Assembly (NCBI RefSeq): GCF_000445185.1
Contig: NZ_AVAF01000164.1
Span: 1-60,657, forward strand
Length of the DNA: 60,657 nucleotides
From: Thermoanaerobacter sp. A7A
GTDB taxonomy: Bacteria > Bacillota > Thermoanaerobacteria > Thermoanaerobacterales > Thermoanaerobacteraceae
Reading direction: 5' to 3'
Shown here: positions 1-60,657 of the stretch, piece by piece
Layout: every line of letters starts with the position of its first letter
Position numbering within the stretch: position 1 is the stretch's first letter
Position numbers and translations under genes: made by a program
Notes under the pieces: model-generated
The model's input: only the letters and a program-made list of their open reading frames with translations
What the model was told of the DNA's origin: nothing
Database searches by the model: none

Positions 1-258
1 GTAAGTTTTTAGAATTTCGAGGGTTAATAGGGATAATAGGTATTATGCCAAGCTTTGAGAACAAGTATTTATAATTATCAAAAGAATCAAACCCGGCGTC
101 ACCTAAGAAGTATCTATAAGAGAAATTAGGATGTAAATTAAAGAATTCCTTAAGAGAAGGGATTAAAGTTTTAGAATCGTACAAATCTTTAGACTCGGCA
201 GCAGATTTAGCAGTATTGACATCTAAAGAATCATCGTCATAGAAACTAGTGTGAAAGT
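1..258 (-). pseudogene. DDE transposase C-terminal fragment (IS4/IS1182-like), runs off the left edge
   Basis: Read on the minus strand, the frame is open to the window edge. It encodes a run with YDDDSLDVNTAKSA, then LGDAGFDSFDNYKYLF and IPINPRN. This pattern (acidic patch, GD-x-x-F/Y-D, then IPxNPRN) is typical of IS4/IS1182-type DDE transposases. The aspartate in LGDAGFD would be the second catalytic acid. No start codon or N-terminal domain is visible, and IS110 debris lies immediately upstream, so I read it as a remnant. Exact family is uncertain because the rest lies outside the window. Confidence 0.6.
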
Positions 259-338
259 GAAATAGTGAAATTTGGGCACACCAAAAAGGGCACCAAATAA
301 AGCTGCCCAAAACCAAATAATGGTAATATATAATGATG

Positions 339-580
339 TTAAGTAATTTTTGGAGGGATAATAGTACAACCTTCTTTTTCTAAAAATTTAATAGCTTTTT
401 TAATATATTGTTGCTTATGCTTTTGATAAAGTTTTTCTGGCATATTAGTGTAATCGGAGTCAGATGGATTAAAAGGTTCTTTTTTCAAAAGCATATGATA
501 GAGGCAGGTGAGGATCATACGAGCAATAGCAACAATTGTACGTTTATGACCCCGACGCTTTTTAATACGTTCATATTTAA
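339..580 (-). pseudogene. IS110 transposase, C-terminal fragment
   Basis: The minus-strand frame reads KYERIKKRRGHKRTIVAIAR and then MILTCLYHMLLKKE, ending with GCTIIPPKIT and a stop at 341-339. This is the helical C-terminal end of an IS110-family recombinase (Transposase_20 region and tail). The upstream part of the gene is not continuous with it: at about 580-600 the sequence switches to the middle of the same kind of gene on the opposite strand. It is therefore half of a gene broken by an inversion. Confidence 0.7.
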
Positions 581-598
581 GCTTTTCGTCCCTTCTAG

Positions 599-1246
599 TT
601 TCGTCCCTCCTAAGGATATCCGCATGTTACGTGAACTTGTTCGCTATCGTTTTAAACTTATTGGACATCGCTCTAGTGAAAAAAACAGGCTTCAAAATGC
701 CCTCACCGTATCCAATATCGCTTTAGCCTCCGTCGTCAGTGATTCTTTCGGTAAATCTGCTTCTTCTATCATTGAATATATTTTAACTTGCGATACTTTT
801 GACCCTGAATACTGCAAGTCACTTCTACACAAAAGTCTTTATAAAAAGGCTGACGAAGTCATTCAGTCGATTATTGGATACGAATTGAGGGATGATCAAT
901 CAGTCAAGTTGAAGGTTTGCAGAAAACACTATGACTTTATCAATCAATGTGTTTCTGATTTAGATAAAGCCATTTCTCAATTAGCCAAACCTTATCAAGA
1001 CTTGATTGATATCGCTGTTACCCTCCCTGGCATAACCGAAAAATCGGCAACTTATATCATCGCTGAAATCGGCACGGATATGACAGTTTTTAAATCTGAC
1101 AAGCACCTTTGCTCTTGGGCTGGTCTTACTCCTCAAAACAACGAAAGTGCAGGTAAGAAAAAATCTGTCCATGTCTAAAGAGCAGGCGTTTACTTAAAAC
1201 CTCTCTTAATACAGTGTGCCAATGCAGCAATTAGGGATAAAAAGAA
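599..1246 (+). pseudogene. IS110 transposase, middle fragment in inverted orientation
   Basis: The plus-strand frame starts abruptly at SFVPPKDIRMLRELVRYR and runs through the coiled-coil linker to LPGITEKSATYIIAEIG, LCSWAGLTPQNNESAGKKKS. The last part contains the serine of the IS110 Tnp domain (NESAGK). The frame meets a stop at 1176-1178, then continues in frame as RAGVYLKPLLIQCANAAIRD to about 1246, so the stop is a nonsense mutation. The RuvC-like N-terminus (DEDD residues) is missing. Together with the 339-580 fragment it looks like one element with an inverted internal segment. Confidence 0.7.
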
Positions 1247-1320
1247 TCATTGAGATGGCTTTGCAATTTTTTAAGATTACCTATTTCTTACACTCCTTTT
1301 TTGGTTTAAAAAGAGCTTGT

Positions 1321-1344
1321 AAATATTCGATTTATCGAATATTT
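1321..1344. promoter_or_regulatory. Perfect palindrome, possible ArsR/SmtB-type operator
   Basis: AAATATTCGAT at 1321-1331 and its exact reverse complement at 1334-1344 are separated by two T residues. Eleven-base arms with an ATATTCGAT-like core resemble ArsR/SmtB operators (imperfect ATA...TAT dyads). A broken BASS/ACR3-like permease fragment begins about 200 bp downstream, which fits a decayed arsenic-type or metal-responsive operon. The binding protein is not in the window, so this is inference. Confidence 0.4.
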
Positions 1345-1383
1345 AAGTTAAAATATTTTAGCCTACTGGCCAAAATATCACAA

Positions 1384-1530
1384 CTATTTTTTATTACTTT
1401 CTGAAGGAACCAACAGTGTCCCATTAAGCGTTCCAATCAAAGACTTTATAAAAGTGCTTATCCACAATATAGCAAGTAAAATTGCTAATAATACTGTATA
1501 CCAGTATATAAGCTGTATTTTTGTATACAT
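1384..1530 (-). CDS. Small hydrophobic frame, 48 residues, possible membrane peptide
   Basis: The minus-strand frame starts with ATG at 1530-1528 and ends with TAG at 1386-1384. It encodes MYTKIQLIYWYTVLLAILLA followed by ILWISTFIKSLIGTL and a polar tail. One or two membrane segments would fit between residues 6 and 34. I see no convincing Shine-Dalgarno sequence, and it lies in a region of gene debris. It could equally be the end of a lost membrane protein. I do not recognise a family. Confidence 0.22.
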   Translation of the reverse strand: MYTKIQLIYWYTVLLAILLAILWISTFIKSLIGTLNGTLLVPSESNKK

Positions 1531-1539
1531 AAATACATT

Positions 1540-1899
1540 AAAAGCCGGCAAAGTTGCCTTGCTGAAGGAGATGTTGAATTAAGCACTATGATTGTGGCTT
1601 TAAGTTTTATTGCTGCAATTTTTGCAGTTCCATTTTGGATGAGGATTTTTGCTTCTCATACGAACGTTCCTGTACCGACAGGTCAACTACTTATGTCTAT
1701 ATTAGAAGTTCTTATTTTGCCAATGGATTTAACAAGGACTTTGTTAGTGAAAGCTACTGCTGCTTTTTCTCCTATGGTTGCTATACCAGCGGCTACCATG
1801 CCTATCTTTCAGATTATTTTACTGATTTTATATCTTAAATTAGGGCCTTGGATAAAGAAGAAGTATCCAAGACACATAAATTATATGGAATGCAGATAG
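1540..1899 (+). pseudogene. BASS-family (bile acid:Na+ symporter/ACR3-like) permease, C-terminal fragment
   Basis: The frame reads LAEGDVELSTMIVALSFIAA, then NVPVPTGQLLMSILEVLILP and TRTLLVKATAAFSPMVAIPA. The 'GDVxLS...ALS' motif followed by a VP-rich segment and long hydrophobic helices is the pattern of the second half of BASS/ACR3 transporters (sodium-coupled organic anion or arsenite export). Only about a third of the roughly 300-residue family length is present and no RBS precedes the first ATG at 1588. It ends directly against a lipoamide dehydrogenase fragment, indicating a deletion joint. Family call moderate. Confidence 0.45.
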
Positions 1900-1909
1900 T
1901 TGGCAAAAG

Positions 1910-2041
1910 TTGATTGCAGAAGCAACGCAGGTTATCAGAATGAACGGAAAAATTGAGGATATTACGGCAACTATACACACACATCCAACATTAAGTGAAA
2001 TAATAGCAGAAGCAGCAGAAAAAGCGTTAAGTAGCTTTTAA
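1910..2041 (+). pseudogene. lpdA: Dihydrolipoamide dehydrogenase, C-terminal 43 residues
   Basis: The frame reads LIAEATQVIRMNGKIEDITA and then TIHTHPTLSEIIAEAAEKAL, ending at a stop at 2039-2041. HTHPTLSE is the conserved active-site segment of dihydrolipoamide dehydrogenase, where the His-Glu pair of one subunit completes the other subunit's site. Only the last part of the roughly 450-residue protein remains, fused after a permease fragment, so it is a deletion relic. Confidence 0.75.
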
Positions 2042-2135
2042 TGGTTTTTCAGTAGACATTGTTTTTATAAAATAGTGCTGTCAAACAAGTTGAAAGTTGA
2101 CACAGAGTGTTAAAATGTATGAAAAGGGTGAGGAG

Positions 2136-2294
2136 ATGAATATTTTATATATTTCCGGAAGTCCAAGGAAAAAGAGCAACACTGACATTCTTTTAAAATT
2201 AACTATGTCAATTACGGGAGGAGAATTTATAAAGCTTATAGACCTCTATGCCGTAACTACGGCACCATCAGAGGATGAAAATACCCTTTTTTGA
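2136..2294 (+). pseudogene. NADPH-dependent FMN reductase (flavodoxin-like), N-terminal fragment
   Basis: An ATG at 2136 behind GGGTGAGGAG opens MNILYISGSPRKKSNTDILL, the classic N-terminal beta strand and FMN phosphate loop (SGSPRKxSNT) of the NADPH-dependent FMN reductase/iron-sulfur flavoprotein family. Homology seems to fade after FIKLIDL (about residue 36) and the frame stops at 2294, against the left end of the IS110 element. The CxxCxxC segment expected next is missing. TTGAAA at 2089-2094 with TAAAAT at 2110-2115 could be its weak old promoter. Confidence 0.65.
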
Positions 2295-2312
2295 TGTATA
2301 ATTAGTACAGCG

Positions 2313-2455
2313 GCTGGTGAAGAAAGGTCGTTCTTACCTTGGTGCTTTGAGCCCGACTTATAGGCAGACTCCAACGACCAGGTGCACCACAGATTGTTGC
2401 TCCCTTTACGGGAAGCACGCAGGATAGAATAACCCCTTATGGTTGTTGCACCAGC
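2313..2455 (+). ncRNA. Candidate IS110 bridge RNA in the left end
   Basis: The 5' noncoding end of the IS110 element folds on itself. GCTGGTG at 2313-2319 pairs with CACCAGC at 2449-2455, closing the whole domain. Inside, GGTCGTT at 2326-2332 pairs with AACGACC at 2373-2379, leaving a 40-nt loop. TCCC/GGGA at 2401-2413 and AACC/GGTT at 2431-2444 form small hairpins. GGTGCA at 2381-2386 can alternatively pair with TGCACC at 2447-2452. It is known that IS110 recombinases are guided by a structured bridge RNA of roughly 150-250 nt encoded in a noncoding end; size, side and strand fit. Guide loops are not assigned. Confidence 0.55.
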
Positions 2456-2511
2456 TTTTCAATATTACAAGTCGCTATCGTTCAAATTTTAAAAAGGGAG
2501 TTGGTTCTTTC

Positions 2512-3732
2512 ATGGATTTAGTTTATTCTCACGTTTGCGGATTAGATGTCCATAAAAAGAATGTCGTAGCTTGTATAATAACACCAGAAGGTAAAGAAAT
2601 CCGCACTTTTTCAACTATGACCGATGACCTTATTGCATTAAAAGAATTTATTAAAGCTAAAGGTTGTTCTGTTGTTGCTATGGAAAGTACCGGCTCTTAC
2701 TGGAAACCTATTTACAATCTCCTTGAGCTTGAGAATATTAAAATCCTACTCGTCAATGCTAAGCATATTAAAAATGTCCCTGGTAGAAAAACTGATGTAA
2801 AAGATGCCGAGTGGATAGCAAGTCTCTTGCAACATGGCTTTTTGCAAGGCAGCTTTGTCCCAGACAGAGAACAAAGAGAGCTTCGCGAACTTGTCCGCTA
2901 TAGAAAAAGCCTCATTGAAGAAAAATCAAGAGAGCTTAACCGCATACAAAAGGTCTTAGAAGGTGCTAATATTAAACTGTCTTCTGTTGTCTCTGATATT
3001 AATGGAGCTTCTAGTCGCTCTATTCTTGAGGCTATCATAAATGGTGAAGAAAATCCTGAAACCTTAGCACAGCTTTCCCAAGGTAAATTGAAAAATAAAA
3101 TGGATGAACTAAAACGCTCTTTAAAAGGCCTAATTAATCATCACCAAAAAACTCTCATTGAAATTCAACTCAGGCATATTGATTATCTTGACCAAGAAAT
3201 AACTAAATTAGATGAAGAAATTAAAAATAGAATGCACCCTTTTGAACAAGACCTGGCACTGCTGGATACTATCCCTGGTGTCGGAAGAAGAACTGCAGAA
3301 CAAATAATAGCCGAAATCGGTACAAATATGGAACAGTTCCCCTCTGCTGCCCATTTGTGTTCCTGGGCAGGGCTGTGTCCAGGTCATAACGAAAGTGCTG
3401 GTAAACAAAAGTCTGCCAGAACTCGAAAAGGTAACCAAAAATTGCGAAGCTCTCTTATTGAAGCTGCCAGGGCTGCCTCAAGGGCAAAAGATACTTATCT
3501 CTCAAGTCAGTACCACCGCATCGCTGCTCGAAGAGGAGCAAACCGAGCAGCAGTTGCAGTGGCACATAGCATTTTAGTTATAGTTTATCATATTCTCAAG
3601 CAAAAGCAACCATATATTGAATTAGGTCCTACTTATTATGAAGAGAAAAAGCGTAATATGATTATTCGTCAATCTTTAAAAAAGCTAGAGTCTTTAGGTC
3701 TTAAGGTCACGGTCGAATCTGTAGCGTCTTAA
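2512..3732 (+). CDS. IS110-family transposase (DEDD/serine recombinase)
   Basis: This 406-residue recombinase moves the IS110 element by RNA-guided strand exchange in the family model. The N-terminal RuvC-like DEDD domain (residues about 8-160) shows GLDVHK with D12, MESTGSY with E58, and RKTDVKDAEW with D95 and D98. A charged coiled-coil linker follows (about 165-255). The C-terminal Tnp domain has IPGVGRRTAEQIIAEIG and HNESAGK, whose serine (S295) is the expected covalent nucleophile. I chose ATG 2512, just before the conserved VCGLDVHK, over an in-frame ATG at 2443 because 2443 lies inside the structured left end; AAGGGAG precedes 2512 with a longish spacer. All catalytic residues are present, so it looks active. 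Confidence 0.93.
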   Translation: MDLVYSHVCGLDVHKKNVVACIITPEGKEIRTFSTMTDDLIALKEFIKAKGCSVVAMESTGSYWKPIYNLLELENIKILLVNAKHIKNVPGRKTDVKDAEWIASLLQHGFLQGSFVPDREQRELRELVRYRKSLIEEKSRELNRIQKVLEGANIKLSSVVSDINGASSRSILEAIINGEENPETLAQLSQGKLKNKMDELKRSLKGLINHHQKTLIEIQLRHIDYLDQEITKLDEEIKNRMHPFEQDLALLDTIPGVGRRTAEQIIAEIGTNMEQFPSAAHLCSWAGLCPGHNESAGKQKSARTRKGNQKLRSSLIEAARAASRAKDTYLSSQYHRIAARRGANRAAVAVAHSILVIVYHILKQKQPYIELGPTYYEEKKRNMIIRQSLKKLESLGLKVTVESVAS

Positions 3733-3825
3733 CTTTTAATTTAACCTTATTAATCATTCATTTATCCCATATTTTTACATTGGTATGGGTTTAGTTCTTT
3801 GTTGCCTTTTTGAGAGACACTATTT

Positions 3826-4113
3826 TCAGGATAGATATTTTTCTAATCTGCCTGAATACATTATAATCAATTGGTTTAATACTATATCCCAATTTTTATA
3901 TCTTACGGTCCATTTCTTTAATACATTCATACTTACCAAATATAGCATTTTTTCTAATGCTTCATCGGATGGAAATATTGTTTTTGATTTTGTAACTTTC
4001 CTTAACTGCCTATGGAATCCTTCAATTATATTCGTTGTATACATTATTTTCCTTACTTCATTAGGAAATTTATAAAATGGACTTAAAACATTCCATTTCG
4101 CCAAATTGAGTCT
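3826..4113 (-). pseudogene. IS256-family (Mutator-like) transposase, C-terminal fragment
   Basis: The minus-strand frame reads LNLAKWNVLSPFYKFPNEVR, then MYTTNIIEGFHRQLRKVTKS and FPSDEALEKMLYL. 'TTNIIEGFHRQLRKVTK' with an intact glutamate is the hallmark of the third catalytic acid region of IS256 transposases. About 90 of roughly 400 residues remain; an upstream stop and loss of homology mark the break. It was left between the IS110 element and an Rpn-type fragment. Confidence 0.8.
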
Positions 4114-4193
4114 TTACAGTCTCAAAAATCTGTACCATTATTTTGAAAATAAAAAAGTCTCATTTTTGAAACTCTTCTTAACCTTTTAAAACA

Positions 4194-4420
4194 TTAATTT
4201 AGCAATTTCTTTATTTCTTCTACAGGTAACTTTGTAATTTTTGCAATTTTGTCGATATCTATGCCTTCTTTTAACATTTCTTTTACAATAGCAATTTTTT
4301 CTTGCATTACATCTTTTTCTATTTCTTTCTCTATTCCTTTCTCCAATATCATCTTATATGCTTCAGATTCTTCAATTTCTCAACATATTCTTCCTTCCGT
4401 TTCTCCTTAATTACCTTCTA
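4194..4420 (-). pseudogene. Rpn/PD-(D/E)XK family protein, C-terminal tail with frameshift
   Basis: The minus-strand frame encodes EESEAYKMILEKGIEKEIEK, then EKIAIVKEMLKEGIDIDKIA and LPVEEIKKLLN before a stop at 4196-4194. This highly charged tail, ending in an 'IAKITxLPxEEIxKL' helix-turn-helix-like motif, is typical of Rpn family recombination-promoting nuclease/putative transposase proteins. Upstream the matching sequence EEYVEKLKNL lies in another frame, so there is a frameshift, and the nuclease domain is gone. Confidence 0.55.
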
Positions 4421-4609
4421 CTTATAACCACACTTCACAGTGATAATAAATCCGTTACACTCTCTATAAGTGATTCTTCTACTTCATCGTCTTGTCAAGA
4501 ATGTTTCTCATAAAACGGGTTTGGCTAAACTTAAAAACTGTGATAATATTAAATTAAAGGATTTTGCATTCTTTTGCCAATGAATAGAATTAATTTAAAG
4601 GAGGCTAAA

Positions 4610-4763
4610 ATGATGAACGAAATAAGTATTGCGCATCTTAGGCTTTGCTACTTTTATTCATGTAGATGAGAATGGAAGACCAGCGCCGCATAATGTTACC
4701 TTACCTGAGCCTGAAAATGAAGAAGAAAGAATGCTTAGGGAAAGGGCAAAACAAATTATCTAG
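4610..4763 (+). pseudogene. Acyl-CoA thioesterase remnant with internal deletion
   Basis: A strong AAAGGAGG precedes ATGATG at 4610-4615 (MMNEISIAH), but the frame soon stops. In a different frame from 4641 the sequence reads GFATFIHVDENGRPAPHNVT followed by PEPENEEERMLRERAKQII and a stop at 4761-4763. 'F-x-x-VDENGRPxP..L.PE.EEE' is the C-terminus of hotdog-fold acyl-CoA thioesterases of the YciA/BFIT type. The N-terminal start plus the C-terminal end without a middle indicates an internal deletion. Confidence 0.5.
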
Positions 4764-4837
4764 GAGATGAGAAATAAATATCAACTGGATAAAAAACCAC
4801 TTTTGTAAGGAAGGTTAGTTTATGGGGTAGTGATAAA

Positions 4838-6088
4838 ATGGATACAGTAAAGATTTATACCAATATTATAAAAGATAATATGGATAGACCGGAAAAAGTA
4901 GATAAGCTAATAAATTTTGGTCTTACCTCTGCTTACTATTATGTGAGCTTTTTCAAAGACAAAAGGATTCCCAAATCTCTTCATTACCTAAATAAATACT
5001 CTATAAAAAGCATAAAAGATTCTTTAGCAAATCCTCAAAATTCTGCTTGGGTAAACCTCTTTGCACCCTCTGAATTTTTGATTGCTATGGACATAAAACC
5101 CTTATTTATTGAAGCATATTCTTCTTTCATGTCAGGCTTCTTCATCGAAGATTATCTCGTCGATACTGCCGAATCGAGAGGCATGTCAAATACTTTATGC
5201 AGTTACCATAAAACTTTTATAGGAGCCAGTGAGCTTAATATTCTCAAAAAACCTAAATTTATGATGACTACTTCCATGATCTGTGATGCGAATATACCTA
5301 CTTTCAAGTATCTTTCAAAAAAGCACGGGGTTCCACTGTACATTATTGATATTCCCTACAAATATTCTAAAGACGCTGTAGTGTATGTAAAAAAACAACT
5401 TTTAGAAGTGGCGGAAAAGCTTGAGGAAGTCTTTAACAGAAAGCTTGATACTGATAAATTGAGGGAAGTCGTAAAAACGGAAAATAAAACAAGAGCACTT
5501 ATGAGAGAATATTTAAATTATGCGGGAGAAAAAAGATTTATACCTACTATGACCTTTGAAATGTATATGCTCTTTGCATCCCATGTATTCATTGGAAGCA
5601 AGGAAGTATTACATTTTTATGAGATGTTAGTGGAGGATATAAAAAGAGCTCCTGAAAGAAGTGGAAAAAGCATATTTTTTATACACCTTCTTCCTATATT
5701 TGAGAAAAATTTTAAAGATTACTTTAACTTCAGCGATAAATTTCACATTGCTGGTAGTGACTTAAATTATGATTTTGTTGATGAAATTGATGAAAACGAC
5801 CCCTTCAAGGGAATCGCTGAAAAGCTTATCTTAAACTCTTTTAATGGTGAAATAAATAGAAAAGTTGCAAGAATCAAAGAACTGATAGAAAAAATAAAAC
5901 CGGACGGCATTATACAGTTTTGTCATTTGGGCTGTAAACAGTCCATGGGTGGAACGTTTATAATTAAAAATCTTGCTTCAGAAGTGGGTATTCCATTTCT
6001 TTATTTAGATGGGGATTGTGTAGACAAAAGAAATAATCAAGAGGGGCAGAATAGGACGAGGCTCGAAGCTTTTCTTGAAATGCTTTAG
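4838..6088 (+). CDS. 2-hydroxyacyl-CoA dehydratase subunit (HgdB/BcrB-like)
   Basis: This 416-residue protein belongs to the 2-hydroxyglutaryl-CoA dehydratase/benzoyl-CoA reductase subunit family, which holds a [4Fe-4S] cluster and takes part in ATP-driven radical dehydration or ring reduction. Conserved cysteines appear in MICDANIP, in the hallmark QFCHLGCKQSMGG, and in GDCVDKRNNQEGQ; the end TRLEAFLEML is also typical. It overlaps the reading space of the activase gene downstream (stop 6088, next start 6111), so the two are cotranscribed. Normal systems have two dehydratase subunits plus an activator; here the second subunit domain is fused to the activator. Substrate cannot be told from sequence. 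Confidence 0.85.
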   Translation: MDTVKIYTNIIKDNMDRPEKVDKLINFGLTSAYYYVSFFKDKRIPKSLHYLNKYSIKSIKDSLANPQNSAWVNLFAPSEFLIAMDIKPLFIEAYSSFMSGFFIEDYLVDTAESRGMSNTLCSYHKTFIGASELNILKKPKFMMTTSMICDANIPTFKYLSKKHGVPLYIIDIPYKYSKDAVVYVKKQLLEVAEKLEEVFNRKLDTDKLREVVKTENKTRALMREYLNYAGEKRFIPTMTFEMYMLFASHVFIGSKEVLHFYEMLVEDIKRAPERSGKSIFFIHLLPIFEKNFKDYFNFSDKFHIAGSDLNYDFVDEIDENDPFKGIAEKLILNSFNGEINRKVARIKELIEKIKPDGIIQFCHLGCKQSMGGTFIIKNLASEVGIPFLYLDGDCVDKRNNQEGQNRTRLEAFLEML

Positions 6089-6110
6089 CAATCTTTCTGG
6101 AGGTGAAAAA

Positions 6111-7733
6111 TTGATAGGGTACATTTGCAAATACACGCCTGTAGAAATAATCGAAGCCTTTGGAGAAGAACCGGTAAGACTTGAGTCAGGATATAAGTCT
6201 CATGAACATGCTGAGGCCCTGATTCACTCAAATATGTGCAGTTTTGCAAAAGGGGTTTTGGAAAATATAATTGAAAATAATATTGAAGAGGTTATATTAA
6301 CTGCGTGTTGTGATAGTATAAAAAGGCTTTATGATGTATTAAAAGATAAAGTAAAATTTATCCATATTCTGGACCTGCCCAGAAAAAAAGATCCTCTCGC
6401 AATAGATCTTTTTTACAATGAAATAATTGAATTTATGGAAGCGTATCAGGCCTTTAAAAACAAGAATTTTGCTGAAGAGAATTTGCTAAAAATTCTAGAA
6501 AGCAAGTCTTTTAATAAAGAAAAACAATCTGCTGAAAGTATTGCTATATTAGGTGCGAGGCTTAAAGATGATGTTATAGAAAAAATCATAAATTCTTGTA
6601 CAGCAAACGTAATAAATTTTACCTGCACAGCTGAAGAAAGAGTATTCAATATTGAAGCAAAAGATAATTTATTAAAAAGCTATGCGGAATCGCTTCTCAA
6701 TTTAACACCCTGTATGAGAATGGCAGAAGATCGAAGCAAGTTAATCAATAAAGAATTGAAGGGGATAATATACAATACCATAAAGTTCTGTGATTTTTAT
6801 TCCTATGAGTATGCTGAACTCAAAAGCAAAGCAGACCTTCCACTTTTAAAAATTGAAACTGACTATAACGATTCAAATAGCGGACAGATTTTAACAAGAA
6901 TAGATGCCTTTTTGGAATCAACCGGTATTAAAAAGATGGAAAAACAGAGAGCCAAGAAGGGATATTTTGTAGGAGTGGATAGTGGCTCTACTTCTACAAA
7001 TGTAGTTATAATCGACGAAAACAAAAACATAATATCATATTCTATTATTCCAACAGGTCCTAAAGCTCTAGAAAGTGCTTTTAAAGCTTTTGAAATTGCT
7101 TTAAATAATGCAGGACTTCAAGAAAAGGATATTACATCAATAGTAGCAACAGGGTATGGAAGAGTAAGCATTCCCTTTGCAGATAGAATTGTAACTGAAA
7201 TTACCTGTCACGGCAAAGGCGCATTTTTTATAGACAATACTGTTAGAACTGTTATAGATATAGGCGGACAGGATAGCAAAGTGATAAGGTTAGATGACAG
7301 CGGCAATGTCATTGATTTTGTAATGAATGACAAATGTTCAGCAGGGACAGGCCGGTTTCTTGAAGTAATGGCGAGAACGTTAGGCATTTCAATAGAAGAA
7401 ATGGCAAAAGTCCATAAGGAAGTAAAAGAAAATATCACGATTACCAGTATGTGCACTGTATTTGCAGAATCAGAAGTAATATCTCTTATTGCGCAAAATA
7501 AGGATCAAAGGGATATAATACATGCCCTCAATAAAGCCGTTGCTTCAAAAGCAGTTTCCCTGGTCGACAGAATAGGAAGAAAAGGAAAATACATGATGAC
7601 AGGGGGCGTTGCCAAAAATCAGGGAGTAGTTTATGCCATCGAAAGCAGGCTCGGCGAAAAACTTATAATCCCATTTGAACCACAGATTATTGGAGCACTT
7701 GGAGCAGCGCTAATTTCACTTGAAGGTAAATGA
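6111..7733 (+). CDS. 2-hydroxyacyl-CoA dehydratase activase fused to a dehydratase-like domain
   Basis: The 540-residue protein has two parts. Residues 1-270 (IGYICKYTPVEIIEAFG, TACCDSIKRLYDVL) resemble the other dehydratase subunit. From about residue 285 (GYFVGVDSGSTSTNVVIIDE) it is a BadF/BcrA/HgdC-type ATPase with an actin-like fold: DIGGQDSK, KCSAGTGRF and TSMCTVFAESEV are present. C409 and C448 should bind the single [4Fe-4S] cluster bridging the activator dimer, which delivers an electron on ATP hydrolysis. I chose TTG 6111 because GGAGGTG lies five bases upstream; an ATG at 6075 inside the preceding gene has no RBS. No third subunit gene follows. Confidence 0.85.
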   Translation: MIGYICKYTPVEIIEAFGEEPVRLESGYKSHEHAEALIHSNMCSFAKGVLENIIENNIEEVILTACCDSIKRLYDVLKDKVKFIHILDLPRKKDPLAIDLFYNEIIEFMEAYQAFKNKNFAEENLLKILESKSFNKEKQSAESIAILGARLKDDVIEKIINSCTANVINFTCTAEERVFNIEAKDNLLKSYAESLLNLTPCMRMAEDRSKLINKELKGIIYNTIKFCDFYSYEYAELKSKADLPLLKIETDYNDSNSGQILTRIDAFLESTGIKKMEKQRAKKGYFVGVDSGSTSTNVVIIDENKNIISYSIIPTGPKALESAFKAFEIALNNAGLQEKDITSIVATGYGRVSIPFADRIVTEITCHGKGAFFIDNTVRTVIDIGGQDSKVIRLDDSGNVIDFVMNDKCSAGTGRFLEVMARTLGISIEEMAKVHKEVKENITITSMCTVFAESEVISLIAQNKDQRDIIHALNKAVASKAVSLVDRIGRKGKYMMTGGVAKNQGVVYAIESRLGEKLIIPFEPQIIGALGAALISLEGK

Positions 7734-7967
7734 GGGTATAAGCATTTCGTCGGTCATGTCAAGGCCGTAGACCATTCCTCTGGCCCAACGTACTTTGGTG
7801 CGATGAAAACGTCGATGCTTGAGGTTGTGAAATGGGATGAGAGATTTTCAACCAAGGCTGTTGAGCGTATTTTAGATGATAAGCTTACCTGGCGAGCTAA
7901 AAGAAAGGTGGTTGATAAGTTAGTAGCCACCTATATTTTGCAGGGGTATTTGGATTATATGATATAA
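7734..7967 (+). pseudogene. Unrecognised C-terminal protein fragment, 77 residues
   Basis: Directly after the activase stop codon the same frame stays open to TAA at 7965-7967. It reads HVKAVDHSSGPTYFGAMKTS, then VVKWDERFSTKAVERILDDK and ATYILQGYLDYMI. Codon use and the continuous frame suggest real protein sequence, but there is no start signal before the internal ATG 7803 and no family I recognise. GC content looks higher than in the neighbours. I read it as the tail of a lost gene brought in by recombination. Confidence 0.35.
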
Positions 7968-7997
7968 ATCAAAAGTAGCTTAGGTTGGTTTGGAATA

Positions 7998-8026
7998 TTG
8001 AATTTATTATAAGTAAGTGTTATATT
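7998..8026 (+). promoter_or_regulatory. Sigma-A promoter of the nad operon
   Basis: TTGAAT at 7998-8003 and TATATT at 8021-8026 are separated by 17 bp and lie about 36 bp before the nadA start. No NiaR- or NrtR-like operator was recognised by eye. Confidence 0.55.
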
Positions 8027-8061
8027 AAAAATAAAATTTTAGATTAAAGGTAGTGATTTAA

Positions 8062-8973
8062 TTGGATATGAATACCTTAAAAGAAGTGATATTCAATTTA
8101 AAAAAACAAAAAAATGCAATAATAGTAGCGCATAATTACCAAATTGATGATGTGCAGGAGATTGCTGATTTTGTGGGTGATTCGTTTTACCTTAGCAAAG
8201 TTTGTGCTGAAAGAGAGGAAAATGTTATAGTATTTTGTGGGGTCCATTTTATGGCCGAAAGTGCAAAGATATTATCACCACAAAAAAAGGTTTTGCTACC
8301 CGAGATCGATGCAGGATGTCCCCTAGCTGACATGATCACAGCTGATGATGTGGACAGATTAAAAGAAAAGTATCCTGATTATTCAATAGTGTGTTATATT
8401 AATTCTCCTGCTTCTGTTAAAGCAAAATCGGATGTTATATGCACTTCCTCAAATGCCATTAAGGTAGTGAGGAATATTCCAAATAACAAGATCATTTTTT
8501 TGCCAGATAAAAATTTGGGGTTATTCGTAAAGAAAAATGTTCCTGAGAAGGATATAATTTTGTGGGAAGGCTTTTGCATTACACACTATAAAATCAAAAA
8601 GGAGGATGTCTTAAAGGCAAAGTCTGCTTACCCAGATGCACTGCTTTTGGTTCATCCTGAATGTAGAGAAGAGGTTGTTGAGCTTGCTGACTTTGTTGGC
8701 AGTACTAAACAGATAATTGATTTTGCAACATCTTCATCTGCAAAGGAATTCATCATAGGTACAGAAACGGGGGTTTTATATAGTCTGAAAAAGCTAAACC
8801 CTGAAAAGGAATTTTATCTCCTTCATCCGGGAATGGTTTGTCCGAACATGAAAAAGATAACATTAACCTCTCTAAGAGAGGCTTTGCTGTATGAAAGATA
8901 TGAGATAAATGTGGATGAGAATGTTTTAGAGGGTGCTCAAAGAGCATTAAGAAAGATGCTTCAAATTGGTTAA
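8062..8973 (+). CDS. nadA: Quinolinate synthase
   Basis: NadA condenses iminoaspartate with dihydroxyacetone phosphate to quinolinate, the second step of de novo NAD synthesis. The 303-residue length is normal. The three [4Fe-4S] cysteines are visible in DAGCPLAD (about residue 86), WEGFCITH (about 171) and GMVCPNMKK (about 258); the N-terminal AHNYQ and the HPEC motif are also present. The start is TTG 8062 behind AAAGGTAGTG, with ATG 8068 as an in-frame alternative. It is the first gene of nadABC, reading straight into nadB. Confidence 0.95.
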
Positions 8974-8992
8974 GTTTATGGAGATGATTGAA

Positions 8993-10612
8993 TTGATAGA
9001 TATAAAAAGATATGTTTGGGATTTTGATATAAAAAAAGATGATATAGCCACATTTGATGTTGTGATTATAGGAACTGGGGTGGCGGGGCTATATACTGCT
9101 GTCAACCTTGACAGAAGGCTAAAGGTTGCCATGGTTACTAAAGAAACAATTCAGATTAGCAATACCACCCTTGCTCAGGGTGGTATTGCAGCACCCATTA
9201 GCAGCGATGATAGTCCAGATATCCATTATATGGACACTATCAAGGCAGGGGCTGGCTTGTGCAGCTCCAAAATGGTAAGAATATTAGTAGATGAAGCTCT
9301 ACTTAATATAGAGATCTTGTTAAATATGAGGATTCCTTTTGATTTGGATGATGAAGGCGAAATTGTTTTAGGTCAAGAAGGAGCTCATAGCAGAAAAAGA
9401 ATAATTCATGCAAGCGGCGATGCAACAGGAAGAATTATCTCAGAGCATTTGGGCTTGAAATTAAAGACATATGAAAATGTTACAGTTTTTGAAAATACAT
9501 TTTTAGTAGATATAATAACAATTGACAATACTGCCGTAGGTGTTTTGCTCTCGCAAAAGGAAAAGAATTTAATTCTATTTGCAAAATATATAGTATTAGC
9601 ATCTGGTGGATATGGGTATTTATATAAATACACTACAAATCCTGAGGTAACCACTGGTGATGGTTGTGCTGTAGCTATAAGATGTGGTGCAAAAGTTGTT
9701 GATATGGAGTTTGTGCAGTTCCATCCCACTGTTTTATTTCATCCAATGAACAAGAGCTTTTTAATCTCAGAGGCGGTCAGAGGAGAAGGTGGGATACTAT
9801 ACAATATCAAAGGCGAGAGATTTATGTCAAACTACCATCCTTTAGCCGAACTAGCTCCGCGAGATGTTGTTGCAAGATCTATTTATTTTGAAATGCAAAA
9901 GACAAATGCTGAAAATGTTTTTTTAGATGTCACTCATCTTGACAAGGAGTTTATAAAAAGAAGGTTTCCTAACATATACAGTAATTGTATCAAGTTAGGA
10001 TTGGATATAACCAAAGAAAGAATACCAGTAGCTCCTGCTCAGCATTATAGTATGGGTGGTGTGTTATCAGACGAAAATGGAAGGACCACAGTTGAGAACC
10101 TGTTTGTATGCGGTGAAGCTGCAGGGACAATGGTCCATGGCGCAAATAGACTAGCATCTAACTCACTTTTAGAGGGTTTGGTCTTTGGTCGAAGAATTGC
10201 ACAGTTTATTAATAATCATCAAGTGGGAAGTCTAAAAATTACTTCTATTATTAGTCACAAAGAAGAGTATGAAAATGTCAACTTAGATATAATTTCCGAA
10301 ACTGAGCTGCTAAGAGAAAAGATGAGTTCTCAAGCAGGAATAGTTAGGGAAAAAGATGGTTTAAGAAACCTTTTGGATTTTTTAATAATTAAGTTAGACT
10401 ATCTAAAAAATAAAAAACTCCAAACTTTAAAAGAGATAGAGTTTTATAATATGCTCACAGTAGCGTACCCAATTGTTCAAGCAGCATTGACGAGAGAAGA
10501 AAGCAGAGGTTCTCATTATAGATGCGACTTTCCACAACAGGATGATACTAATTGGAAAAAGCATCTTACATTTTGCTTAAATGGTTGGGAGGTAATTGAT
10601 GTAAATGCTTAA
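8993..10612 (+). CDS. nadB: L-aspartate oxidase
   Basis: NadB oxidises L-aspartate to iminoaspartate with FAD, using fumarate or another acceptor in anaerobes. The FAD-binding VVIIGTGVAGLYTAVNL (near residue 20), the substrate-domain HPTVLFHP, GEGGILYN and the C-terminal ANRLASNSLLEGLVFGRR are all present. The start is uncertain: TTG 8993 has GGAG nine bases upstream and gives an N-terminus of usual length, while ATG 8978 lacks a Shine-Dalgarno site. It overlaps nadC at its end, consistent with translational coupling and a NadA-NadB complex that channels unstable iminoaspartate. Confidence 0.94.
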   Translation: MIDIKRYVWDFDIKKDDIATFDVVIIGTGVAGLYTAVNLDRRLKVAMVTKETIQISNTTLAQGGIAAPISSDDSPDIHYMDTIKAGAGLCSSKMVRILVDEALLNIEILLNMRIPFDLDDEGEIVLGQEGAHSRKRIIHASGDATGRIISEHLGLKLKTYENVTVFENTFLVDIITIDNTAVGVLLSQKEKNLILFAKYIVLASGGYGYLYKYTTNPEVTTGDGCAVAIRCGAKVVDMEFVQFHPTVLFHPMNKSFLISEAVRGEGGILYNIKGERFMSNYHPLAELAPRDVVARSIYFEMQKTNAENVFLDVTHLDKEFIKRRFPNIYSNCIKLGLDITKERIPVAPAQHYSMGGVLSDENGRTTVENLFVCGEAAGTMVHGANRLASNSLLEGLVFGRRIAQFINNHQVGSLKITSIISHKEEYENVNLDIISETELLREKMSSQAGIVREKDGLRNLLDFLIIKLDYLKNKKLQTLKEIEFYNMLTVAYPIVQAALTREESRGSHYRCDFPQQDDTNWKKHLTFCLNGWEVIDVNA

Positions 10613-11441
10613 CTTTATTGCCATTGATAGATTGATAAAAGAGGCACTTTTAGAGGACATGCCATATGGAGATATAACAACCGATTTGCTAATACCTGAC
10701 GAAAGCGTTTCAGATGCCATTTTAAAGGTTAAAGAAGATGGGATTTTATGTGGAATAGATGTAGCAAAGAGAGTATTTTTTTTGTTGGATGAGAATATAA
10801 GATTTGAGAAGTTGAAAAAAGATGGAGATAGGATAAAAAAGGGAGAGATTATTGCCAAGATTCAAGGAAATTCTAGAGCAATTCTAAAAGGAGAGAGATT
10901 GGCTTTAAATCTTATTCAAAGGATGAGTGGAATTGCTACAATGACAAACAAATATGCAGAGAAAATAAAGAACTATAAAGCGGTTGTGACAGAAACAAGA
11001 AAGACAATGCCACTTTTACGAATGCTTGATAAATATGCGGTATTTATAGGTGGTGGTAAGAATCATAGGTATTCTTTATCTGATGCAGTATTGATAAAGG
11101 ATAATCATATAAAAGCTGTTGGAAGTATAAAAGAGGCTATTGCAAGCGCAAAAAAGAGCATTCCACATACTATGAAAGTTGAGGTTGAAGTAAGAAACAT
11201 TGATGAGTTCAAGGAAGCGTTAGAGGCAGGAGCAGATATTATCATGCTTGACCACTTTACTATTGATCAATTGAAAGAAGCTGTTTTACTGGCGGAAGGC
11301 AGGGTTTTGATTGAAGCCTCTGGAAATGTTACTCTTGAGAATATTGAAGAGATTGCAAAAACAGGTGTGGATATAATTTCTGTTGGAGCAATTACTCATT
11401 CGGTTGAAAGTCTTGATATAAGCCTTGATTTTGTTGATTAA
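10605..11441 (+). CDS. nadC: Nicotinate-nucleotide pyrophosphorylase (quinolinate phosphoribosyltransferase)
   Basis: NadC converts quinolinate and PRPP to nicotinate mononucleotide and CO2. The 278-residue length fits. Motifs include LLEDMPYGDITTDLL near the N-terminus, RMSGIATMT, TRKTMPLLRMLDKYAV with GGGKNHRYSL, LIKDNH, and EVEVRN...ADIIMLDHF. The ATG at 10605 overlaps the nadB stop by 8 bp and has GGAGGT at 10587-10592. It closes the nad operon; no terminator is evident before the next unit. Confidence 0.95.
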   Translation: MLNFIAIDRLIKEALLEDMPYGDITTDLLIPDESVSDAILKVKEDGILCGIDVAKRVFFLLDENIRFEKLKKDGDRIKKGEIIAKIQGNSRAILKGERLALNLIQRMSGIATMTNKYAEKIKNYKAVVTETRKTMPLLRMLDKYAVFIGGGKNHRYSLSDAVLIKDNHIKAVGSIKEAIASAKKSIPHTMKVEVEVRNIDEFKEALEAGADIIMLDHFTIDQLKEAVLLAEGRVLIEASGNVTLENIEEIAKTGVDIISVGAITHSVESLDISLDFVD

Positions 11442-11458
11442 AATTGTGGGGGGAAGAG

Positions 11459-11530
11459 ATGCTTAAAAAGGTATGTTGTCCATTGGATGATTGCAACTTT
11501 CGATATCTTACCTGCCGAATTCAAGTTTAG
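11459..11530 (+). CDS. Tiny cysteine-rich frame (23 residues) before the AAA+ gene
   Basis: A purine-rich GGGGGGAAGAG directly precedes ATG 11459. The frame encodes MLKKVCCPLDDCNFRYLTC and four more residues before a stop at 11528-11530, 16 bp before the AAA+ ATPase start. Four cysteines in 23 residues (CC-x4-C-x6-C) is striking. It may be a small metal-binding peptide, a leader peptide, or the truncated N-terminus of a zinc-ribbon protein. No family is recognised. Confidence 0.35.
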   Translation: MLKKVCCPLDDCNFRYLTCRIQV

Positions 11531-11546
11531 AAAGGAGGAATTTTAA

Positions 11547-12638
11547 ATGGGTAAGGAAAAAATTGCAGTGGCATTGGCAGTACAGGCAAAAGTGCCTGTT
11601 ATTTTATGGGGAGATCCTGGAACAGGCAAAACATCTTTTATTATTTCGCTGGGAGAACAGCTCGGCATCCCAGTGGAAACAGTAATAGCCTCTATACGGG
11701 AACCGAGCGACTTCTCAGGGCTTCCCATCATAGTCAACGGGGAAGCAAAAATGGCGCCGCCTGCATGGGCAAAAAGGTTGGCGGAGGCAGGAGAAGGACT
11801 TTTATTTCTAGACGAGATTTCCACTGCTCCGCCGGCTGTTCAGGCAGCTTTGTTAAGAGTCGTCCTAGATAGAGTAGTGGGCGACTTGAAACTGCCTGAC
11901 GGCATAGCAGTAGTGGCAGCTGCTAATCCACCTCAGCAGGCAGCATACGGATGGGACTTGACACCAGCGCTGGCTAACAGGTTCTGTCACATAGATTGGA
12001 AACCCAACGCTAGTGAGTGGGTAGAAGACTTCGTAATAGACTTTAAGAAAGAAAAAGAAAATATACCCCTTCTTCCAAAAGATTGGAAGAAGGGGTTAGC
12101 AAAGACAAAGAACCTTATTGCAGCATTCATACATGCTCGCCCACAGCTGCTTCATCAGCTACCAAAGGAGGAGAGCTATGCTGGCCGTGCATGGGCGTCA
12201 CGACGTTCATGGGAAATGACCGCCTACTTGATGACAGCAAGTGATGCTGCTGGAGCAGATGAAGATGTAAAAATCATCCTTACTGCAGGCTGTATAGGGG
12301 AAGGAACAGCGATAGAATTTCTAGCTTGGGTAAAGGATTTAGATCTGCCCAACCCAGAAGACCTTTTAAAAAATCCCGCGAGCTTTAAGCTTCCGACTCG
12401 CGGCGATAAGGCCTATGCAGTATTGGCTGGTGTAGCCCAGGCTGTTGTAGAAAAGCCGACAAAAGAAAGATGGCTTGCAGCTTGGGAGATATTAGGAGAG
12501 GCAGCCAAGCAGGGAGGACGGGACATAGCAGCAGGGGCGATCAGGATCCTCATCACTGCAAGACAGAAAGACTTCCCGCTGCCAACGAAGCAGATACAGG
12601 AATTCGTCACGCTCCTAAAAACTGCAGGACTGATCTGA
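11547..12638 (+). CDS. MoxR-type AAA+ ATPase
   Basis: This 363-residue ATPase has Walker A GDPGTGKT (residues 22-29), Walker B LLFLDE (85-90), sensor-1-like VVAAANPP and the LTPALANRFCHIDW segment where the arginine finger is expected. After the AAA+ core the C-terminal 180 residues are helical and family-specific. MoxR-type ATPases act as chaperones remodelling VWA-protein partners, and a VWA gene lies 315 bp downstream on the same strand. AAAGGAGG sits eight bases before ATG. The gene is noticeably more GC-rich than the nad and ridA genes, which suggests acquisition. Function of the pair here is unknown. Confidence 0.85.
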   Translation: MGKEKIAVALAVQAKVPVILWGDPGTGKTSFIISLGEQLGIPVETVIASIREPSDFSGLPIIVNGEAKMAPPAWAKRLAEAGEGLLFLDEISTAPPAVQAALLRVVLDRVVGDLKLPDGIAVVAAANPPQQAAYGWDLTPALANRFCHIDWKPNASEWVEDFVIDFKKEKENIPLLPKDWKKGLAKTKNLIAAFIHARPQLLHQLPKEESYAGRAWASRRSWEMTAYLMTASDAAGADEDVKIILTAGCIGEGTAIEFLAWVKDLDLPNPEDLLKNPASFKLPTRGDKAYAVLAGVAQAVVEKPTKERWLAAWEILGEAAKQGGRDIAAGAIRILITARQKDFPLPTKQIQEFVTLLKTAGLI

Positions 12639-12654
12639 CATGCTCTCTTTTTTA

Positions 12655-12680
12655 TTGTTTTTTAAAAAACATGGTATAAT
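12655..12680 (+). promoter_or_regulatory. Extended -10 promoter upstream of the VWA gene
   Basis: TGGTATAAT at 12672-12680 is a textbook extended -10 element. The -35 is weak: TTGTTT at 12655-12660 leaves a 14-bp spacer, and the 17-bp position holds TTATTG. It would start a transcript with a leader of roughly 270 nt before the VWA gene. Confidence 0.5.
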
Positions 12681-12686
12681 AAGAAT

Positions 12687-12953
12687 ATAATTAAAAAGAT
12701 TGCCGACATAATTTCTCTTTTCTATAAAGAGGTAGTCTGTAAAATCCTTAAAATGTTTTTTTGGAACATGCAGAAAGCATAAAGCATGTTAATTATTTTA
12801 AAATTACTTGTTTAAGAAATTTAATAAATGAAAGACGAGAGAAACAGCAGAAATATTTTTGCTGTTTTAAAACTTTTTAAAGTGAAATTAAGGGGAATTC
12901 AGTAATTTTTTTATAATTTTGAATTCCTCTTTTTACAAAAGGAGAGGGTTTTT
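12687..12953 (+). promoter_or_regulatory. Structured 5' leader with four hairpins before the VWA gene
   Basis: The 315-bp gap between the AAA+ and VWA genes has no frame I believe, but four successive hairpins. CTCTTT/AAAGAG lies at 12715-12731. AACATGC/GCATGTT lies at 12765-12790. AAACAGCA/TGCTGTTT lies at 12842-12867. AGGGGAATTC at 12891-12900 pairs with GAATTCCTCT at 12921-12930, with one G-T pair, and is followed by a short T run. The last hairpin looks like an attenuator placed just before the AAAGGAGAGGG ribosome site. I do not recognise a known riboswitch class. Confidence 0.45.
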
Positions 12954-14174
12954 ATGCTGTTACCTCCAAAAATGCAGGCTGCAAGGTTCAGGCTTATTCA
13001 AGAAAGGCCGTACCTTGCCTCAGCTCTGTGGGCTCTGCAGACTGTTGAAAAGCCAGGGCTAGGAACGATGGCAGTAGACAGAAGATGGCGGTTATATTAT
13101 GATCCTGCAGTAGAAAATATATGGAGCATAGAAGAGATCATGGGTATTTTGTATCACCAAACTCTCCACATGCTGCGGGATCATGCAAACAGACTTGTAA
13201 ACTTTCCGCCAGACATTGCAAACATTGCAGCCGATGCAGAAATAAACGACGACATCTTAGCAGAAAAAATAAAACTTCCAGAAGAAGCGATAACTCCTGA
13301 AAAGTTAGGGCTGCCCCCAAAACTCCTTGCCGAAGAATACGCAGAAAAAATTATGGAAAAACAAAACACATCCTCAGCTTGGAATTCCCCTACTGCCAAT
13401 GATCAAAAAGAGGGAAACATACCACAGCCTGCAGCAGGGAGGTGCGGTTCAATTGCAACAGGACAGCCCGAACCGTGGGAACTCCCAGATACAGATAAAG
13501 AAACCCCGGGTATTTCAAGTGCAGAGCAAGAAATTATTAGAAAAGAAGTAGCAACTGCAATAAAAGCAGAAGCATCAAAAGATATAGGCGCTGTTCCAGC
13601 ACATCTAACACGCTGGGCAGAAGAAAAATTAAAACCCAAAATTAATTGGAGAAAAGAACTTGCTTCTGTTGTAAGGAATGCAACTGCAACAATATCAGGC
13701 ATGGTGGATTATTCATACAGTCGTCCATCAAGGAGACAAAGTACAATACAAAATGTTGTCCTGCCTTTCCTAAGACAGCCTACACCAAGTGTTGCAGTTG
13801 TTGTCGACACGTCAGGCAGTATGTCAGACAACATGTTGTCGCAGGCACTTGCAGAAATTGACGGTATATTAAAATCTATGGGATTAAGAGAAGGAATAAA
13901 ATACATTGCCTGCGACTACAACGTACATGTTGTCGACAAAATAACAAACATAAAACAAATTAATTTAAAGGGTGGAGGTGGGACAAATATGGGAAAAGGA
14001 ATTGAAGCAGCAGCAAAGTTAAAACCACGTCCAAATATCTGTGTGGTTTTAACAGATGGCTATACATCATGGCCTGATAATCCACCACCAAAGATGAAAA
14101 TAATAATTGGGCTTATAAACAACGAAGATGTAGAAGTACCAAGGTGGGCCAAAAAGGTTGTGATAAAAGAGTAG
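12954..14174 (+). CDS. DUF2201-type protein: degenerate metallopeptidase-like domain plus VWA domain
   Basis: The 406-residue protein combines an N-terminal putative metallopeptidase-like domain (about residues 1-150), a polar Pro/Glu-rich linker (about 150-210), and a C-terminal VWA-like domain. The first has LYHQTLHMLRDHANR: H68 and H72 are placed as in HExxH, but glutamine (Q69) replaces the catalytic glutamate. The VWA domain has the MIDAS motif VVDTSGSMS (about 283-291), a GGGGTNMGKGIEAA segment and VVLTDGYT. Pairing of COG3864/DUF2201 VWA proteins with MoxR ATPases is established. Its own promoter and leader imply separate control from the ATPase. Ends in a strong terminator. Confidence 0.85.
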   Translation: MLLPPKMQAARFRLIQERPYLASALWALQTVEKPGLGTMAVDRRWRLYYDPAVENIWSIEEIMGILYHQTLHMLRDHANRLVNFPPDIANIAADAEINDDILAEKIKLPEEAITPEKLGLPPKLLAEEYAEKIMEKQNTSSAWNSPTANDQKEGNIPQPAAGRCGSIATGQPEPWELPDTDKETPGISSAEQEIIRKEVATAIKAEASKDIGAVPAHLTRWAEEKLKPKINWRKELASVVRNATATISGMVDYSYSRPSRRQSTIQNVVLPFLRQPTPSVAVVVDTSGSMSDNMLSQALAEIDGILKSMGLREGIKYIACDYNVHVVDKITNIKQINLKGGGGTNMGKGIEAAAKLKPRPNICVVLTDGYTSWPDNPPPKMKIIIGLINNEDVEVPRWAKKVVIKE

Positions 14175-14205
14175 TATCTTTTTTGGATACTGCTCTTATT
14201 TTTTT
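14168..14205 (+). terminator. Intrinsic terminator overlapping the VWA stop codon
   Basis: AGAGTAGTATC at 14168-14178 pairs with GATACTGCTCT at 14186-14196 (11 bp, one G-T pair), followed by TTATTTTTTT. The stem includes the last codon and stop of the VWA gene. Confidence 0.85.
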
Positions 14206-14439
14206 ATAGGTTCGTTGTCAAGAGTTGGGGTGGGTATTTTCTGGATATCTGTCTTTGCTTTTTAGATTAGAGCACAATATCATTATTAGAAACTTTATAC
14301 AATGAATGTAACTCTATTATACTAACCAATATTGATGAAACATGTCTAGTAGTGGTGATAAAAACATCTGATTCTAGTTCAAGGGATTTTTATAGAAAAA
14401 TTTGGGTTTGACCGTAAAATTAAAAAACCAGCAAAAAAA

Positions 14440-14468
14440 TTGACATTTTAAACTCTACAGATTAAAAA
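14440..14468 (+). promoter_or_regulatory. Candidate sigma-A promoter of the repeat-protein gene
   Basis: A consensus TTGACA at 14440-14445 is followed after 17 bp by TAAAAA (14463-14468), a weak -10. The 230 bp before it (14206-14439) hold no gene I can support. Confidence 0.45.
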
Positions 14469-14500
14469 TAATAGTAAAGAGGGAAAAAGAGGTGAATACA

Positions 14501-15964
14501 GTGAAATACCAAGAGGCTTATAAATTATTAAGTGACGGATATCGCTTCGATCCGCAAAAAGAGAAAAAAATATTAAAGCTAAAAAATGAAAGAGGCTGGA
14601 CAATAGCCCATGAGCAGGCAAAAAACGGATACCGATTTGATCCTGTTCGTGATAAAGACATATTAATGTTAAAGAGCATCAACGGAGAAACTGTGGCACA
14701 TGTGCAGGCGTCATGCGGATATAGATTTGACCCGATACGTGACAAAGAAATATTAATGATAACAGATAAAAAAAGGCAAACGGTAGCACATATACAAGCA
14801 AAAAAGGGTCACTTTTTTGATCCTGTTTGCGATAAAGGAATATTAATGCTGGCAGATAAGGAAGGTTGGAGAGTAGCTCATGAACAGGCGAAGAGGGGAT
14901 ACATTTTTGACACCCTAAGAGACAAAGGAATATTAATGCTGTCCACTTATGATGGCTGGGCAGTAGCCCATCAGCAAGCAGAAGAAGGATATTTTTTTAG
15001 CCCTAAAAAAGACAAAGATATATTAAAACTTGCTGATAAATATGGAAGAACCGTAGCTCATATACAGGCACGAAAAGGCTATATATTTGATCCTGTCAAT
15101 GACAAAGAGATACTCACATTGAAAGATAAAAACAACTGGACAGTAGCACATGTCCAAGCTTTTTATGGTTATATATTTGATCCTGTTAAAGACAAAGAAA
15201 TACTCATGTTGGCAGATAACAACGGTTGGACAACAGCCCATATACAAGTATTACGGGGGAAATACGCATTTGATCCTGTTCGCGACAAAAAAGTATTAAT
15301 GCAAGCAAACAAAAGTGGATTAACAGTTGCCCATTTCCAAGCAAAAAATGGATACAAATTTGACCCAGTAAGGGATAAAGAAATTTTAATATTGGCAAAT
15401 AATGATGGATACACAGTAGCACACGAGCAGGTACTGCAGGGATACTTTTTCGATTTGGTACGCGATAAAGATATTTTGAAAATCAGTGATTCCACAGGTG
15501 AAACAGTTGCATGGCAGCAGATAAGAAACATGAGAACGGAAGAATTAAGAGAGTTAAAAGAAGAAGAAATAGTAAACGTATTAAAACTCACTGCGAATAC
15601 AAAAACAGGAGACACGATAGCACACATGCTTATAAGAAAGAGAAGAATCAAAATTAAAGAAATTGTACCAAATCACTACAAAGAAATATTCATGTTAACA
15701 AATAATGATGCCTGGACAGTAGCACATGAGCAAGTATCAGTCGGATATTATTTTGATCCTGTGAAAGAAAGAGAAATATTAATGTTAAAAGACAAAAATG
15801 GGCAAAGTGTAGCTCACATACAAGCAAGTAGAGGATATATATTTGATGTTGAAGGAGACAAAGAGATCTTGGAACTGACTAATAATGATGGAGTGTCAGT
15901 AGAAGAAATACGAAACGAAAAAATTATTGAAATACTAATAAATGGAAATAAAGACAAAAAATAA
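14501..15964 (+). CDS. Ankyrin-like tandem-repeat protein (about 14 repeats of 30 residues)
   Basis: The whole 487-residue protein is built from 30-residue repeats with the consensus GYxFDPVRDKEILML, then xDKNGWTVAHxQAxx. About 11 run in direct succession; a divergent insert (about residues 345-400, TEELRELKEEEIVNVLKL) interrupts them, then three more follow. 'D-x-x-G-x-T-V-A-H-x-x-A-x-x-G' matches the first helix and turn of ankyrin repeats, though the unit is three residues shorter. Such scaffolds usually bind proteins. GTG 14501 is preferred since GAGGTG lies six bases upstream; GTG 14492 is in frame. It follows the MoxR-VWA pair on the same strand. Confidence 0.8.
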   Translation: MKYQEAYKLLSDGYRFDPQKEKKILKLKNERGWTIAHEQAKNGYRFDPVRDKDILMLKSINGETVAHVQASCGYRFDPIRDKEILMITDKKRQTVAHIQAKKGHFFDPVCDKGILMLADKEGWRVAHEQAKRGYIFDTLRDKGILMLSTYDGWAVAHQQAEEGYFFSPKKDKDILKLADKYGRTVAHIQARKGYIFDPVNDKEILTLKDKNNWTVAHVQAFYGYIFDPVKDKEILMLADNNGWTTAHIQVLRGKYAFDPVRDKKVLMQANKSGLTVAHFQAKNGYKFDPVRDKEILILANNDGYTVAHEQVLQGYFFDLVRDKDILKISDSTGETVAWQQIRNMRTEELRELKEEEIVNVLKLTANTKTGDTIAHMLIRKRRIKIKEIVPNHYKEIFMLTNNDAWTVAHEQVSVGYYFDPVKEREILMLKDKNGQSVAHIQASRGYIFDVEGDKEILELTNNDGVSVEEIRNEKIIEILINGNKDKK

Positions 15965-15990
15965 AAATATAAAAAAGAAGGTGAATTACC

Positions 15991-16068
15991 GTGGAATATG
16001 TATGTCCTAATCTTTCAGAAACAATCTTAGGATTAAATAATCAAATTTGTCTGCAATTTTCCGTCTAA
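15991..16068 (+). CDS. Tiny frame (25 residues) after the repeat protein
   Basis: GAAGGTGA precedes GTG 15991 with good spacing. The frame encodes MEYVCPNLSETILGLNNQIC plus five residues and stops at 16066-16068. It lies 26 bp after the repeat-protein stop, so it would be cotranscribed. It may be a genuine micropeptide or the start of a deleted fourth gene of the island. No family is recognised. Confidence 0.3.
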   Translation: MEYVCPNLSETILGLNNQICLQFSV

Positions 16069-16198
16069 AACATTAAAAAACACAAGGAAAATGAGATTTT
16101 TCTCTTTTTATTTCAATATTACGTTATTTTTCAGTGGGTTTAGTATTAAAATTTTTGAGAACAAAAGAGTGCAAAAAAATTATGATTATTAAAAAATA

Positions 16199-16228
16199 TT
16201 GAAAAGCCGCAAATATTAATGATATAAT
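16199..16228 (+). promoter_or_regulatory. Sigma-A promoter of ridA
   Basis: TTGAAA at 16199-16204 and TATAAT at 16223-16228 with an 18-bp spacer, about 60 bp before the ridA start. Confidence 0.65.
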
Positions 16229-16286
16229 ATTTACGTACCTGATTTTTAAAATATTGTATAACACTTTTACTGAAAGGATGGGATAA

Positions 16287-16664
16287 ATGAAAACCATAAT
16301 AAACACCGATGCTGCTCCAAAAGCTATTGGGCCATATTCTCAAGCTATAATGGTAGACGGCTTTTTGTACACGTCAGGGCAAATAGCAATTGATCCTGCT
16401 ACAGGAGAATTTGTAGAAGGAGGTATTGAAGCGCAGACGGAAAGGGTTTTAGAAAACATAAAAGCGATTTTAAAAGCTGCGGGGATGGACCTTAACAATG
16501 TTATAAAGACAACTGTATTTGTCACTAACATGGGGGATTTTGCAAAAATTAATGAGATTTATGGAAGGTATTTTAAAGACAATCCACCTGCCCGTTCCTT
16601 AGTTGAAGTAAAAAGTCTTCCTAAGGGTGCGCTTATAGAAATAGAAGTTGTAGCACATAAATAA
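16287..16664 (+). CDS. ridA: RidA family reactive enamine/imine deaminase
   Basis: RidA hydrolyses reactive 2-aminoacrylate and related enamines released by PLP enzymes such as threonine dehydratase, protecting other PLP enzymes. The 125-residue length is typical. Signature features include AIGPYSQAIMVDGFLYTSGQ, the QTERVLENIKAIL helix, and the C-terminal PARSLVEVKSLPKGALIEIE with the conserved arginine that binds substrate carboxylate. ATG follows GAAAGGATGGG. It stands alone between a good promoter and a terminator. The window has several PLP enzymes that could supply substrate. Confidence 0.93.
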   Translation: MKTIINTDAAPKAIGPYSQAIMVDGFLYTSGQIAIDPATGEFVEGGIEAQTERVLENIKAILKAAGMDLNNVIKTTVFVTNMGDFAKINEIYGRYFKDNPPARSLVEVKSLPKGALIEIEVVAHK

Positions 16665-16770
16665 AATTTTCTCTTATGGTGATAGTTTTACAATGTCTGG
16701 CCAAAAAGATGCGCTTGAGCCTTCAATATTAAGACATTTTACTGCGAGATTAGAACTGATAGAATTAATA

Positions 16771-16799
16771 AGGGGATGGCAATTCACCATCTCCTTTTT
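16771..16799 (+). terminator. Intrinsic terminator after ridA
   Basis: AGGGGATGG at 16771-16779 pairs with CCATCTCCT at 16787-16795 (one G-T pair) followed by TTTTT. The preceding 100 bp after the ridA stop hold no gene. Confidence 0.75.
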
Positions 16800-16898
16800 C
16801 TCTATAAAAATATTGAAAACTGTGATAAAATGAATATATGCATAAATTTGTAGAAGGAAAATCGGCATTTATATAGAATATATTGATAGGTGAGAGAT

Positions 16899-18086
16899 GT
16901 GAAAAGGTTAGCTAAAATTATAGTTATATTATTGGTGATAGTTTACATAAGTAAAGTAGGGATAACGACTTTTGCAAACAAAAATAAAACTACAGTAGTG
17001 ATTTATGGAAGTATTTTAATAGCCTTTAATGCCCAAGGATATGTTATAAAGAATGAAATGATGATAAATGCTCCTTTTGATGGTAAAATAAAAAAACTTG
17101 TACCAAGTGGAGAAAAAGTTTCCAAAGGTACTCCTATTGTGCAAGTTTATTCTGCCGATTTTGATGAGGAGAAACTACATCAATTAGATGAGATAAACAG
17201 AGAACTAAAAAATCAGGATACTAATATACCTTTTTATTCAGATGTTCAAAAATTAGACAACATGATAAAGACAGAAGAGCAAAATTATCAAAATGCGATA
17301 CAGCAAAATAGCCCTGATGCAGATAAAATACAAAAAAGGATTGAAGACTTAAAAGCCAAAAAAGAAGAAATTTTAAGTAAAGGGCCAATAATACTTCAAA
17401 GAATTGAAAACTTAAAAGAGCAAAAAGAGTATTTAGAAAAGTATGTAGAAAAAAATGCGATTACTATAAATTCACCAGAGTCAGGAATTGTAAGTTACTA
17501 TTTTGATGGCAGTGAAAGTATTCTAAATGAAAGAAATATGTTCAATTTAAATCCGACACAACTTGAAAATTTAAACTTTCAATCCAAAGAAATTAGTACA
17601 GAAGTAAAAGGAGATTACCCTTTTGTAAAAATAGTGGATAATTTGGAGTGGTATTTAGCGTTGGTTTTAAATGAAAAACAACAGGACTTATTAAAAGAAG
17701 GTAGTAATGTGAAAATTTTGATTGATAATTATAGTGGTGAATTGCGGGGAAAAGTTATAAAAACCTACAAAGGTGACGATAAATTATATATAGGAATAAT
17801 TGAGATGATAGATGAATATCCCAACTTTTATAAAACTTCTAAAATAAATGTAAAAGTTAAAGTTAAAGAGTTCAATGGACTTAAAATACCTCTTTCTTCT
17901 ATTGTGCAAAAAGAAGGAAAAGAAGGAGTTTTTGTAATAAAAAATGGCAAAGTTCCTACTTTTAAAGAAGTAGTAATAAAGGCTACAGATGGCAAATATG
18001 CAATTGTAGAAAGCGTTGATAAAACATCTGGATTAAAAATATATGACGAAATAGCGGTAAATGGAGAGGATTACTTGAGCAAATAA
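16899..18086 (+). CDS. HlyD-like membrane-anchored adaptor protein of the ylm cluster
   Basis: The 395-residue protein begins with a single membrane anchor (KRLAKIIVILLVIVYISKVG). It has a biotinyl/lipoyl-like HlyD segment (INAPFDGKIKKLVPSGEKVS), a long coiled coil (about residues 100-190, rich in E, K and Q), and a beta-rich C-terminus with LSSIVQKEGKEGVFVIKNGK. This is the architecture of HlyD/membrane-fusion adaptors, but no transporter gene is nearby. It sits 5' of yggS-sepF, where related Firmicutes keep similar proteins of unknown function. GTG 16899 is preferred over GTG 16890 because AGGTGA precedes it. Its stop abuts the yggS ribosome site. Confidence 0.75.
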   Translation: MKRLAKIIVILLVIVYISKVGITTFANKNKTTVVIYGSILIAFNAQGYVIKNEMMINAPFDGKIKKLVPSGEKVSKGTPIVQVYSADFDEEKLHQLDEINRELKNQDTNIPFYSDVQKLDNMIKTEEQNYQNAIQQNSPDADKIQKRIEDLKAKKEEILSKGPIILQRIENLKEQKEYLEKYVEKNAITINSPESGIVSYYFDGSESILNERNMFNLNPTQLENLNFQSKEISTEVKGDYPFVKIVDNLEWYLALVLNEKQQDLLKEGSNVKILIDNYSGELRGKVIKTYKGDDKLYIGIIEMIDEYPNFYKTSKINVKVKVKEFNGLKIPLSSIVQKEGKEGVFVIKNGKVPTFKEVVIKATDGKYAIVESVDKTSGLKIYDEIAVNGEDYLSK

Positions 18087-18098
18087 GGGGGGATAAAT

Positions 18099-18797
18099 AC
18101 GACTATATGTGAAAATATAAGAAAGATAAAGGAAAACATAAAAGAGCATGCGTTAAGGGTAAACAGAAATCCAGAGGAAATATTAATTGTGGCAGCTACT
18201 AAAACTTTCGGTGTAGAGACTATAAAAGAGGCTATTGCTTGTGGCATAACTGACATAGGTGAGAATAAGGTTCAAGAGTTAAATGAAAAATATCCTTATT
18301 TAAAAAATGAGGTAAAATTTCACTTTATAGGACATTTACAGACAAACAAAGTGAAATACATTATTGACAAAGTTAAGTTGATACATTCTTTAGATAGTAT
18401 TAAACTGGCAGAAGAAATAGACAAAAGGGCTAAACAAAAGAGTCTCATAATAGATTGTTTGGTGGAAATCAATATTGGTGGAGAGGAAAGTAAATACGGA
18501 ATTCCTCCTGAAGAAATGCATAATTTTGTTAAAGAAATGGAAAAATATGATAATATAAGAATTAGAGGGCTTATGGCAATAGCTCCTTACCTTCCACCAG
18601 AAGAGGTAAGGCCCTATTTTAGAAAGATGAAAGAATTATTTGAAGAGCTAAAAGAAATTAAGCAACATAATGTACAAGTAGAATTTTTGTCAATGGGTAT
18701 GTCCAATGACTATTGGGTAGCAGTTGAAGAAGGGGCGAATATTGTTAGAATTGGCACTTCTATTTTTGGGCAAAGACAATATAATGTGGAGGGATAA
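18099..18797 (+). CDS. yggS: YggS/YlmE family PLP homeostasis protein, apparent ACG start
   Basis: YggS binds PLP without known catalysis and balances vitamin B6 pools. The fold's N-terminal strand holds the PLP lysine in ILIVAATKTFGVETI; DIGENKVQEL, HFIGHLQTNKVK, GLMAIAP and LSMGMSNDYWVAVEEG are all conserved. Recognisable homology starts at ICENIRKIKENIKEHALRVN, upstream of any ATG, GTG or TTG in frame. The codon at the expected position (18099-18101), six bases after GGGGGG, is ACG where ATG would be expected. The first standard start is GTG 18189, which would remove about 30 residues including helix 1. I annotate the full frame. Confidence 0.8.
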   Translation, partial: TTICENIRKIKENIKEHALRVNRNPEEILIVAATKTFGVETIKEAIACGITDIGENKVQELNEKYPYLKNEVKFHFIGHLQTNKVKYIIDKVKLIHSLDSIKLAEEIDKRAKQKSLIIDCLVEINIGGEESKYGIPPEEMHNFVKEMEKYDNIRIRGLMAIAPYLPPEEVRPYFRKMKELFEELKEIKQHNVQVEFLSMGMSNDYWVAVEEGANIVRIGTSIFGQRQYNVEG

Positions 18798-18800
18798 TTA

Positions 18801-19214
18801 ATGTCTTCAAAAATGATTGATAAATTAATGAGTTTCTTTGGTATCGATGAGCCAGAAGAAGAGAAAGAAGAAGTAGACTCTTTACAACCTGTCATACCTT
18901 ACGATAGAAAGCCTAAAATTGTCAATATTCATACACAGCCCCAAGTAAAAGTTTTGATTTTAAAGCCAGAAAAGTTTGAACAAGTGATGAATATATGTAA
19001 TGAATTGAAAAATAAAAAACCGGTGATTGTAGATTTACAAAAGATGGACAAAAATGAAGCTCAAAGAGTAGTGGATTTTTTAAGCGGTGCAGCCTATGCT
19101 CTTAATGGAGAGATAAAGAAGATATCTGGCTATATATTTTTAGTTGCGCCTGAGAATTTTGATATTACAGGGGATATAAAAGATGAAGTAAATTCTTTAT
19201 ACAATCTAAATTGA
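18801..19214 (+). CDS. sepF: Cell division protein SepF
   Basis: SepF bundles FtsZ filaments and anchors the Z ring to the membrane through an N-terminal amphipathic helix. The 137-residue protein starts with a helix-forming segment (SSKMIDKLMSFFGIDE), has an acidic linker, then the conserved core: VKVLILKPEKFEQVMNICNE, KKPVIVDLQKMDKNEAQRVV and DFLSGAAYALNGEIKKISGY. GGAGGG precedes ATG. It is located four bases after yggS and upstream of yggT, the usual order of the ylm cluster. Confidence 0.95.
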   Translation: MSSKMIDKLMSFFGIDEPEEEKEEVDSLQPVIPYDRKPKIVNIHTQPQVKVLILKPEKFEQVMNICNELKNKKPVIVDLQKMDKNEAQRVVDFLSGAAYALNGEIKKISGYIFLVAPENFDITGDIKDEVNSLYNLN

Positions 19215-19224
19215 TAAGGAGGAA

Positions 19225-19533
19225 ATGATTTTGCCTGTAAATTTTGCAATTTTAACAGCATTAGATTATTTTTTTGAAGTTATAAATTGGCTTATATTGA
19301 TAAGGGTTATTTTATCTTTGCTACGAATGGAGAATATGTCAAATCCACTTTCTCGCTTTGTGATCGTAACGACAGAACCAATACTTGAGCCTTTTAGGGC
19401 ATTACAATTTAGGTCTTCTATTGGAAGAAATTTAATGATAGATTTTTCGCCAGTTTTGGCGATTTTGGTGATTCAGTATTTAGTTCGTCCTTTAGTTTTT
19501 AAATTAGTATTATTACTGATGAGGTATATATGA
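19225..19533 (+). CDS. yggT: YggT/YlmG family membrane protein
   Basis: The 102-residue protein has two hydrophobic regions: NFAILTALDYFFEVINWLIL with IRVILSL, and a C-terminal LAILVIQYLVRPLVFKLVLL. Between them lies the family signature NPLSRFVIVTTEPILEPFRA. YggT/YlmG proteins lie with SepF and are linked to envelope or osmotic functions, with no defined biochemistry. It overlaps ylmH by four bases, which indicates coupling. Confidence 0.9.
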   Translation: MILPVNFAILTALDYFFEVINWLILIRVILSLLRMENMSNPLSRFVIVTTEPILEPFRALQFRSSIGRNLMIDFSPVLAILVIQYLVRPLVFKLVLLLMRYI

Positions 19534-20276
19534 TGGACAAGGAATTTACTGTATCCCGATTTGAAGACATAATTAAAGGCGTTTTAAAATCTAAAAGAGT
19601 AAAATATACAGACTTTTTAAGCCTCTCTGAACAAAAAATTTTTGAAAAAACTATATTAAAGTATCGACAGCAAGATATAAACTATAATCTAGATGGAGGA
19701 TATCCTTTAGCAGAAAGAAAGATAGCAATTATTTACCCCGATTTTTTACAGCCGGAAGATACCCCTATTTGCGCTGTAAGAATTGAAGGCAATTTTTCTA
19801 AGCTATCTCATAGAGATGTGTTGGGTTCACTTTTAGGGTTAGGGATAAAAAGACAAAAAATAGGCGATATAATTGTAAAAGAGGATAAATGTGACATATT
19901 GTTACATAAAGATGTGGAAAGTTATGTACTTATGAACCTTTTTAAAGTCGGGAAAGAGAAGGTAAGAGTTAATTCAATTGACTTGAAAGATGTGATAGAA
20001 CCTGAAATAAAATATAAGGACATTTTTTCTACCGTAGCCTCACTACGGGTTGACAGTGTGGCAGCTGCAGGTTTTGGTATATCAAGGACGAAGGCTTCAG
20101 AACTTATAAAGTCCGGTCTTCTTCAAATAAATTGGGAGTATACAGAAGACCCTTCTTCAGAAGTAAAAGAGGGAGATGTAATTTCTTTACGTGGTTTTGG
20201 AAGAATTAGATTAGAAGAAGTGAGAGGTAATACAAAAAAAGGTCGCGTTTCTGTACATATTCTAAGGTTTATATAA
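19530..20276 (+). CDS. ylmH: YlmH RNA-binding protein with C-terminal S4 domain
   Basis: The 248-residue protein has an N-terminal region with GYPLAERKIAIIYPDF and HRDVLGSLLGLGIKRQKIGD, then an S4 RNA-binding domain (about 175-235, VAAAGFGISRTKASELIKSG ... VKEGDVISLRGFGRI). YlmH homologues bind stalled large ribosomal subunits and act in ribosome rescue in Bacillus. Start is ATG 19530 or 19533, in the overlap with yggT. It is the fourth gene in the cell-division cluster. Confidence 0.92.
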   Translation: MMDKEFTVSRFEDIIKGVLKSKRVKYTDFLSLSEQKIFEKTILKYRQQDINYNLDGGYPLAERKIAIIYPDFLQPEDTPICAVRIEGNFSKLSHRDVLGSLLGLGIKRQKIGDIIVKEDKCDILLHKDVESYVLMNLFKVGKEKVRVNSIDLKDVIEPEIKYKDIFSTVASLRVDSVAAAGFGISRTKASELIKSGLLQINWEYTEDPSSEVKEGDVISLRGFGRIRLEEVRGNTKKGRVSVHILRFI

Positions 20277-20303
20277 TGTTACAAAAGAAAAGGAGGTAAT
20301 ATT

Positions 20304-20789
20304 ATGCTGACACCTATGGATATACACAACAAAGAATTTAGGCGGTCTTTTAGGGGTTATAATGAAGAAGAAGTTGATGAGTTTTTGGATAAAATTATGG
20401 AAGATTATGAGTTATTATACAAAGAGAATGCAGAGTTAAAAGATAGAATTAACATAATGAATGAAAAGCTCCAAAGTTATATCAACATGGAAACTACTTT
20501 AAATAATACTCTAATTGTCGCTCAAAATACTGCCGAAGAGTTAAAGAGAAATGCAGAAAAAGAAGCACAGCTTATAATACAAAATGCTCAACAAAATGCA
20601 GAAAAAATATTGGAAAAAGCAAACCAAGAAGTTGTAAGGATAAGAATGGAATTAGAAAGGTATCGCAAACAGCTCAATGTTTTTAAAGCTAAGTTTAAAG
20701 CTCTGTTAGAAGCACAATTAGAAGCGATCCTTTCCATAGATGAGAAAGAATTGATTCCAGATGAGGAAGAGGAGAAGGATGCAGAATAG
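20304..20789 (+). CDS. divIVA: Septum/pole site protein DivIVA
   Basis: DivIVA recognises negatively curved membrane and positions division or sporulation proteins. The 161-residue protein has the N-terminal lipid-binding domain LTPMDIHNKEFRRSFRGYNE followed by EEVDEFLDKIMEDYE, and then long coiled coils rich in Q, E and A (AQNTAEELKRNAEKEAQLII). The conserved F/R pair inserted in the membrane is present (RRSFRG). AAAGGAGGT is optimally placed. The gene overlaps the next by 11 bases. Confidence 0.96.
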   Translation: MLTPMDIHNKEFRRSFRGYNEEEVDEFLDKIMEDYELLYKENAELKDRINIMNEKLQSYINMETTLNNTLIVAQNTAEELKRNAEKEAQLIIQNAQQNAEKILEKANQEVVRIRMELERYRKQLNVFKAKFKALLEAQLEAILSIDEKELIPDEEEEKDAE

Positions 20790-21024
20790 ATTAGGGGTTG
20801 TTGGAATATTGATTCAAAATAGAGAAAATGTGGCGGATAGGGTAAATCACATATTGAGTGAGTACGGCCACATTATTGTAGGAAGAATGGGTATACCCTA
20901 TAAAGATAGGGGAGTATCGGTTATCGCTTTAATAGTTGATGGTACAACGGATGAAATAGGGGCTCTTACTGGTAAACTTGGAAGTCTTCATGGGGTAAAA
21001 GTGAAATCTGCTCTGACTGCATAG
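20779..21024 (+). CDS. TM1266-type iron-only hydrogenase system regulator homologue
   Basis: The 81-residue ACT-like/NikR-C-like protein reads RLGVVGILIQNRENVADRVN, then EYGHIIVGRMGIPYKDRGVS and VDGTTDEIGALTGKLGSLHG. These are the hallmark motifs of the TM1266 family, found next to [FeFe]-hydrogenase maturation genes in many anaerobes and annotated as putative regulators. ATG 20779 has GAGGAGAAGG directly upstream inside divIVA; an earlier in-frame ATG at 20761 would add Arg-rich residues with no RBS. No hydrogenase gene is in the window. Confidence 0.8.
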   Translation: MQNRLGVVGILIQNRENVADRVNHILSEYGHIIVGRMGIPYKDRGVSVIALIVDGTTDEIGALTGKLGSLHGVKVKSALTA

Positions 21025-21036
21025 ATATGTATACTA

Positions 21037-21065
21037 TTGACGAAAAACTTGTGGTATTATATAAT
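21037..21065 (+). promoter_or_regulatory. Sigma-A promoter of ileS
   Basis: TTGACG at 21037-21042 and TATAAT at 21060-21065 are separated by exactly 17 bp. Transcription would begin near 21073, just before the T-box stem I. Confidence 0.8.
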
Positions 21066-21089
21066 TGTGTAAAAAATATTGTTAAAAGC

Positions 21090-21320
21090 TATGATGAGGA
21101 CGAGTAAGTAGAAGCAACTTCCAGAGAGTTGGCGGTAGGTGCGAGCCAATAAGTTCGTTTCTACTGAAAATCACCTCGGAGCTGCAGGCTGAACTACAGT
21201 AAGCTGTGCCGGGCTTCCCGTTATCTTAAATGAGAGATTAAGGCAAAGTTTTTCTTTGTCTTAATAAGTAGGGTGGTACCGCGAACTTCTCGTCCCTGAC
21301 GAGAAGTTTTATTTTTAGTT
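21090..21320 (+). promoter_or_regulatory. T-box riboswitch (isoleucine) of ileS
   Basis: The leader opens with GAGGACGAGTAAGTAGAAGC, typical of stem I. The specifier loop around CTGAAAATCACC offers ATC (21170-21172), an isoleucine codon. The T-box core GGGTGGTACCGCG is at 21271-21283; its TGGT bulge would pair with a tRNA end of A73-CCA. The terminator is AACTTCTCGTC at 21284-21294 with its perfect complement at 21298-21308 and a T-rich tail. Uncharged tRNA-Ile should stabilise the antiterminator and raise ileS expression. Confidence 0.93.
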
Positions 21321-21354
21321 TGAAAGATAATATTTGAAGAGGAGGTAATGTTCA

Positions 21355-24153
21355 GTGGATTACAACAAGACACTTAATTTGCCGAGGACAGATTTTCCTA
21401 TGAAGGCTAATTTGCCAACACGAGAGCCAGAGATATTAAAAAGATGGGAAGAAATGGATATTTATCATAAAACATTGGAAAAAAATAAAGGCAAGGAAAA
21501 ATATATTTTACACGATGGGCCGCCTTATGCTAATGGAGATATACACATTGGAACTGCTATGAATAAGGTATTAAAAGACATTATAGTGAAATACAAAACA
21601 ATGAGGGGTTATGATGCTCCTTATGTGCCAGGATGGGATACACACGGTCTTCCTATTGAACAGCAAGCTATAAAAACTTTAGGTATAAAAAGGCATGAAG
21701 TAAGTCCTACAGAATTTAGAAAAGTGTGTAGGGATTTTGCTTTTTCTCAGATTGAAAAGCAAAAAGCTCAATTCAAAAGATTGGGAGTAAGGGGAGATTG
21801 GGATAATCCTTATCTTACCTTGAATCCGGAGTATGAAGCTAAACAGATAGAAGTATTTGGTGAAATGGCTAAGAAAGGCTATATCTATAAAGGTCTAAAG
21901 CCTGTATATTGGTGCCCCAGCTGTGAGACTGCTTTGGCAGAAGCAGAAATTGAATACTTTGATGAAACCTCTGATTCTATTTATGTAAAATTTAGAGTTA
22001 AAGATGATTTAGGGAAATTCAAGGGAATTGTTGAGAATCTTAATAATGTGTATTTTGTAATATGGACAACTACTACATGGACTATTCCGGCTAACCTTGC
22101 AATTGCTTTAAATCCAGAGTTTGATTATGCGCTTGCAAAGTTTGGAGACGAAGTATATATAATGGCAAAAGACATGTTAGATACTGTAAAGAAAGAAGCT
22201 AACCTTTCAGATTATGAAATAGTTGCTGTATTTAAAGGAAAAGATTTGGAGGGCATGAAGGCTACCCATCCTTTATATGACAGAGATTCTTTAATAATCT
22301 TGGGTGAGCATGTAACTTTAGAAGCTGGTACTGGATGTGTTCATACTGCTCCCGGCCATGGCGAAGAAGACTTTTTAGTTGGGCAAGAGTATGGGCTTGA
22401 GGTTTTAAATCCAATAGATGATAAGGGATATTTTACAGATAAAGCGCCAGGATATGCTGGTCTGTATTATGAAGAGGCTAACAAGGTCATAAAGGAAGAC
22501 TTGAAAAAAGCTAATGCATTAGTGGCAGAAACCCGTATTACCCACTCATATCCTCACTGTTGGAGATGTAAAAGTCCAATAATATTTAGGGCGACAGAAC
22601 AGTGGTTTGCTTCTGTGGAAGGATTTAGAGAAGAGGCACTAAAAGCTATTAAAGAAGTTAATTGGTATCCTTCATGGGGCGAAGAGCGCATAACTAACAT
22701 GGTAAGAGATAGACGAGACTGGTGTATTTCAAGGCAAAGGGTATGGGGTGTGCCAATTCCTATATTCTACTGTGAAAAGTGTGGGAAACCGCTTATAAAT
22801 GATGATACAATAAATGCAGTTAAAAAGATCTTCAGGCAAAAGGGTTCAGATGCATGGTTTGAAATGTCAGCTGAAGAGATATTGCCAAAAGGGATTACTT
22901 GCGAATGCGGTTCTACGAAGTTTAGGAAAGAGACAGATATAATGGATGTGTGGTTTGATTCAGGCTCCAGCCATGCAGCTGTGTTGCAAACTCATCCTGA
23001 CCTAAAGTGGCCTGCAGAGCTTTATTTAGAAGGTTCAGACCAACACAGAGGATGGTTCCAGTCTTCCCTTTTGACATCTGTGGCAACACGTGGAAAAGCA
23101 CCTTATAGAAACGTATTGACCCACGGGTTTGTTGTAGACGGTGAAGGAAGGAAAATGTCAAAATCTTTAGGGAATGGTATTGACCCAGCTGATGTAATTA
23201 AAGAATATGGAGCAGATATTTTGAGGCTTTGGACTGTTTCTGCTGACTTTACTTCAGATATGAGAATTTCACAAGAGATTTTAAAACAGATGACAGAAGC
23301 GTACAGAAAAATACGTAACACTAGTAAGTTCTTGTTAAGCAATCTTTATGACTTTGACCCTGATAAGGATATGCTCCCTTACGAAGAGCTTTTAGAGATA
23401 GATAAATGGGCTTTATTTAGGCTTAACAGAGTAGTTGAAGAGCTTACAGAGGCTTTTGATAAATATGAGTATTACGATTTTCTCCATCTGGTTCATACCT
23501 TCTGTGTAGTAGATATGAGTAGCCTTTACCTGGACATTTTAAAAGACAGATTGTATACTTATCCTGCTACTTCTAAAGAGAGAAGAGCGGCTCAAACGAC
23601 ACTTTACATTATTTTAGACACTCTTGTAAGGTTGATAGCACCAGTGCTTACATTTACTTCAGAAGAAATATGGTCATATATGAAGCACGACAGTCAAAAT
23701 AATTTTGAAAGTGTTCAGTTAGCTGATTGGCCTCAAGTCCAAGAAAAATACAATAATCCTTATATAATAGAAAAATGGGAAAAACTTTTTGACATAAGAA
23801 AAGATATTTCTAAAGCTCTTGAAATAGCGAGAACTGACAAAAAGATAGGTCACTCTTTAGAGGCACAAGTGGATATATATCCATCTCAAGAGCTTTATGA
23901 TTTCTTTAAAGGCTTTAATGACCTCGAATATGTGTTCATAGTTTCAAAAGTGGTACTTCACCAACCAGAAGAACCTGCTCCTCAAAATGCTTATGAAAGT
24001 GATGATTATAATTTGAAGATTGTGGTAACCCATGCACCGGGGGAAAAATGCGAACGCTGCTGGATGTACAGTGAAACAGTAGGGACTATAAAAGAGCATC
24101 CAACTATTTGCGCAAGATGTGCTTCTCACATTGAGCAGCAAACACAAGTTTAA
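21355..24153 (+). CDS. ileS: Isoleucyl-tRNA synthetase
   Basis: IleRS charges tRNA-Ile. The 932-residue class I enzyme shows the HIGH-type motif in [18 protein letters not shown] near residue 60, an editing domain ([16 protein letters not shown]), KMSKS as [14 protein letters not shown] near 605, and a C-terminal zinc module with CERCW ... CARC. This length and the C-terminal zinc finger mark the bacterial type. It starts with GTG 21355 behind GAGGAGGTAATG. Controlled by the T-box upstream and ended by a strong terminator. Confidence 0.97.
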
Positions 24154-24175
24154 AAAGGGGATTTTTCCCCTTTTT
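24152..24175 (+). terminator. Intrinsic terminator after ileS
   Basis: AAAAAGGGG at 24152-24160 and CCCCTTTTT at 24167-24175 form a 9-bp stem with a six-base loop and T-rich tail. Confidence 0.85.
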
Positions 24176-24200
24176 AAACATTATTTTTAGGAGGGATATT

Positions 24201-25499
24201 ATGAATCTGCTTATAAAAAATGTAGCTTTGCTATCTATGAAAGAAGAACAGCCACTTATGGAAAACACCAATATCTATATTGAAGGCGACACGATAACTT
24301 ACATAGGAGAAATTAATCCGGATATAAAAGTTGACAGAGTCATAGATGGAACAAAAAAAATTGCAACGCCGGGTCTTATAAATGCTCATACTCATTTGGG
24401 AATGTCTTTACTTAGGAATTATGCAGATGATGTGCCGTTATTTGATTGGTTGAGTAAACATATCTGGCCTGTTGAATCTAAACTTTCAGCAGAAGACGTT
24501 TACTGGGGTTCTTTATTGAGTATGATAGAGATGATTTATTCTGGTACTACTACTTTTTGCGATATGTATTTTTTTATGGATGAAGTAGCTAAAGCAACAG
24601 AAGAAGTAGGGATAAGAGGAGTGTTGACAAGGGGTATTATAGAAGAAAGTGACGCTGAAATAAATAAGGAAAAGTTAAGAGATACGCGAAAACTTTATAA
24701 TACCTGGCATAATAAAGCGGATGGAAGAATCAAAGTAATGGTGGGTCCTCATGCACCTTATACTTGTAGCTCCTCTTATTTGAAGGAAGTAGTAGAATTG
24801 GCTAAGGAGTTAAATACAGGAATTCATATTCATGTATCAGAAACAAAAAAAGAAGTAGAAGAAAGTTTCCAAAAGCATGGAAAATCTCCTGTGAAACATT
24901 TAAAGGACATAGGAGTATTTGATGTTCCGACTGTAGCAGCTCATTGTGTTCATGTAAGCGATGAAGACACTGAAATATTAAAGGAAATGAAGGTATCACC
25001 AGTTTACAATCCTACCAGTAATGCCAAGTTAGCCAGTGGTTTTGCTCCTGTGGATCAAATGCTAAAAAAAGGAATAAACGTAGCTTTGGGAACAGATGGT
25101 CCAGCCAGTAACAATAACCTAAACATGTTTGAAGAGATTCATTTTGCTGCCACTATTAATAAGGCGTTAAATTACGATGCTCTTGCCGTACCGGCCTTGG
25201 AAGCTCTAAAAATGGCGACAATCAATGGCGCTAAAGCTTTATTGTGGGATAAAGAGATAGGTTCCATCGAAGTAGGGAAAAAAGCGGATATAGTGATTAT
25301 TGATATTGACAAGCCGCATTTTTATCCACACCACAACTTAATTTCTGCTTTAGCTTATACTGCTCAAGCATCAGATGTGGATACAGTGATAATAAATGGC
25401 AAAATAATAATGGAAAATAGAGAAATAAAAACCGTAGATGTGGAAAAAGTAATGTATAATGTTGAAAAAAGGGCGAAGGAGTTAATAGGGAAAAAATAA
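24201..25499 (+). CDS. mtaD: 5'-methylthioadenosine/S-adenosylhomocysteine deaminase
   Basis: This amidohydrolase deaminates MTA or SAH to the inosine forms. The 432-residue protein has metal ligands in [51 protein letters not shown] and [29 protein letters not shown] also fits the family. AGGAGGG is well spaced from ATG. It begins a run of methylthioadenosine-processing genes (aldolase, mtnA, phosphorylase). A terminator and a new promoter separate it from them, so control may differ. The closely related guanine deaminase and SsnA families are less likely. Confidence 0.88.
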
Positions 25500-25508
25500 C
25501 ATGGAAAA

Positions 25509-25541
25509 GGTATTCTGCTAAGGCAGGATACCTAAATTTTT
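25509..25541 (+). terminator. Intrinsic terminator after mtaD
   Basis: GGTATTCTGC at 25509-25518 and GCAGGATACC at 25523-25532 pair over 10 bp with one G-T pair; TAAATTTTTG follows. Confidence 0.7.
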
Positions 25542-25546
25542 GTAAG

Positions 25547-25575
25547 TTGACACTTTATTTGCATTATTATATGAT
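25547..25575 (+). promoter_or_regulatory. Sigma-A promoter of the MTA salvage operon
   Basis: TTGACA at 25547-25552 and TATGAT at 25570-25575, spaced 17 bp. No S-box (SAM riboswitch) hallmark is visible in the short leader. Confidence 0.7.
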
Positions 25576-25638
25576 GGCTTTAGTAGAAGTTGTAAAATCA
25601 TTTACACTAGAGTACATATTAAAAATGGGGTGATAAAA

Positions 25639-26286
25639 GTGCTATTAAAATCAGAAAGAGAACAAATAGTAGATTATGGCAAAAAACTTATAAATTCTAA
25701 TCTTACAAGAGGTACAGGAGGGAATTTAAGCATTTACAATAAGGAAAAAGGATTGATGGCTATAACTCCTTCAGGAATGAATTATTTTGAAATTAAGCCT
25801 GGGGATGTAGTAGTAATGGACTTAAATGGTAATGTAATAGAAGGTAATAGGACTCCTTCTTCAGAGTATGAGATGCACAGAATTTTTTACACTAACAGAC
25901 AAGACATAAACGCTATTATACACACTCATCCAGTATATTCTACAACTCTTTCCTGTCTACATTGGGACCTTCCACCAGTTCATTACCTTGTGGCTTTAGC
26001 AGGACCAAATGTCAGATGTGCTAAATATGCAACTTTTGGTACAAAAGAATTGGCAGAAAACGCTTTTGAGGCTATGAAGGACAGAAAAGCTGTGCTATTA
26101 GCCAATCACGGACTTTTGGTAGGAGCTGAAGATTTGCCTAATGCTTTTAATATAAGTATTCAAATTGAGTACGTGGCAGAATTATATTACAGGTCAAAAT
26201 CTATAGGAGAACCAGTTATTCTTCCGGAAGATGAAATGAGGTTAATGTTAGAAAAGTTTAAAACTTATGGGCAGGTAAAAAAATAA
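25639..26286 (+). CDS. Class II aldolase/adducin family protein, likely methylthioribulose-1-phosphate aldolase
   Basis: The 215-residue protein shows the zinc-aldolase motifs GTGGNLSIYN, SGMNYFEIKPGDVV, TPSSEYEMHRIFY (general acid/base glutamate region), IIHTHPVYSTTLSC (two zinc histidines) and LLANHGLLVGA (third histidine). It resembles L-fuculose-phosphate aldolase. Because it lies directly before mtnA and MTA phosphorylase, the likely substrate is 5-methylthioribulose-1-phosphate, cleaved to DHAP and methylthioacetaldehyde as in the described DHAP shunt; MtnB dehydratase is the alternative. GTG 25639 is chosen since GGGGTGA precedes it; GTG 25630 is in frame. Confidence 0.82.
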   Translation: MLLKSEREQIVDYGKKLINSNLTRGTGGNLSIYNKEKGLMAITPSGMNYFEIKPGDVVVMDLNGNVIEGNRTPSSEYEMHRIFYTNRQDINAIIHTHPVYSTTLSCLHWDLPPVHYLVALAGPNVRCAKYATFGTKELAENAFEAMKDRKAVLLANHGLLVGAEDLPNAFNISIQIEYVAELYYRSKSIGEPVILPEDEMRLMLEKFKTYGQVKK

Positions 26287-26302
26287 TAAAGAGGTGAAAA
26301 AA

Positions 26303-27340
26303 GTGGGAGAGATTAAAACTATAGAGTTTAAAGATGGAGTTTTATATTTAATTGACCAAAGAAAATTGCCCAATAGTTATGAGATTTTTGAGTGCAGAAC
26401 TTATAAAGACGTAAATTTTGCTATAAAAGACATGGTGGTAAGGGGGGCACCGGCAATTGGAGCTGCAGCAGCTTATGGGATGGTATTGGCTGCAAAAGAA
26501 TTTATTAATGAGGAAAAAGAAAGTTTCTTCAAAAAAATGGAGGAAGCTTTAGAAATTCTCTCAAAATCAAGACCTACTGCTGTAAACCTTATGTGGGCAA
26601 TAAATAGAATGAAAAAAGTTATTGAGAATAATAAAGAGCTAGAACTACAAGACCTATATGAGCTATTAAAAAAAGAAGCAGATGATATTTACTACGAAGA
26701 TATAGAAACCAACAAAAATATGGCTAAATTTGGGAATGAGATAATTAAAGAAAATGCAGTTATTTTGACCCATTGCAATACGGGAGCCCTTGCAACCGTA
26801 GGGTATGGAACTGCTTTAGGAGTTATTAGAGAAGCCCATTACAGTGGGAAAAATATTTTTGTATATGCTGATGAGACAAGGCCTAGGCTTCAAGGCGCAA
26901 AATTGACAGCATGGGAATTAGTACAAGAAGGAATTCCTGCAAAATTAATTGCTGATAGTGTTGCTGCTACTTTGATAAGAGATGGGAAAATAGATGTAAT
27001 ATTAGTAGGGGCCGATAGAATTGCTTTAAATGGGGATACTGCCAATAAAATTGGAACTTTTATGCTCTCTGCTATCGCAAAGATATACCACGTTCCTTTT
27101 TATGTGGTAGCACCTACCAGCACAATTGATTTTAACATTGAGACAGGGAAAGAGATAGTTATAGAGGAAAGGAGTCCTGAAGAGGTAACTCATATAAATG
27201 GCGTAAGAATTCCACCTGAAGGAATAGAAGTGTACAATCCAGCTTTTGATGTGACTCCTCATGAAAATATAACGGGAATAATTACAGAAAAAGGAATAAT
27301 TAGGCCTCCTTTCAGGGAAAACATATTAAAGCTAAAGTGA
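26303..27340 (+). CDS. mtnA: S-methyl-5-thioribose-1-phosphate isomerase
   Basis: MtnA converts 5-methylthioribose-1-phosphate to methylthioribulose-1-phosphate. The 345-residue protein belongs to the eIF2B-related isomerases and has VRGAPAIGAAAAYG, SRPTAVNLMWAI, THCNTGALATVGYGTALGV with the catalytic cysteine, DETRPRLQGAKLTAWEL and VGADRIALNGDTANKIGT with the catalytic aspartate. A GAGG eight bases before GTG 26303 favours that start over GTG 26294. Sits between the aldolase and the phosphorylase. Confidence 0.95.
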   Translation: MGEIKTIEFKDGVLYLIDQRKLPNSYEIFECRTYKDVNFAIKDMVVRGAPAIGAAAAYGMVLAAKEFINEEKESFFKKMEEALEILSKSRPTAVNLMWAINRMKKVIENNKELELQDLYELLKKEADDIYYEDIETNKNMAKFGNEIIKENAVILTHCNTGALATVGYGTALGVIREAHYSGKNIFVYADETRPRLQGAKLTAWELVQEGIPAKLIADSVAATLIRDGKIDVILVGADRIALNGDTANKIGTFMLSAIAKIYHVPFYVVAPTSTIDFNIETGKEIVIEERSPEEVTHINGVRIPPEGIEVYNPAFDVTPHENITGIITEKGIIRPPFRENILKLK

Positions 27341-27405
27341 AGGATACTCGGATTAATTTTGATTATTTGCATATAAATACAAAAGACAGAGGGGGTACAT
27401 TTTAA

Positions 27406-28176
27406 ATGGAAAAGGCGATTATTGGTGGTACTGGATTTTACGAAATAGGACAAAAGGTGTCAAAAAAATTGGTAGAGACAAAATATGGAGAAGTGGAAAT
27501 TGATATTGTGACTATTGAAGGGGAAGAAATTGGCTTTTTGCCCCGACACGGGAAAGGTCATGCAGTTCCACCTCATTTCGTAAATTATAGGGCAAATATT
27601 ATGGCATTAAAACAAATGGGAGTAAAATATGTGTATGCAACAGCTGCAGTTGGTTCTTTTAATGAAAATTATGAGCCAGGGGATGTTGTAGTACTTAAAG
27701 ATTTTTTAGATTTTACTAAATCGAGACCATTGACCTTTTTTGAAGGGGAAGATGGAGTGGTAAGACATGTAGATATGAGTGACCCTTATTGCAGTAATTT
27801 AAGGGCAAAATTTTACAAAGCTGCTAAAAAAGAAGACTTATTAATAAAAGGAGATGCAGTTTATGTATGCACTGAAGGTCCACGATTTGAAACTGCACAA
27901 GAGATAAGAATGTATAAAAATTTAGGTGCCGATGTAGTTGGGATGACTAATGTTCCAGAAGTAGTTTTAGCGAAAGAATTAGGAATGTGCTATGCTGCGG
28001 TGGGGATAGTTTCAAATTGGGCTACAGGAATGAAGGGCAGTATAACATTACATGAAATAAAAGATACCTTAGAATTGAACAAAGAAAAAGTGATAAAAAC
28101 GTTTATAAGAGTTTTTTTAGAAGAAAAATTAGACCAAGAGCATTGTAATTGCAGTAAAGCAGTAATTGAATTATGA
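27406..28176 (+). CDS. mtnP: S-methyl-5'-thioadenosine phosphorylase
   Basis: This phosphorylase splits MTA with phosphate into adenine and methylthioribose-1-phosphate. The 256-residue protein has GGTGFYEIG at the N-terminus (phosphate-binding loop), LPRHGKGHAVPPHFVNYRAN, YCTEGPRFETA-like CTEGPRFETAQEIRM, and GADVVGMTNVPEVVLAKEL. These place it with MTAP rather than purine nucleoside phosphorylase. The strong GAGGGGG site is distant (about 12 bp) from ATG. Following mtnA, it supplies the substrate for the enzymes encoded upstream. Confidence 0.93.
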   Translation: MEKAIIGGTGFYEIGQKVSKKLVETKYGEVEIDIVTIEGEEIGFLPRHGKGHAVPPHFVNYRANIMALKQMGVKYVYATAAVGSFNENYEPGDVVVLKDFLDFTKSRPLTFFEGEDGVVRHVDMSDPYCSNLRAKFYKAAKKEDLLIKGDAVYVCTEGPRFETAQEIRMYKNLGADVVGMTNVPEVVLAKELGMCYAAVGIVSNWATGMKGSITLHEIKDTLELNKEKVIKTFIRVFLEEKLDQEHCNCSKAVIEL

Positions 28177-28208
28177 TTAGATGTGATTAAATTATAGGAG
28201 GAACTACT

Positions 28209-29399
28209 ATGGGAGTAAATAAAAACTATCGGTTTGACACAAAAGCAATTCATGGAACTGAGTTTAAGAAGAACCCTGAAAATGCTTTGAATCCTCCAAT
28301 TTTTCAGACGACTACTTTTGTTTTTGATGACCTCGAACATGTTGAAAAGGTGATGTTTTTTCAATCTCAAGACTATGTTTATACAAGAGGTAATAATCCG
28401 ACCTTAAGATTATTTGAAAACAGATTAGCGGAGTTGGAATATGGCAAAGGGGCAGTAGCTTTTTCTTCCGGGATGGCTGCTATTAGTTCAGTTTTATTTT
28501 CTCTTTTAAAACCCAAAGATACTGTAATAGTTTATAAGACTCTTTATGGTTCAAGTTATAACGTAGTGACAAATATACTGCCTAAATATGGAGTAAATTA
28601 TAAAATAGTGGACCTTACAGATATAAGCGAATTAGAAAAAAGTATAGATGACTCCACAAAAGTTGTGTATTTTGAGACCCCTTCTAATCCAAATTTATCA
28701 ATTATAGATATTGAAGAGGTTGCAAGGGCATGCCATAAAAAAGATATTAAAATTGTTGTTGATAATACTTTTGCTACCCCCTATTTTCAAAATCCTCTTC
28801 TATTGGGAGCTGATGTAGTTGTTCATAGTGCTACTAAATATATAGGAGGTCACGGTGACGCACTTGGAGGAGTTGCAGTTTCCCAAGATGAAAAGTATAT
28901 ACATTATTTAAAATTTGATTATATGTGTGAATTTGGTGGGGTAATGAGTCCTTTCAATGCTTGGTTGATATTGAGAGGCATAAAGACTTTAGGCTTAAGA
29001 ATGAGGCAACATGAAAAAAATGCAATAGAGGTAGCAAATTTTTTAAATTCGTATCCTAAAGTAAAAAACGTTATGTATCCTGGTCTTAAAAGTTTTAAAG
29101 GCCATGAAATAGCGAAAAAACAAATGAGAGGATTCGGAGCTATCATAAGTTTTGAAATAGAGGGAGGAACCAAAAATTTAGAGAAGTTTATAAGTAATTT
29201 AAGATTGTGTCAGTTAGCGGTAAGCTTAGGAGATACAGAAACATTAGTGGAAGTACCCTCTCTCATGACTCACAGAGGGTATCCAAAAGAAAAGCTTGAG
29301 AAGTTCGGCTTCACAGAAAGTATGGTGAGAATATCAGTGGGGCTTGAGGATTACAATGATATAATAGAGGATTTGGATCAAGCTCTTAAACAAATTTAA
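28209..29399 (+). CDS. Trans-sulfuration family PLP enzyme (methionine gamma-lyase/cystathionine-type)
   Basis: The 396-residue Cys/Met-metabolism PLP enzyme has YTRGNNPTLRLFENRLAELE, AVAFSSGMAAISSVL, VDNTFATPYFQNPLLLGADV and HSATKYIGGHGDALGG with the Schiff-base lysine. SLGDTETLVEVPSLMTHRGY fits the methionine gamma-lyase, cystathionine gamma-lyase or O-acetylhomoserine sulfhydrylase branch. As the last gene of the MTA-salvage cluster it could release methanethiol from methionine or re-fix it; sequence alone does not decide. AGGAGGAACTACT precedes ATG. A second paralogue is encoded at 37590-38771 on the other strand. Confidence 0.82.
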   Translation: MGVNKNYRFDTKAIHGTEFKKNPENALNPPIFQTTTFVFDDLEHVEKVMFFQSQDYVYTRGNNPTLRLFENRLAELEYGKGAVAFSSGMAAISSVLFSLLKPKDTVIVYKTLYGSSYNVVTNILPKYGVNYKIVDLTDISELEKSIDDSTKVVYFETPSNPNLSIIDIEEVARACHKKDIKIVVDNTFATPYFQNPLLLGADVVVHSATKYIGGHGDALGGVAVSQDEKYIHYLKFDYMCEFGGVMSPFNAWLILRGIKTLGLRMRQHEKNAIEVANFLNSYPKVKNVMYPGLKSFKGHEIAKKQMRGFGAIISFEIEGGTKNLEKFISNLRLCQLAVSLGDTETLVEVPSLMTHRGYPKEKLEKFGFTESMVRISVGLEDYNDIIEDLDQALKQI

Positions 29400-29469
29400 A
29401 AAGGTTTTGAGGTGATAAAGTGCCAGTTGTCAATTTAAGCCTGCAGGTATTGACTTGCATAAAAATATA

Positions 29470-29498
29470 TTGACAAATAATTTAATGCGTTATAGAAT
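29470..29498 (+). promoter_or_regulatory. Sigma-A promoter of the trp operon
   Basis: TTGACA at 29470-29475 and TAGAAT at 29493-29498 are separated by 17 bp. The start point would be near 29505, just before the T-box leader. Confidence 0.75.
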
Positions 29499-29519
29499 TA
29501 AAATAACACAATATAAATA

Positions 29520-29845
29520 TGTATGAAAACCAATGACCGGGAAGAGTAGATATCAGCGTTTAGTCAAAGCGAGCTCGGGAGGGTGGGAGCCGAGTACTGT
29601 AGCTGATATTGAATGGGCCCGTGAGGTGAGATGCGAACTTTTAAGTAGCAGTATCCGGTGGTCTACCGTTAAAAAGACAGGGTATCGAGGAATCTCCGTA
29701 CCCGAAAGAGTGGTCCTGTGTTAAAAAGGTGGCACAAGCGAGCATTTCGCCCTTTTGGTGAAATGCTTTTTTTAGTAATACAGGACAAATTGGGTGGCAC
29801 CGCGAGTCACTTCGCCCCAATGGGCGGAGTGACTTTTTTAATTTT
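29520..29845 (+). promoter_or_regulatory. Tryptophan T-box with two successive antiterminator/terminator modules
   Basis: Stem I is closed by GATATCAGC (about 29549) and GCTGATATT (about 29602). The specifier loop GAATGGGCC offers TGG (29614-29616), the Trp codon. A first T-box-like core, GGTGGCACAAGCG (29729-29740), is followed by a terminator: AGCATTTCGCC 29741-29751 with GGTGAAATGCT 29757-29767 and a T run. A second, canonical core, GGGTGGCACCGCG (29792-29804), is followed by AGTCACTTCGCCC 29805-29817 with GGGCGGAGTGACT 29822-29834 and T residues. Both bulges read TGGC, complementary to the GCCA end of the tRNA-Trp encoded in this window. Confidence 0.9.
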
Positions 29846-29859
29846 CAGGAGGTGATAAA

Positions 29860-31287
29860 GTGGTAAACATTTCTAAAGAAGATTTTTGCGAACACAAAAA
29901 AAGAGGATATGTCTTCCCAGTCTATGCAGAAATAAACGGAGATGAATTGACGCCAATAAACATTTTTTATAGTCTTGAAGGCAAAAACAAATTTTTACTG
30001 GAAAGTGCAAATGGAGGTACTAACTGGGGGAGATATTCCTTTATAGGAAGAGACCCATATTTATTAATTCTAAGTTACAACAAAGATATAAAAATTATCA
30101 CAGACAGAGAAGAGCATAAAAAAGGTATGGCCTTTGAAGAGATAAAAAATGTTTTACAGGTTAATTATAATCCTTTAGGACTTGATATTCCTTTTGTAGG
30201 GGGGGCTGTGGGTTATGTATCTTACGATACGATAAGGCTTTATGAAAGACTGCCGGATAAAAACCCTGATGAAATAAATATACCGGATGTATACTTTATG
30301 TTTTATAAAAGTTTTATTTGCTATGACCACTTTAAACACAGAATTTATATTGTTTATAACGTATATCCTGATGAAGATGTAGAGTATGAGAAAGTTTTAC
30401 AAGAGATTAACGGTCTTTTGCAAGAGATAAAATCAACTAACATAGAATTTCATGACCTTTCACCTCAAGAGGGAAAAGAAGTCAATTACAATTTTACAAA
30501 AGAAGAGTTTTGTAAAATTGTTGAAAAAGCAAAAGAATACATCGAAAAAGGAGACATATTCCAAGTAGTGTTGTCTCAAAGGTTAAAAGCAGCAGTAAGC
30601 TCCCACCCTTTCGAGATATACAGAAGATTAAGGTCAAAAAATCCATCTCCATATCTTTTTTACATCGATTTTGGTGATTTTCAGCTTCTTGGTTCTTCAC
30701 CTGAAAGCCTTGTAAGTGTTTTTGGAGACAAAGTGACTACAAATCCCATTGCAGGCACAAGGCGAAGAGGAAAAGATGAAGAAGAAGATTTAAGACTTAA
30801 AGAGGAACTTTTAAAAGATGAAAAGGAAAGGGCAGAGCATGTGATGTTAGTTGACCTTGGAAGAAACGACATAGGAAAAGTTAGTGAATTTGGAAGTGTA
30901 AAAATAGAGCGTTTTATGGAAGTAGATTTTTACTCTCATGTAATGCATATTGTATCGACTGTTTCAGGAAAGTTAAAAAGAGGACTTACGGCTTTTGATG
31001 CTCTTATAGCTTGTCTTCCTGCAGGTACAGTTTCTGGGGCACCAAAAATAAGAGCGATGGAAATAATAGACGAACTTGAAAATGTGAGAAGGTCTTTTTA
31101 CGCAGGAGCTGTTGGATATTTTTCCTACAATGGCAATATGGACATGTGCATAGCAATAAGGACTATTCTCTTCAAAGAAGGTTATGCTTACGTTCAAGCG
31201 GGAGCAGGCATTGTATATGATTCAATTCCTGAGATGGAATACTGTGAAACTTTAAATAAGGCAATGGCTCTTAAGGAGGTTCTTTGA
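29860..31287 (+). CDS. trpE: Anthranilate synthase component I
   Basis: TrpE converts chorismate to anthranilate using ammonia from TrpG. The 475-residue protein has the N-terminal domain with [20 protein letters not shown], where tryptophan feedback inhibitors bind, and the chorismate-binding C-terminal domain with [60 protein letters not shown] and [12 protein letters not shown] 29860 follows AGGAGGTGA. First gene of the trp operon, controlled by the tryptophan T-box. Its stop overlaps the trpG start. Confidence 0.97.
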
Positions 31288-31874
31288 TGATTCTGATTAT
31301 AGATAATTACGATTCCTTTACCTATAATCTTTATCAATATGTGGGAGAAATGAACAAAGAAATATTTGTAATAAGAAATGATGAAATGGATATTGAAGAG
31401 ATTGAAAAACTGAATCCTGAGAAAATTATATTATCCCCTGGACCGGGAAGGCCTGAAAATGCTGGTATATGTGTTGATGTCATTAAAAATCTAGGGCATA
31501 AAATTCCAATATTAGGAATATGTCTTGGCCATCAAGCGATTGGATATGCATATGGTGCAAAAATTGTAAAAGCAGATAAGATAATGCATGGCAAAACTTC
31601 TCTCGTATTTCACGAAGGTGAAAAAATATTTAAAGATATTAAGAATCCTATAGAGGCAATGAGATATCACTCTCTTGTTATAGATAGACAAACTCTTCCA
31701 AGAAATTTAGAAATTACAGCCTATACAGAGGAAGGAGTGATTATGGGAGTAAGGCATAATAAATACCCTGTATATGGTTTACAGTTTCATCCAGAGTCTA
31801 TCTTGACAGAGCAGGGAAAAGAAATTTTGAGAAATTTTTTGGAGGTGGGATACCATGTTACAAGAAGCTATTAA
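31287..31874 (+). CDS. trpG: Anthranilate synthase component II (glutamine amidotransferase)
   Basis: TrpG hydrolyses glutamine and passes ammonia to TrpE; the same subunit may also serve folate synthesis. The 195-residue class I amidotransferase shows [12 protein letters not shown], the nucleophile elbow [14 protein letters not shown] and the catalytic [18 protein letters not shown] 31287 shares one base with the trpE stop and has AAGGAGG upstream. Not fused to trpD here, but overlaps it by 20 bases. Confidence 0.97.
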
Positions 31875-32871
31875 AAAAATTGTTTTAAATGAAAGTCTTG
31901 AAGAAAAAGAAGCTTATGCTGTTATGAATGAAATTATGAGTGGTAATGCAACTCCTTCTTTAATAGGGGGCATATTAATAGGACTACGATTAAAAGGCGA
32001 AAGTGTGGAAGAAATAACAGGTTTCGCGAAGGCAATGAGAGACAACGCAATAAAAGTAGAACTTGCTTCGGACTACGTGATAGATACTTGTGGTACAGGT
32101 GGCGATGGGGGGAAGACATTCAATATTTCAACGGCGGTTGCTATAATTGCTTCAGCTGCAGGAGTAAAAGTTGCAAAACACGGCAATAGAGCTGTTTCCA
32201 GTAAAAGTGGAAGTGCAGATGTTTTGATGGAATTGGGATTTGACATTGAAATGGTGCCAGAAAAAACAAAAAGATTAATCGAAGAAAAGGGTATGGGATT
32301 TTTGTTTGCGCCCAAATATCACGTTGCAATGAAAAACGTAGCAGGCATTAGAAAAGAGTTAGGCACAAGAACGGTATTTAATGTTTTAGGACCATTGACA
32401 AATCCCGCATTTGTAAAAGGACAGGTGTTAGGAGTTTACGATAAAGAATTAATTCATCCTCTTGCTGAAGTACTTTTAAGATTGGGAATTGAAAAGGCTA
32501 TGGTGGTTCACGGCTTTGATGGCCTTGATGAAATAACTACTACTTCTCCTACTTTTGTCAGTGAAGTAAAAGAAGGCAAAGTCATTGATTATGTGATAGA
32601 CCCAGGAGATTACGGTATCCCTTATGCAAAACTTGAAGATTTAGAAGGCAAAGACGCTAAAGAAAATGCTCAAATAATTTTGAACATTTTGAGAGGTGAA
32701 AAAGGGCCAAAAAGAGATATAGTCGTTTTAAACGCAGCAGCAGCCTTATATATAGGAAAAGTTGTGGAAGATTTAAAAGAAGGAATAAAAGTGGCAAATT
32801 ATCTAATAGATACGGGTTTAGCTCTTGATAAGCTTACAGAGATTTTGGAGTACCAAAGGAGGCTTAGTTGA
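31855..32871 (+). CDS. trpD: Anthranilate phosphoribosyltransferase
   Basis: TrpD transfers phosphoribose from PRPP to anthranilate. The 338-residue protein has the N-terminal helical domain ([20 protein letters not shown]), [20 protein letters not shown] for PRPP/pyrophosphate, [17 protein letters not shown] and [28 protein letters not shown] lies ahead of ATG 31855 within trpG. Its stop overlaps the trpC start. Confidence 0.97.
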
Positions 32872-33653
32872 TGGTATTAGATGAGATTGTGAGACACAAA
32901 AAAAAGGAGGTGGAAGAGAAAAAAAGAATAAAGCCAGTAGAGGAACTAATTAACGAAATTAAAGGAGGCTATTCTGGCAGTTTCAAGAAAGCACTTCAAA
33001 AAGAGGGTATATCAATTATTGGAGAGATAAAAAAAGCCTCTCCATCTAAAGGAATTATAAAAGAAGACTTTGATTCAGTAAAAATTGCAAAAGTATATGA
33101 GAAAGTTGATATTGACGCTATTTCCGTTTTGACAGAGAAGGAATTTTTTAAAGGGGATGACAACTATATCAGGGAAGTAAAAAAAGTGAGTTCAAAACCT
33201 ATTTTGAGAAAAGATTTTATTGTGGATGAATACCAAATATATGAATCAAAAATTTTAGGAGCCGACGCAGTACTTCTCATTGTTTCCGTATTAGGGGACA
33301 AATTAAGAGATTTTTATAATTTGTCTAAAAGTGTAGGTTTAGATGCGCTTGTGGAAGTTCATGATAGACAACAGCTTGCAATAGCATTAGAAGCTGAATG
33401 TGACATAATAGGTATAAATAACAGAGACCTTAAGACTTTTAATGTAGATATAAACACAACAGAAAATTTGATTAAATATATACCTCAAAGTACAATAATT
33501 GTTTCCGAAAGTGGAATAAAAATACCTGAAGATGTAAGGTATTTAGCTTCATTGGGAGTAGATGCCGTATTAATTGGCGAGACTTTTATGAAAATTATAG
33601 ATGATATTGACAAAATCACTGATTTTGTAAGGGAGGCAAAAGGAGGAGGATAA
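32871..33653 (+). CDS. trpC: Indole-3-glycerol phosphate synthase
   Basis: TrpC closes the indole ring, releasing CO2. The 260-residue TIM barrel has ISIIGEIKKASPSKGIIKED with the catalytic lysine, ISVLTEKEFFKGDDNYI, PILRKDFIVDEYQIYESKIL, GADAVLLIV, ALVEVHD, IIGINNRDLKTF and VSESGI. ATG 32871 sits at the trpD stop with AAAGGAGG upstream. Separate from trpF, unlike the enterobacterial fusion. Confidence 0.97.
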   Translation: MVLDEIVRHKKKEVEEKKRIKPVEELINEIKGGYSGSFKKALQKEGISIIGEIKKASPSKGIIKEDFDSVKIAKVYEKVDIDAISVLTEKEFFKGDDNYIREVKKVSSKPILRKDFIVDEYQIYESKILGADAVLLIVSVLGDKLRDFYNLSKSVGLDALVEVHDRQQLAIALEAECDIIGINNRDLKTFNVDINTTENLIKYIPQSTIIVSESGIKIPEDVRYLASLGVDAVLIGETFMKIIDDIDKITDFVREAKGGG

Positions 33654-33654
33654 A

Positions 33655-34266
33655 TTGGTAAAAGTAAAAATTTGCGGACTGAGAAGAAAAGAGGATATTG
33701 AATATGCCAATGAGCTAAAACCTGATTATGTAGGATTTGTCTTTGCAAAAAGCAAAAGACAAGTAGAGGTAGAACAGGCTTTATACCTCATAAGACTTCT
33801 TGATAAAGAGATCAAAACAGTGGGAGTTTTTGTAAATGAACCAGTGGAAAATGCATTAAAGATAGCTCAAACACTAAATCTCGATGTTTTACAGTTTCAC
33901 GGTGATGAAACACAGGATTATATAGATAATTTTAAAAATTTCACAGTGTGGAAGGCAATACGCATAAAAGACAAAGAAGATTTGGAAAAAACAAAAGAAT
34001 TTAAAGTAAATAGTTTTGTATTTGATACTTTGACAAAAAACGAATACGGTGGTACAGGAAAAACATTTAATTGGGAAGTTTTGAAGGGGATTGAATTGAA
34101 TGTTCCAATAATTTTGGCAGGAGGGCTAAATGAAAACAATGTGGAGGAAGCTATAAAAATAGTAAATCCATATGCTGTTGACGTCTCCAGTAGCGTTGAG
34201 ACAGAAGGTTATAAAGATTTTAAAAAAATGAAATCATTTATTGAAAAAGTGAGGGGTATTCGATGA
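33655..34266 (+). CDS. trpF: Phosphoribosylanthranilate isomerase
   Basis: TrpF isomerises phosphoribosylanthranilate to the carboxyphenylamino-deoxyribulose phosphate. The 203-residue TIM barrel begins [20 protein letters not shown] with the catalytic cysteine, and has [37 protein letters not shown] with the catalytic aspartate, and [10 protein letters not shown] with VDVSSSVE near the end. Start is TTG 33655 after AAAGGAGGAGGATAAA. Overlaps trpB by four bases. Confidence 0.96.
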
Positions 34267-35438
34267 ATGGAAGATTTGGACGTTTTGGAGGCCAGTATGT
34301 GCCAGAGACTGTGATGAATGCGCTTATAGAATTAGAGAGGGAATTTGAAAAAGCTAAACAGGATAAAGATTTCATGGAAGAATATAGGTATTACTTGAGG
34401 GAATATTCAGGAAGGCCTACACCTTTGTATTATGCTGAGAATCTTACTAAAAAGCTGGGTGGGGCAAAGATTTATCTAAAGAGGGAAGACCTAAACCACA
34501 CAGGAGCCCATAAAATAAACAACGTATTGGGACAGATTTTATTGGCAAAACGGATGAATAAAAAGAGAGTTATAGCTGAGACAGGGGCAGGACAGCATGG
34601 AGTGGCAACTGCTACAGCTGCTGCAATGTTTGGAATGGAATGCGAAATATTCATGGGAGAAGAAGATATAAAAAGGCAATCTTTAAATGTCTTTAGAATG
34701 AAACTTTTAGGTGCAAAAGTAACACCAGTAAAATCAGGGACGGGAACCTTAAAAGATGCAGTAAATGAAGCAATAAGGGATTGGGTGACGAATATAAACG
34801 ATACCTTTTATGTGATGGGTTCTGTTGTTGGGCCTCATCCTTATCCTACTATGGTGAGAGATTTTCAAAGAGTAATAGGGGATGAGGCAAAAGAGCAAAT
34901 ACTTCAAAAAGAAGGAAGACTTCCTGATTATGTGATTGCTTGTGTTGGCGGAGGCAGCAATGCCATGGGAATTTTCTATCCCTTTATTGAAGATAAAGAG
35001 GTAAAATTGATAGGCGTGGAAGCTGCAGGTGAAGGGATTGAGACAGGGAAACATGCAGCTACAATGGCGAAAGGCTCTGTAGGAGTATTGCACGGCATGA
35101 TGACTTATCTTTTACAGGATGAAGAGGGGAGAATAATGCCAGTATACTCTATATCTGCAGGACTGGATTACCCAGGTGTAGGTCCAGAACATGCCTTTTT
35201 AAAAGAAAGTAATAGAGCTCAATATGTATATGCGACAGACGAAGAAGCATTGGCGGCTTTTATGGATTTATCTCAAACAGAAGGGATAATACCAGCTTTG
35301 GAAAGTGCTCACGCTTTGGCATATGCTATGAAACTGGCTCCAAATTTAAGTGAGGACAATATTATCATTGTAAATTTGTCAGGCAGAGGAGATAAAGACG
35401 TAAATACAGTTGCAAAAGTATTGGGGGTGGAGTTATGA
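34263..35438 (+). CDS. trpB: Tryptophan synthase beta subunit
   Basis: TrpB condenses indole with serine using PLP. The 391-residue TrpB1-type protein has [40 protein letters not shown] with the PLP lysine, [35 protein letters not shown] (phosphate loop) and LSGRGDKD. It lies between trpF and trpA with four-base overlaps at both ends, matching the stoichiometry of the TrpA-TrpB complex. Confidence 0.98.
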
Positions 35439-36223
35439 ATAGGATTGACAAAAAGTTTGAAGCCTTAAAAGGAGAAGGGCACAAAGCTTTAATAACCTTT
35501 ATAACAGCGGGAGACCCGGATATAGAGACGACTTATGATATAGTCTTGGCTTTGGAAGAAGCAGGATCTGATATAATAGAACTGGGAATACCTTATTCTG
35601 ATCCCTTAGCTGATGGACCTACAATACAGGCTTCTTCACAAAGAGCTTTAAATAAAGGTGTAAAAATACCTGATATAATGAAAATAGTAGAAAAAATAAG
35701 GTTAAAAAGTGATATCCCTCTGGTTTACCTTGTCTACTATAACTCTATATTCAAATATGGCATACAAAAATTTTTAAAAGAGTCAAAAGATGTAGGGATA
35801 GATGGGCTTATCATACCAGACTTGCCTATTGAAGAAAGAAAAGATATTTTAGAAGAAGCAGATAAATACGATATTTATTTAATACCTTTAGTTGCTCCCA
35901 CATCAAAAGAAAGAATAAAATTAATTACTGAAAATGGCAAAGGATTTGTATATTGCGTTTCAATTACAGGTGTGACAGGTGCGAGGGAGGATATTGAAAC
36001 TGACATTGAAGAATATATGAAGACAGTCTCTCAATACACCAATATGCCAAAGGCGATAGGGTTTGGCATATCTACTCCGGAGATGGCGAAAAAATTAAAA
36101 GATTTTAGTGATGGAATTATTGTAGGGAGTGCCCTTGTAGAAAGAATTGCTAAAGGGTATAATAAATCTGAAATGCTGCAGGAAGTTAAGAGTTTTGTAT
36201 CCAGCTTAAAAGAAGTTTTATGA
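35435..36223 (+). CDS. trpA: Tryptophan synthase alpha subunit
   Basis: TrpA cleaves indole-3-glycerol phosphate and channels indole to TrpB. The 262-residue TIM barrel has [40 protein letters not shown] with catalytic residues, [29 protein letters not shown] and [16 protein letters not shown], then GFGISTPE and IIVGSALV. Starts inside the trpB stop region. Confidence 0.98.
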
Positions 36224-36233
36224 AGGTGATAAA

Positions 36234-37016
36234 ATGGACCTTAAAATAATTGGCGACAAAAATAACAAAATATCAATAAAAATTGGGAATATAACTATGG
36301 GTAAAGACAAACTTATAATAGCAGGACCCTGCGCTGTTGAGAATGAAGAAATGCTTGTAAAAACAGCAGAAAAAGTTAAAAGCTGGGGCGCAAATGCTTT
36401 AAGAGGAGGAGCTTATAAGCCCCGCACCTCTCCTTATTCTTTTCAAGGTTTAGGGATTGATGGACTTAAAATGCTAAGAAATGTAGGCGATATGTTTAAT
36501 TTGCCTGTTGTAACTGAAGTTTTGGATGTAAGGGATGTTGAAATTGTTGAAAGATATGCTGATGTTTTTCAAATAGGTTCAAGAAATATGCAGAATTTTT
36601 CGCTTCTCAAAGAGGTAGGAAAAACCAAAAAGCCTGTTTTATTAAAAAGGGGATTTTCAGCTACCTATGAGGAGTGGCTTTATGCAGCGGAATATATTGC
36701 TATTGAAGGAGACACCAACATCATCATGTGTGAAAGAGGTATAAGGACTTTTGAAACTTATACTCGAAATACTTTAGATATAGCCGCTATTCCAGTAATT
36801 CATGAGCTTTCAAATTTGCCTATTATTGCAGATGTAAGCCATGGTACAGGAAAGAGAAGCTTAATTATACCAATGGCGAAGGCTGCAATAGCTGCTGGCG
36901 CAGATGGAATAATGGTGGAAGTTCACCCTGAGCCCAATAAAGCTTTATCTGATGGAGAGCAGTCCCTTGATTTTTCCCAATTTGAAGAATTGATGAGAGA
37001 GATAAAAAGCTATTGA
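36234..37016 (+). CDS. aroF: 3-deoxy-7-phosphoheptulonate (DAHP) synthase
   Basis: DAHP synthase joins PEP and erythrose-4-phosphate, the entry to aromatic synthesis. The 260-residue protein belongs to the type I-beta family (with KDO8P synthases): IIAGPCAVENEEMLVKTAEK, GANALRGGAYKPRTSPYSFQ, QIGSRNMQNFSLL, VLLKRGFSATYEEWLYAAEY, CERGIRTFETYTRNTLDIAA, ADVSHGTGKR and MVEVHPEPNKALSDGEQSL. It lacks the N-terminal ferredoxin-like/ACT regulatory domain of longer homologues, so feedback by an aromatic amino acid may be absent. It follows trpA by 10 bases, so it should be induced with the trp genes by the T-box. Confidence 0.95.
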   Translation: MDLKIIGDKNNKISIKIGNITMGKDKLIIAGPCAVENEEMLVKTAEKVKSWGANALRGGAYKPRTSPYSFQGLGIDGLKMLRNVGDMFNLPVVTEVLDVRDVEIVERYADVFQIGSRNMQNFSLLKEVGKTKKPVLLKRGFSATYEEWLYAAEYIAIEGDTNIIMCERGIRTFETYTRNTLDIAAIPVIHELSNLPIIADVSHGTGKRSLIIPMAKAAIAAGADGIMVEVHPEPNKALSDGEQSLDFSQFEELMREIKSY

Positions 37017-37096
37017 ATTTTTTAAAGAGAATAGATATAATTTAGATAAAGAATAATAATTATCTAAAGAAAATAATTTTAGAAAGTAGGGATAGC

Positions 37097-37558
37097 ATGG
37101 TAGAGCTAAATAAAAAAGCTCCTGACTTTACTTTAAATACTCATGATGGAAAACAAGTTTCCCTTTCAGATTTTTTAGGTAAAAAGGTTGTTTTATACTT
37201 TTATCCAAAAGATAACACTCCAGGTTGTACAAAAGAAGCTGTTTCTTTTAGGGACAACATAAAGTCAATAGAAGAAAAAAATGCTGTTGTAATAGGTATA
37301 AGTTTAGATGATGAAACTTCTCATAAAAAGTTTATTGAAAAATTCAATCTTCCTTTTATTCTTCTAAGTGACAAAGATGCGAATGTGTCTACAGAATATG
37401 GGGTATACAAAGAAAAAAACATGTATGGCAAAAAGAAAATGGGAATAGAAAGGTCAACTTTTATCATTGACTCTGAAGGAATTGTTAGGGAAATATTTAG
37501 AAGAGTAAAAGTAGATGGACACGTTGAAGAGGTATTAAAGGCGCTAGATGAAATATAA
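37097..37558 (+). CDS. bcp: Bcp/PrxQ-type peroxiredoxin (thiol peroxidase), 1-Cys
   Basis: This peroxiredoxin reduces peroxides with a thiol donor. The 153-residue protein has APDFTLNTHDGKQVSLSDFL, FYPKDNTPGCTKEAVSFRD with the peroxidatic C44, and ERSTFIIDSEGIV. C44 is the only cysteine: the resolving cysteine found five residues later in many Bcp proteins is a serine region here, so it must use an external thiol. ATG follows AGTAGGGATAGC. It lies after aroF with an AT-rich 80-bp gap and ends at a bidirectional terminator. Confidence 0.93.
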   Translation: MVELNKKAPDFTLNTHDGKQVSLSDFLGKKVVLYFYPKDNTPGCTKEAVSFRDNIKSIEEKNAVVIGISLDDETSHKKFIEKFNLPFILLSDKDANVSTEYGVYKEKNMYGKKKMGIERSTFIIDSEGIVREIFRRVKVDGHVEEVLKALDEI

Positions 37559-37593
37559 AAAAGTTTAGGGAAAGCCCTAAACTTTTTTCTTAT
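37557..37593. terminator. Bidirectional intrinsic terminator between bcp and the trans-sulfuration gene
   Basis: AAAAAAGTTTAGGG at 37557-37570 and its exact complement at 37575-37588 form a 14-bp stem with loop AAAG, with T runs on both strands. It serves the convergent genes on either side. Confidence 0.85.
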
Positions 37594-38771
37594 ATCTTGT
37601 CAAGAGCTTGTTTAAAGTCTTTTATAATATCTTCTATCTCCTCTATTCCAACAGAAACTCTTATAAGCCCTTCTGAAATTCCTAACGCGTTTAATTCTTC
37701 CTTGCTGAGAGACCTATGGGAAGTGGATTTTGGATGAGTTATCATGGTTTGTACTCCTGCCAGTGAAGGAGCAAATTTCACCAGTTTCAGCTCTTGCATA
37801 AACTTATCTACTTCAGGTTCTCCACCTTCTATTTCAAAACTTAACATACCTCCAAACTCATCTTTAAACAACTTCTTTGAAATACTGTAATCAGGGTGAG
37901 AGGGAAGTCCAGGATAATACACTTTTTTGACTTTTGGATGGCTTTCTAAGAATTTAGCCAATTCCATTGCATTTTTACAGTGTTCTCTCATTCTTAAGAA
38001 TAAAGTTTTTGCTCCTCTTAAAGTCAGCCATGCGTCAAAGGGGCTCATTGAACCGCCGAAGTTTTGTGTGATTCTTTTTGTGTGGGAGATAAATTCTTTA
38101 TTACCTGCTATAAGTCCGGCGATGACATCACTGTGGCCGTTAATGTATTTTGTTGCGCTGTGTATTACAGCATAGGCTCCTAATTCAATTGGTTTTATCA
38201 AATAAGGGGTTGTAAAAGTATTGTCAACAATCAATTTTATATTGTGCTTTTTTGCAATATTTGCAACTTCCACAACGTCAAAAACTCTTATTAGAGGATT
38301 TGTCATGATTTCCATGTATATCACTTTAGTGTTTTGTTTTATAGCTTTTTCAACAGCTTCCAAATCGGAGAAATCTACTAAAGTTACATCAATATTAAGT
38401 CTTTTAAATTCTGCATTAAAAAGACTGTTTGTACCACCGTAAATATCTTTTGCGGCGATTATGTGGTCTCCTGAATTTACTTCTGCCAACAAAGCTGAAG
38501 AAATTGCCGCCATTCCGGATGAACAAGATTGTCCTGCTTCCGCGCCTTCTAAACTGGCAATTAATTCTTCCACTGCTGTTTGATTAGGATTTCCAAGTCT
38601 TGTGTACATATACCTTGAAGGATTACCACCAAGATAATCGTAAACTTCTTCCAACCTGTCAAAAGTGAAAACAGAAGTTTGATAGATAGGAAGAGTTTTT
38701 GGCATTGGAGGAATTTCTTTATCTATGTAGTTTCCAGTATGTACTACTTTTGTTTTAAAACTTAAATCCAT
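37590..38771 (-). CDS. Trans-sulfuration PLP enzyme (cystathionine gamma-synthase/beta-lyase family)
   Basis: The 393-residue protein has YTRLGNPNQTAVEELIASLE, SCSSGMAAISSALLAEVNSG, DIYGGTNSLFN, VDNTFTTPYLIKPIELGAYA and HSATKYINGHSDVIAGLIAG with the Schiff-base lysine, plus FGGMLSFEIEGGE near the end. The family includes cystathionine gamma-synthase, gamma-lyase and beta-lyase; sequence alone does not separate them. I chose ATG 38771, with GGGAG upstream, over an in-frame GTG at 38786. TTGTTG and TATTAT spaced 17 bp on the minus strand upstream could be its promoter. It is a paralogue of the enzyme at 28209. Confidence 0.85.
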   Translation of the reverse strand: MDLSFKTKVVHTGNYIDKEIPPMPKTLPIYQTSVFTFDRLEEVYDYLGGNPSRYMYTRLGNPNQTAVEELIASLEGAEAGQSCSSGMAAISSALLAEVNSGDHIIAAKDIYGGTNSLFNAEFKRLNIDVTLVDFSDLEAVEKAIKQNTKVIYMEIMTNPLIRVFDVVEVANIAKKHNIKLIVDNTFTTPYLIKPIELGAYAVIHSATKYINGHSDVIAGLIAGNKEFISHTKRITQNFGGSMSPFDAWLTLRGAKTLFLRMREHCKNAMELAKFLESHPKVKKVYYPGLPSHPDYSISKKLFKDEFGGMLSFEIEGGEPEVDKFMQELKLVKFAPSLAGVQTMITHPKSTSHRSLSKEELNALGISEGLIRVSVGIEEIEDIIKDFKQALDKI

Positions 38772-38844
38772 TTTATCAACTCCCACAATTTGTACTTTAA
38801 ATTAATGATAATATGTGCAAAATTAAAAGTCAACAACGCTTCAC

Positions 38845-38873
38845 TTGAATTATATTTTGAGGTAAACTATTAT
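38845..38873 (+). promoter_or_regulatory. Sigma-A promoter before the DUF5665/YteA genes
   Basis: TTGAAT at 38845-38850 and TATTAT at 38868-38873 with a 17-bp spacer. The leader to the first gene is about 110 nt with nothing recognisable in it. Confidence 0.55.
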
Positions 38874-38991
38874 TAAATACAAGATTGATTGCATATTTTT
38901 TTTAATGAATAAATAAACGTTTATAAAGGCTTTATTTTACAGTAATAAAGAAAACGATACTGGAAAAATTAAATGTAAGGAGGAAAAAGTC

Positions 38992-39303
38992 TTGAATAAA
39001 GACGAATATAAAAACAATAATAATATTATGTTAACTGTAATAAAAAAGCAGTTGGACCAAATGTCAGAGATGATGGAGAAGATGAAAATTGCTGATTACG
39101 TCGAGCTTATGCAAAGCCCTTATAGGCTTTTGTGGTTAAACTTTATAGGCGGGGTAGCAAGAGGTTTTGGAATAGCAGTAGGCTTTACAATACTTGGTGC
39201 GATAGTTCTTTATATACTTCAAAAATTGGTGGTATTAAATTTACCTCTAATTGGCAGTATCATAGCTGACATAGTTAAGATTGTAAATCAAAAGTTATAT
39301 TAA
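38992..39303 (+). CDS. DUF5665-type small membrane protein
   Basis: The 103-residue protein has a charged N-terminus (KDEYKNNNNIML) and coiled segment. It then has the family core DYVELMQSPYRLLWLNFIGG-VARGFG and one long membrane segment (IAVGFTILGAIVLYILQKLV). It starts with TTG 38992 behind TAAGGAGG. Function unknown; homologues are common in Clostridia. It is probably cotranscribed with the zinc-finger gene 12 bp downstream. Confidence 0.75.
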   Translation: MNKDEYKNNNNIMLTVIKKQLDQMSEMMEKMKIADYVELMQSPYRLLWLNFIGGVARGFGIAVGFTILGAIVLYILQKLVVLNLPLIGSIIADIVKIVNQKLY

Positions 39304-39315
39304 ATAGGAGTTGGT

Positions 39316-39939
39316 ATGATGGATAGTGAAAAGCTGGAACATTTTAGACAATTACTATTAAAAGAAAAGGAAAAGGTCTTAAGCACAATAAATCAAATGA
39401 ATTACAATGATGGCATTGGTGGAATTGCACAGAGAGAGTATTATCAAGAACTTTCTCTGTTGGATAATCATCCGGCAGATTTTGCTTCTGAAGTTTATGA
39501 AGTAGAGAAAAATTATGCTCTTAAAGACAACGAAAAACATATTTTAAGGCAAATAGAAGAGGCTTTTAAGAGGATGGAAATGGGTACTTACGGGATATGT
39601 ACTCACTGCCATAAGCCCATTGAAGAAGAACGATTAGAAGCCCTTCCTTATGCTGCTCTTTGTGCAGAATGCGCTAAAAATAATGATTTGAAATTAAAAG
39701 ATTTAAGGAATTCAAGGCCTAATGAAGAGAGAATGATAAAATACCCCTTTGGATGGGGGTATAAGGATTTAAAAGGAGAAATTCAATTTGATGCAGAGGA
39801 TTCTTACCAAGAGGTTGCACGATTTAATAAGACAAAAAGCGGTTTGGATAATTATGATGATGACTATGATGATGAAAATGCTGGTTATGTAGAGGAAACT
39901 GACAAGATAAGCAATGAAGATTATAAAAGGACTTTGTAA
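39316..39939 (+). CDS. yteA: YteA/DksA-type zinc-finger protein (TraR/DksA family)
   Basis: The 207-residue protein has an N-terminal coiled coil (SEKLEHFRQLLLKEKEKVLS), a conserved LSLLDNHPADFASEVYEVEK segment and a C4 zinc finger of TraR/DksA type (GTYGICTHCHKPIEEERLEA ... CAECA). The C-terminus is acidic (DDDYDDENAGY). Firmicute YteA proteins are sporulation-linked and of unknown role; the DksA-like coiled coil and finger suggest RNA polymerase secondary-channel contact, which is inference. Confidence 0.88.
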   Translation: MMDSEKLEHFRQLLLKEKEKVLSTINQMNYNDGIGGIAQREYYQELSLLDNHPADFASEVYEVEKNYALKDNEKHILRQIEEAFKRMEMGTYGICTHCHKPIEEERLEALPYAALCAECAKNNDLKLKDLRNSRPNEERMIKYPFGWGYKDLKGEIQFDAEDSYQEVARFNKTKSGLDNYDDDYDDENAGYVEETDKISNEDYKRTL

Positions 39940-39965
39940 ATCTCCGGGAAACTGGAGATTTTTTA
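39938..39965. terminator. Terminator between yteA and yjbQ (convergent)
   Basis: AAATCTCC at 39938-39945 and GGAGATTT at 39954-39961, then a T run; the stem overlaps the yteA stop codon and ends at the yjbQ stop. Confidence 0.7.
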
Positions 39966-40379
39966 TTCACCTATAATTTTGACCAACACTCTCTTTTTCC
40001 TTCTTCCGTCAAATTCACCGTAAAAGATTTGTTCCCATGGACCAAAATCTAATTTTCCATCTGTTATAGCTACTACAACTTCTCGACCCATTATTGTACG
40101 CTTTAAATGAGCGTCTGCATTATCTTCATAAGTATTATGATAATATTGGTCATAGGGTTTTTCGGGGGCTAATTTTTCCAAGAAATTTTCAAAGTCTTTA
40201 TGTAAGCCTGGTTCATCGTCATTTATAAAAACACTTGAGGTAATGTGCATTGCATTACATAAAAGAAGCCCTTCCTTGATTCCGCTTTCCCTAACGCATT
40301 CCTCTATAAGAGGTGTAATGTTTATAAATTCTCTTCTCTTTTTTGTTTCAAACCACAACTCTTTTCTATAACTCTTCAC
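39963..40379 (-). CDS. yjbQ: YjbQ family (UPF0047) protein
   Basis: The 138-residue minus-strand protein has [60 protein letters not shown] and the C-terminal [20 protein letters not shown]. These are diagnostic of the YjbQ/UPF0047 family, for which weak thiamine-phosphate synthase activity is known but the real role is unclear. GTG start at 40379 lies behind AAAGGAGGTATCCCC. It is a single-gene unit. Confidence 0.9.
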
Positions 40380-40542
40380 GGGGATACCTCCTTTGTGGTG
40401 GCTTTTTTATTTTATTTATATTTTATCATTTTTTTAATATTTTTACGAAAAAATTATTTTGGAAGAAGGAATTTTTATAGTTTGTAGAGAAATACTTTAT
40501 TAAAGTAATTGGATAATTAAATAAATCTGTTACCTAAGGTAG

Positions 40543-43146
40543 GTGATAACTATTTTTGACGATTCAAGCAGGAAAAATAAAATTTATCAAAAATTAAAAG
40601 AATTAACTATAAGCCTGCAATTTAAAGATGGCATTAATAAAATTGGTTTTGAAGCAGAATATATTGGGAGATTAGTAGGAATTGATAGAGCTAATACAAG
40701 CAGAGAGTTAAATAAATTGGTGAAAGAGAAAAAATCGATTAAAATTAAGGGCAAACCAGTTTTATATCTAGATAGAAAATCATTAGAAGAAAAGTGGGGT
40801 TGCCGTATTGAAAATTCTGTCTTTGGAAGTCGTGAAGAATTTATTTCTTTATTAAAAGAAAGTAAATTATTTTGTAGAAATGAAGAGTCTCAAAAAAATA
40901 CAAGTAGCAATATATTTTTAAATACTGCATTAGATAATATGATAGGAGCTCATGAAAGCTTAAAAGAGCAAATAGAAAAAGCTAAAGCGGCAATACTTTA
41001 TCCTCCTAATGGGCTTCATACTTTGATAATTGGACCAACAGGTGCAGGAAAGACTACTTTTGCAGAGGCAATGTATAAATCTGCAATACAACTTGGAATT
41101 TTTCCGGATGATGCACCTTTGGTTATATTTAATTGCGCAGATTATGCTGATAATCCTCAATTATTGCTCTCTCAATTGTTTGGCTATGTAAAAGGTGCTT
41201 TTACTGGTGCAGTTGCTGAGAAAAAAGGAATTATTGATGAAGCAGATGGAGGAGTTTTATTTTTAGATGAAGTACATCGTTTGCCAGCAGAAGGACAAGA
41301 AATGTTATTTACTTTAATTGATAAAGGAATTTATAGGAGAATGGGAGAATCAACTACGACGAGAAAAGCAAAAGTATTGATAATTGCAGCTACTACGGAA
41401 GACCCAAGGTCTGTATTGTTATCTACTTTTTTAAGAAGGGTTCCTGTCCTCATTCAGCTTCCCAGTCTTGAAAGTAGAACTTTAAAGGAAAGATTTACTT
41501 TTATCAGCCAGTTTTTTTGGGAAGAATCACGACGGATTAAGATTCCCATTAAAGTATCTAAAGAAGTGATAAAAGCGCTACTTTTATATGAATGTCTTGG
41601 TAATATAGGGCAGTTAAAAAGCGATATCCAACTTATATGCGCGAAAGCTTTTTTGGAATATATGGTTTCTAAAAAAGAAATGGTTGAGGTAAAATTATCA
41701 ACTTTAGCTCAAAATATTCAAGAGGGTTTATTTAAAATCAAAGAGAGAAGGAATGAGTTATCTCTTTTAGAAGTTAACCTTCATGAAGACGTCATATTTG
41801 AGGGAAATAAAGAATTTATCGATGTGAAAGATACATTTCTTATGGATAATTACAAGACGAGAGATGATTTTTATGAAATTATAATTAATAATTGGGGAAA
41901 ATACGAAAAAGAAGGATTAACCATCCAAGAGATTAGAGAAAAAATAGGAAAAGAAATTAATGAATATTTTGAGAAATTTTTGCATTCTATTGAAGATAAA
42001 AATGAAACGGTAAACCGTGAAGTGTTATTGAAATTTGTCAGTCCAAATATTTTAGAAGCTGTTGAATATGCTATATCTGGTATAAGCGAAAAACTTGAAA
42101 ATTTAATAACTCCAAAAGTTGTTTATGCTATCGCATTGCACGTTTCTACTCTTTTAGAAAGAATAAAAATGGGAAGGGTTATTTCTTATCCTTCTCAAAA
42201 AAATATTACTCAAGAATTTCAATTTGAATATAATATTGCAAAAAAGGTCAAAGAAAAATTAGAGGAAAAATTATATGTAAGAATGCCTGAAAGTGAAATT
42301 GTATTTTTAACTATGTTTTTCCATGCATTAAGAATAGGCAAAAAATGCGAAACTATAGGTGTATTAGTTATTGCTCATGGCGATAGTGCTGCTACTACAA
42401 TGGCAAATGTAGCTAATACCCTTTTAGGGGTAGACCATGCGAAAGCGATTGATATGCCATTAAAAGAAAAAGTTGAGGTCGTGCTAGATAAGGCTGTTAA
42501 AATTGCAAGAGAAATAGATACAGGTAAAGGTGTATTACTACTGGTAGATATGGGTTCTCTAGTAACTTTTGGTGAAATAATTACGCAAAAAACAGGGATC
42601 CCAACAAAAACTATAGAAATGGTAAGTACCCCTTTGGTTATCGAAGCAACACGAAAAGCTTTAATGCCAAATATGAACCTGGATAAATTAGTAGCGGAAG
42701 TTACAACTTTAAGCCTTGCTTTGACCAAAGACAAAGACTTGAAGATAGACATGTCAGAGTTTGATTTAAATGTTCCTTTTTTCAAGAAAAACTTAATAAA
42801 TGTTCTTGATAAAACGTTAACCTTTTTAAATCCGTACAAAGCCTATGAAGTCTTAGAAAAAGTATTAAATGAGATATTGTTAGACATCAATGGAAATTAT
42901 GATGATGAAATTTTGGTAAAGTTTTTATTTCATTGTTCTTGCATGATTGAAAGAGTGATACAAGACCAAAGTTTACCTTATGAAGATTTGGATTTTTTAA
43001 AGAAAACTCATCATAAGCTTTTTTTGGTTATTAAAAAGCATTTTGAAGTAGTAGAAGAAGTTTTTGGAATAAATATTCCCGATTCAGAGCTAGCATATGT
43101 AGTTGAAATAATTAGCACACATTTTAACACACTTTTAGTTAAATGA
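40543..43146 (+). CDS. levR: LevR-type sigma-54 activator with PTS regulatory domains
   Basis: This 867-residue activator drives sigma-54 transcription of a mannose-family PTS. Order of domains: winged helix at the N-terminus (GIDRANTSRELNKLV); AAA+ domain with GPTGAGKTTFAEAMY, GYVKGAFTGAVAEKKG (sigma-54-contacting GAFTGA loop) and GGVLFLDEVHRLP; PRD1; an EIIA-Man-like domain (IGVLVIAHGDSAATTMANVA); and PRD2 at the C-terminus. Phosphorylation of PRD and EIIA histidines by HPr and EII should tune activity to sugar. GTG 40543 is the proposed start. A sigma-54 promoter and the PTS genes follow directly. Confidence 0.93.
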   Translation: MITIFDDSSRKNKIYQKLKELTISLQFKDGINKIGFEAEYIGRLVGIDRANTSRELNKLVKEKKSIKIKGKPVLYLDRKSLEEKWGCRIENSVFGSREEFISLLKESKLFCRNEESQKNTSSNIFLNTALDNMIGAHESLKEQIEKAKAAILYPPNGLHTLIIGPTGAGKTTFAEAMYKSAIQLGIFPDDAPLVIFNCADYADNPQLLLSQLFGYVKGAFTGAVAEKKGIIDEADGGVLFLDEVHRLPAEGQEMLFTLIDKGIYRRMGESTTTRKAKVLIIAATTEDPRSVLLSTFLRRVPVLIQLPSLESRTLKERFTFISQFFWEESRRIKIPIKVSKEVIKALLLYECLGNIGQLKSDIQLICAKAFLEYMVSKKEMVEVKLSTLAQNIQEGLFKIKERRNELSLLEVNLHEDVIFEGNKEFIDVKDTFLMDNYKTRDDFYEIIINNWGKYEKEGLTIQEIREKIGKEINEYFEKFLHSIEDKNETVNREVLLKFVSPNILEAVEYAISGISEKLENLITPKVVYAIALHVSTLLERIKMGRVISYPSQKNITQEFQFEYNIAKKVKEKLEEKLYVRMPESEIVFLTMFFHALRIGKKCETIGVLVIAHGDSAATTMANVANTLLGVDHAKAIDMPLKEKVEVVLDKAVKIAREIDTGKGVLLLVDMGSLVTFGEIITQKTGIPTKTIEMVSTPLVIEATRKALMPNMNLDKLVAEVTTLSLALTKDKDLKIDMSEFDLNVPFFKKNLINVLDKTLTFLNPYKAYEVLEKVLNEILLDINGNYDDEILVKFLFHCSCMIERVIQDQSLPYEDLDFLKKTHHKLFLVIKKHFEVVEEVFGINIPDSELAYVVEIISTHFNTLLVK

Positions 43147-43190
43147 TGGCACATGTAAACTAATACAAAACACATATGTATTTTTTGCTA

Positions 43191-43228
43191 GCGATACTCT
43201 GTAAAACCAGTAGTATCGCCCTTTTTAC
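43191..43228 (+). terminator. Terminator after the activator gene
   Basis: GCGATACT at 43191-43198 pairs with AGTATCGC at 43212-43219, extendable by CTG/CAG with one bulged base; CCTTTTTACTTTTT follows. It isolates the activator from the PTS operon. Confidence 0.75.
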
Positions 43229-43252
43229 TTTTTAAGGTTGAACATAGATAAC

Positions 43253-43268
43253 TGGCATGAGATTTGCT
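43253..43268 (+). promoter_or_regulatory. Sigma-54 promoter of the mannose-family PTS operon
   Basis: TGGCATGAGATTTGCT places GG at 43254-43255 and GC at 43266-43267 with the obligatory 10 bp between them, matching the -24/-12 consensus TGGCAC-N5-TTGC. It lies 60 bp before the EIIA gene and next to a sigma-54 activator gene, which makes the assignment strong. Confidence 0.88.
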
Positions 43269-43328
43269 TTTATTTAGAAAGGAAAATTTAATATAATAAT
43301 CGACTAATAACAAAGAAAGGATGATCTG

Positions 43329-43739
43329 ATGGTTGGAATATTAATTGTAGCCCACGGAGCTTTAGGAAAAGAACTTTTGAATAGTGCTGAACTGATAGTT
43401 GGGAAGCAACAGAATGTAATGTCACTAGGACTTTTTTATGGAGACAATATTGAATATTTGCGTGAGAATAGTTTGAAAGCTATAAAAGAATTGGATGAGG
43501 GAGAAGGAGTGTTAGTATTTGTGGATTTGTATGGAGGCAGTCCTTCAAATGCAATGGCTCTGAATTTAAAAGTTTTAATGAATTCAAAAGTAGAGTGTAT
43601 TACAGGAGTAAATTTGCCTATGTTACTAGAAGCATTGACTAATAGAAGTATGCCATTGGAGGAACTGAAAAAACATTGTATGGAAATAGGTCATGCAAGT
43701 ATTAAGGATTTGATATATGAGTTTAAATTAGAGAGATGA
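43329..43739 (+). CDS. PTS mannose/fructose-family EIIA component
   Basis: EIIA passes phosphate from HPr to EIIB. The 136-residue protein starts MVGILIVAHGALGKELLNSA, with H9 as the phosphorylated histidine, and has GLFYGDNIEYLRE, EGVLVFVDLYGGSPSNAMAL and ITGVNLPMLLEALTNR, all typical of EIIA-Man. AGAAAGGATGATCTG holds its ribosome site. First gene of the sigma-54-controlled operon. IIA and IIB are separate proteins, unlike E. coli ManX. Confidence 0.93.
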   Translation: MVGILIVAHGALGKELLNSAELIVGKQQNVMSLGLFYGDNIEYLRENSLKAIKELDEGEGVLVFVDLYGGSPSNAMALNLKVLMNSKVECITGVNLPMLLEALTNRSMPLEELKKHCMEIGHASIKDLIYEFKLER

Positions 43740-43782
43740 AATAAACAGATATTCCGCATTGTGTAAGGAGATGAGATAAATT

Positions 43783-44277
43783 ATGATTTTTGTGAGGATT
43801 GATGATAGGTTAATACATGGACAAGTGGTAACTGCTTGGGTTAAGCATTTAGATATAAGTAAAATCATTATTGTTGATGATGATGTCTATAAAGATGATT
43901 TTTTAAAAAAAGTTCTTTATATGGTTTCTCCTCCAGGAATTAAATTGGAGATTTTTTCTGCAGTAATGTTTCAAAATGTGAATCAGACAGAAATAAAGGA
44001 TGAACATACAATGATTCTCATTAAAACTCCTCAGGTTGCAAAATTTATTTATGATAAAGTTATAAAATTTAAAGAACTTAATATAGGGGGGATGGGAGCA
44101 AAACCGGGTAGAAAAGTATTATACAGAAATGTTTCTATTAGTCCTGAAGAGTTAGAAATATTAAAAGAACTTGTAGAAGAGGGGGTGAAAGTATATTACC
44201 AAGCTGTTCCTTCTGATAAACCCATAGATATTCGTGAGATAGATTTATACAAAAAAATAATAAATAGAAAGGAGTAA
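43783..44277 (+). CDS. PTS mannose/fructose/sorbose-family EIIB component
   Basis: EIIB transfers phosphate to the incoming sugar. The 164-residue protein begins MIFVRIDDRLIHGQVVTAWV; H12 is the phosphorylation site in the invariant DDRLIHGQV. KIIIVDDDVYKDDFLK, GGMGAKPGRKVLYRNVSIS and YYQAVPSDKPIDI fit the family. TAAGGAGATGAG precedes ATG. It sits between EIIA and EIIC. Confidence 0.93.
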   Translation: MIFVRIDDRLIHGQVVTAWVKHLDISKIIIVDDDVYKDDFLKKVLYMVSPPGIKLEIFSAVMFQNVNQTEIKDEHTMILIKTPQVAKFIYDKVIKFKELNIGGMGAKPGRKVLYRNVSISPEELEILKELVEEGVKVYYQAVPSDKPIDIREIDLYKKIINRKE

Positions 44278-44283
44278 ATGGTA

Positions 44284-45039
44284 ATGTTAATTAAAGCTAT
44301 TTTAATTGGATTAATAACATGGTTATCAGGTGGATTGCTTTCTTTAACATTAAGCTGGTCACTTTATATGGCTGCTCCATTAATGGGCGGATTAATAGTA
44401 GGGGCAATTTTAGGAGATGTGACTTATGGTGTAAAAGTAGGAGCTGCAATTCAAATGGCGTATATTGGATATATAGTTGCAGGGGGAGCATTACCAGCTG
44501 ATTTAGCATTGGCAGGTTATCTCGCTGTAGCATTAACGATGTTAGCAAAAGCACCACCTGAAATGGGAGTTACTTTCGCAGTTACACTAGGCTTTTTAGG
44601 TCTCCTAGTTAGAACAGGAAAAATGACTTTAAATTCTATTTGGGTACATCAGGCGGATAAATATGCAGAAGATGGTAATACAAAAGGGATTATTTTGATG
44701 AATATAGTAGCTTCTCAAATTATTCCTTTTTTAGGCTATTTTGTTCCTACTTTTTTAGCAGTATATCTTGGAGCCGATTATCTTAAAAATTTAATGAATG
44801 TTCTTCCGCAATTTCTTATCACAGGTTTAAAAGTAGTTGGAACTTTATTACCTGCTTTAGGGCTTGCCATTTTACTTAAATATATAGGTAGGAATACGTT
44901 GTTACCTTTTATGTTTATTGGATTTATCTTAGTAGCATATTTGAAATTAGATTTGATTGCTGTAACAATTATAGCGGCAAGTATTGCAATATTACACGTT
45001 TTATATGTTTATAAACAAGGAGGGACAGAAAATGGATAA
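44284..45039 (+). CDS. PTS mannose/fructose/sorbose-family EIIC component
   Basis: EIIC is the polytopic sugar channel. The roughly 250-residue protein has many hydrophobic segments and the family motifs PLMGGLIVGAILGDVTYGVK-VGA and YIVAGGALPADLALAGYLAV. ATG 44284 is nine bases from GGAG; ATG 44278, with a spacing of three, is the alternative. Its end overlaps the EIID start by eight bases. Confidence 0.93.
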   Translation: MLIKAILIGLITWLSGGLLSLTLSWSLYMAAPLMGGLIVGAILGDVTYGVKVGAAIQMAYIGYIVAGGALPADLALAGYLAVALTMLAKAPPEMGVTFAVTLGFLGLLVRTGKMTLNSIWVHQADKYAEDGNTKGIILMNIVASQIIPFLGYFVPTFLAVYLGADYLKNLMNVLPQFLITGLKVVGTLLPALGLAILLKYIGRNTLLPFMFIGFILVAYLKLDLIAVTIIAASIAILHVLYVYKQGGTENG

Positions 45040-45847
45040 TAATAAAAAGTTATCAAAAACTGATTTGTTAAAAAGTTTTTTCTGCTGGCATATGTTTGCG
45101 CAAAGTTGTTATAATTTTGAACGTTTTCAAGCACTAGGCTTTGTACATTCAATGATACCAATAGTATCAAAATTATACCATACAAAAGAAGAAATTTCAC
45201 AAGCACTAAAACGACACCTAACATTTTTTAATACAGAAGCAAATTTTGGTTCAATGATACCTGGAATGATAGCAGCATTAGAAGAAGAAAGAGCAAATGG
45301 GAATACAGATATAACAGATGAAACTATCAACAGTTTAAAAACAGGTTTAATGGGACCTTTTGCTGGAATTGGAGATACTATAACACAAGGTTTGGTAAAA
45401 ACGGTATTTTTGGCTGTAACAGTAGATATTGCAGCAAAAGGTAATGTTTTTGGACCAATATTATTTTTTATTCTGTTTACCACATACGTCGTAGGTGTAG
45501 GTTATTTTATGTATTTTCAAGGATATAAATGGGGAAAAAATGCTTTAAATAAAATAACAGGAACTAATGTAATGCAGAAAATTACAGAGGGTATGAATGT
45601 GCTAGGTCTTACTGTTTTAGGGGCATTGGTTGCTGCAATGGTAAATATTAAGACTCCATTAGTTTTTAAAATCCAACAAACAACTATCGAAGTACAACAA
45701 TTGTTAGACAAAATAGTACCTAATTTGTTAAGCCTTATGACGGTTTTTATTTTGTGGTATTTATTAAAGAAAAATAAATCGGTGGTTTCTTTGATACTTT
45801 GGATATTCATAATAGGGATAATAGCAGCTTATTTTAAAATATTATAA
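45032..45847 (+). CDS. PTS mannose/fructose/sorbose-family EIID component
   Basis: EIID completes the membrane complex. The 271-residue protein has the family core LLKSFFCWHMFAQSCYNFER, FFNTEANFGSMIPGMIAALE, GLMGPFAGIGDTITQGLVKT, and a hydrophobic C-terminus. ATG 45032, with AAGGAGGGACAG upstream, is preferred over an in-frame ATG at 44984 deep in the EIIC gene. The transported sugar cannot be named from sequence. Confidence 0.93.
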   Translation: MDNNKKLSKTDLLKSFFCWHMFAQSCYNFERFQALGFVHSMIPIVSKLYHTKEEISQALKRHLTFFNTEANFGSMIPGMIAALEEERANGNTDITDETINSLKTGLMGPFAGIGDTITQGLVKTVFLAVTVDIAAKGNVFGPILFFILFTTYVVGVGYFMYFQGYKWGKNALNKITGTNVMQKITEGMNVLGLTVLGALVAAMVNIKTPLVFKIQQTTIEVQQLLDKIVPNLLSLMTVFILWYLLKKNKSVVSLILWIFIIGIIAAYFKIL

Positions 45848-45897
45848 AGTGTATGTTTTTGAATAAAAGCAAATAATAAGAGATAGGAGGATAAAGT

Positions 45898-46704
45898 GTG
45901 AAAAAGATACAAGAAATTTTTAACAAAGAAAAACCTATAATTGGAATGGTACATTTGTTACCACTTATTGGAACACCATATTATAATAACAAATACACTC
46001 CTTCAATAATAGAAGATAAGGCATTAGAAGAAGCTGAAAAATTAAAAATTGCTGGTTTTGATGCTATTCTTTTTGCAAATGAAGGTGATAGACCATATGA
46101 ACACCAGGTAGGCCCCGAAATTGTATCCTTATATTCTAGAGTAGCTTACTCTGTTACGCGAGAAATAAAATTGCCTTTTGGAGTAGGAGTATTGATGGAC
46201 CCCAAAGCAACTCTTGCACTAGGTAAAACTTTAGAAGCTAATTTTGTTAGAATGTATGTGTCAGGAGTATTTGCAGGTACTTTTGGATTTCAGTATCTTG
46301 ATCCTGGGGAAATAATGAGATATAGAAGAAAAATTGAGGCCATGGATTTACCAATATTCTGTAATGTTACTCCTCATGCTGCAACAACTCTTGATACACG
46401 AACAATTGAAGAAATTGTAGATAGTATAGTATTAATGATAAATCCAGAAGTTATTTTGATACCAGGACCACGGGCAGGATTGCCACCTAAATTAGAAACA
46501 GTCTCCAGTTTGAAAGAACATTTTCCTGATCAAAATATTATTGTAAGTAGTGGAGTGAGTATTGAGAACGTAAAAGAAATTTTGAAAATCAGTGACGGTG
46601 TAATTGTAGGAACAAGTATAAAAAAAGATGAAGTTCTTTGGAACCCTATTGATCTCGAACGAGCAAAGCGGTTTATAGATGTAGTTAAAAATGCAATTAG
46701 TTAA
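45898..46704 (+). CDS. BtpA/SgcQ family TIM-barrel protein
   Basis: The 268-residue protein reads KPIIGMVHLLPLIGTPYYNN, GFDAILFANEGDRPYEHQVG, LPFGVGVLMDPKATLALGKT, FVRMYVSGVFAGTFGFQYLD and SSGVSIENVKEILKISDGVI, the BtpA/SgcQ family pattern. The fold is a TIM barrel; BtpA is linked to photosystem I biogenesis in cyanobacteria and SgcQ lies in sugar PTS operons, but catalytic function is not established. GTG 45898 follows AGATAGGAGGATAAA. As the only non-transport gene in this PTS operon, it is the best candidate for acting on the imported phospho-sugar. Confidence 0.85.
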   Translation: MKKIQEIFNKEKPIIGMVHLLPLIGTPYYNNKYTPSIIEDKALEEAEKLKIAGFDAILFANEGDRPYEHQVGPEIVSLYSRVAYSVTREIKLPFGVGVLMDPKATLALGKTLEANFVRMYVSGVFAGTFGFQYLDPGEIMRYRRKIEAMDLPIFCNVTPHAATTLDTRTIEEIVDSIVLMINPEVILIPGPRAGLPPKLETVSSLKEHFPDQNIIVSSGVSIENVKEILKISDGVIVGTSIKKDEVLWNPIDLERAKRFIDVVKNAIS

Positions 46705-46766
46705 TTTTAAATTTAAAATTTAAAAATATATGGCTAAGAAAGTTTTAAGTTAAAAAAGTTATATTT

Positions 46767-46815
46767 AAAATTAAAGGATAGGATAGAAATTTTTAATTCT
46801 ATCCTTTAATTTTAT
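46767..46815 (+). terminator. Terminator of the PTS operon
   Basis: GGATAGAA at 46781-46788 pairs with TTCTATCC at 46797-46804, extended by AAAATTAAA/TTTAATTTT outside a bulged GGATA; T-rich tail. Confidence 0.7.
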
Positions 46816-46890
46816 TAAAAAATTCTAAAATTCTGATATAATATAGATGTAGCTTTTAATAATGAAATATAAAATTAAGGAGTGTAAAAT

Positions 46891-47076
46891 ATGCAAAAAA
46901 GGCTTTATCGTTCAAAAGAAAATAGGATGTTAGGTGGAGTTTGCGGAGGAATAGCAGAATATTTTAATGTAGACCCTACAATTGTGAGGTTAATTTGGGC
47001 TTTTGCAGCAATAGTATGGGGGAGTGGAATTTTAGCGTACATAATTGGTTGGATTGTAATTCCTGAAAGTCCATAA
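46891..47076 (+). CDS. PspC domain protein (61 residues)
   Basis: This small membrane protein is one PspC domain: KRLYRSKENRMLGGVCGGIA, EYFNVDPTIVRLIWAFAAIV and a final hydrophobic helix (GILAYIIGWIVIPES). PspC proteins act in envelope stress responses and can bind partner proteins at the membrane. An extended -10 TGATATAAT lies near 46834-46842; AAGGAGTG precedes ATG. No phage-shock partner genes are beside it. Confidence 0.9.
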   Translation: MQKRLYRSKENRMLGGVCGGIAEYFNVDPTIVRLIWAFAAIVWGSGILAYIIGWIVIPESP

Positions 47077-47243
47077 CTTTTTAATAGATAAAATATTTCA
47101 ATAAAAATACCAACTTATAGGAATACCTTTCCCTATAAATTCCACCAGCCACAAGTTCACGCTGTACTTTGATTTTATTAAGTCTGAGAGCAGTACAAAA
47201 AATAGAATTGCTTTTGCTTTTAAGTTAATATATCATAAGAATA

Positions 47244-47324
47244 GACCCACTCTATAAGTGATCTACTTCCGAGCATTTTTATTTTCTCCAATCCTCCCAA
47301 GGTGAATTTTGCTGGGAGTGGGTC
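47244..47324. repeat. Inverted repeat in a 367-bp gene-free stretch
   Basis: Between the PspC and SWIM genes (47077-47443) I find no supported gene. GACCCACTC at 47244-47252 has its exact complement GAGTGGGTC at 47316-47324, enclosing an alternative CTCCCA/TGGGAG hairpin (47294-47299 with 47313-47318). It could be the ends of a decayed small mobile element or a structured RNA. A minus-strand frame at 47090-47200 shows no family. Confidence 0.35.
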
Positions 47325-47443
47325 AATTGTACATTATTAACCACATAATAAAAGTACAAAAAATTACTTATATAGCAATTGGTGGGGGTTGGATAATAAT
47401 ACTAAATGTTGTCTTTTTGAGAAAGAGTGGTGAGAAAGTATAA

Positions 47444-49120
47444 ATGACTATATATGATTTTGAAGACTATATCGATGAAATAATTTTACATAGAGGTTAC
47501 GATTACTATGTTGGAGGAAACATAATAGACCTTTATAATCCCGGAAAAAATGAATATATTTTTAAAATTCAAGGTAGTGATGACTATGAGGTTATGATAA
47601 GACTAGATGACAATGGGGAAATTCTCTATTCAGAATGTAATTGCCCATATGATTATGGTCCTATTTGTAAACATCAGGTAGCAGCTTTTTATAAACTGGT
47701 GGAGATTTTTAGCAGTCAAAATGAAGCTTCAAATGTACAAAAAAGAGCTAAAGAACGTCAAGATATAAAAGAAGTATTAGACAATCTTTCAAAGGAAGAG
47801 TTAATAGATATCATAATGGATTTAATAGGAGACGATGAAACTTTAAAAAATAGGCTCGTCTTAAGATATTCAAAGGTTGACAGTAAACAGGAACTTATAA
47901 GGTGCAGAAAACTAATAAATTCTATTGTTAGGAAATATAAGGGCAGAGATGGTTTTATTTCTTATGATGAAACATATGATTTTGCAAGTGAAATGGGAGA
48001 TTTATTGTGGAAAGCCAGAGATACTGAGGATATATTTTTAGCATTAGATATTGCATTTTTAGTACTTGAAGAAGCAATACAGGCTTTTGAATACGCAGAT
48101 GATTCGAGTGGAAGTATAGATTTGTTGGTATCAGACGCCATAGAAGTTATAGGAGACATAGTATTCCGGAGCGAAAACCTAGATATAAATTTAAAAAAGG
48201 AAATATTTAATAGGTTATTGACATTAAGTGAAAGTAAAATTTTTGATGGATGGGAAAGTTATAGAATTGATATACTTTGGCTTTGTGCTGACTTTGTTGA
48301 CATAGAGGAACTGAGAGATAAACTGGTATCGAAAATAGAATATCTTGTAAGTAATTGGTCTACCGAAAATCGCTATGGAAAATATATTACTGAAAAATTA
48401 CTTCAAATTCTTTATGTGATAAAAGAGAGATATGGGAGTAGAGAAGAAGCAGAACAATTCGTACAAGAACATCTTGAATTTGACTTTTTTAAAGAAGTGT
48501 TTATTCAAAAGAGTTTTAGAGAAAAAGAGTATGAGAAAGTCATAGAGTTAGCTTTAAAGTGGGAGGAACAAGACAGGCAATATCCTGGTTTAGCATCAAA
48601 ATGGAAAAAAATGAGATATGAAGCCTATAGAAAGCTTTCATTAAAAGAAGAACAAATGAAATTGGCAAAAGAGCTTTTGTTTGATGGAAATTTTGAATAC
48701 TATCGAGAACTAAAGGAATTAATTACTGGCGATAGAGCAGAGTTTTACAATAATTTAAAACAAGAATTAAAAAGCTTCGAGGGATGGCATGGGAAAGATA
48801 TTTATCTTAAGGTCATATTAGAAGAAAATGACTTGGATGAGCTTATGGAGTTTGTAAAAGAAAATCCAACAAGAATAGAAGAATATGCAGATAAGCTAAA
48901 AGATAAGTTTAAAGATGAAGTTATTGAAGTATACAAAAAATATATAAAACTTGCTGCAAGCTCTTCATCAAATAGAAAAGACTATCAAAAAGTATGTGGA
49001 ATACTTAAAAGATATAAAAAAATAGCAGGAGAGCAAAGTCAAAAAGAAATTATAAATGAGCTAATGAGGTTATATAAAAAAAGACCAGCATTTATTGATG
49101 AACTTAGCAAAATTAAGTAA
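47444..49120 (+). CDS. SWIM zinc-finger protein
   Basis: The 558-residue protein has an N-terminal SWIM finger, CxCx7CxH: ECNCPYDYGPICKHQ with C65, C67, C75 and H77. The remaining 470 residues are helical and charged, with TPR/HEAT-like character (SREEAEQFVQEHLEFDFF, YEKVIELALKWEEQDRQYPG). SWIM fingers bind DNA or protein, and in bacteria often sit with SNF2 helicases; no helicase lies beside it. An RQC-minor-like fragment immediately follows. Specific function unknown. Confidence 0.85.
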   Translation: MTIYDFEDYIDEIILHRGYDYYVGGNIIDLYNPGKNEYIFKIQGSDDYEVMIRLDDNGEILYSECNCPYDYGPICKHQVAAFYKLVEIFSSQNEASNVQKRAKERQDIKEVLDNLSKEELIDIIMDLIGDDETLKNRLVLRYSKVDSKQELIRCRKLINSIVRKYKGRDGFISYDETYDFASEMGDLLWKARDTEDIFLALDIAFLVLEEAIQAFEYADDSSGSIDLLVSDAIEVIGDIVFRSENLDINLKKEIFNRLLTLSESKIFDGWESYRIDILWLCADFVDIEELRDKLVSKIEYLVSNWSTENRYGKYITEKLLQILYVIKERYGSREEAEQFVQEHLEFDFFKEVFIQKSFREKEYEKVIELALKWEEQDRQYPGLASKWKKMRYEAYRKLSLKEEQMKLAKELLFDGNFEYYRELKELITGDRAEFYNNLKQELKSFEGWHGKDIYLKVILEENDLDELMEFVKENPTRIEEYADKLKDKFKDEVIEVYKKYIKLAASSSSNRKDYQKVCGILKRYKKIAGEQSQKEIINELMRLYKKRPAFIDELSKIK

Positions 49121-49179
49121 GACAGGGTTAAAGAAACTTTTTATTAAAATATAGGGAAAATATAAAAGGGGTATTATTT

Positions 49180-49434
49180 ATGGGGAGAACTAAACAGAAA
49201 GTAAGATATAAACTTAATAGTGGTGGGATTAAGAGCTTAAGTGATGAAGAAATTAAGGTTATACTCCGCGCGACAGATGACCTGATTGGAACAGGTGGAC
49301 GCAGTATGCTGGCAAAGATAAGAAAAATTTATAATATTGGCACTATTTTTACCTGTCTTGTTTTAAAGACACTGAAAGTAATATTATCGGTCTCGGTGTC
49401 TTTATTTTTTTTATTTATTATGAAAGTTTTTTAA
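49180..49434 (+). pseudogene. RQC-minor-like DNA-binding protein, truncated after about 45 residues
   Basis: The N-terminus RTKQKVRYKLNSGGIKSLSD, then EEIKVILRATDDLIGTGGRS and MLAKI matches, as I recall the family, 'RQC-minor' proteins, small relatives of the RecQ C-terminal domain. Their continuation (LKGS.. and a winged helix) is missing: from about residue 45 the frame reads through a terminator hairpin and gives an artificial hydrophobic tail. The gene thus seems to have lost its C-terminal half by deletion, joining the start to the old terminator. ATG 49180 lies behind AAAGGGGTATTA. Confidence 0.45.
49365..49413 (+). terminator. Intrinsic terminator inside the truncated frame
   Basis: AAAGACACTGA at 49365-49375 pairs with TCGGTGTCTTT at 49393-49403 (one T-G pair), followed by a run of T residues. 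Confidence 0.75.
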
Positions 49435-49486
49435 AAAAAGATGTAATGCCTTTCGAATTTTCTATATAACAATAACATCACATTAA

Positions 49487-49515
49487 TTGACATTATTAAA
49501 ACAAAGTGATATACC
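49487..49515 (+). promoter_or_regulatory. Candidate promoter of the LCP gene
   Basis: TTGACA at 49487-49492 is followed after 17 bp by TATACC at 49510-49515. Confidence 0.45.
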
Positions 49516-49576
49516 AGTAGATATATAATATGTGATAGACTAAATGAGCATAATAAGATATTTAGGAGGGAAAAAT

Positions 49577-50776
49577 ATGAAACTGTTTAAAATATTCTCC
49601 TTTCTTTTGGTGGGAGTTATAATTTCTACAGGAATAGCAGCTCTTATATTTTACAGAAATATACATGTATCTGCTGTTCAAAATGGAAACCCTTCTTCAA
49701 ATGTTTCTTCTAAAAACAAATCTCTTACTCAGAAAAATATCGTTGTTATAGGAAGCGATGAAAACAACTTATCTGATACCTTATTTATAGTAAACTACAA
49801 TCCTGAAAATAAAAGTATAAATATCTTGTCGATTCCAAGAGATACTTATTATCATCGTCCAGGCTATAACGCTCCTGGTGATAAAAAAATAAACGCTGCC
49901 TTTTCTGAAGAAGGAATAGAAGGAACAAAAAAAGCTATAGAAAACCTGCTTGGTATAAAAATAGATAATTATATAATTTTAAATTATGAAGGCTTTAAAA
50001 AAGTGATAGATATAGTTGGAGGAGTAGAAATATATGTTCCTTTTGATATGAAATATGACGATAACAGTGCTGATCCTCCTCTTCATATAGACTTAAAAAA
50101 AGGATGGCAAGTATTAAATGGGGAAAAAGCAATGGAATTTGTGAGATATAGATATGGTTATCCTGATGCTGACCTTGGGAGGATAAGAGCACAGCACCAA
50201 TTTCTTGAGGCTATATTCAAAAAATTGACACAACCTTCTATTCTGCCCAAACTTCCTTCGTTGGCTATTACCATAACTAAATATGTAAAGACAGATTTGA
50301 CTGCATCAGAAATAACAGAGTACAGTTACCAATTTATAAAAAATAAACCTTTTACTGTAAATACTTTTACACTGCCCGGTGAACCAGGGTATAAAGATGG
50401 TGTTAGTTATTTCTTTGCAGACTCTACTAAAATTCCTGAGATGGTGGCAAAGTTTTTAGGTAAGAAGAACTTACTATCCAATACATCTACTGGAGAAGAA
50501 AATAAAAATATAAGAGTGGAAATATTAAATGGGACAAATATAGAGGGACTAGCTTCAAAATACGCGGAAATATTGAAAAGACAAGGATTTGATGTAATAA
50601 GAATAGGAAATGTTATAGGAACTACATTTTTCTCATCCCACGTATATGCCAGAACTAATGAAGAAAAAGCTAAAAAAGTAGCAAATGCCCTTTCTATACT
50701 TTCCGTAGAAAAAGACATTTCTCACGACTCACCTGTAGATGTGACGGTGATATTAGGGAAGGACAAATCAAAGTAA
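49577..50776 (+). CDS. LytR-CpsA-Psr (LCP) family cell-wall polymer ligase with LytR_C domain
   Basis: LCP enzymes attach teichoic acid or polysaccharide from lipid carriers to peptidoglycan outside the membrane. The 399-residue protein has an N-terminal anchor (FKIFSFLLVGVIISTGIAAL). The LCP core has GSDENNLSDTLFIVNYNPEN, LSIPRDTYYHRPGYNAPGDK, INAAFSEEG, VDIVGGVEIYVPFDM and AMEFVRYRYGYPDADLGRIR with the phosphate-binding arginines. The C-terminal LytR_C domain starts near RVEILNGTNIEGLASKYAEI. ATG 49577 behind TTAGGAGGG is preferred over ATG 49544. Confidence 0.93.
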   Translation: MKLFKIFSFLLVGVIISTGIAALIFYRNIHVSAVQNGNPSSNVSSKNKSLTQKNIVVIGSDENNLSDTLFIVNYNPENKSINILSIPRDTYYHRPGYNAPGDKKINAAFSEEGIEGTKKAIENLLGIKIDNYIILNYEGFKKVIDIVGGVEIYVPFDMKYDDNSADPPLHIDLKKGWQVLNGEKAMEFVRYRYGYPDADLGRIRAQHQFLEAIFKKLTQPSILPKLPSLAITITKYVKTDLTASEITEYSYQFIKNKPFTVNTFTLPGEPGYKDGVSYFFADSTKIPEMVAKFLGKKNLLSNTSTGEENKNIRVEILNGTNIEGLASKYAEILKRQGFDVIRIGNVIGTTFFSSHVYARTNEEKAKKVANALSILSVEKDISHDSPVDVTVILGKDKSK

Positions 50777-50837
50777 AAATAAGAGTAATAGAAAACTATA
50801 AAACTGGTTTCATTTGGGAATTACATGATTTACTTCT

Positions 50838-51143
50838 ATGTCGATAATCCTACTTTTTATCTCTTTTCCATTGACTTTTTGGGAGAGATTTTGGGTTATG
50901 AATAAATTGTCTGCTGATAATCCAATAACCATGAAAGAATTGCAAAGGAGGCTACTGCTAGCTCCCGGTACCCTGACAGGACTTGTTGACAATCTTGTAA
51001 GTGATGGGCTCGTTGAAAGATGGCGCGATGAAACTGACAGAAGACTTGTTTACCTTTTTTATCATTTACATTTGAGACCCCGCTGTATAAATGAATCAAG
51101 TCATATACTCATACTCAATGAAAAAGAATTTTTGAGTATATAA
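50838..51143 (+). pseudogene. MarR-family regulator fragment
   Basis: The frame contains ERFWVMNKLSADNPITMKEL, then LAPGTLTGLVDNLVSDGLVE and RWRDETDRRLVYL. This is the winged-helix DNA-binding core of a MarR regulator (recognition helix and DxRR wing). The N-terminal helix before RFWV is not coherent, and after RRLVYL the sequence loses homology, so both dimerisation ends are gone. No ribosome site is apparent. It is a relic, not a working repressor. The gap 51144-51359 that follows holds nothing I recognise. Confidence 0.7.
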
Positions 51144-51359
51144 TAAATAATAATAGGGAAAAGGGAAAAGTTAAATCCTGTTATAAGATTGATAAAAGGG
51201 GTGGTAAATCCCTAAAATTCACTCAGAAGAAGGTTACTTAAAATTTTATTCTTGAAAGTTATGTACTTTTACAATGAAATAGTTTAAAATGAAATTAATA
51301 ACTCAACCGGTATTTTTATTCACCATGCTCAACAAATTACCAAAGATGGGGAGATTTAA

Positions 51360-52331
51360 ATGCCATTGGTTACCACTAAGGAAATGTTTAAAAAAGCTTA
51401 TGAGGGCAAATTCGCCATAGGAGCCTTCAACATCAACAACATGGAGATTATACAGGGCATAATCGAAGCAGCAAAAGAAGAGCAGGCACCAGTGATACTT
51501 CAGGTTTCTCCTGGGGCTAGAAAATACGCAAAGCACATCTATTTGGTCAAACTCGTAGAAGCTGCTGTTCAGGAAGCTGCGGACATACCAATAGCCTTAC
51601 ATCTTGACCACGGTGAAGACTTTGAAATCTGCAAGGAGTGCATAGACGGTGGATTTACCTCTGTTATGATTGACGGTTCCAAGCTTCCTTTTGAAGAAAA
51701 CGTTAAGCTTACAAAAAGAGTGGTAGATTACGCACATGAAAGAGGTGTAGTTGTGGAAGGCGAACTTGGAACCTTAGCCGGAATTGAAGACAATGTGAAA
51801 GTAAAAGAGCATGAAGCTATTTTGACTCACCCTGACCAGGCAGCAGAATTCGTAGAGCGAACCGGGATTGATTCGCTGGCAGTAGCTATTGGAACCAGTC
51901 ATGGCGCCTATAAATTCAAAGGCGATCCCAAACTGGATTTTGAAAGATTACAGGAGATAGTAAAAAGATTTCCAGAAGGATTCCCTATAGTTCTTCACGG
52001 CGCTTCCACGGTAATTCCAGAATTTGTTGAAATATGCAATAAGTACGGCGGAAATATTGCTGGAGCTAAAGGTGTTCCTGAAGACATTCTAAGAAATGCT
52101 GCTACTATGGGCGTATTGAAGATTAACATAGATACAGACTTAAGGCTTGCCATGACCGCAGCCATAAGAAAACACCTGGCGGAACATCCTGAAAATTTTG
52201 ACCCGAGGCAGTACTTAAAAGAAGGAAGGGAAGCCATAAAGAACATAGTAAAACATAAGATGAAAAATGTCCTGGGGTGCAGCAATTGGGCACCAGCTAT
52301 TTTAGAAGAAATAAATAAAAGTAAAAAGTAG
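51360..52331 (+). CDS. fba: Class II fructose-bisphosphate aldolase (ketose-bisphosphate aldolase)
   Basis: The 323-residue zinc aldolase shows GKFAIGAFNINNMEIIQGII, ALHLDHGEDFEICKECIDGG with zinc ligand and catalytic aspartate, SVMIDGSKLPFEENV, GTLAGIEDNV, AIGTSHGAYKFKGDPKLDFE, IVLHGASTV with a second zinc histidine, and INIDTDLRLAMTAAIR for phosphate. It cleaves fructose-1,6-bisphosphate or tagatose-bisphosphate. GATGGGGAG precedes ATG. It forms a unit with the (broken) phosphofructokinase gene 18 bp downstream; both are richer in GC than the acid-sugar genes that follow. Confidence 0.94.
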   Translation: MPLVTTKEMFKKAYEGKFAIGAFNINNMEIIQGIIEAAKEEQAPVILQVSPGARKYAKHIYLVKLVEAAVQEAADIPIALHLDHGEDFEICKECIDGGFTSVMIDGSKLPFEENVKLTKRVVDYAHERGVVVEGELGTLAGIEDNVKVKEHEAILTHPDQAAEFVERTGIDSLAVAIGTSHGAYKFKGDPKLDFERLQEIVKRFPEGFPIVLHGASTVIPEFVEICNKYGGNIAGAKGVPEDILRNAATMGVLKINIDTDLRLAMTAAIRKHLAEHPENFDPRQYLKEGREAIKNIVKHKMKNVLGCSNWAPAILEEINKSKK

Positions 52332-52349
52332 GAAATTATAGTAGGGGGT

Positions 52350-53598
52350 ATGGCCATGTCTTCTAAAGTCAATTGCCTGGTAGCTCAGTCAGGAGGCCCT
52401 ACAGCTGTCATAAATTCAAGCCTGTATGGGGTGATAATGGAAGCCTCAACCTTTTCTAAAATTAACAAAGTCTACGGCGGGATAAACGGCATAGAAGGTA
52501 TTTTAAAAAAAAAGATAATTGACGTATTTGACATACCCTACGATAAAATAAACCAGATGAGGTTTACTCCTTCAGCAGTGCTGGGTTCTTGCAGATACAG
52601 GTTAAAGGATTACAGGGAAAATGATGAAGAGTACAAAAAATTATTTGAAATCTTCAAAGAGTACAATATAAAATACTTTTTCTATATCGGCGGAAACGAT
52701 TCAATGGAAACCGTCCATAAAATTCACAGCTACGCAAAAGAAGTGGGATTTGAAATAAACGTCATCGGCATACCCAAGACGATAGATAGACAACGACCTT
52801 GTATTTACAGACCATTCTCCGGGTTTTGGCAGTGCAGCAAAGTTTATTGCAACTGTAACGTTAGAACTTGCGCTGGACGGAGAAGCATACGAGACAAAAA
52901 CAATAAATGTACTTGAAGTGATGGGGAGAAACGCTGGATGGCTGGCTGCTTCTTCTGCCCTAGTAAAAGACCGACTCCCTAACTTAAGACATCTTATATA
53001 TCTTCCTGAGGTACCTTTCAAAGAAGAAAAATTTCTGGAAGAAGTAAATAAAGCTTACAAAGAGTACGGCAACGTCTTTATCACCATTTCAGAAGGAATT
53101 AAAGATGAAAGTGGTAATTATGTTGAAGCAGGCTCTGGTTCCTACAAACAGGACAGTTTTGGACACACTCAGTTAGGCGGAGTTGGCGATTACCTGGAAT
53201 ACCTAATAAAACAAAAGATATATAAAAGGGTAAGAATGACAAGATTAGGTTTTACACAGAGAAGCGCTCTTCACTTTGCCTCCCAGGTGGACTTTGAAGA
53301 AGCAGAAAAAGTTGGCAGAAAAGCGGTGCAGTTTGCATTAAACGGTGAAAGCGGTAAAATGGTGGCTATCATAAGAGATAGCGACAATCCTTATACCACA
53401 CACATCGAAGTGATAAACGCGGGAGAAGTATGCAACGAGGAAAAACTGCTGCCTTCATCCTGGATAACAGAGGACGGCACTTATGTAAAAGAGGAATTTT
53501 TCAACTACGCAAGGCCTTTAATACACGGTGAGGTAAAAATTCCGGTAGAGGGGCTGCCTCAATATATAAGCCTAAAACACCAATACAATCTATGGTAA
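52350..53598 (+). pseudogene. pfp: PPi-type 6-phosphofructokinase broken by a 4-bp tandem duplication
   Basis: The first frame (52350-52916) has NCLVAQSGGPTAVINSSLYG, FTPSAVLGSCRYRLKD, FYIGGNDSMETV and VIGIPKTID, then turns to nonsense. The second frame carries on with TLELALDGEAYETKTINVLE, VMGRNAGWLAASSAL, the AGSGSYKQDSFGHTQLGGVG segment and RMTRLGFTQRSALHFASQVD to a stop at 53598. At 52781-52788 the sequence has GATAGATA; with a single GATA the frame reads PKTIDNDLVFTDHSPGFGSA, the active-site motif. GGNDS and PKTIDNDL point to the pyrophosphate-dependent clade. The broken enzyme lies next to fba. Confidence 0.88.
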
Positions 53599-53627
53599 AG
53601 TTGTATTAGGCTTTGTCTGGAGATAAC

Positions 53628-53653
53628 AACAGGTGAAATTCCACCTGTTTTAT
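53628..53653 (+). terminator. Terminator after fba-pfp
   Basis: AACAGGTG at 53628-53635 and CACCTGTT at 53642-53649 with a T-rich tail. Confidence 0.7.
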
Positions 53654-53735
53654 TCTTCGTTTTTCTTTTTCCTTAAAATTTCGAGCAATCTCGTAAAATA
53701 ATCAGGTAAAGGAGCTTCAAATTCCGTGTACAAAA
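53650..53735 (-). pseudogene. Unrecognised C-terminal fragment (about 28 residues)
   Basis: The minus-strand frame encodes LYTEFEAPLPDYFTRLLEIL followed by RKKKNEE and a stop at 53652-53650. The order suggests a protein C-terminus, but an in-frame stop lies just upstream and the family is not recognised. The rest of 53736-54296 holds a small hairpin and an IS256 remnant only. Confidence 0.25.
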
Positions 53736-53833
53736 CTTAAATCGATAGGCTCTCGGAAGGAGTTATTTTTATATGTCAAAATATGTCGTCAAGCAAATGT
53801 ATAAAACAGAATAATTGAAAGATAAACTATTTT

Positions 53834-53858
53834 ACCTGCTAGCTGGCAGGTTTTTTTA
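53834..53858 (+). terminator. Short hairpin with T run
   Basis: ACCTGC at 53834-53839 and GCAGGT at 53846-53851 followed by TTTTTTA. It has no gene upstream on this strand other than fba-pfp debris, so it is probably the end of a lost transcript. Confidence 0.5.
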
Positions 53859-53933
53859 TCAACTTGTTATTGTCAATAAAAATTCCTTCCTTATGGGAAA
53901 GATTTTTCTCTATCTAAAATTAATCAACTATCA

Positions 53934-54045
53934 TCAATGAGTTTTGATTTGCTCAATAGCTTGAGTGATTAGTATTTGATTAAGTACAGACTCTAAGAAT
54001 TTGGCTAGCTTTTCATCTTTAGCTCTTAAAATGGCAAAATAAAAT
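53934..54045 (-). pseudogene. IS256-family transposase, N-terminal fragment
   Basis: The minus-strand frame reads LRAKDEKLAKFLESVLNQIL and then ITQAIEQIKTH before a stop at 53936-53934. IS256 transposases begin with a similar helical segment (L..LLESxLNQxLxxQxxEQ.. followed by YERT). Only about 35 residues survive. It is not the missing part of the IS256 tail at 3826-4113, which is 50 kb away. Confidence 0.5.
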
Positions 54046-54296
54046 CAAATTTTACTAGATGCTAGATTAGAAAAAGAGAGTAAGGAAGGAGAGTAAGCAA
54101 TATATATTAAGGAATAATGCCAAAAATTACTTAGCCTGCTTAACTATTAGTGCTTAAATAATGTGAATGGAAATTGATTTTATAATAAATACAACCAAGA
54201 TAAAAAGAAACAGCTTTTTTACAGATGTTTTTGGAACAATAATCTATAAGATTTTTTAAAACTTTAAGAAGGATTTTTTTAAATTATGTCGAATAT

Positions 54297-54328
54297 AACA
54301 TATATGAACATAAATAAACATATATAAT
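54297..54328. promoter_or_regulatory. Three tandem 10-bp repeats over the -10 box: candidate DeoR operator
   Basis: AACATATATG, AACATAAATA and AACATATATA follow one another without gaps at 54297-54326, and TATAAT at 54323-54328 overlaps the third unit. The 10-bp period puts the copies on one face of the helix. The array lies 28 bp before a DeoR-family gene, and DeoR proteins often bind direct repeats, so autoregulation by this protein is likely. The -35 is not recognisable. Confidence 0.6.
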
Positions 54329-54355
54329 CGATAAAAATGAACAAGGAGAATGAAA

Positions 54356-55117
54356 ATGTTACCCGAAGAAAGGCGCATTAAAATTATAAGTGTATTAAAA
54401 GAAAATGGAAAAGTTGAAGTAGAAGAGCTATCCCAAAAATTAAAAGTATCGCCAATGACTATAAGACGTGATCTTGCATATTTAGAAGAAAGAGGTATAG
54501 TATTAAGAACTCATGGAGGAGCTGTATATTCTAATATATTGAACTATGAGATTCCGTACTCAAATAAAGAAGTGATAAACAAAGCTGAGAAGGAAAGAAT
54601 CGGTAAAAAAGCTGCGGAATTTGTCAAGGAAGGGCAATCTATAATACTTGATGCAGGAACAACATGTCTGGAAGTAGCAAAGAATTTGAAATACACAAAA
54701 GATATAACTGTTATAACAAATGATATAAAGATCGCAATTGAGCTTTATACTAACTCAAATATAAAAGTGTTTTGTACCGGAGGATTAGTCCAATCAAATG
54801 TAGGGGCTTTAATTGGGAATTATGCAGAGGAATTTATAAAATCGATTAATGTAGATTACGCGTTTATAGGAGTATCATCAATTGATGAGGAATATATGGT
54901 TTCTACCCCAACAGTTGAAAAGTCTTTTTTGAAGAAAAAAATGATTCAAAGTGCAAATAAGTCAGTTTTGCTTGCTGATCATAGTAAGTTTAACAAGAGG
55001 TCACTTGCAAAAATATGTAGAATAAGTGAAATTGATATTTTAATAAGCGATTCACTTTTAGATGAAAAAATAATAGAAGATCTAAAAAAATTAGTTCCAA
55101 CACTGTATTTGGTTTAA
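54356..55117 (+). CDS. DeoR-family transcriptional regulator of the acid-sugar operon
   Basis: The 253-residue repressor has an N-terminal helix-turn-helix: RRIKIISVLKENGKVEVEEL with LSQKLKVSPMTIRRDLAYLE. It has a C-terminal phosphosugar-sensor domain with IILDAGTTCLEVAKNL, TVITNDIKIAIEL, FCTGGLVQSNVGALIG and DYAFIGVSSIDEE, then LLADHSKFNKRSLAKI. These bind a phosphorylated intermediate in relatives. ATG 54356, seven bases from GGAG, is preferred over ATG 54350. It heads the operon and probably represses it through the tandem repeats upstream. Confidence 0.92.
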   Translation: MLPEERRIKIISVLKENGKVEVEELSQKLKVSPMTIRRDLAYLEERGIVLRTHGGAVYSNILNYEIPYSNKEVINKAEKERIGKKAAEFVKEGQSIILDAGTTCLEVAKNLKYTKDITVITNDIKIAIELYTNSNIKVFCTGGLVQSNVGALIGNYAEEFIKSINVDYAFIGVSSIDEEYMVSTPTVEKSFLKKKMIQSANKSVLLADHSKFNKRSLAKICRISEIDILISDSLLDEKIIEDLKKLVPTLYLV

Positions 55118-55142
55118 ATGTAGATAAAGGAGGATATTATTG

Positions 55143-56429
55143 ATGCCCAAAATTTTGGTTATTGCAGATGACTTTACAGGAGCAAATGCGACGGGAGCTT
55201 TGTTGAAAGAAAGTGGATTTAATTCTATTTCGTTATTAAGTTATCAAAGTATAGCAGATTGTTTTATAGACAAAGATGTAGTTTGTATAAACACAGATAC
55301 AAGAGCACAAGAACCTACTTATGCATATGAGACAGTAAAAAACGTAGTCAACCAATTTAGAGAAAAAGTAGACTTAATTAGCAAAAGAATAGATAGTACT
55401 TTAAGAGGAAATATTGGAGCTGAAATAGATGGTGTTCTAGATGGATTAAAAGAGGGATATAAAGCTATTGTTGTGGTGGCATACCCTTCTTCTGGGCGAA
55501 TTTCAGTTGGAGGATACCTCCTTGTCAATTCTATACCTTTACAAAGAACAGGTGTTTCAAAAGATCCTAAGACGCCAGTTAAGTCCTCAAAAATAATAGA
55601 TATAATAAAAGGGCAAAGTAATAAAAATATCGGATATATTTATTTGGAAGATGTAATGAAAGGTTATGTTGTTTTAAGTGAAAAAATTGCAAACGATTTA
55701 AATGAGATAATTGTTATAGACGCTGCTACGGATGAGGACATTGATACAATTGCAAAAGCGTGTATATTGTCAAAAATACCTATCGTTTGTATAGACCCTG
55801 GACCTTTTACTACAGCAATGGCTAAAAACTTATTAGGACAAAATTATAACGAGGGTAAAGAACACAAAATTTTAATGATTATTGGTAGTACAACAGATCT
55901 AACAAGAAAACAGATTGATTATATTTCAAAGCAGAGAAATATATTAATCTGGAATGTTAATATAAGAAACGTGATTGAAAATTTAAGCGAAGAAATAACA
56001 AGAATCTCTGACTATATAAAAAATAATAAAGGAAACAAATATTTATGTATAACGACTTCACTAAAAAGTGAAGACGTTTTAGACTTAAAATTATTATCCA
56101 AACAATATAACGTTAGTCCAAATACAATATCATACAAAATCTCAGATGGATTAAGTAAAATAACTAAGTACATTTTGCAGAATCCTATTTTTAAAGTAAG
56201 TTCTGTGTATGTAAGTGGGGGTGATATAACACAAGAGTTTTTAAAGAATATAAATGCAGTAGGAATTGAGATTATAGAGCAAGTTATTCCATTAGCTGTA
56301 CATGGGAAGATAATAGGAGGTGAATTTAATGGTTTGAACATAATAACCAAAGGAGGATTGGTTGGAGACGAAAAAACTCTCGATTATATAGTTTCATATA
56401 TTGAAAAAAATATTGAAAGGAGAAATTAA
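55143..56429 (+). CDS. Four-carbon acid sugar kinase (DUF1537 family)
   Basis: DUF1537 kinases phosphorylate D-threonate, D-erythronate or related acids. The 428-residue protein starts with KILVIADDFTGANATGALLK (acid-binding D-D-x-T-G motif) and has NTDTRAQEPTYAYETVKNVV and KRIDSTLRGNIGAEIDGVLD. VVVAYPSSGRISVGGYLLVN follows, and the ATP-binding C-terminus has YVSGGDITQEFLKN and LAVHGKIIGGEFNGLNIITK GGLVGDEKTL. ATG 55143 lies behind AAAGGAGG. With the PdxA-like gene next to it, it defines a threonate/erythronate-type pathway; the exact acid is not determined. Confidence 0.9.
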   Translation: MPKILVIADDFTGANATGALLKESGFNSISLLSYQSIADCFIDKDVVCINTDTRAQEPTYAYETVKNVVNQFREKVDLISKRIDSTLRGNIGAEIDGVLDGLKEGYKAIVVVAYPSSGRISVGGYLLVNSIPLQRTGVSKDPKTPVKSSKIIDIIKGQSNKNIGYIYLEDVMKGYVVLSEKIANDLNEIIVIDAATDEDIDTIAKACILSKIPIVCIDPGPFTTAMAKNLLGQNYNEGKEHKILMIIGSTTDLTRKQIDYISKQRNILIWNVNIRNVIENLSEEITRISDYIKNNKGNKYLCITTSLKSEDVLDLKLLSKQYNVSPNTISYKISDGLSKITKYILQNPIFKVSSVYVSGGDITQEFLKNINAVGIEIIEQVIPLAVHGKIIGGEFNGLNIITKGGLVGDEKTLDYIVSYIEKNIERRN

Positions 56430-56435
56430 GCTAAG

Positions 56436-57434
56436 ATGGATAGACCAGTTGTAATAATACCCATTGGTGATGTTGCAGGAATAGGTCCTGAAATAGTTGT
56501 TAAAGCATTAACTAATAAAGAGATTTATTCTGTTTCAAAACCGTTAGTTGTAGGTGAATTAATGGCCATAAAAAGAGCATTAAATGTAACTAATTTAAGT
56601 TTAAATATTAATATTGTCAATATTATAGGAGAGGCGAAATTTGAGTATGGCACCATAGATTTAATTAACTTGAATAATGTTGATTCCAATAATATTGAGT
56701 TTGGTAAAGTTCAAGCTGAAGCGGGTAAAGCTGCCTTTGAATTTATTAAAAAATCAGTTGAAATAATTCAAAATGGGTACGCGAATGCGATGGCAACTAC
56801 TCCAATTAATAAAGAAGCCCTTAAAGCTGGTGGAATAGATTATGTGGGGCATACTGAAATACTTGGAGGACTTACAGATACTGTTGATCCACTGACAATG
56901 TTTCAAGTGCGTAATTTGAGAGTGTTTTTTCTAACTAGGCATGTATCGCTTAAACAAGCAGTAGAGATGATAAAAAAAGAAAGAGTTTATGACTATATCT
57001 TAAAATGCAATAATGCTTTAAAAAGCTTAGGTATAGAAAAACCGAAAATTGCGGTAGCAGGCTTAAATCCGCATAGTGGAGAGCACGGGTTATTTGGAGA
57101 TGAGGAGGTGAGAGAGATAATACCTGCAATTGAGAAAGCTAAAAACCTTGAGATAGATGTAACAGGGCCAATAGCAGCGGACTCAGTTTTTTATATAGCG
57201 CTAAAAGGTGCTTTTGATGCTGTTATATCACTATACCATGATCAGGGACATATTGCTACAAAGATGGTTGATTTTGAGCGAACTATATCTGTAACTTTGG
57301 GATTGCCATTTATTAGAACATCTGTTGATCATGGTACAGCTTTTGATATTGCAGGTAAGAATATTGCAAGTTCTATCAGTATGGAGGAGGCAATTAAATT
57401 AGCAGCTTTTTATGCAAAAGTTTATAGAATGTAA
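56436..57434 (+). CDS. PdxA2-type 4-phospho-threonate/erythronate dehydrogenase
   Basis: PdxA2 oxidises and decarboxylates the 4-phosphate of D-threonate or D-erythronate to DHAP. The 332-residue protein has [40 protein letters not shown] with a metal-binding histidine, [34 protein letters not shown], and [15 protein letters not shown] with further ligands, ending with [17 protein letters not shown]. True PdxA acts in pyridoxine synthesis, but association with a DUF1537 kinase marks the PdxA2 branch. AAAGGAGAAATTAAGCTAAG precedes ATG. Confidence 0.9.
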
Positions 57435-57473
57435 ATAAAATCAAAAATATTTTCATGAAAGGAGAATGCTAAT

Positions 57474-58730
57474 ATGGAGAGTACATCAAAACGTTGGAGT
57501 CGAATTATACCTGTTGCTTTTGTAATGTATATGACTGCTTATATGGACAGAATCAATGTTGCTATGATTTTACCATATATGACTAAATCTATTCATCTAT
57601 CTAGTGCTGACATGGGACTTGCAGCAGGTATATTCTTTATTGGATATATGATACTGCAAATACCGGGTGCAATATTAGCAAATAAATGGAGTGCTAAAAA
57701 AGTAGTTTTTATTCTAATGATTTTATGGAGTGCTATGGCAATGGCTACAGGTTTAGTAAAAAATGCAACACAACTTTTTATAATCAGATTTTTACTAGGA
57801 GTTTTTGAAGGTGGTGTTTGGCCAGCAGTTTTGGTTTTATTGGCTACATGGTTTCCTGCGAAGGAAAGGGCTCGAGCAAATGCTTTTTGGATGATTAACT
57901 TGCCCTTATCCGCTATTGTTATGGCCCCAATTACTGGATGGTTACTTTCAATAACGAACTGGCGCATGGTTTTCTTTATAGAGGGTTTATTACCACTTTT
58001 ATGGGCGGCTGTTTGGTGGATTACTATTGATGATAAGCCATCAAGAGCTAGATGGATATCAGAAGCAGAAAGAGAATATATTATAAAAACAATAGAACAA
58101 GAAAACATCAACAAACCTAAAGGCACTGGTTATTTATCAGCTTTTACAAATAAAACAGTTCTTTTACTTGTAACAGCATATTTCTTTTGGATGTCTGGAT
58201 TTTATGGATACACAATGTGGGTACCAAGTGTTGTAAAAAGTTTTGAGAATTTTACTTCTTTTGTAGTAGGGTTAATATCTGCTGTACCATTTGCTTTTGC
58301 TATGATTGGTATGGCTATAAATTCTTCATGGTCCGATAAAAATCAGCAAAGAGAAATTCATGTTGCTATTCCTCTTATAATTGGAGCTTTTGGACTGATT
58401 GGTGGACAGTTTTTGGCACATACACCATTTACAAAAATGATATTCTTAATTATAGCAGCAATTGGTGCTTATTCTCCCTATGGTCCATTTTGGGCAATTC
58501 CGACTGATATATTAAGACCAGAATTAGCTGCAGCAGCTATGGGATTAATAAATGCCATAGGCAATTTGGGTGGATTCCTTGGTCCCTATATAGTTGGGTG
58601 GATTAAGGGAAATTATTCAGGTTTTTTAGGCTTTATTGTGTTAGGTGTATTCTTGCTAGTTACGGCTATCATAGCACTAGGACTAAGATATATGAATCAT
58701 GCGTCGGTAAAACACAGCTCAGTGGGTTAA
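57474..58730 (+). CDS. MFS transporter, anion:cation symporter (ACS) family
   Basis: The 418-residue transporter has twelve hydrophobic segments. Family features include YMDRINVAMILPYMTK in helix 1, the loop GYMILQIPGAILANKWSAKK, RFLLGVFEGGVWPAVLVLLA and WFPAKERARANAFWM. These fit the ACS branch (hexuronate, galactarate, glucarate and tartrate importers). Context suggests uptake of a four-carbon acid sugar. GAAAGGAGAATGCTA precedes ATG. The operon then meets a 16-bp hairpin. Confidence 0.92.
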   Translation: MESTSKRWSRIIPVAFVMYMTAYMDRINVAMILPYMTKSIHLSSADMGLAAGIFFIGYMILQIPGAILANKWSAKKVVFILMILWSAMAMATGLVKNATQLFIIRFLLGVFEGGVWPAVLVLLATWFPAKERARANAFWMINLPLSAIVMAPITGWLLSITNWRMVFFIEGLLPLLWAAVWWITIDDKPSRARWISEAEREYIIKTIEQENINKPKGTGYLSAFTNKTVLLLVTAYFFWMSGFYGYTMWVPSVVKSFENFTSFVVGLISAVPFAFAMIGMAINSSWSDKNQQREIHVAIPLIIGAFGLIGGQFLAHTPFTKMIFLIIAAIGAYSPYGPFWAIPTDILRPELAAAAMGLINAIGNLGGFLGPYIVGWIKGNYSGFLGFIVLGVFLLVTAIIALGLRYMNHASVKHSSVG

Positions 58731-58830
58731 AAGCTAATTTAAAGAAAGGGGAAAATTAATAAAAAATTATATCTTTTGATTTAAACAAGTAGTTAAAATT
58801 TAATTAATAATCGATTTGATTAGAGAACTT

Positions 58831-58872
58831 ATTTCAATATTCGGGGAGGGAATAGCCCCCGAATATTGAAAT
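58831..58872 (+). terminator. Perfect 16-bp inverted repeat after the transporter
   Basis: ATTTCAATATTCGGGG at 58831-58846 and its exact complement at 58857-58872 enclose a 10-nt loop. The tail is only T/A-rich, so it may attenuate rather than stop transcription into the glycerate kinase gene 65 bp further on. Confidence 0.7.
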
Positions 58873-58937
58873 TTATATTTATATCTAGTTATATCTAGTG
58901 AAATAAGTAAAAAAATAAGGAAGCGGGAGTGATGTTT

Positions 58938-60071
58938 TTGAAGATTTTACTTGCACCCGATTCATTCAAAGGTAGTTTATCTTCAAAAGAAGTATGTAAT
59001 GCTTTAGAAGAGGGGATAAAAAAAGTTATAAATGCAGAGATAATTCCTGTTCCAATAGCAGATGGAGGAGAAGGAACCGTTGAAGCGCTTGTAATGTCTG
59101 CCGGTGGAGAAATAATTGATGCATATGTAACGGGACCTTTAGGAGAAAAAGTAAAAGCCTTTTATGGTATATTAAATGACGGAACGGCTGTAATTGAAAT
59201 GGCTGCTTCTTCAGGTTTATACTTAATTCCCGAACACATGAGAAATCCTCTTAAAACAACTACCTACGGAGTAGGAGAGCTAATCAAGTTAGCTTTGGAG
59301 AGAGGGTGCCGCAAATTTATTATAGGAATAGGTGGAAGTGCCACAAATGATGGTGGAGCAGGAATGGCACAAGCTTTAGGAGTTAGGTTCCTTGACATTA
59401 ATGGCAATGAAATAAGCTACGGTGGAGGAGAGCTTAATAAAATAGAAAAAATAGATTTAAGCAATATTGACAAAAGGATATATGACAGTGAATTTATTGT
59501 GGCATCAGACGTTGATAATCCTCTGTGTGGTGAAAGGGGTGCATCAGCCGTATACGGACCACAAAAAGGAGCAACTCCTGAAATGGTGAAAATTTTAGAT
59601 GAGAATTTAAAGCACTTTGCACAGATTGTTACAAAAACAACTGGTAAGGATTATTCGAATATTCCAGGTGCAGGAGCAGCAGGGGGATTAGGATTTGGAC
59701 TAATGGCATTTTTAAATGCTAAATTGAAACCAGGGATAGAAATAGTAATGGAAATTGCAAAGTTAGAAGAAAAGATAAAAGACTGCGATTTAGTGGTAAC
59801 AGGAGAGGGAGATACTGATTTCCAGACAGTTTTTGGCAAAGCACCAGCTGGAATTGCAAAGCTTGCGAAAAAGTATGGTAAGCCGGTTATAATACTATCA
59901 GGTGGGTTAGGTAAGAACTATAAAAAACTGTATGACATAGGAGTCACAGCTTTTTTTAGTATTGTCAATAAACCTATGTCAATAGAGGAAGCAATGAGAA
60001 GCGCTTATTCTCTCATTGTTGATAGAATGGAAGACATCATGAGGACTATTTTAGTATACCCTCAAGATTAA
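58938..60071 (+). CDS. glxK: Glycerate kinase (GarK/GlxK family)
   Basis: Glycerate kinase phosphorylates D-glycerate, usually to 2-phosphoglycerate in this family. The 377-residue protein starts KILLAPDSFKGSLSSKEVCN and has PVPIADGGEGTVEALVMSAG, EMAASSGLYLIPEHMRNPLK-TTTYG, GIGGSATNDGGAGMAQALGV, SDVDNPLCGERGASAVYGPQ KGA and VVTGEGDTDFQTVFGKAP. TTG 58938 gives the normal N-terminus with GGGAGTGAT as ribosome site; GTG 58929 and ATG 58932 lie too close to it. It would let the same cell use glycerate from a related acid-sugar route. Confidence 0.93.
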   Translation: MKILLAPDSFKGSLSSKEVCNALEEGIKKVINAEIIPVPIADGGEGTVEALVMSAGGEIIDAYVTGPLGEKVKAFYGILNDGTAVIEMAASSGLYLIPEHMRNPLKTTTYGVGELIKLALERGCRKFIIGIGGSATNDGGAGMAQALGVRFLDINGNEISYGGGELNKIEKIDLSNIDKRIYDSEFIVASDVDNPLCGERGASAVYGPQKGATPEMVKILDENLKHFAQIVTKTTGKDYSNIPGAGAAGGLGFGLMAFLNAKLKPGIEIVMEIAKLEEKIKDCDLVVTGEGDTDFQTVFGKAPAGIAKLAKKYGKPVIILSGGLGKNYKKLYDIGVTAFFSIVNKPMSIEEAMRSAYSLIVDRMEDIMRTILVYPQD

Positions 60072-60155
60072 TAAAACACAGCATGGGATGAAAAATAAAA
60101 TATAAGTTGTAAAAAAATTTACTTTTTATTAAACTAAAATTAACAGGGCAAAAGA

Positions 60156-60269
60156 TTGATTATAGAAAAAAAGATTCTGACTCCGATAGATTTGCTTAAA
60201 GAGATAATTGAAGCTATTACAAAGAGTATGAGAAATACGACGGAAAAGGATACTTTTAGACAAAAATAA
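60156..60269 (+). CDS. Possible small frame (37 residues)
   Basis: TTG 60156, eight bases after ACAGGG, opens a frame reading IIEKKILTPIDLLKEIIEAI and TKSMRNTTEKDTFRQK, amphipathic and charged, ending in the stem of the next terminator. No family is recognised and the start signal is weak. It could be a relic. Confidence 0.2.
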   Translation: MIIEKKILTPIDLLKEIIEAITKSMRNTTEKDTFRQK

Positions 60270-60293
60270 AAAGGCTTAAAAGCCTTTATTTTT
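60269..60293. terminator. Bidirectional terminator beside tRNA-Trp
   Basis: AAAGGCT at 60270-60276 pairs with AGCCTTT at 60281-60287, with A and T runs on both sides. It ends the tRNA transcript on the minus strand and any read-through from the operon on the plus strand. Confidence 0.7.
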
Positions 60294-60294
60294 C

Positions 60295-60370
<76 letters not shown>

Positions 60371-60542
60371 GCGCGCTTTTTATTATAACATACGAAACAA
60401 ACCCTCGTCAATAATTTATATCCTTTTTTGTTGAATTATTCATAAAAAAGTTTTCTGAGATTTAGTATAATTATTAAAGAGATAGAGAAATATTGTTGTA
60501 TAGTTTAATATTAGTCTCTAGAAAGTTCGGAGGTGATATATA

Positions 60543-60657
60543 ATGCTTAAAAAGATATCTTTAATACTATTAGTTTTTGTAGCCTTTTCTATATTAATTC
60601 CTATTTCAGCACAAGCGGCAAATATAACAATTACAATTAATGGCCAAAATGTAGTTT
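60543..60657 (+). CDS. Secreted protein with signal peptide, partial (stalk/copper-amine-oxidase-like start)
   Basis: GGAGGTGATATA precedes ATG 60543. The first 38 residues, in the window, begin with a signal peptide (LKKISLILLVFVAFSILIPI, cleavage likely after SAQA), then NITITINGQNVV. The start of the mature part resembles the 'I-x-V-x-I-N-G-x-x-V' opening of stalk (copper amine oxidase N-terminal) domains common in secreted clostridial proteins. The gene continues past the right edge, so the family is tentative. Confidence 0.7.
   Translation, partial: MLKKISLILLVFVAFSILIPISAQAANITITINGQNVV

What the first reader, a model, noticed from the sequence alone, without database searches (positions are those of the whole stretch)
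2313..2455. Structured left end of the IS110 element: likely bridge RNA
A closing 7-bp stem (2313-2319 with 2449-2455), a second 7-bp stem with a large 40-nt loop, and two small hairpins form a compact RNA on the same strand as an intact recombinase. IS110 recombinases use such RNAs to specify donor and target DNA. The transposase keeps D12, E58, D95, D98 and S295, so this may be a functional, thermophilic RNA-guided recombinase.
Basis: partly seen in the sequence, partly recalled or inferred. Interest (0 to 1): 0.66.

Follow-up and report, generated by a model that had tools for sequence, protein, structure and literature searches.

The report
Bridge RNA aimed at CRISPR repeats
The structure is the guide ('bridge') RNA of an intact IS110 jumping gene, and its guide stretches fit the repeats of the host's CRISPR immune arrays, where close relatives of this element are found inserted again and again.

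Summary
2309-2462 is a bridge RNA (bRNA) upstream of an intact IS110 recombinase (2512-3732). True element ends are about 2242 and 3834. Single-sequence folding is unremarkable (z -1.5), but a covariance model finds the RNA in nearly all of 93 loci, mostly relatives. In 77 distinct copies 24 of 28 pairs show changes on both sides. The target loop's guides covary with host flanks: 3' guide with the left flank (z 16-19), 5' guide with the right flank (z 8.5). The donor loop's 3' guide matches the element's right end.

New points. (1) In the same genus, at least 17 of about 22 close-copy junctions (19 counting remnants) lie at one position in CRISPR repeats (GTTTCAATTCCTTATAG^GTAGGCTAAAAAC). The window's guides pair with that repeat, and the window's genome carries it. 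A 2016 paper saw IS110s splitting these CRISPRs; I found no paper giving the RNA-guided reason. (2) Guide order is the reverse of IS621 (checked) although the RNA lies upstream: IS110 position, IS1111-like order.

Caveats: nothing is tested biochemically. CRISPR-resident copies carry a guide with one mismatch to their own repeat. The window copy is not in a CRISPR; its flanks come from two different ancestral sites.

The parts
2235..2241 (+). left target half CTTATAG (interrupted FMN-reductase-like gene) including the AG core at 2240-2241
   Evidence: left edge of homology among copies in different sites; uninterrupted relatives L207-L209 read on past it
2242..3834 (+). IS110 element, 1593 bp with one copy of the core
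   Evidence: 86-94% copies in same-genus genomes share 2242-3834 and have unrelated flanks
2275..2302 (+). promoter-like ATGAAA-16-TATAAT in front of the RNA; ATGAAA lies in the conserved GATGAAAAT block
   Evidence: consensus scan, 10 of 12; conserved block in relatives. Not evidence of function by itself
2309..2462 (+). bridge RNA
   Evidence: covariance model R1: 91 hits at E<=0.01 in 93 sources; covariation
2313..2319 (+). closing stem, 5' arm, pairs with 2449-2455
   Evidence: helix 1, both-sided changes at 7 of 7 pairs
2449..2455 (+). closing stem, 3' arm
2326..2332 (+). target-loop stem, 5' arm, pairs with 2373-2379
   Evidence: helix 2, both-sided changes at 6 of 7 pairs
2373..2379 (+). 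target-loop stem, 3' arm
2331..2339 (+). target-loop 5' guide TTCTTACCT, ends in core CT; [quoted passage not shown]
   Evidence: covaries with reverse complement of the right flank at 4 positions before the core, z 8.5
2339..2356 (+). target-loop inner hairpin
   Evidence: helix 3 with compensatory changes
2357..2363 (+). target-loop 3' guide CTTATAG (core AG 2362-2363); [quoted passage not shown]
   Evidence: covaries with the left flank at 5 positions, z 16.5-19.3
2364..2365 (+). handshake guide GC (AC in most copies)
   Evidence: matches the first two bases of the left end across copies: AC/AC 57, TC/CC 20, AT/AT 3, TG/TG 1
2398..2417 (+). donor-loop inner hairpin
   Evidence: helix 4
2420..2427 (+). 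donor-loop 3' guide CAGGATAG, identical to the right end of the element
   Evidence: exact 7-mer at a TTTTC-anchored right end in 63 of 68 loci; z 6.8 on 15 distinct combinations
2512..3732 (+). IS110 DEDD/serine recombinase, 406 aa, intact
   Evidence: PF01548 E 5e-38, PF02371 E 6e-25; NF033542 'IS110 family RNA-guided transposase' E 1.8e-90
3766..3789 (+). terminator-like hairpin after the recombinase gene
   Evidence: consensus scan; about what shuffles give
3827..3834 (+). right end CAGGATAG with core AG 3833-3834 (donor site)
   Evidence: edge of homology and match to the donor guide

Best explanation
2309-2462 is the bridge RNA of an intact IS110-family element (about 2242-3834). Shown from sequence: the RNA is conserved and structured; its first loop carries two guides that match the two sides of the insertion site around an AG/CT core; its second loop carries a guide that matches the element's right end. 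Inferred from IS621 and seekRNA work: after excision as a circle, the recombinase-RNA complex pairs the first loop with target DNA and the second with the joined element ends, and exchanges strands at the core. This element's lineage is programmed for type I-B-like CRISPR repeats: the window's guides pair with all nine informative positions plus core of the repeat ...CTACCT^ATAAG... (one G:U), and close copies sit at exactly that position in CRISPR arrays of six related genomes. The guides lie in the opposite order to IS621 relative to the recombinase strand.
For: Model hits and covariation. 3' guide against left flank: 236 of 336 matches with one entry per distinct guide, shuffled mean 105.5, z 16.5. 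5' guide against right flank: z 8.5; IS621-order control z 1.3. Donor guide against right end: 63 of 68 exact. IS621 control: its first guide ATCGGGCCT lies on the recombinase strand and matches the left flank ATCAGGCCT. CRISPR insertions: split repeats GTTTCAATTCCTTATAG|IS|GTAGGCTAAAAAC in G001, G002, G003, G004 (7 in one array of 161 intact repeats, all sampled spacers distinct), G008 and G009. The guide-matching 12-mer CYTACCTATRAG occurs 5-188 times in every genome that holds the close element or a fragment and 0 times in the three that do not; reversed-pattern controls give 0-2 per strand. The window's genome carries the repeat.
Against: No RNA or recombination data. CRISPR-resident copies carry the guide CTCATAG, one mismatch to the CTTATAG of their own repeats; the copies whose guide fits perfectly (window, L009) are not in CRISPRs. 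The 5' donor guide could not be identified: no pairing signal with the left end. The window's own right flank fits the 5' guide poorly.
Confidence: 0.83

Rival explanations
1. Bridge RNA yes, but CRISPR repeats are hit only because they are the most abundant near-match in these genomes; there is no selection on the guide to fit CRISPRs.
For: CRISPR-resident copies have one mismatch to the repeat; most of these genomes offer about 70-190 repeat copies; about 5 close copies lie elsewhere; about 2% of random guides drawn by column score as well as the resident guide against the repeat.
Against: 8 of 8 G004 junctions lie in repeats. The two guide variants fit the two repeat types of the window's genome (CTTATAG, CTCATAG), although the CTCATAG copies are in other genomes.
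Confidence: 0.4
2. The structure is only a cis-acting RNA or DNA element (leader, attenuator, recombinase binding site), not a guide.
For: It lies directly upstream of the gene on the same strand; single-sequence fold not exceptional.
Against: Loop segments covary with flanking host DNA that is not part of the element; a cis element would not do this.
Confidence: 0.03
3. Copies reached CRISPR arrays by homologous recombination or array duplication rather than guided insertion.
For: The window copy itself looks recombinant; G003 has an inverted left end.
Against: Seven junctions in the G004 array lie between different spacers (155 spacers, all distinct), all at the same base of the repeat and in one orientation.
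Confidence: 0.07

Closest known systems
IS621 bridge RNA and recombinase (IS110 group; PMC11208160, PMC11208158)
   Same: RNA upstream of the gene on the same strand; two loops; guides that end at a CT core; handshake bases next to the 3' guide; DEDD plus serine recombinase
   Different: Guide order relative to the recombinase strand is reversed here (control); no match to model R1; IS621 targets REP elements
ISEc21 seekRNA (IS110 family; PMC11187229)
   Same: Non-coding region upstream of the gene, short guides to both target strands
   Different: ISEc21 has the bottom-strand match 5' of the top-strand match; here it is the other way round
IS1111-group seekRNAs (ISEc11, ISKpn4, ISPa11; PMC11187229)
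   Same: Top-strand-complementary guide lies 5' of the bottom-strand-complementary one, as here
   Different: Their non-coding region is usually downstream of the gene and they have 7-17 bp subterminal inverted repeats
IS110 insertions that split Thermoanaerobacter CRISPRs (PMC4852346, 2016)
   Same: Very probably the same elements and sites; an ATAG repeat at an insertion is noted there for T. italicus
   Different: Reported as transposon insertions without an RNA guide or an explanation of the site

Membership tests
IS110 family of RNA-guided insertion sequences | DEDD RuvC-like domain plus Transposase_20 domain with catalytic serine | tested here: met
   PF01548 and PF02371, NF033542, D12 E58 D95 D98 S295; IS621 in PDB matches
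IS110 family of RNA-guided insertion sequences | long non-coding end that encodes a structured RNA | tested here: met
IS110 family of RNA-guided insertion sequences | RNA loop guides match both sides of the target | tested here: met
IS110 family of RNA-guided insertion sequences | RNA loop guides match both sides of the donor junction | tested here: inconclusive
   right-end guide found; left-end guide not found
IS110 family of RNA-guided insertion sequences | recombinase binds the RNA; circular intermediate | not testable with these tools
   needs biochemistry
IS110 group (IS621, ISEc21) | bridge RNA in the longer left end, upstream of the gene | tested here: met
   left end 270 bp, right end 102 bp; RNA at 2309-2462
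IS110 group (IS621, ISEc21) | 5' guide pairs with the bottom strand (left), 3' guide with the top strand (right) | tested here: not met
   reverse order here; IS621 order verified as control
IS1111 group | 5' guide complementary to top strand, 3' guide to bottom strand | tested here: met
   group order taken from PMC11187229
IS1111 group | non-coding RNA downstream of the gene | tested here: not met
   RNA is upstream
IS1111 group | long (7-17 bp) subterminal inverted repeats | tested here: inconclusive
   seen by eye only: ATTTTCA near the right end against TGAAAAT in the left end, at unequal distances from the core
IS110 or IS1111 group | placement of the recombinase in a tree with named members | not tested
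   no tree was built

The most novel reading that the evidence does not exclude
A lineage of IS110 elements whose bridge RNA is kept by selection matched to CRISPR repeats, so that the element homes into the host's immune memory arrays (a repetitive, dispensable, renewable landing site) and may disturb immunity by cutting arrays apart; its guide variants follow repeat variants.
Probability: 0.4. Interest if true: 0.82.

Novelty: new variant of a known kind. Interest (0 to 1): 0.66.

Why it matters
It gives a mechanism for an unexplained 2016 observation (IS110s that repeatedly split Thermoanaerobacter CRISPRs): an RNA-guided element whose guide fits the CRISPR repeat. That would be a natural meeting of two RNA-guided systems, and it can be tested directly by swapping guides. 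The subfamily also joins traits used to separate IS110 from IS1111 (upstream RNA, reversed guide order), which bears on how the two groups arose. Its hosts include thermophiles, so it could yield heat-stable bridge recombinases. About 50 distinct guides read against their natural sites show which guide positions count.

Tried and rejected
Single-sequence folding as proof: rejected, z only -1.5. Rfam: no bridge-RNA family hit in the window. IS621-like guide order: rejected, z 1.3. A left-end donor guide in the 5' part of the donor loop: no pairing signal. CRISPR spacers against the element: longest match seen in the printed part of the output 14 nt, taken as chance; the output was cut off. Model R1 on IS621 and more distant same-family IS110s: no hits, so this is a separate RNA class. 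Structure prediction was not run: the fold is solved for IS621. I first read the seekRNA paper's 'top strand match' as identity and corrected this after reading its definition. An IS110/IS1111 tree was considered but not built, because most plasmid hits carry no element name.

Full report
The observation. The sequence alone folds no better than many shuffles (z -1.46), so the claim had to rest on relatives. Same-genus genomes hold many copies at 86-94% DNA identity. The bases shared beyond that are target-like (CTTATAG on the left, GTA on the right).

Structure. A covariance model from six left ends finds 91 hits in 93 sources, down to about 57% protein identity. Over 77 distinct rows 88% of cells pair, against 33-43% with slid partners, and 24 of 28 pairs show changes on both sides (the alignment is fitted to the model, so this leans towards the structure). 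The model does not match IS621 or more distant IS110s, and Rfam has no bridge-RNA hit in the window.

Target guides. The segment just before the core AG in the 3' half of the target loop matches the host flank to the left of the element: with one entry per distinct guide, 236 of 336 positions match, against 105.5 when flanks are shuffled (z 16.5; with all distinct pairs z 19.3). The signal sits in the five bases before AG. Host flanks are not inherited with the element, so relatedness of the elements does not by itself produce this. The two bases after AG follow the first two bases of the element (AC/AC 57, TC/CC 20, AT/AT 3, TG/TG 1), as expected for the handshake bases described for IS621 (PMC11208158). 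The 5' half of the target loop, ending in CT, matches the reverse complement of the right flank at four positions before the core (z 8.5); the opposite assignment gives z 1.3.

Donor guide. CAGGATAG in the second loop equals the right end. Across loci the 7-mer is found exactly at a TTTTC-anchored right end in 63 of 68 cases. A guide for the left end could not be found.

Order of guides. In IS621, checked here on two records, the first guide (ATCGGGCCT) matches the left flank (ATCAGGCCT in one, ATCGGGTCT in the other) on the recombinase strand. Here the first guide pairs with the right side and the second with the left side. The seekRNA paper reports this order for IS1111 elements and the IS621 order for ISEc21. 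So this subfamily has the RNA upstream, as in the IS110 group, and the guide order of IS1111.

CRISPR repeats. In G001 (T. wiegelii), G002, G003, G004, G008 and G009 close copies or remnants are flanked by GTTTCAATTCCTTATAG and GTAGGCTAAAAAC, the two halves of a 30-bp CRISPR repeat. G004 has seven such junctions in one array with 161 intact repeats, all in one orientation, and 155 sampled spacers are all distinct. cas1 lies near several of these arrays. I count 17 CRISPR junctions, or 19 with remnants, against five elsewhere (window, L007, L009, L014, L029). The window's genome has the same repeat and a second type with CTCATAG. The window's guides fit all nine informative positions of the repeat, with one G:U pair; about 0.1% of guides drawn by column do as well. 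The 12-mer CYTACCTATRAG is present in all seven genomes with the close element or a fragment and absent from the three without (Fisher p 0.008). If the repeat is read in the usual type I-B sense (ending ATTGAAAC, own knowledge), the element lies antisense to the array.

Weak points. The CRISPR-resident copies carry CTCATAG, one mismatch to their own repeat. IS621 also tolerates a natural mismatch in its REP targets (PMC11208160), so this is not fatal, but it leaves open whether the guide was selected for CRISPRs or only finds the most abundant near-match. The window copy is not in a CRISPR: its left flank is an FMN-reductase-like gene that is uninterrupted in L207-L209, its right flank the end of a mutator-type transposase gene that is uninterrupted in L195 and L200. 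It is probably a product of recombination between two copies; the uninterrupted forms of both sites (L207-L209; L195, L200) contain CTTATAG, the 3' guide sequence.

Prior work. A 2016 curation (PMC4852346) reports IS110s splitting CRISPRs in several Thermoanaerobacter genomes. Full-text searches of the open library found no paper linking bridge RNAs to CRISPR repeats as targets; subscription papers and preprints are not covered.

Verdict. A real bridge RNA, a new class relative to IS621, in an element lineage that inserts into CRISPR repeats. Shown: structure, guide-flank covariation, insertion sites. Inferred: activity, circular intermediate, pairing during strand exchange, any effect on immunity.

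Noticed in passing
window 2100-2241 and 3835-4104: The two flanks of the window's element belong to two different uninterrupted loci in relatives (FMN-reductase-like gene; 3' end of a mutator-type transposase gene), which suggests a deletion or exchange between two IS110 copies.
   Followed up: partly
L133, L134, L144, L153, L129, L145: Several relatives have a left flank of the form TTTTC...AG, which is the right end of a sister element, and in most of them the 3' target guide matches it. These elements seem to insert at the ends of their own relatives.
   Followed up: partly
L164-L190 (Paenibacillus, Bacillus, Neobacillus and others): Many Bacilli members share the target CCCGTTAG; L184 and L186 (CCTATAG) and L175 (CCTTTAG) have changed guide and site together. 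The nature of this common site was not identified.
   Followed up: no
window 408-1178: A second, 5'-truncated IS110 recombinase gene (PF02371 plus the end of PF01548).
   Followed up: no
G000:C15:1-1224 (L210): A second CRISPR repeat type GTTTCAATTCCTCATAGGTAATGTAATAAC in the window's genome, to which the guides of the CTCATAG copies in other genomes fit at all informative positions.
   Followed up: partly
L221 (G003:C1:1400000-1409000): A CRISPR-resident copy whose left end is inverted relative to the rest, with the break inside the RNA.
   Followed up: no
window 21082-21300 and 29524-29822: Two T-box leaders above Rfam's gathering score; also a tRNA at 60298-60370 on the minus strand.
   Followed up: no

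Follow-up and report, generated by a model that had tools for sequence, protein, structure and literature searches.

A candidate attenuator leader between a MoxR-type ATPase gene and a VWA protein gene in Thermoanaerobacter sp. A7A

In a 60,657-nucleotide stretch of DNA from Thermoanaerobacter sp. A7A (hereafter the window), a MoxR-type ATPase gene is followed in the same orientation by a gene for a VWA-like protein, with a long intergenic gap between them. The question raised by this locus is whether the gap encodes a leader RNA that attenuates transcription of the VWA gene. If such a leader is real, the neighbouring MoxR/VWA chaperone halves, which presumably act together, would be uncoupled by RNA.

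The gap and its flanking genes

The ATPase stop codon ends at 12638 and the VWA ATG stands at 12954, leaving a gap of 315 nt (12639-12953, 23.8% GC) where the original prediction had counted 270 nt. The features of the locus are collected in Table 1. The match of the ATPase to bpMoxR is below the Pfam cut-off. MoxR-vWA ternary systems with a third partner are described in an excerpt of PMC7159879. A defence-system reading of the gene pair was rejected, since PADLOC matched the ATPase only generically, as AAA, and left the VWA protein without a match.

Table 1. Annotated features of the gap and its neighbouring genes (window coordinates)
Feature	Position	Strand	Evidence and remarks
MoxR-type AAA ATPase gene, 363 aa	11547-12638	+	Pfam AAA_5 1.3e-7, AAA_3; adjoins the VWA gene
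Extended -10 promoter box TGGTATAAT (likely)	12672-12680	+	Sequence; motif about tenfold more frequent in sense in G006 gaps than in shuffles
Hairpin 1, 7-bp inner stem	12714-12732	+	12700-12745 alone z -2.71; 3/200 shuffles fold as well
Hairpin 2, 7 bp, 12-nt loop	12765-12790	+	z -3.22; 1/200 shuffles fold as well
Hairpin 3, 12 bp, tetraloop	12841-12868	+	z -5.59; 0/200 shuffles fold as well
Hairpin 4 and T run, intrinsic-terminator-like, stem AAGGGGAATTCA/TGAATTCCTCTT, then TTT	12890-12934	+	z -4.72; 0/200 shuffles
TATAAT in hairpin 4 loop (rival promoter)	12912-12917	+	42 nt ahead of start codon; -35 match 3/6
Alternative hairpin 5 over ribosome site	12925-12948	+	z -2.40; 3/200 shuffles as good; excludes hairpin 4
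Ribosome-binding site AAAGGAGAGGG	12938-12948	+	Sequence; AAAGGAG begins at 12938
DUF2201_N / DUF2201 VWA-like protein gene, 406 aa	12954-14174	+	Pfam 3e-54 and 9.2e-27

Three further observations concern the VWA gene and the DNA beyond it. The HExxH metallopeptidase motif of DUF2201_N (13155-13169, a position derived from the residue number) reads HQTLH in the window and in a second genus genome, G006, which is probably T. kivui, and HExxH in three other aligned relatives; judging by these residues, the DUF2201_N peptidase of the window protein may be inactive. About 120 nt downstream of the gene (14201-14323) recur at 76-85% identity in several places of this and other genus genomes and constitute a dispersed repeat. 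The interval 14492-15964 encodes a 490-aa protein with many repeats of the type GYxFDPVRDKEILMLxDxxGxTVAHxQA, for which no Pfam family reaches the cut-off.

Promoter motifs and predicted folding

The original prediction placed an extended -10 promoter at the start of the gap, and the box lies just upstream of 12687, in a position that suits a start point there. In 837 gaps of G006, TGnTATAAT occurs 153 times in sense and 65 times in antisense, against 14.35 (sd 4.1) in shuffled gaps. At 250-300 nt ahead of a start codon, the motif is seen 12 times against 1.2 in shuffles, so that a promoter within the leader, with transcription starting near 12687, is likely on these sequence statistics. Transcripts of the ATPase gene may also read through into the leader, since the stretch separating the two showed no terminator. 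From the likely promoter, we infer that the VWA gene may be controlled separately from the ATPase gene.

The four stems originally described are borne out with slightly refined limits, the last one spanning 12890-12931, and each, folded alone with short flanks and compared with 200 dinucleotide shuffles, beats nearly all of them. Pairing was computed at 37 C and at 65 C, the latter being the temperature of an assay on T. kivui cells described in an excerpt of PMC4320612. Hairpin 1 has weak outer pairs (12700-12707/12735-12742) and, in the full context, a mean pair probability of 0.52 at 37 C and 0.37 at 65 C; for hairpin 2, the values are 0.32 and 0.26. Pairing of these two hairpins is thus predicted to be marginal at 65 C. 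Hairpin 3 is modelled with probabilities of 0.98 and 0.86, and hairpin 4 with 0.99 and 0.97, at an energy of -15.6 kcal/mol at 37 C and -6.2 kcal/mol at 65 C, the latter being inside the range for the terminators of 15 known leaders.

By its modelled fold, hairpin 4 looks like an intrinsic terminator. TTTTT at 12930-12934 both closes and trails its stem and is followed by AAAGGAG from 12938, in agreement with the short T run formerly noted right before the ribosome site. The hairpin with its T run ends 20-24 nt ahead of the VWA ATG and about 250 nt past the ATPase stop codon. It was located by an in-house script and not by the programs of PMC2965389.

As a whole, the leader (12687-12960) folds with a z of -4.04, none of 200 shuffles being as good. 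Among 131 gaps of at least 180 nt, taken with a simple ORF picker from the window and from twenty G006 pieces of 20 kb each, the leader itself included, it ranks 10th by folding z, and the two T-box leaders of the window rank 13th and 19th. Another gap of the window (1179-1587), ahead of an ORF near 1587 whose start codon choice is uncertain, ranks 8th with a z of -4.37 and has no Rfam match.

Two elements of this region were missed by the original prediction. The first is hairpin 5, which pairs the 3' arm and T run of the terminator with the ribosome site. Considered as a candidate for sequestering the ribosome site, it has an energy of -9.7 kcal/mol, equalled by a fraction of 0.02 of the shuffles in a second test, and a probability of only 0.01 while hairpin 4 can form; in the fold ensemble, hairpin 4 prevails over it at both temperatures.

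The second is the TATAAT of the hairpin 4 loop, and it speaks against the attenuator, since a candidate VWA promoter sits in the terminator loop itself. Hairpin 4 could be the terminator of an upstream unit (the ATPase gene and/or a short leader transcript), with VWA transcription starting near 12924 from a promoter inside the hairpin, a 30-nt untranslated region and an inverted repeat that could be an operator. This arrangement is unlikely. The distance of the box from the start codon coincides with the peak position in G006 (40-49 nt: 55 seen against 12.2 in shuffles), TATAAT boxes that lack TGn but match three of six -35 positions are seen 25 times at 30-55 nt against 11.4 expected, and no other terminator was found after the ATPase gene. 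However, the -35 match of the box is poor, the T-rich loop makes chance matches likelier, and TATAAT within 70 nt of the start is also present in 2 of the 15 known leaders. An operator is further disfavoured by one G-T pair of the stem, which is tolerated in RNA but breaks the DNA dyad, and by the half-site of the repeat, of which only two further copies exist in the G006 sequence examined. Nor would a promoter in hairpin 4 account for hairpins 1 to 3 or for the extended -10 box, which is statistically strong.

Terminator-like hairpins ahead of start codons

The company kept by such an architecture was surveyed in the 837 gaps of G006 (120 pieces, 2,392,627 bases) by selecting those in which a hairpin of -8 kcal/mol or lower is joined to a T run and ends within 45 nt of the start codon that follows. 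This census retains 46 gaps, this leader among them. Rfam assigns 15 of the other 45 to cis-regulatory families (four T-boxes, two TPP and two fluoride riboswitches, and one each of cobalamin, c-di-GMP-I, c-di-AMP, SAM, pan, magnesium and L10 leader) and three to RNA genes (two 6S, at loci L149 and L282, and one tRNA pair), 27 being without assignment. These 27 terminator-before-start gaps form a short list of orphan leader candidates in G006; they may also be nothing special, and this counts against the attenuator reading. In the 131-gap sample, a terminator-like hairpin lies at most 40 nt ahead of the start in seven cases; this leader is one, and the other six are a T-box, two TPP, a cobalamin and a c-di-GMP-I riboswitch, and a 6S RNA. 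In seven pieces scanned whole, a cis-regulatory match is found in 5 of 8 census gaps versus about 4 of 49 other gaps (Fisher p 0.0014), a rough figure because the pieces were chosen for census matches or high z and some of the four others may lie outside the counted gaps.

The census bears as well on whether 12687-12935 could be a separate small RNA gene, about 245 nt long and acting elsewhere, with the VWA gene expressed by read-through or from another promoter. Such a gene would share the anatomy of an attenuator, which weighs against the latter: the locus folds strongly and carries a promoter motif and a terminator of its own, and 3 of the 45 other census matches are RNA genes. Nevertheless, the terminator abuts the VWA ribosome site, a position in which known leaders outnumber RNA genes 15 to 3, the sequence is absent from 8 of 10 congener genomes, and it has no Rfam match, so that a small RNA gene appears distinctly improbable.

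Distribution among relatives

The ATPase and VWA genes are present in 2 of 10 genus genomes, namely the window genome and G006, and the leader was found only in these two, with 314/314 nt identical. No homologue of the leader was found in 149 relatives, which gave only short low-scoring matches, nor in 20 family genomes or plasmids. Viral contigs held no match for the exact hairpin 4 pattern, and the protein search there was likewise without homologue. A covariance model built on the single leader sequence and run over 61 genomes returned, beyond the two carriers, only look-alikes of hairpin 3. Its matches in genomes G023 (E 0.0075) and G004 (E 0.023) align to hairpin 3, one of them loosely to hairpin 2 too; they were discarded, as they look like terminators of other genes and are expected by chance over 61 genomes.

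The identity of the two leaders is uninformative on conservation and covariation because both copies lie in a near-identical tract. Positions 9166-16675 of the window are 99.59% identical to G006 (27 of 7514 sites differ), whereas 16725-24178 are 86% identical, with a sharp step near 16.7 kb. This pattern suggests recent exchange. The idea that the leader is under purifying selection was considered and set aside: given the 27/7514 tract differences, no change at all would be expected about 32% of the time.

A search of genome contigs with the VWA protein found 108 relatives; the 80 that were retained belong to Thermoanaerobacterium, Desulfosporosinus and actinobacteria. The ATPase and VWA genes are separated by two genes in Thermoanaerobacterium butyriciformans and by one in Desulfosporosinus sp. 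SRJS8, the VWA frame overlapping the last or only intervening gene; in D. acididurans, the place is taken by about 500 nt that hold no clear gene and look decayed. As relatives have other genes or apparently decayed sequence ahead of the VWA gene, the leader arrangement is not conserved, a point against the attenuator.

These neighbourhoods lend some weight to the gap being a non-regulatory AT-rich spacer left by the loss of genes between the ATPase and VWA genes, in which the hairpins arose by chance and the terminator is weak, and so does the lack of conservation beyond one near-identical tract. Against this origin, which we regard as quite unlikely, the gap has no protein trace of the genes lying between or near the ATPase and VWA genes of relatives (tblastn best E 0.025), so that a degenerate gene remnant was rejected; its folding is far beyond shuffles and beyond most other gaps, and its promoter motif is statistically strong.

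Known families, antitermination and leader peptides

In a scan of the whole window, no Rfam 15 family reaches its gathering score in the gap, as anticipated by the earlier remark that no known riboswitch core is recognizable. A lax scan of the gap gave eight matches, all far under their gathering scores (best E 0.95). The best is the PyrR pyrimidine attenuator (RF00515), whose likeness consists of a weak covariance match over 12869-12957, mostly two successive hairpins; it scores 21.6 bits versus a gathering score of 54, and no pyrimidine gene is seen adjoining the leader. This match is due to chance.

Pairing of an antiterminator with either terminator arm is not above that of shuffled leaders (fractions 0.274 and 0.124; second test, 0.195 and 0.205). 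This counts against an attenuator, but the test is weak, because at least one arm falls below 0.1 in only 9 of the 15 known leaders and also in 8 of the 27 census gaps without Rfam match. An attenuator based on a leader peptide was rejected: for each of the 13 start codons listed in the gap, the 15 nt checked hold nothing resembling a ribosome site. No literature on the leader and no transcript map of the organism appeared among the top matches listed.

Proposed regulation and comparison with known systems

The gap may be the 5' leader of the VWA gene with a transcription attenuator of an unassigned, lineage-specific type, a reading that we place a little short of an even chance. Transcription would begin near 12687 from the extended -10 promoter, and RNA polymerase would make hairpins 1 to 3 first. 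The terminator hairpin (12890-12934) would then halt most transcripts ahead of the ATG, and the VWA gene would be expressed only on terminator read-through. Were hairpin 4 disrupted, its freed 3' arm and T run could pair with the ribosome site, so that full antitermination would have to hold this arm elsewhere. A more elaborate version, in which hairpins 1-3 act as a hitherto undescribed, narrowly distributed sensor RNA and a coupled terminator/ribosome-site switch sets the dose of the VWA co-chaperone independently of the MoxR ATPase, is highly improbable.

The attenuating leader of the original prediction fits in anatomy and in company, a third of the other census gaps (15/45) being cis-regulatory. 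From this fit we infer that hairpin 4 ends transcription, that it does so under regulation, and that the VWA gene is the one served by the leader, the antiterminator test staying within chance. The attenuator reading is reasonable but unproven, as are regulation and the novelty of a class, and nothing in the leader is evidence for a new RNA class. The leader would be directly testable if G006 is Thermoanaerobacter kivui, for which a genome-editing tool has reportedly been published (PMC12044746).

Among known systems, the two T-box leaders of the window (RF00230) resemble this one as long structured leaders with a terminator just before the ribosome site, but this leader has no T-box match and no antiterminator above chance. 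The TPP, cobalamin and c-di-GMP-I riboswitches of G006 likewise share a folded region and a terminator 16-38 nt ahead of the start codon, whereas no aptamer family matches the leader. In the excerpts available from Naville and Gautheret 2010 (PMC2965389), attenuator candidates are filtered for a terminator that points the same way as the gene, lies no more than 300 nt from its first codon and is closer to the gene downstream. The leader has this geometry: its terminator points the same way as the VWA gene, with about 20 nt to the gene downstream and about 250 nt to the one upstream, and the -15.6 kcal/mol of hairpin 4 is close to the average of -16.5 given there for 5' terminators. The families of that study are ranked by cross-species conservation, whereas this leader is without an orthologous leader. 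The same excerpts report 15,930 attenuator candidates in 302 genomes. The evidence agrees best with an orphan attenuator candidate that looks ordinary, of the kind catalogued by the thousands in 2010, and, as it stands, the leader is one more such candidate on a long list.
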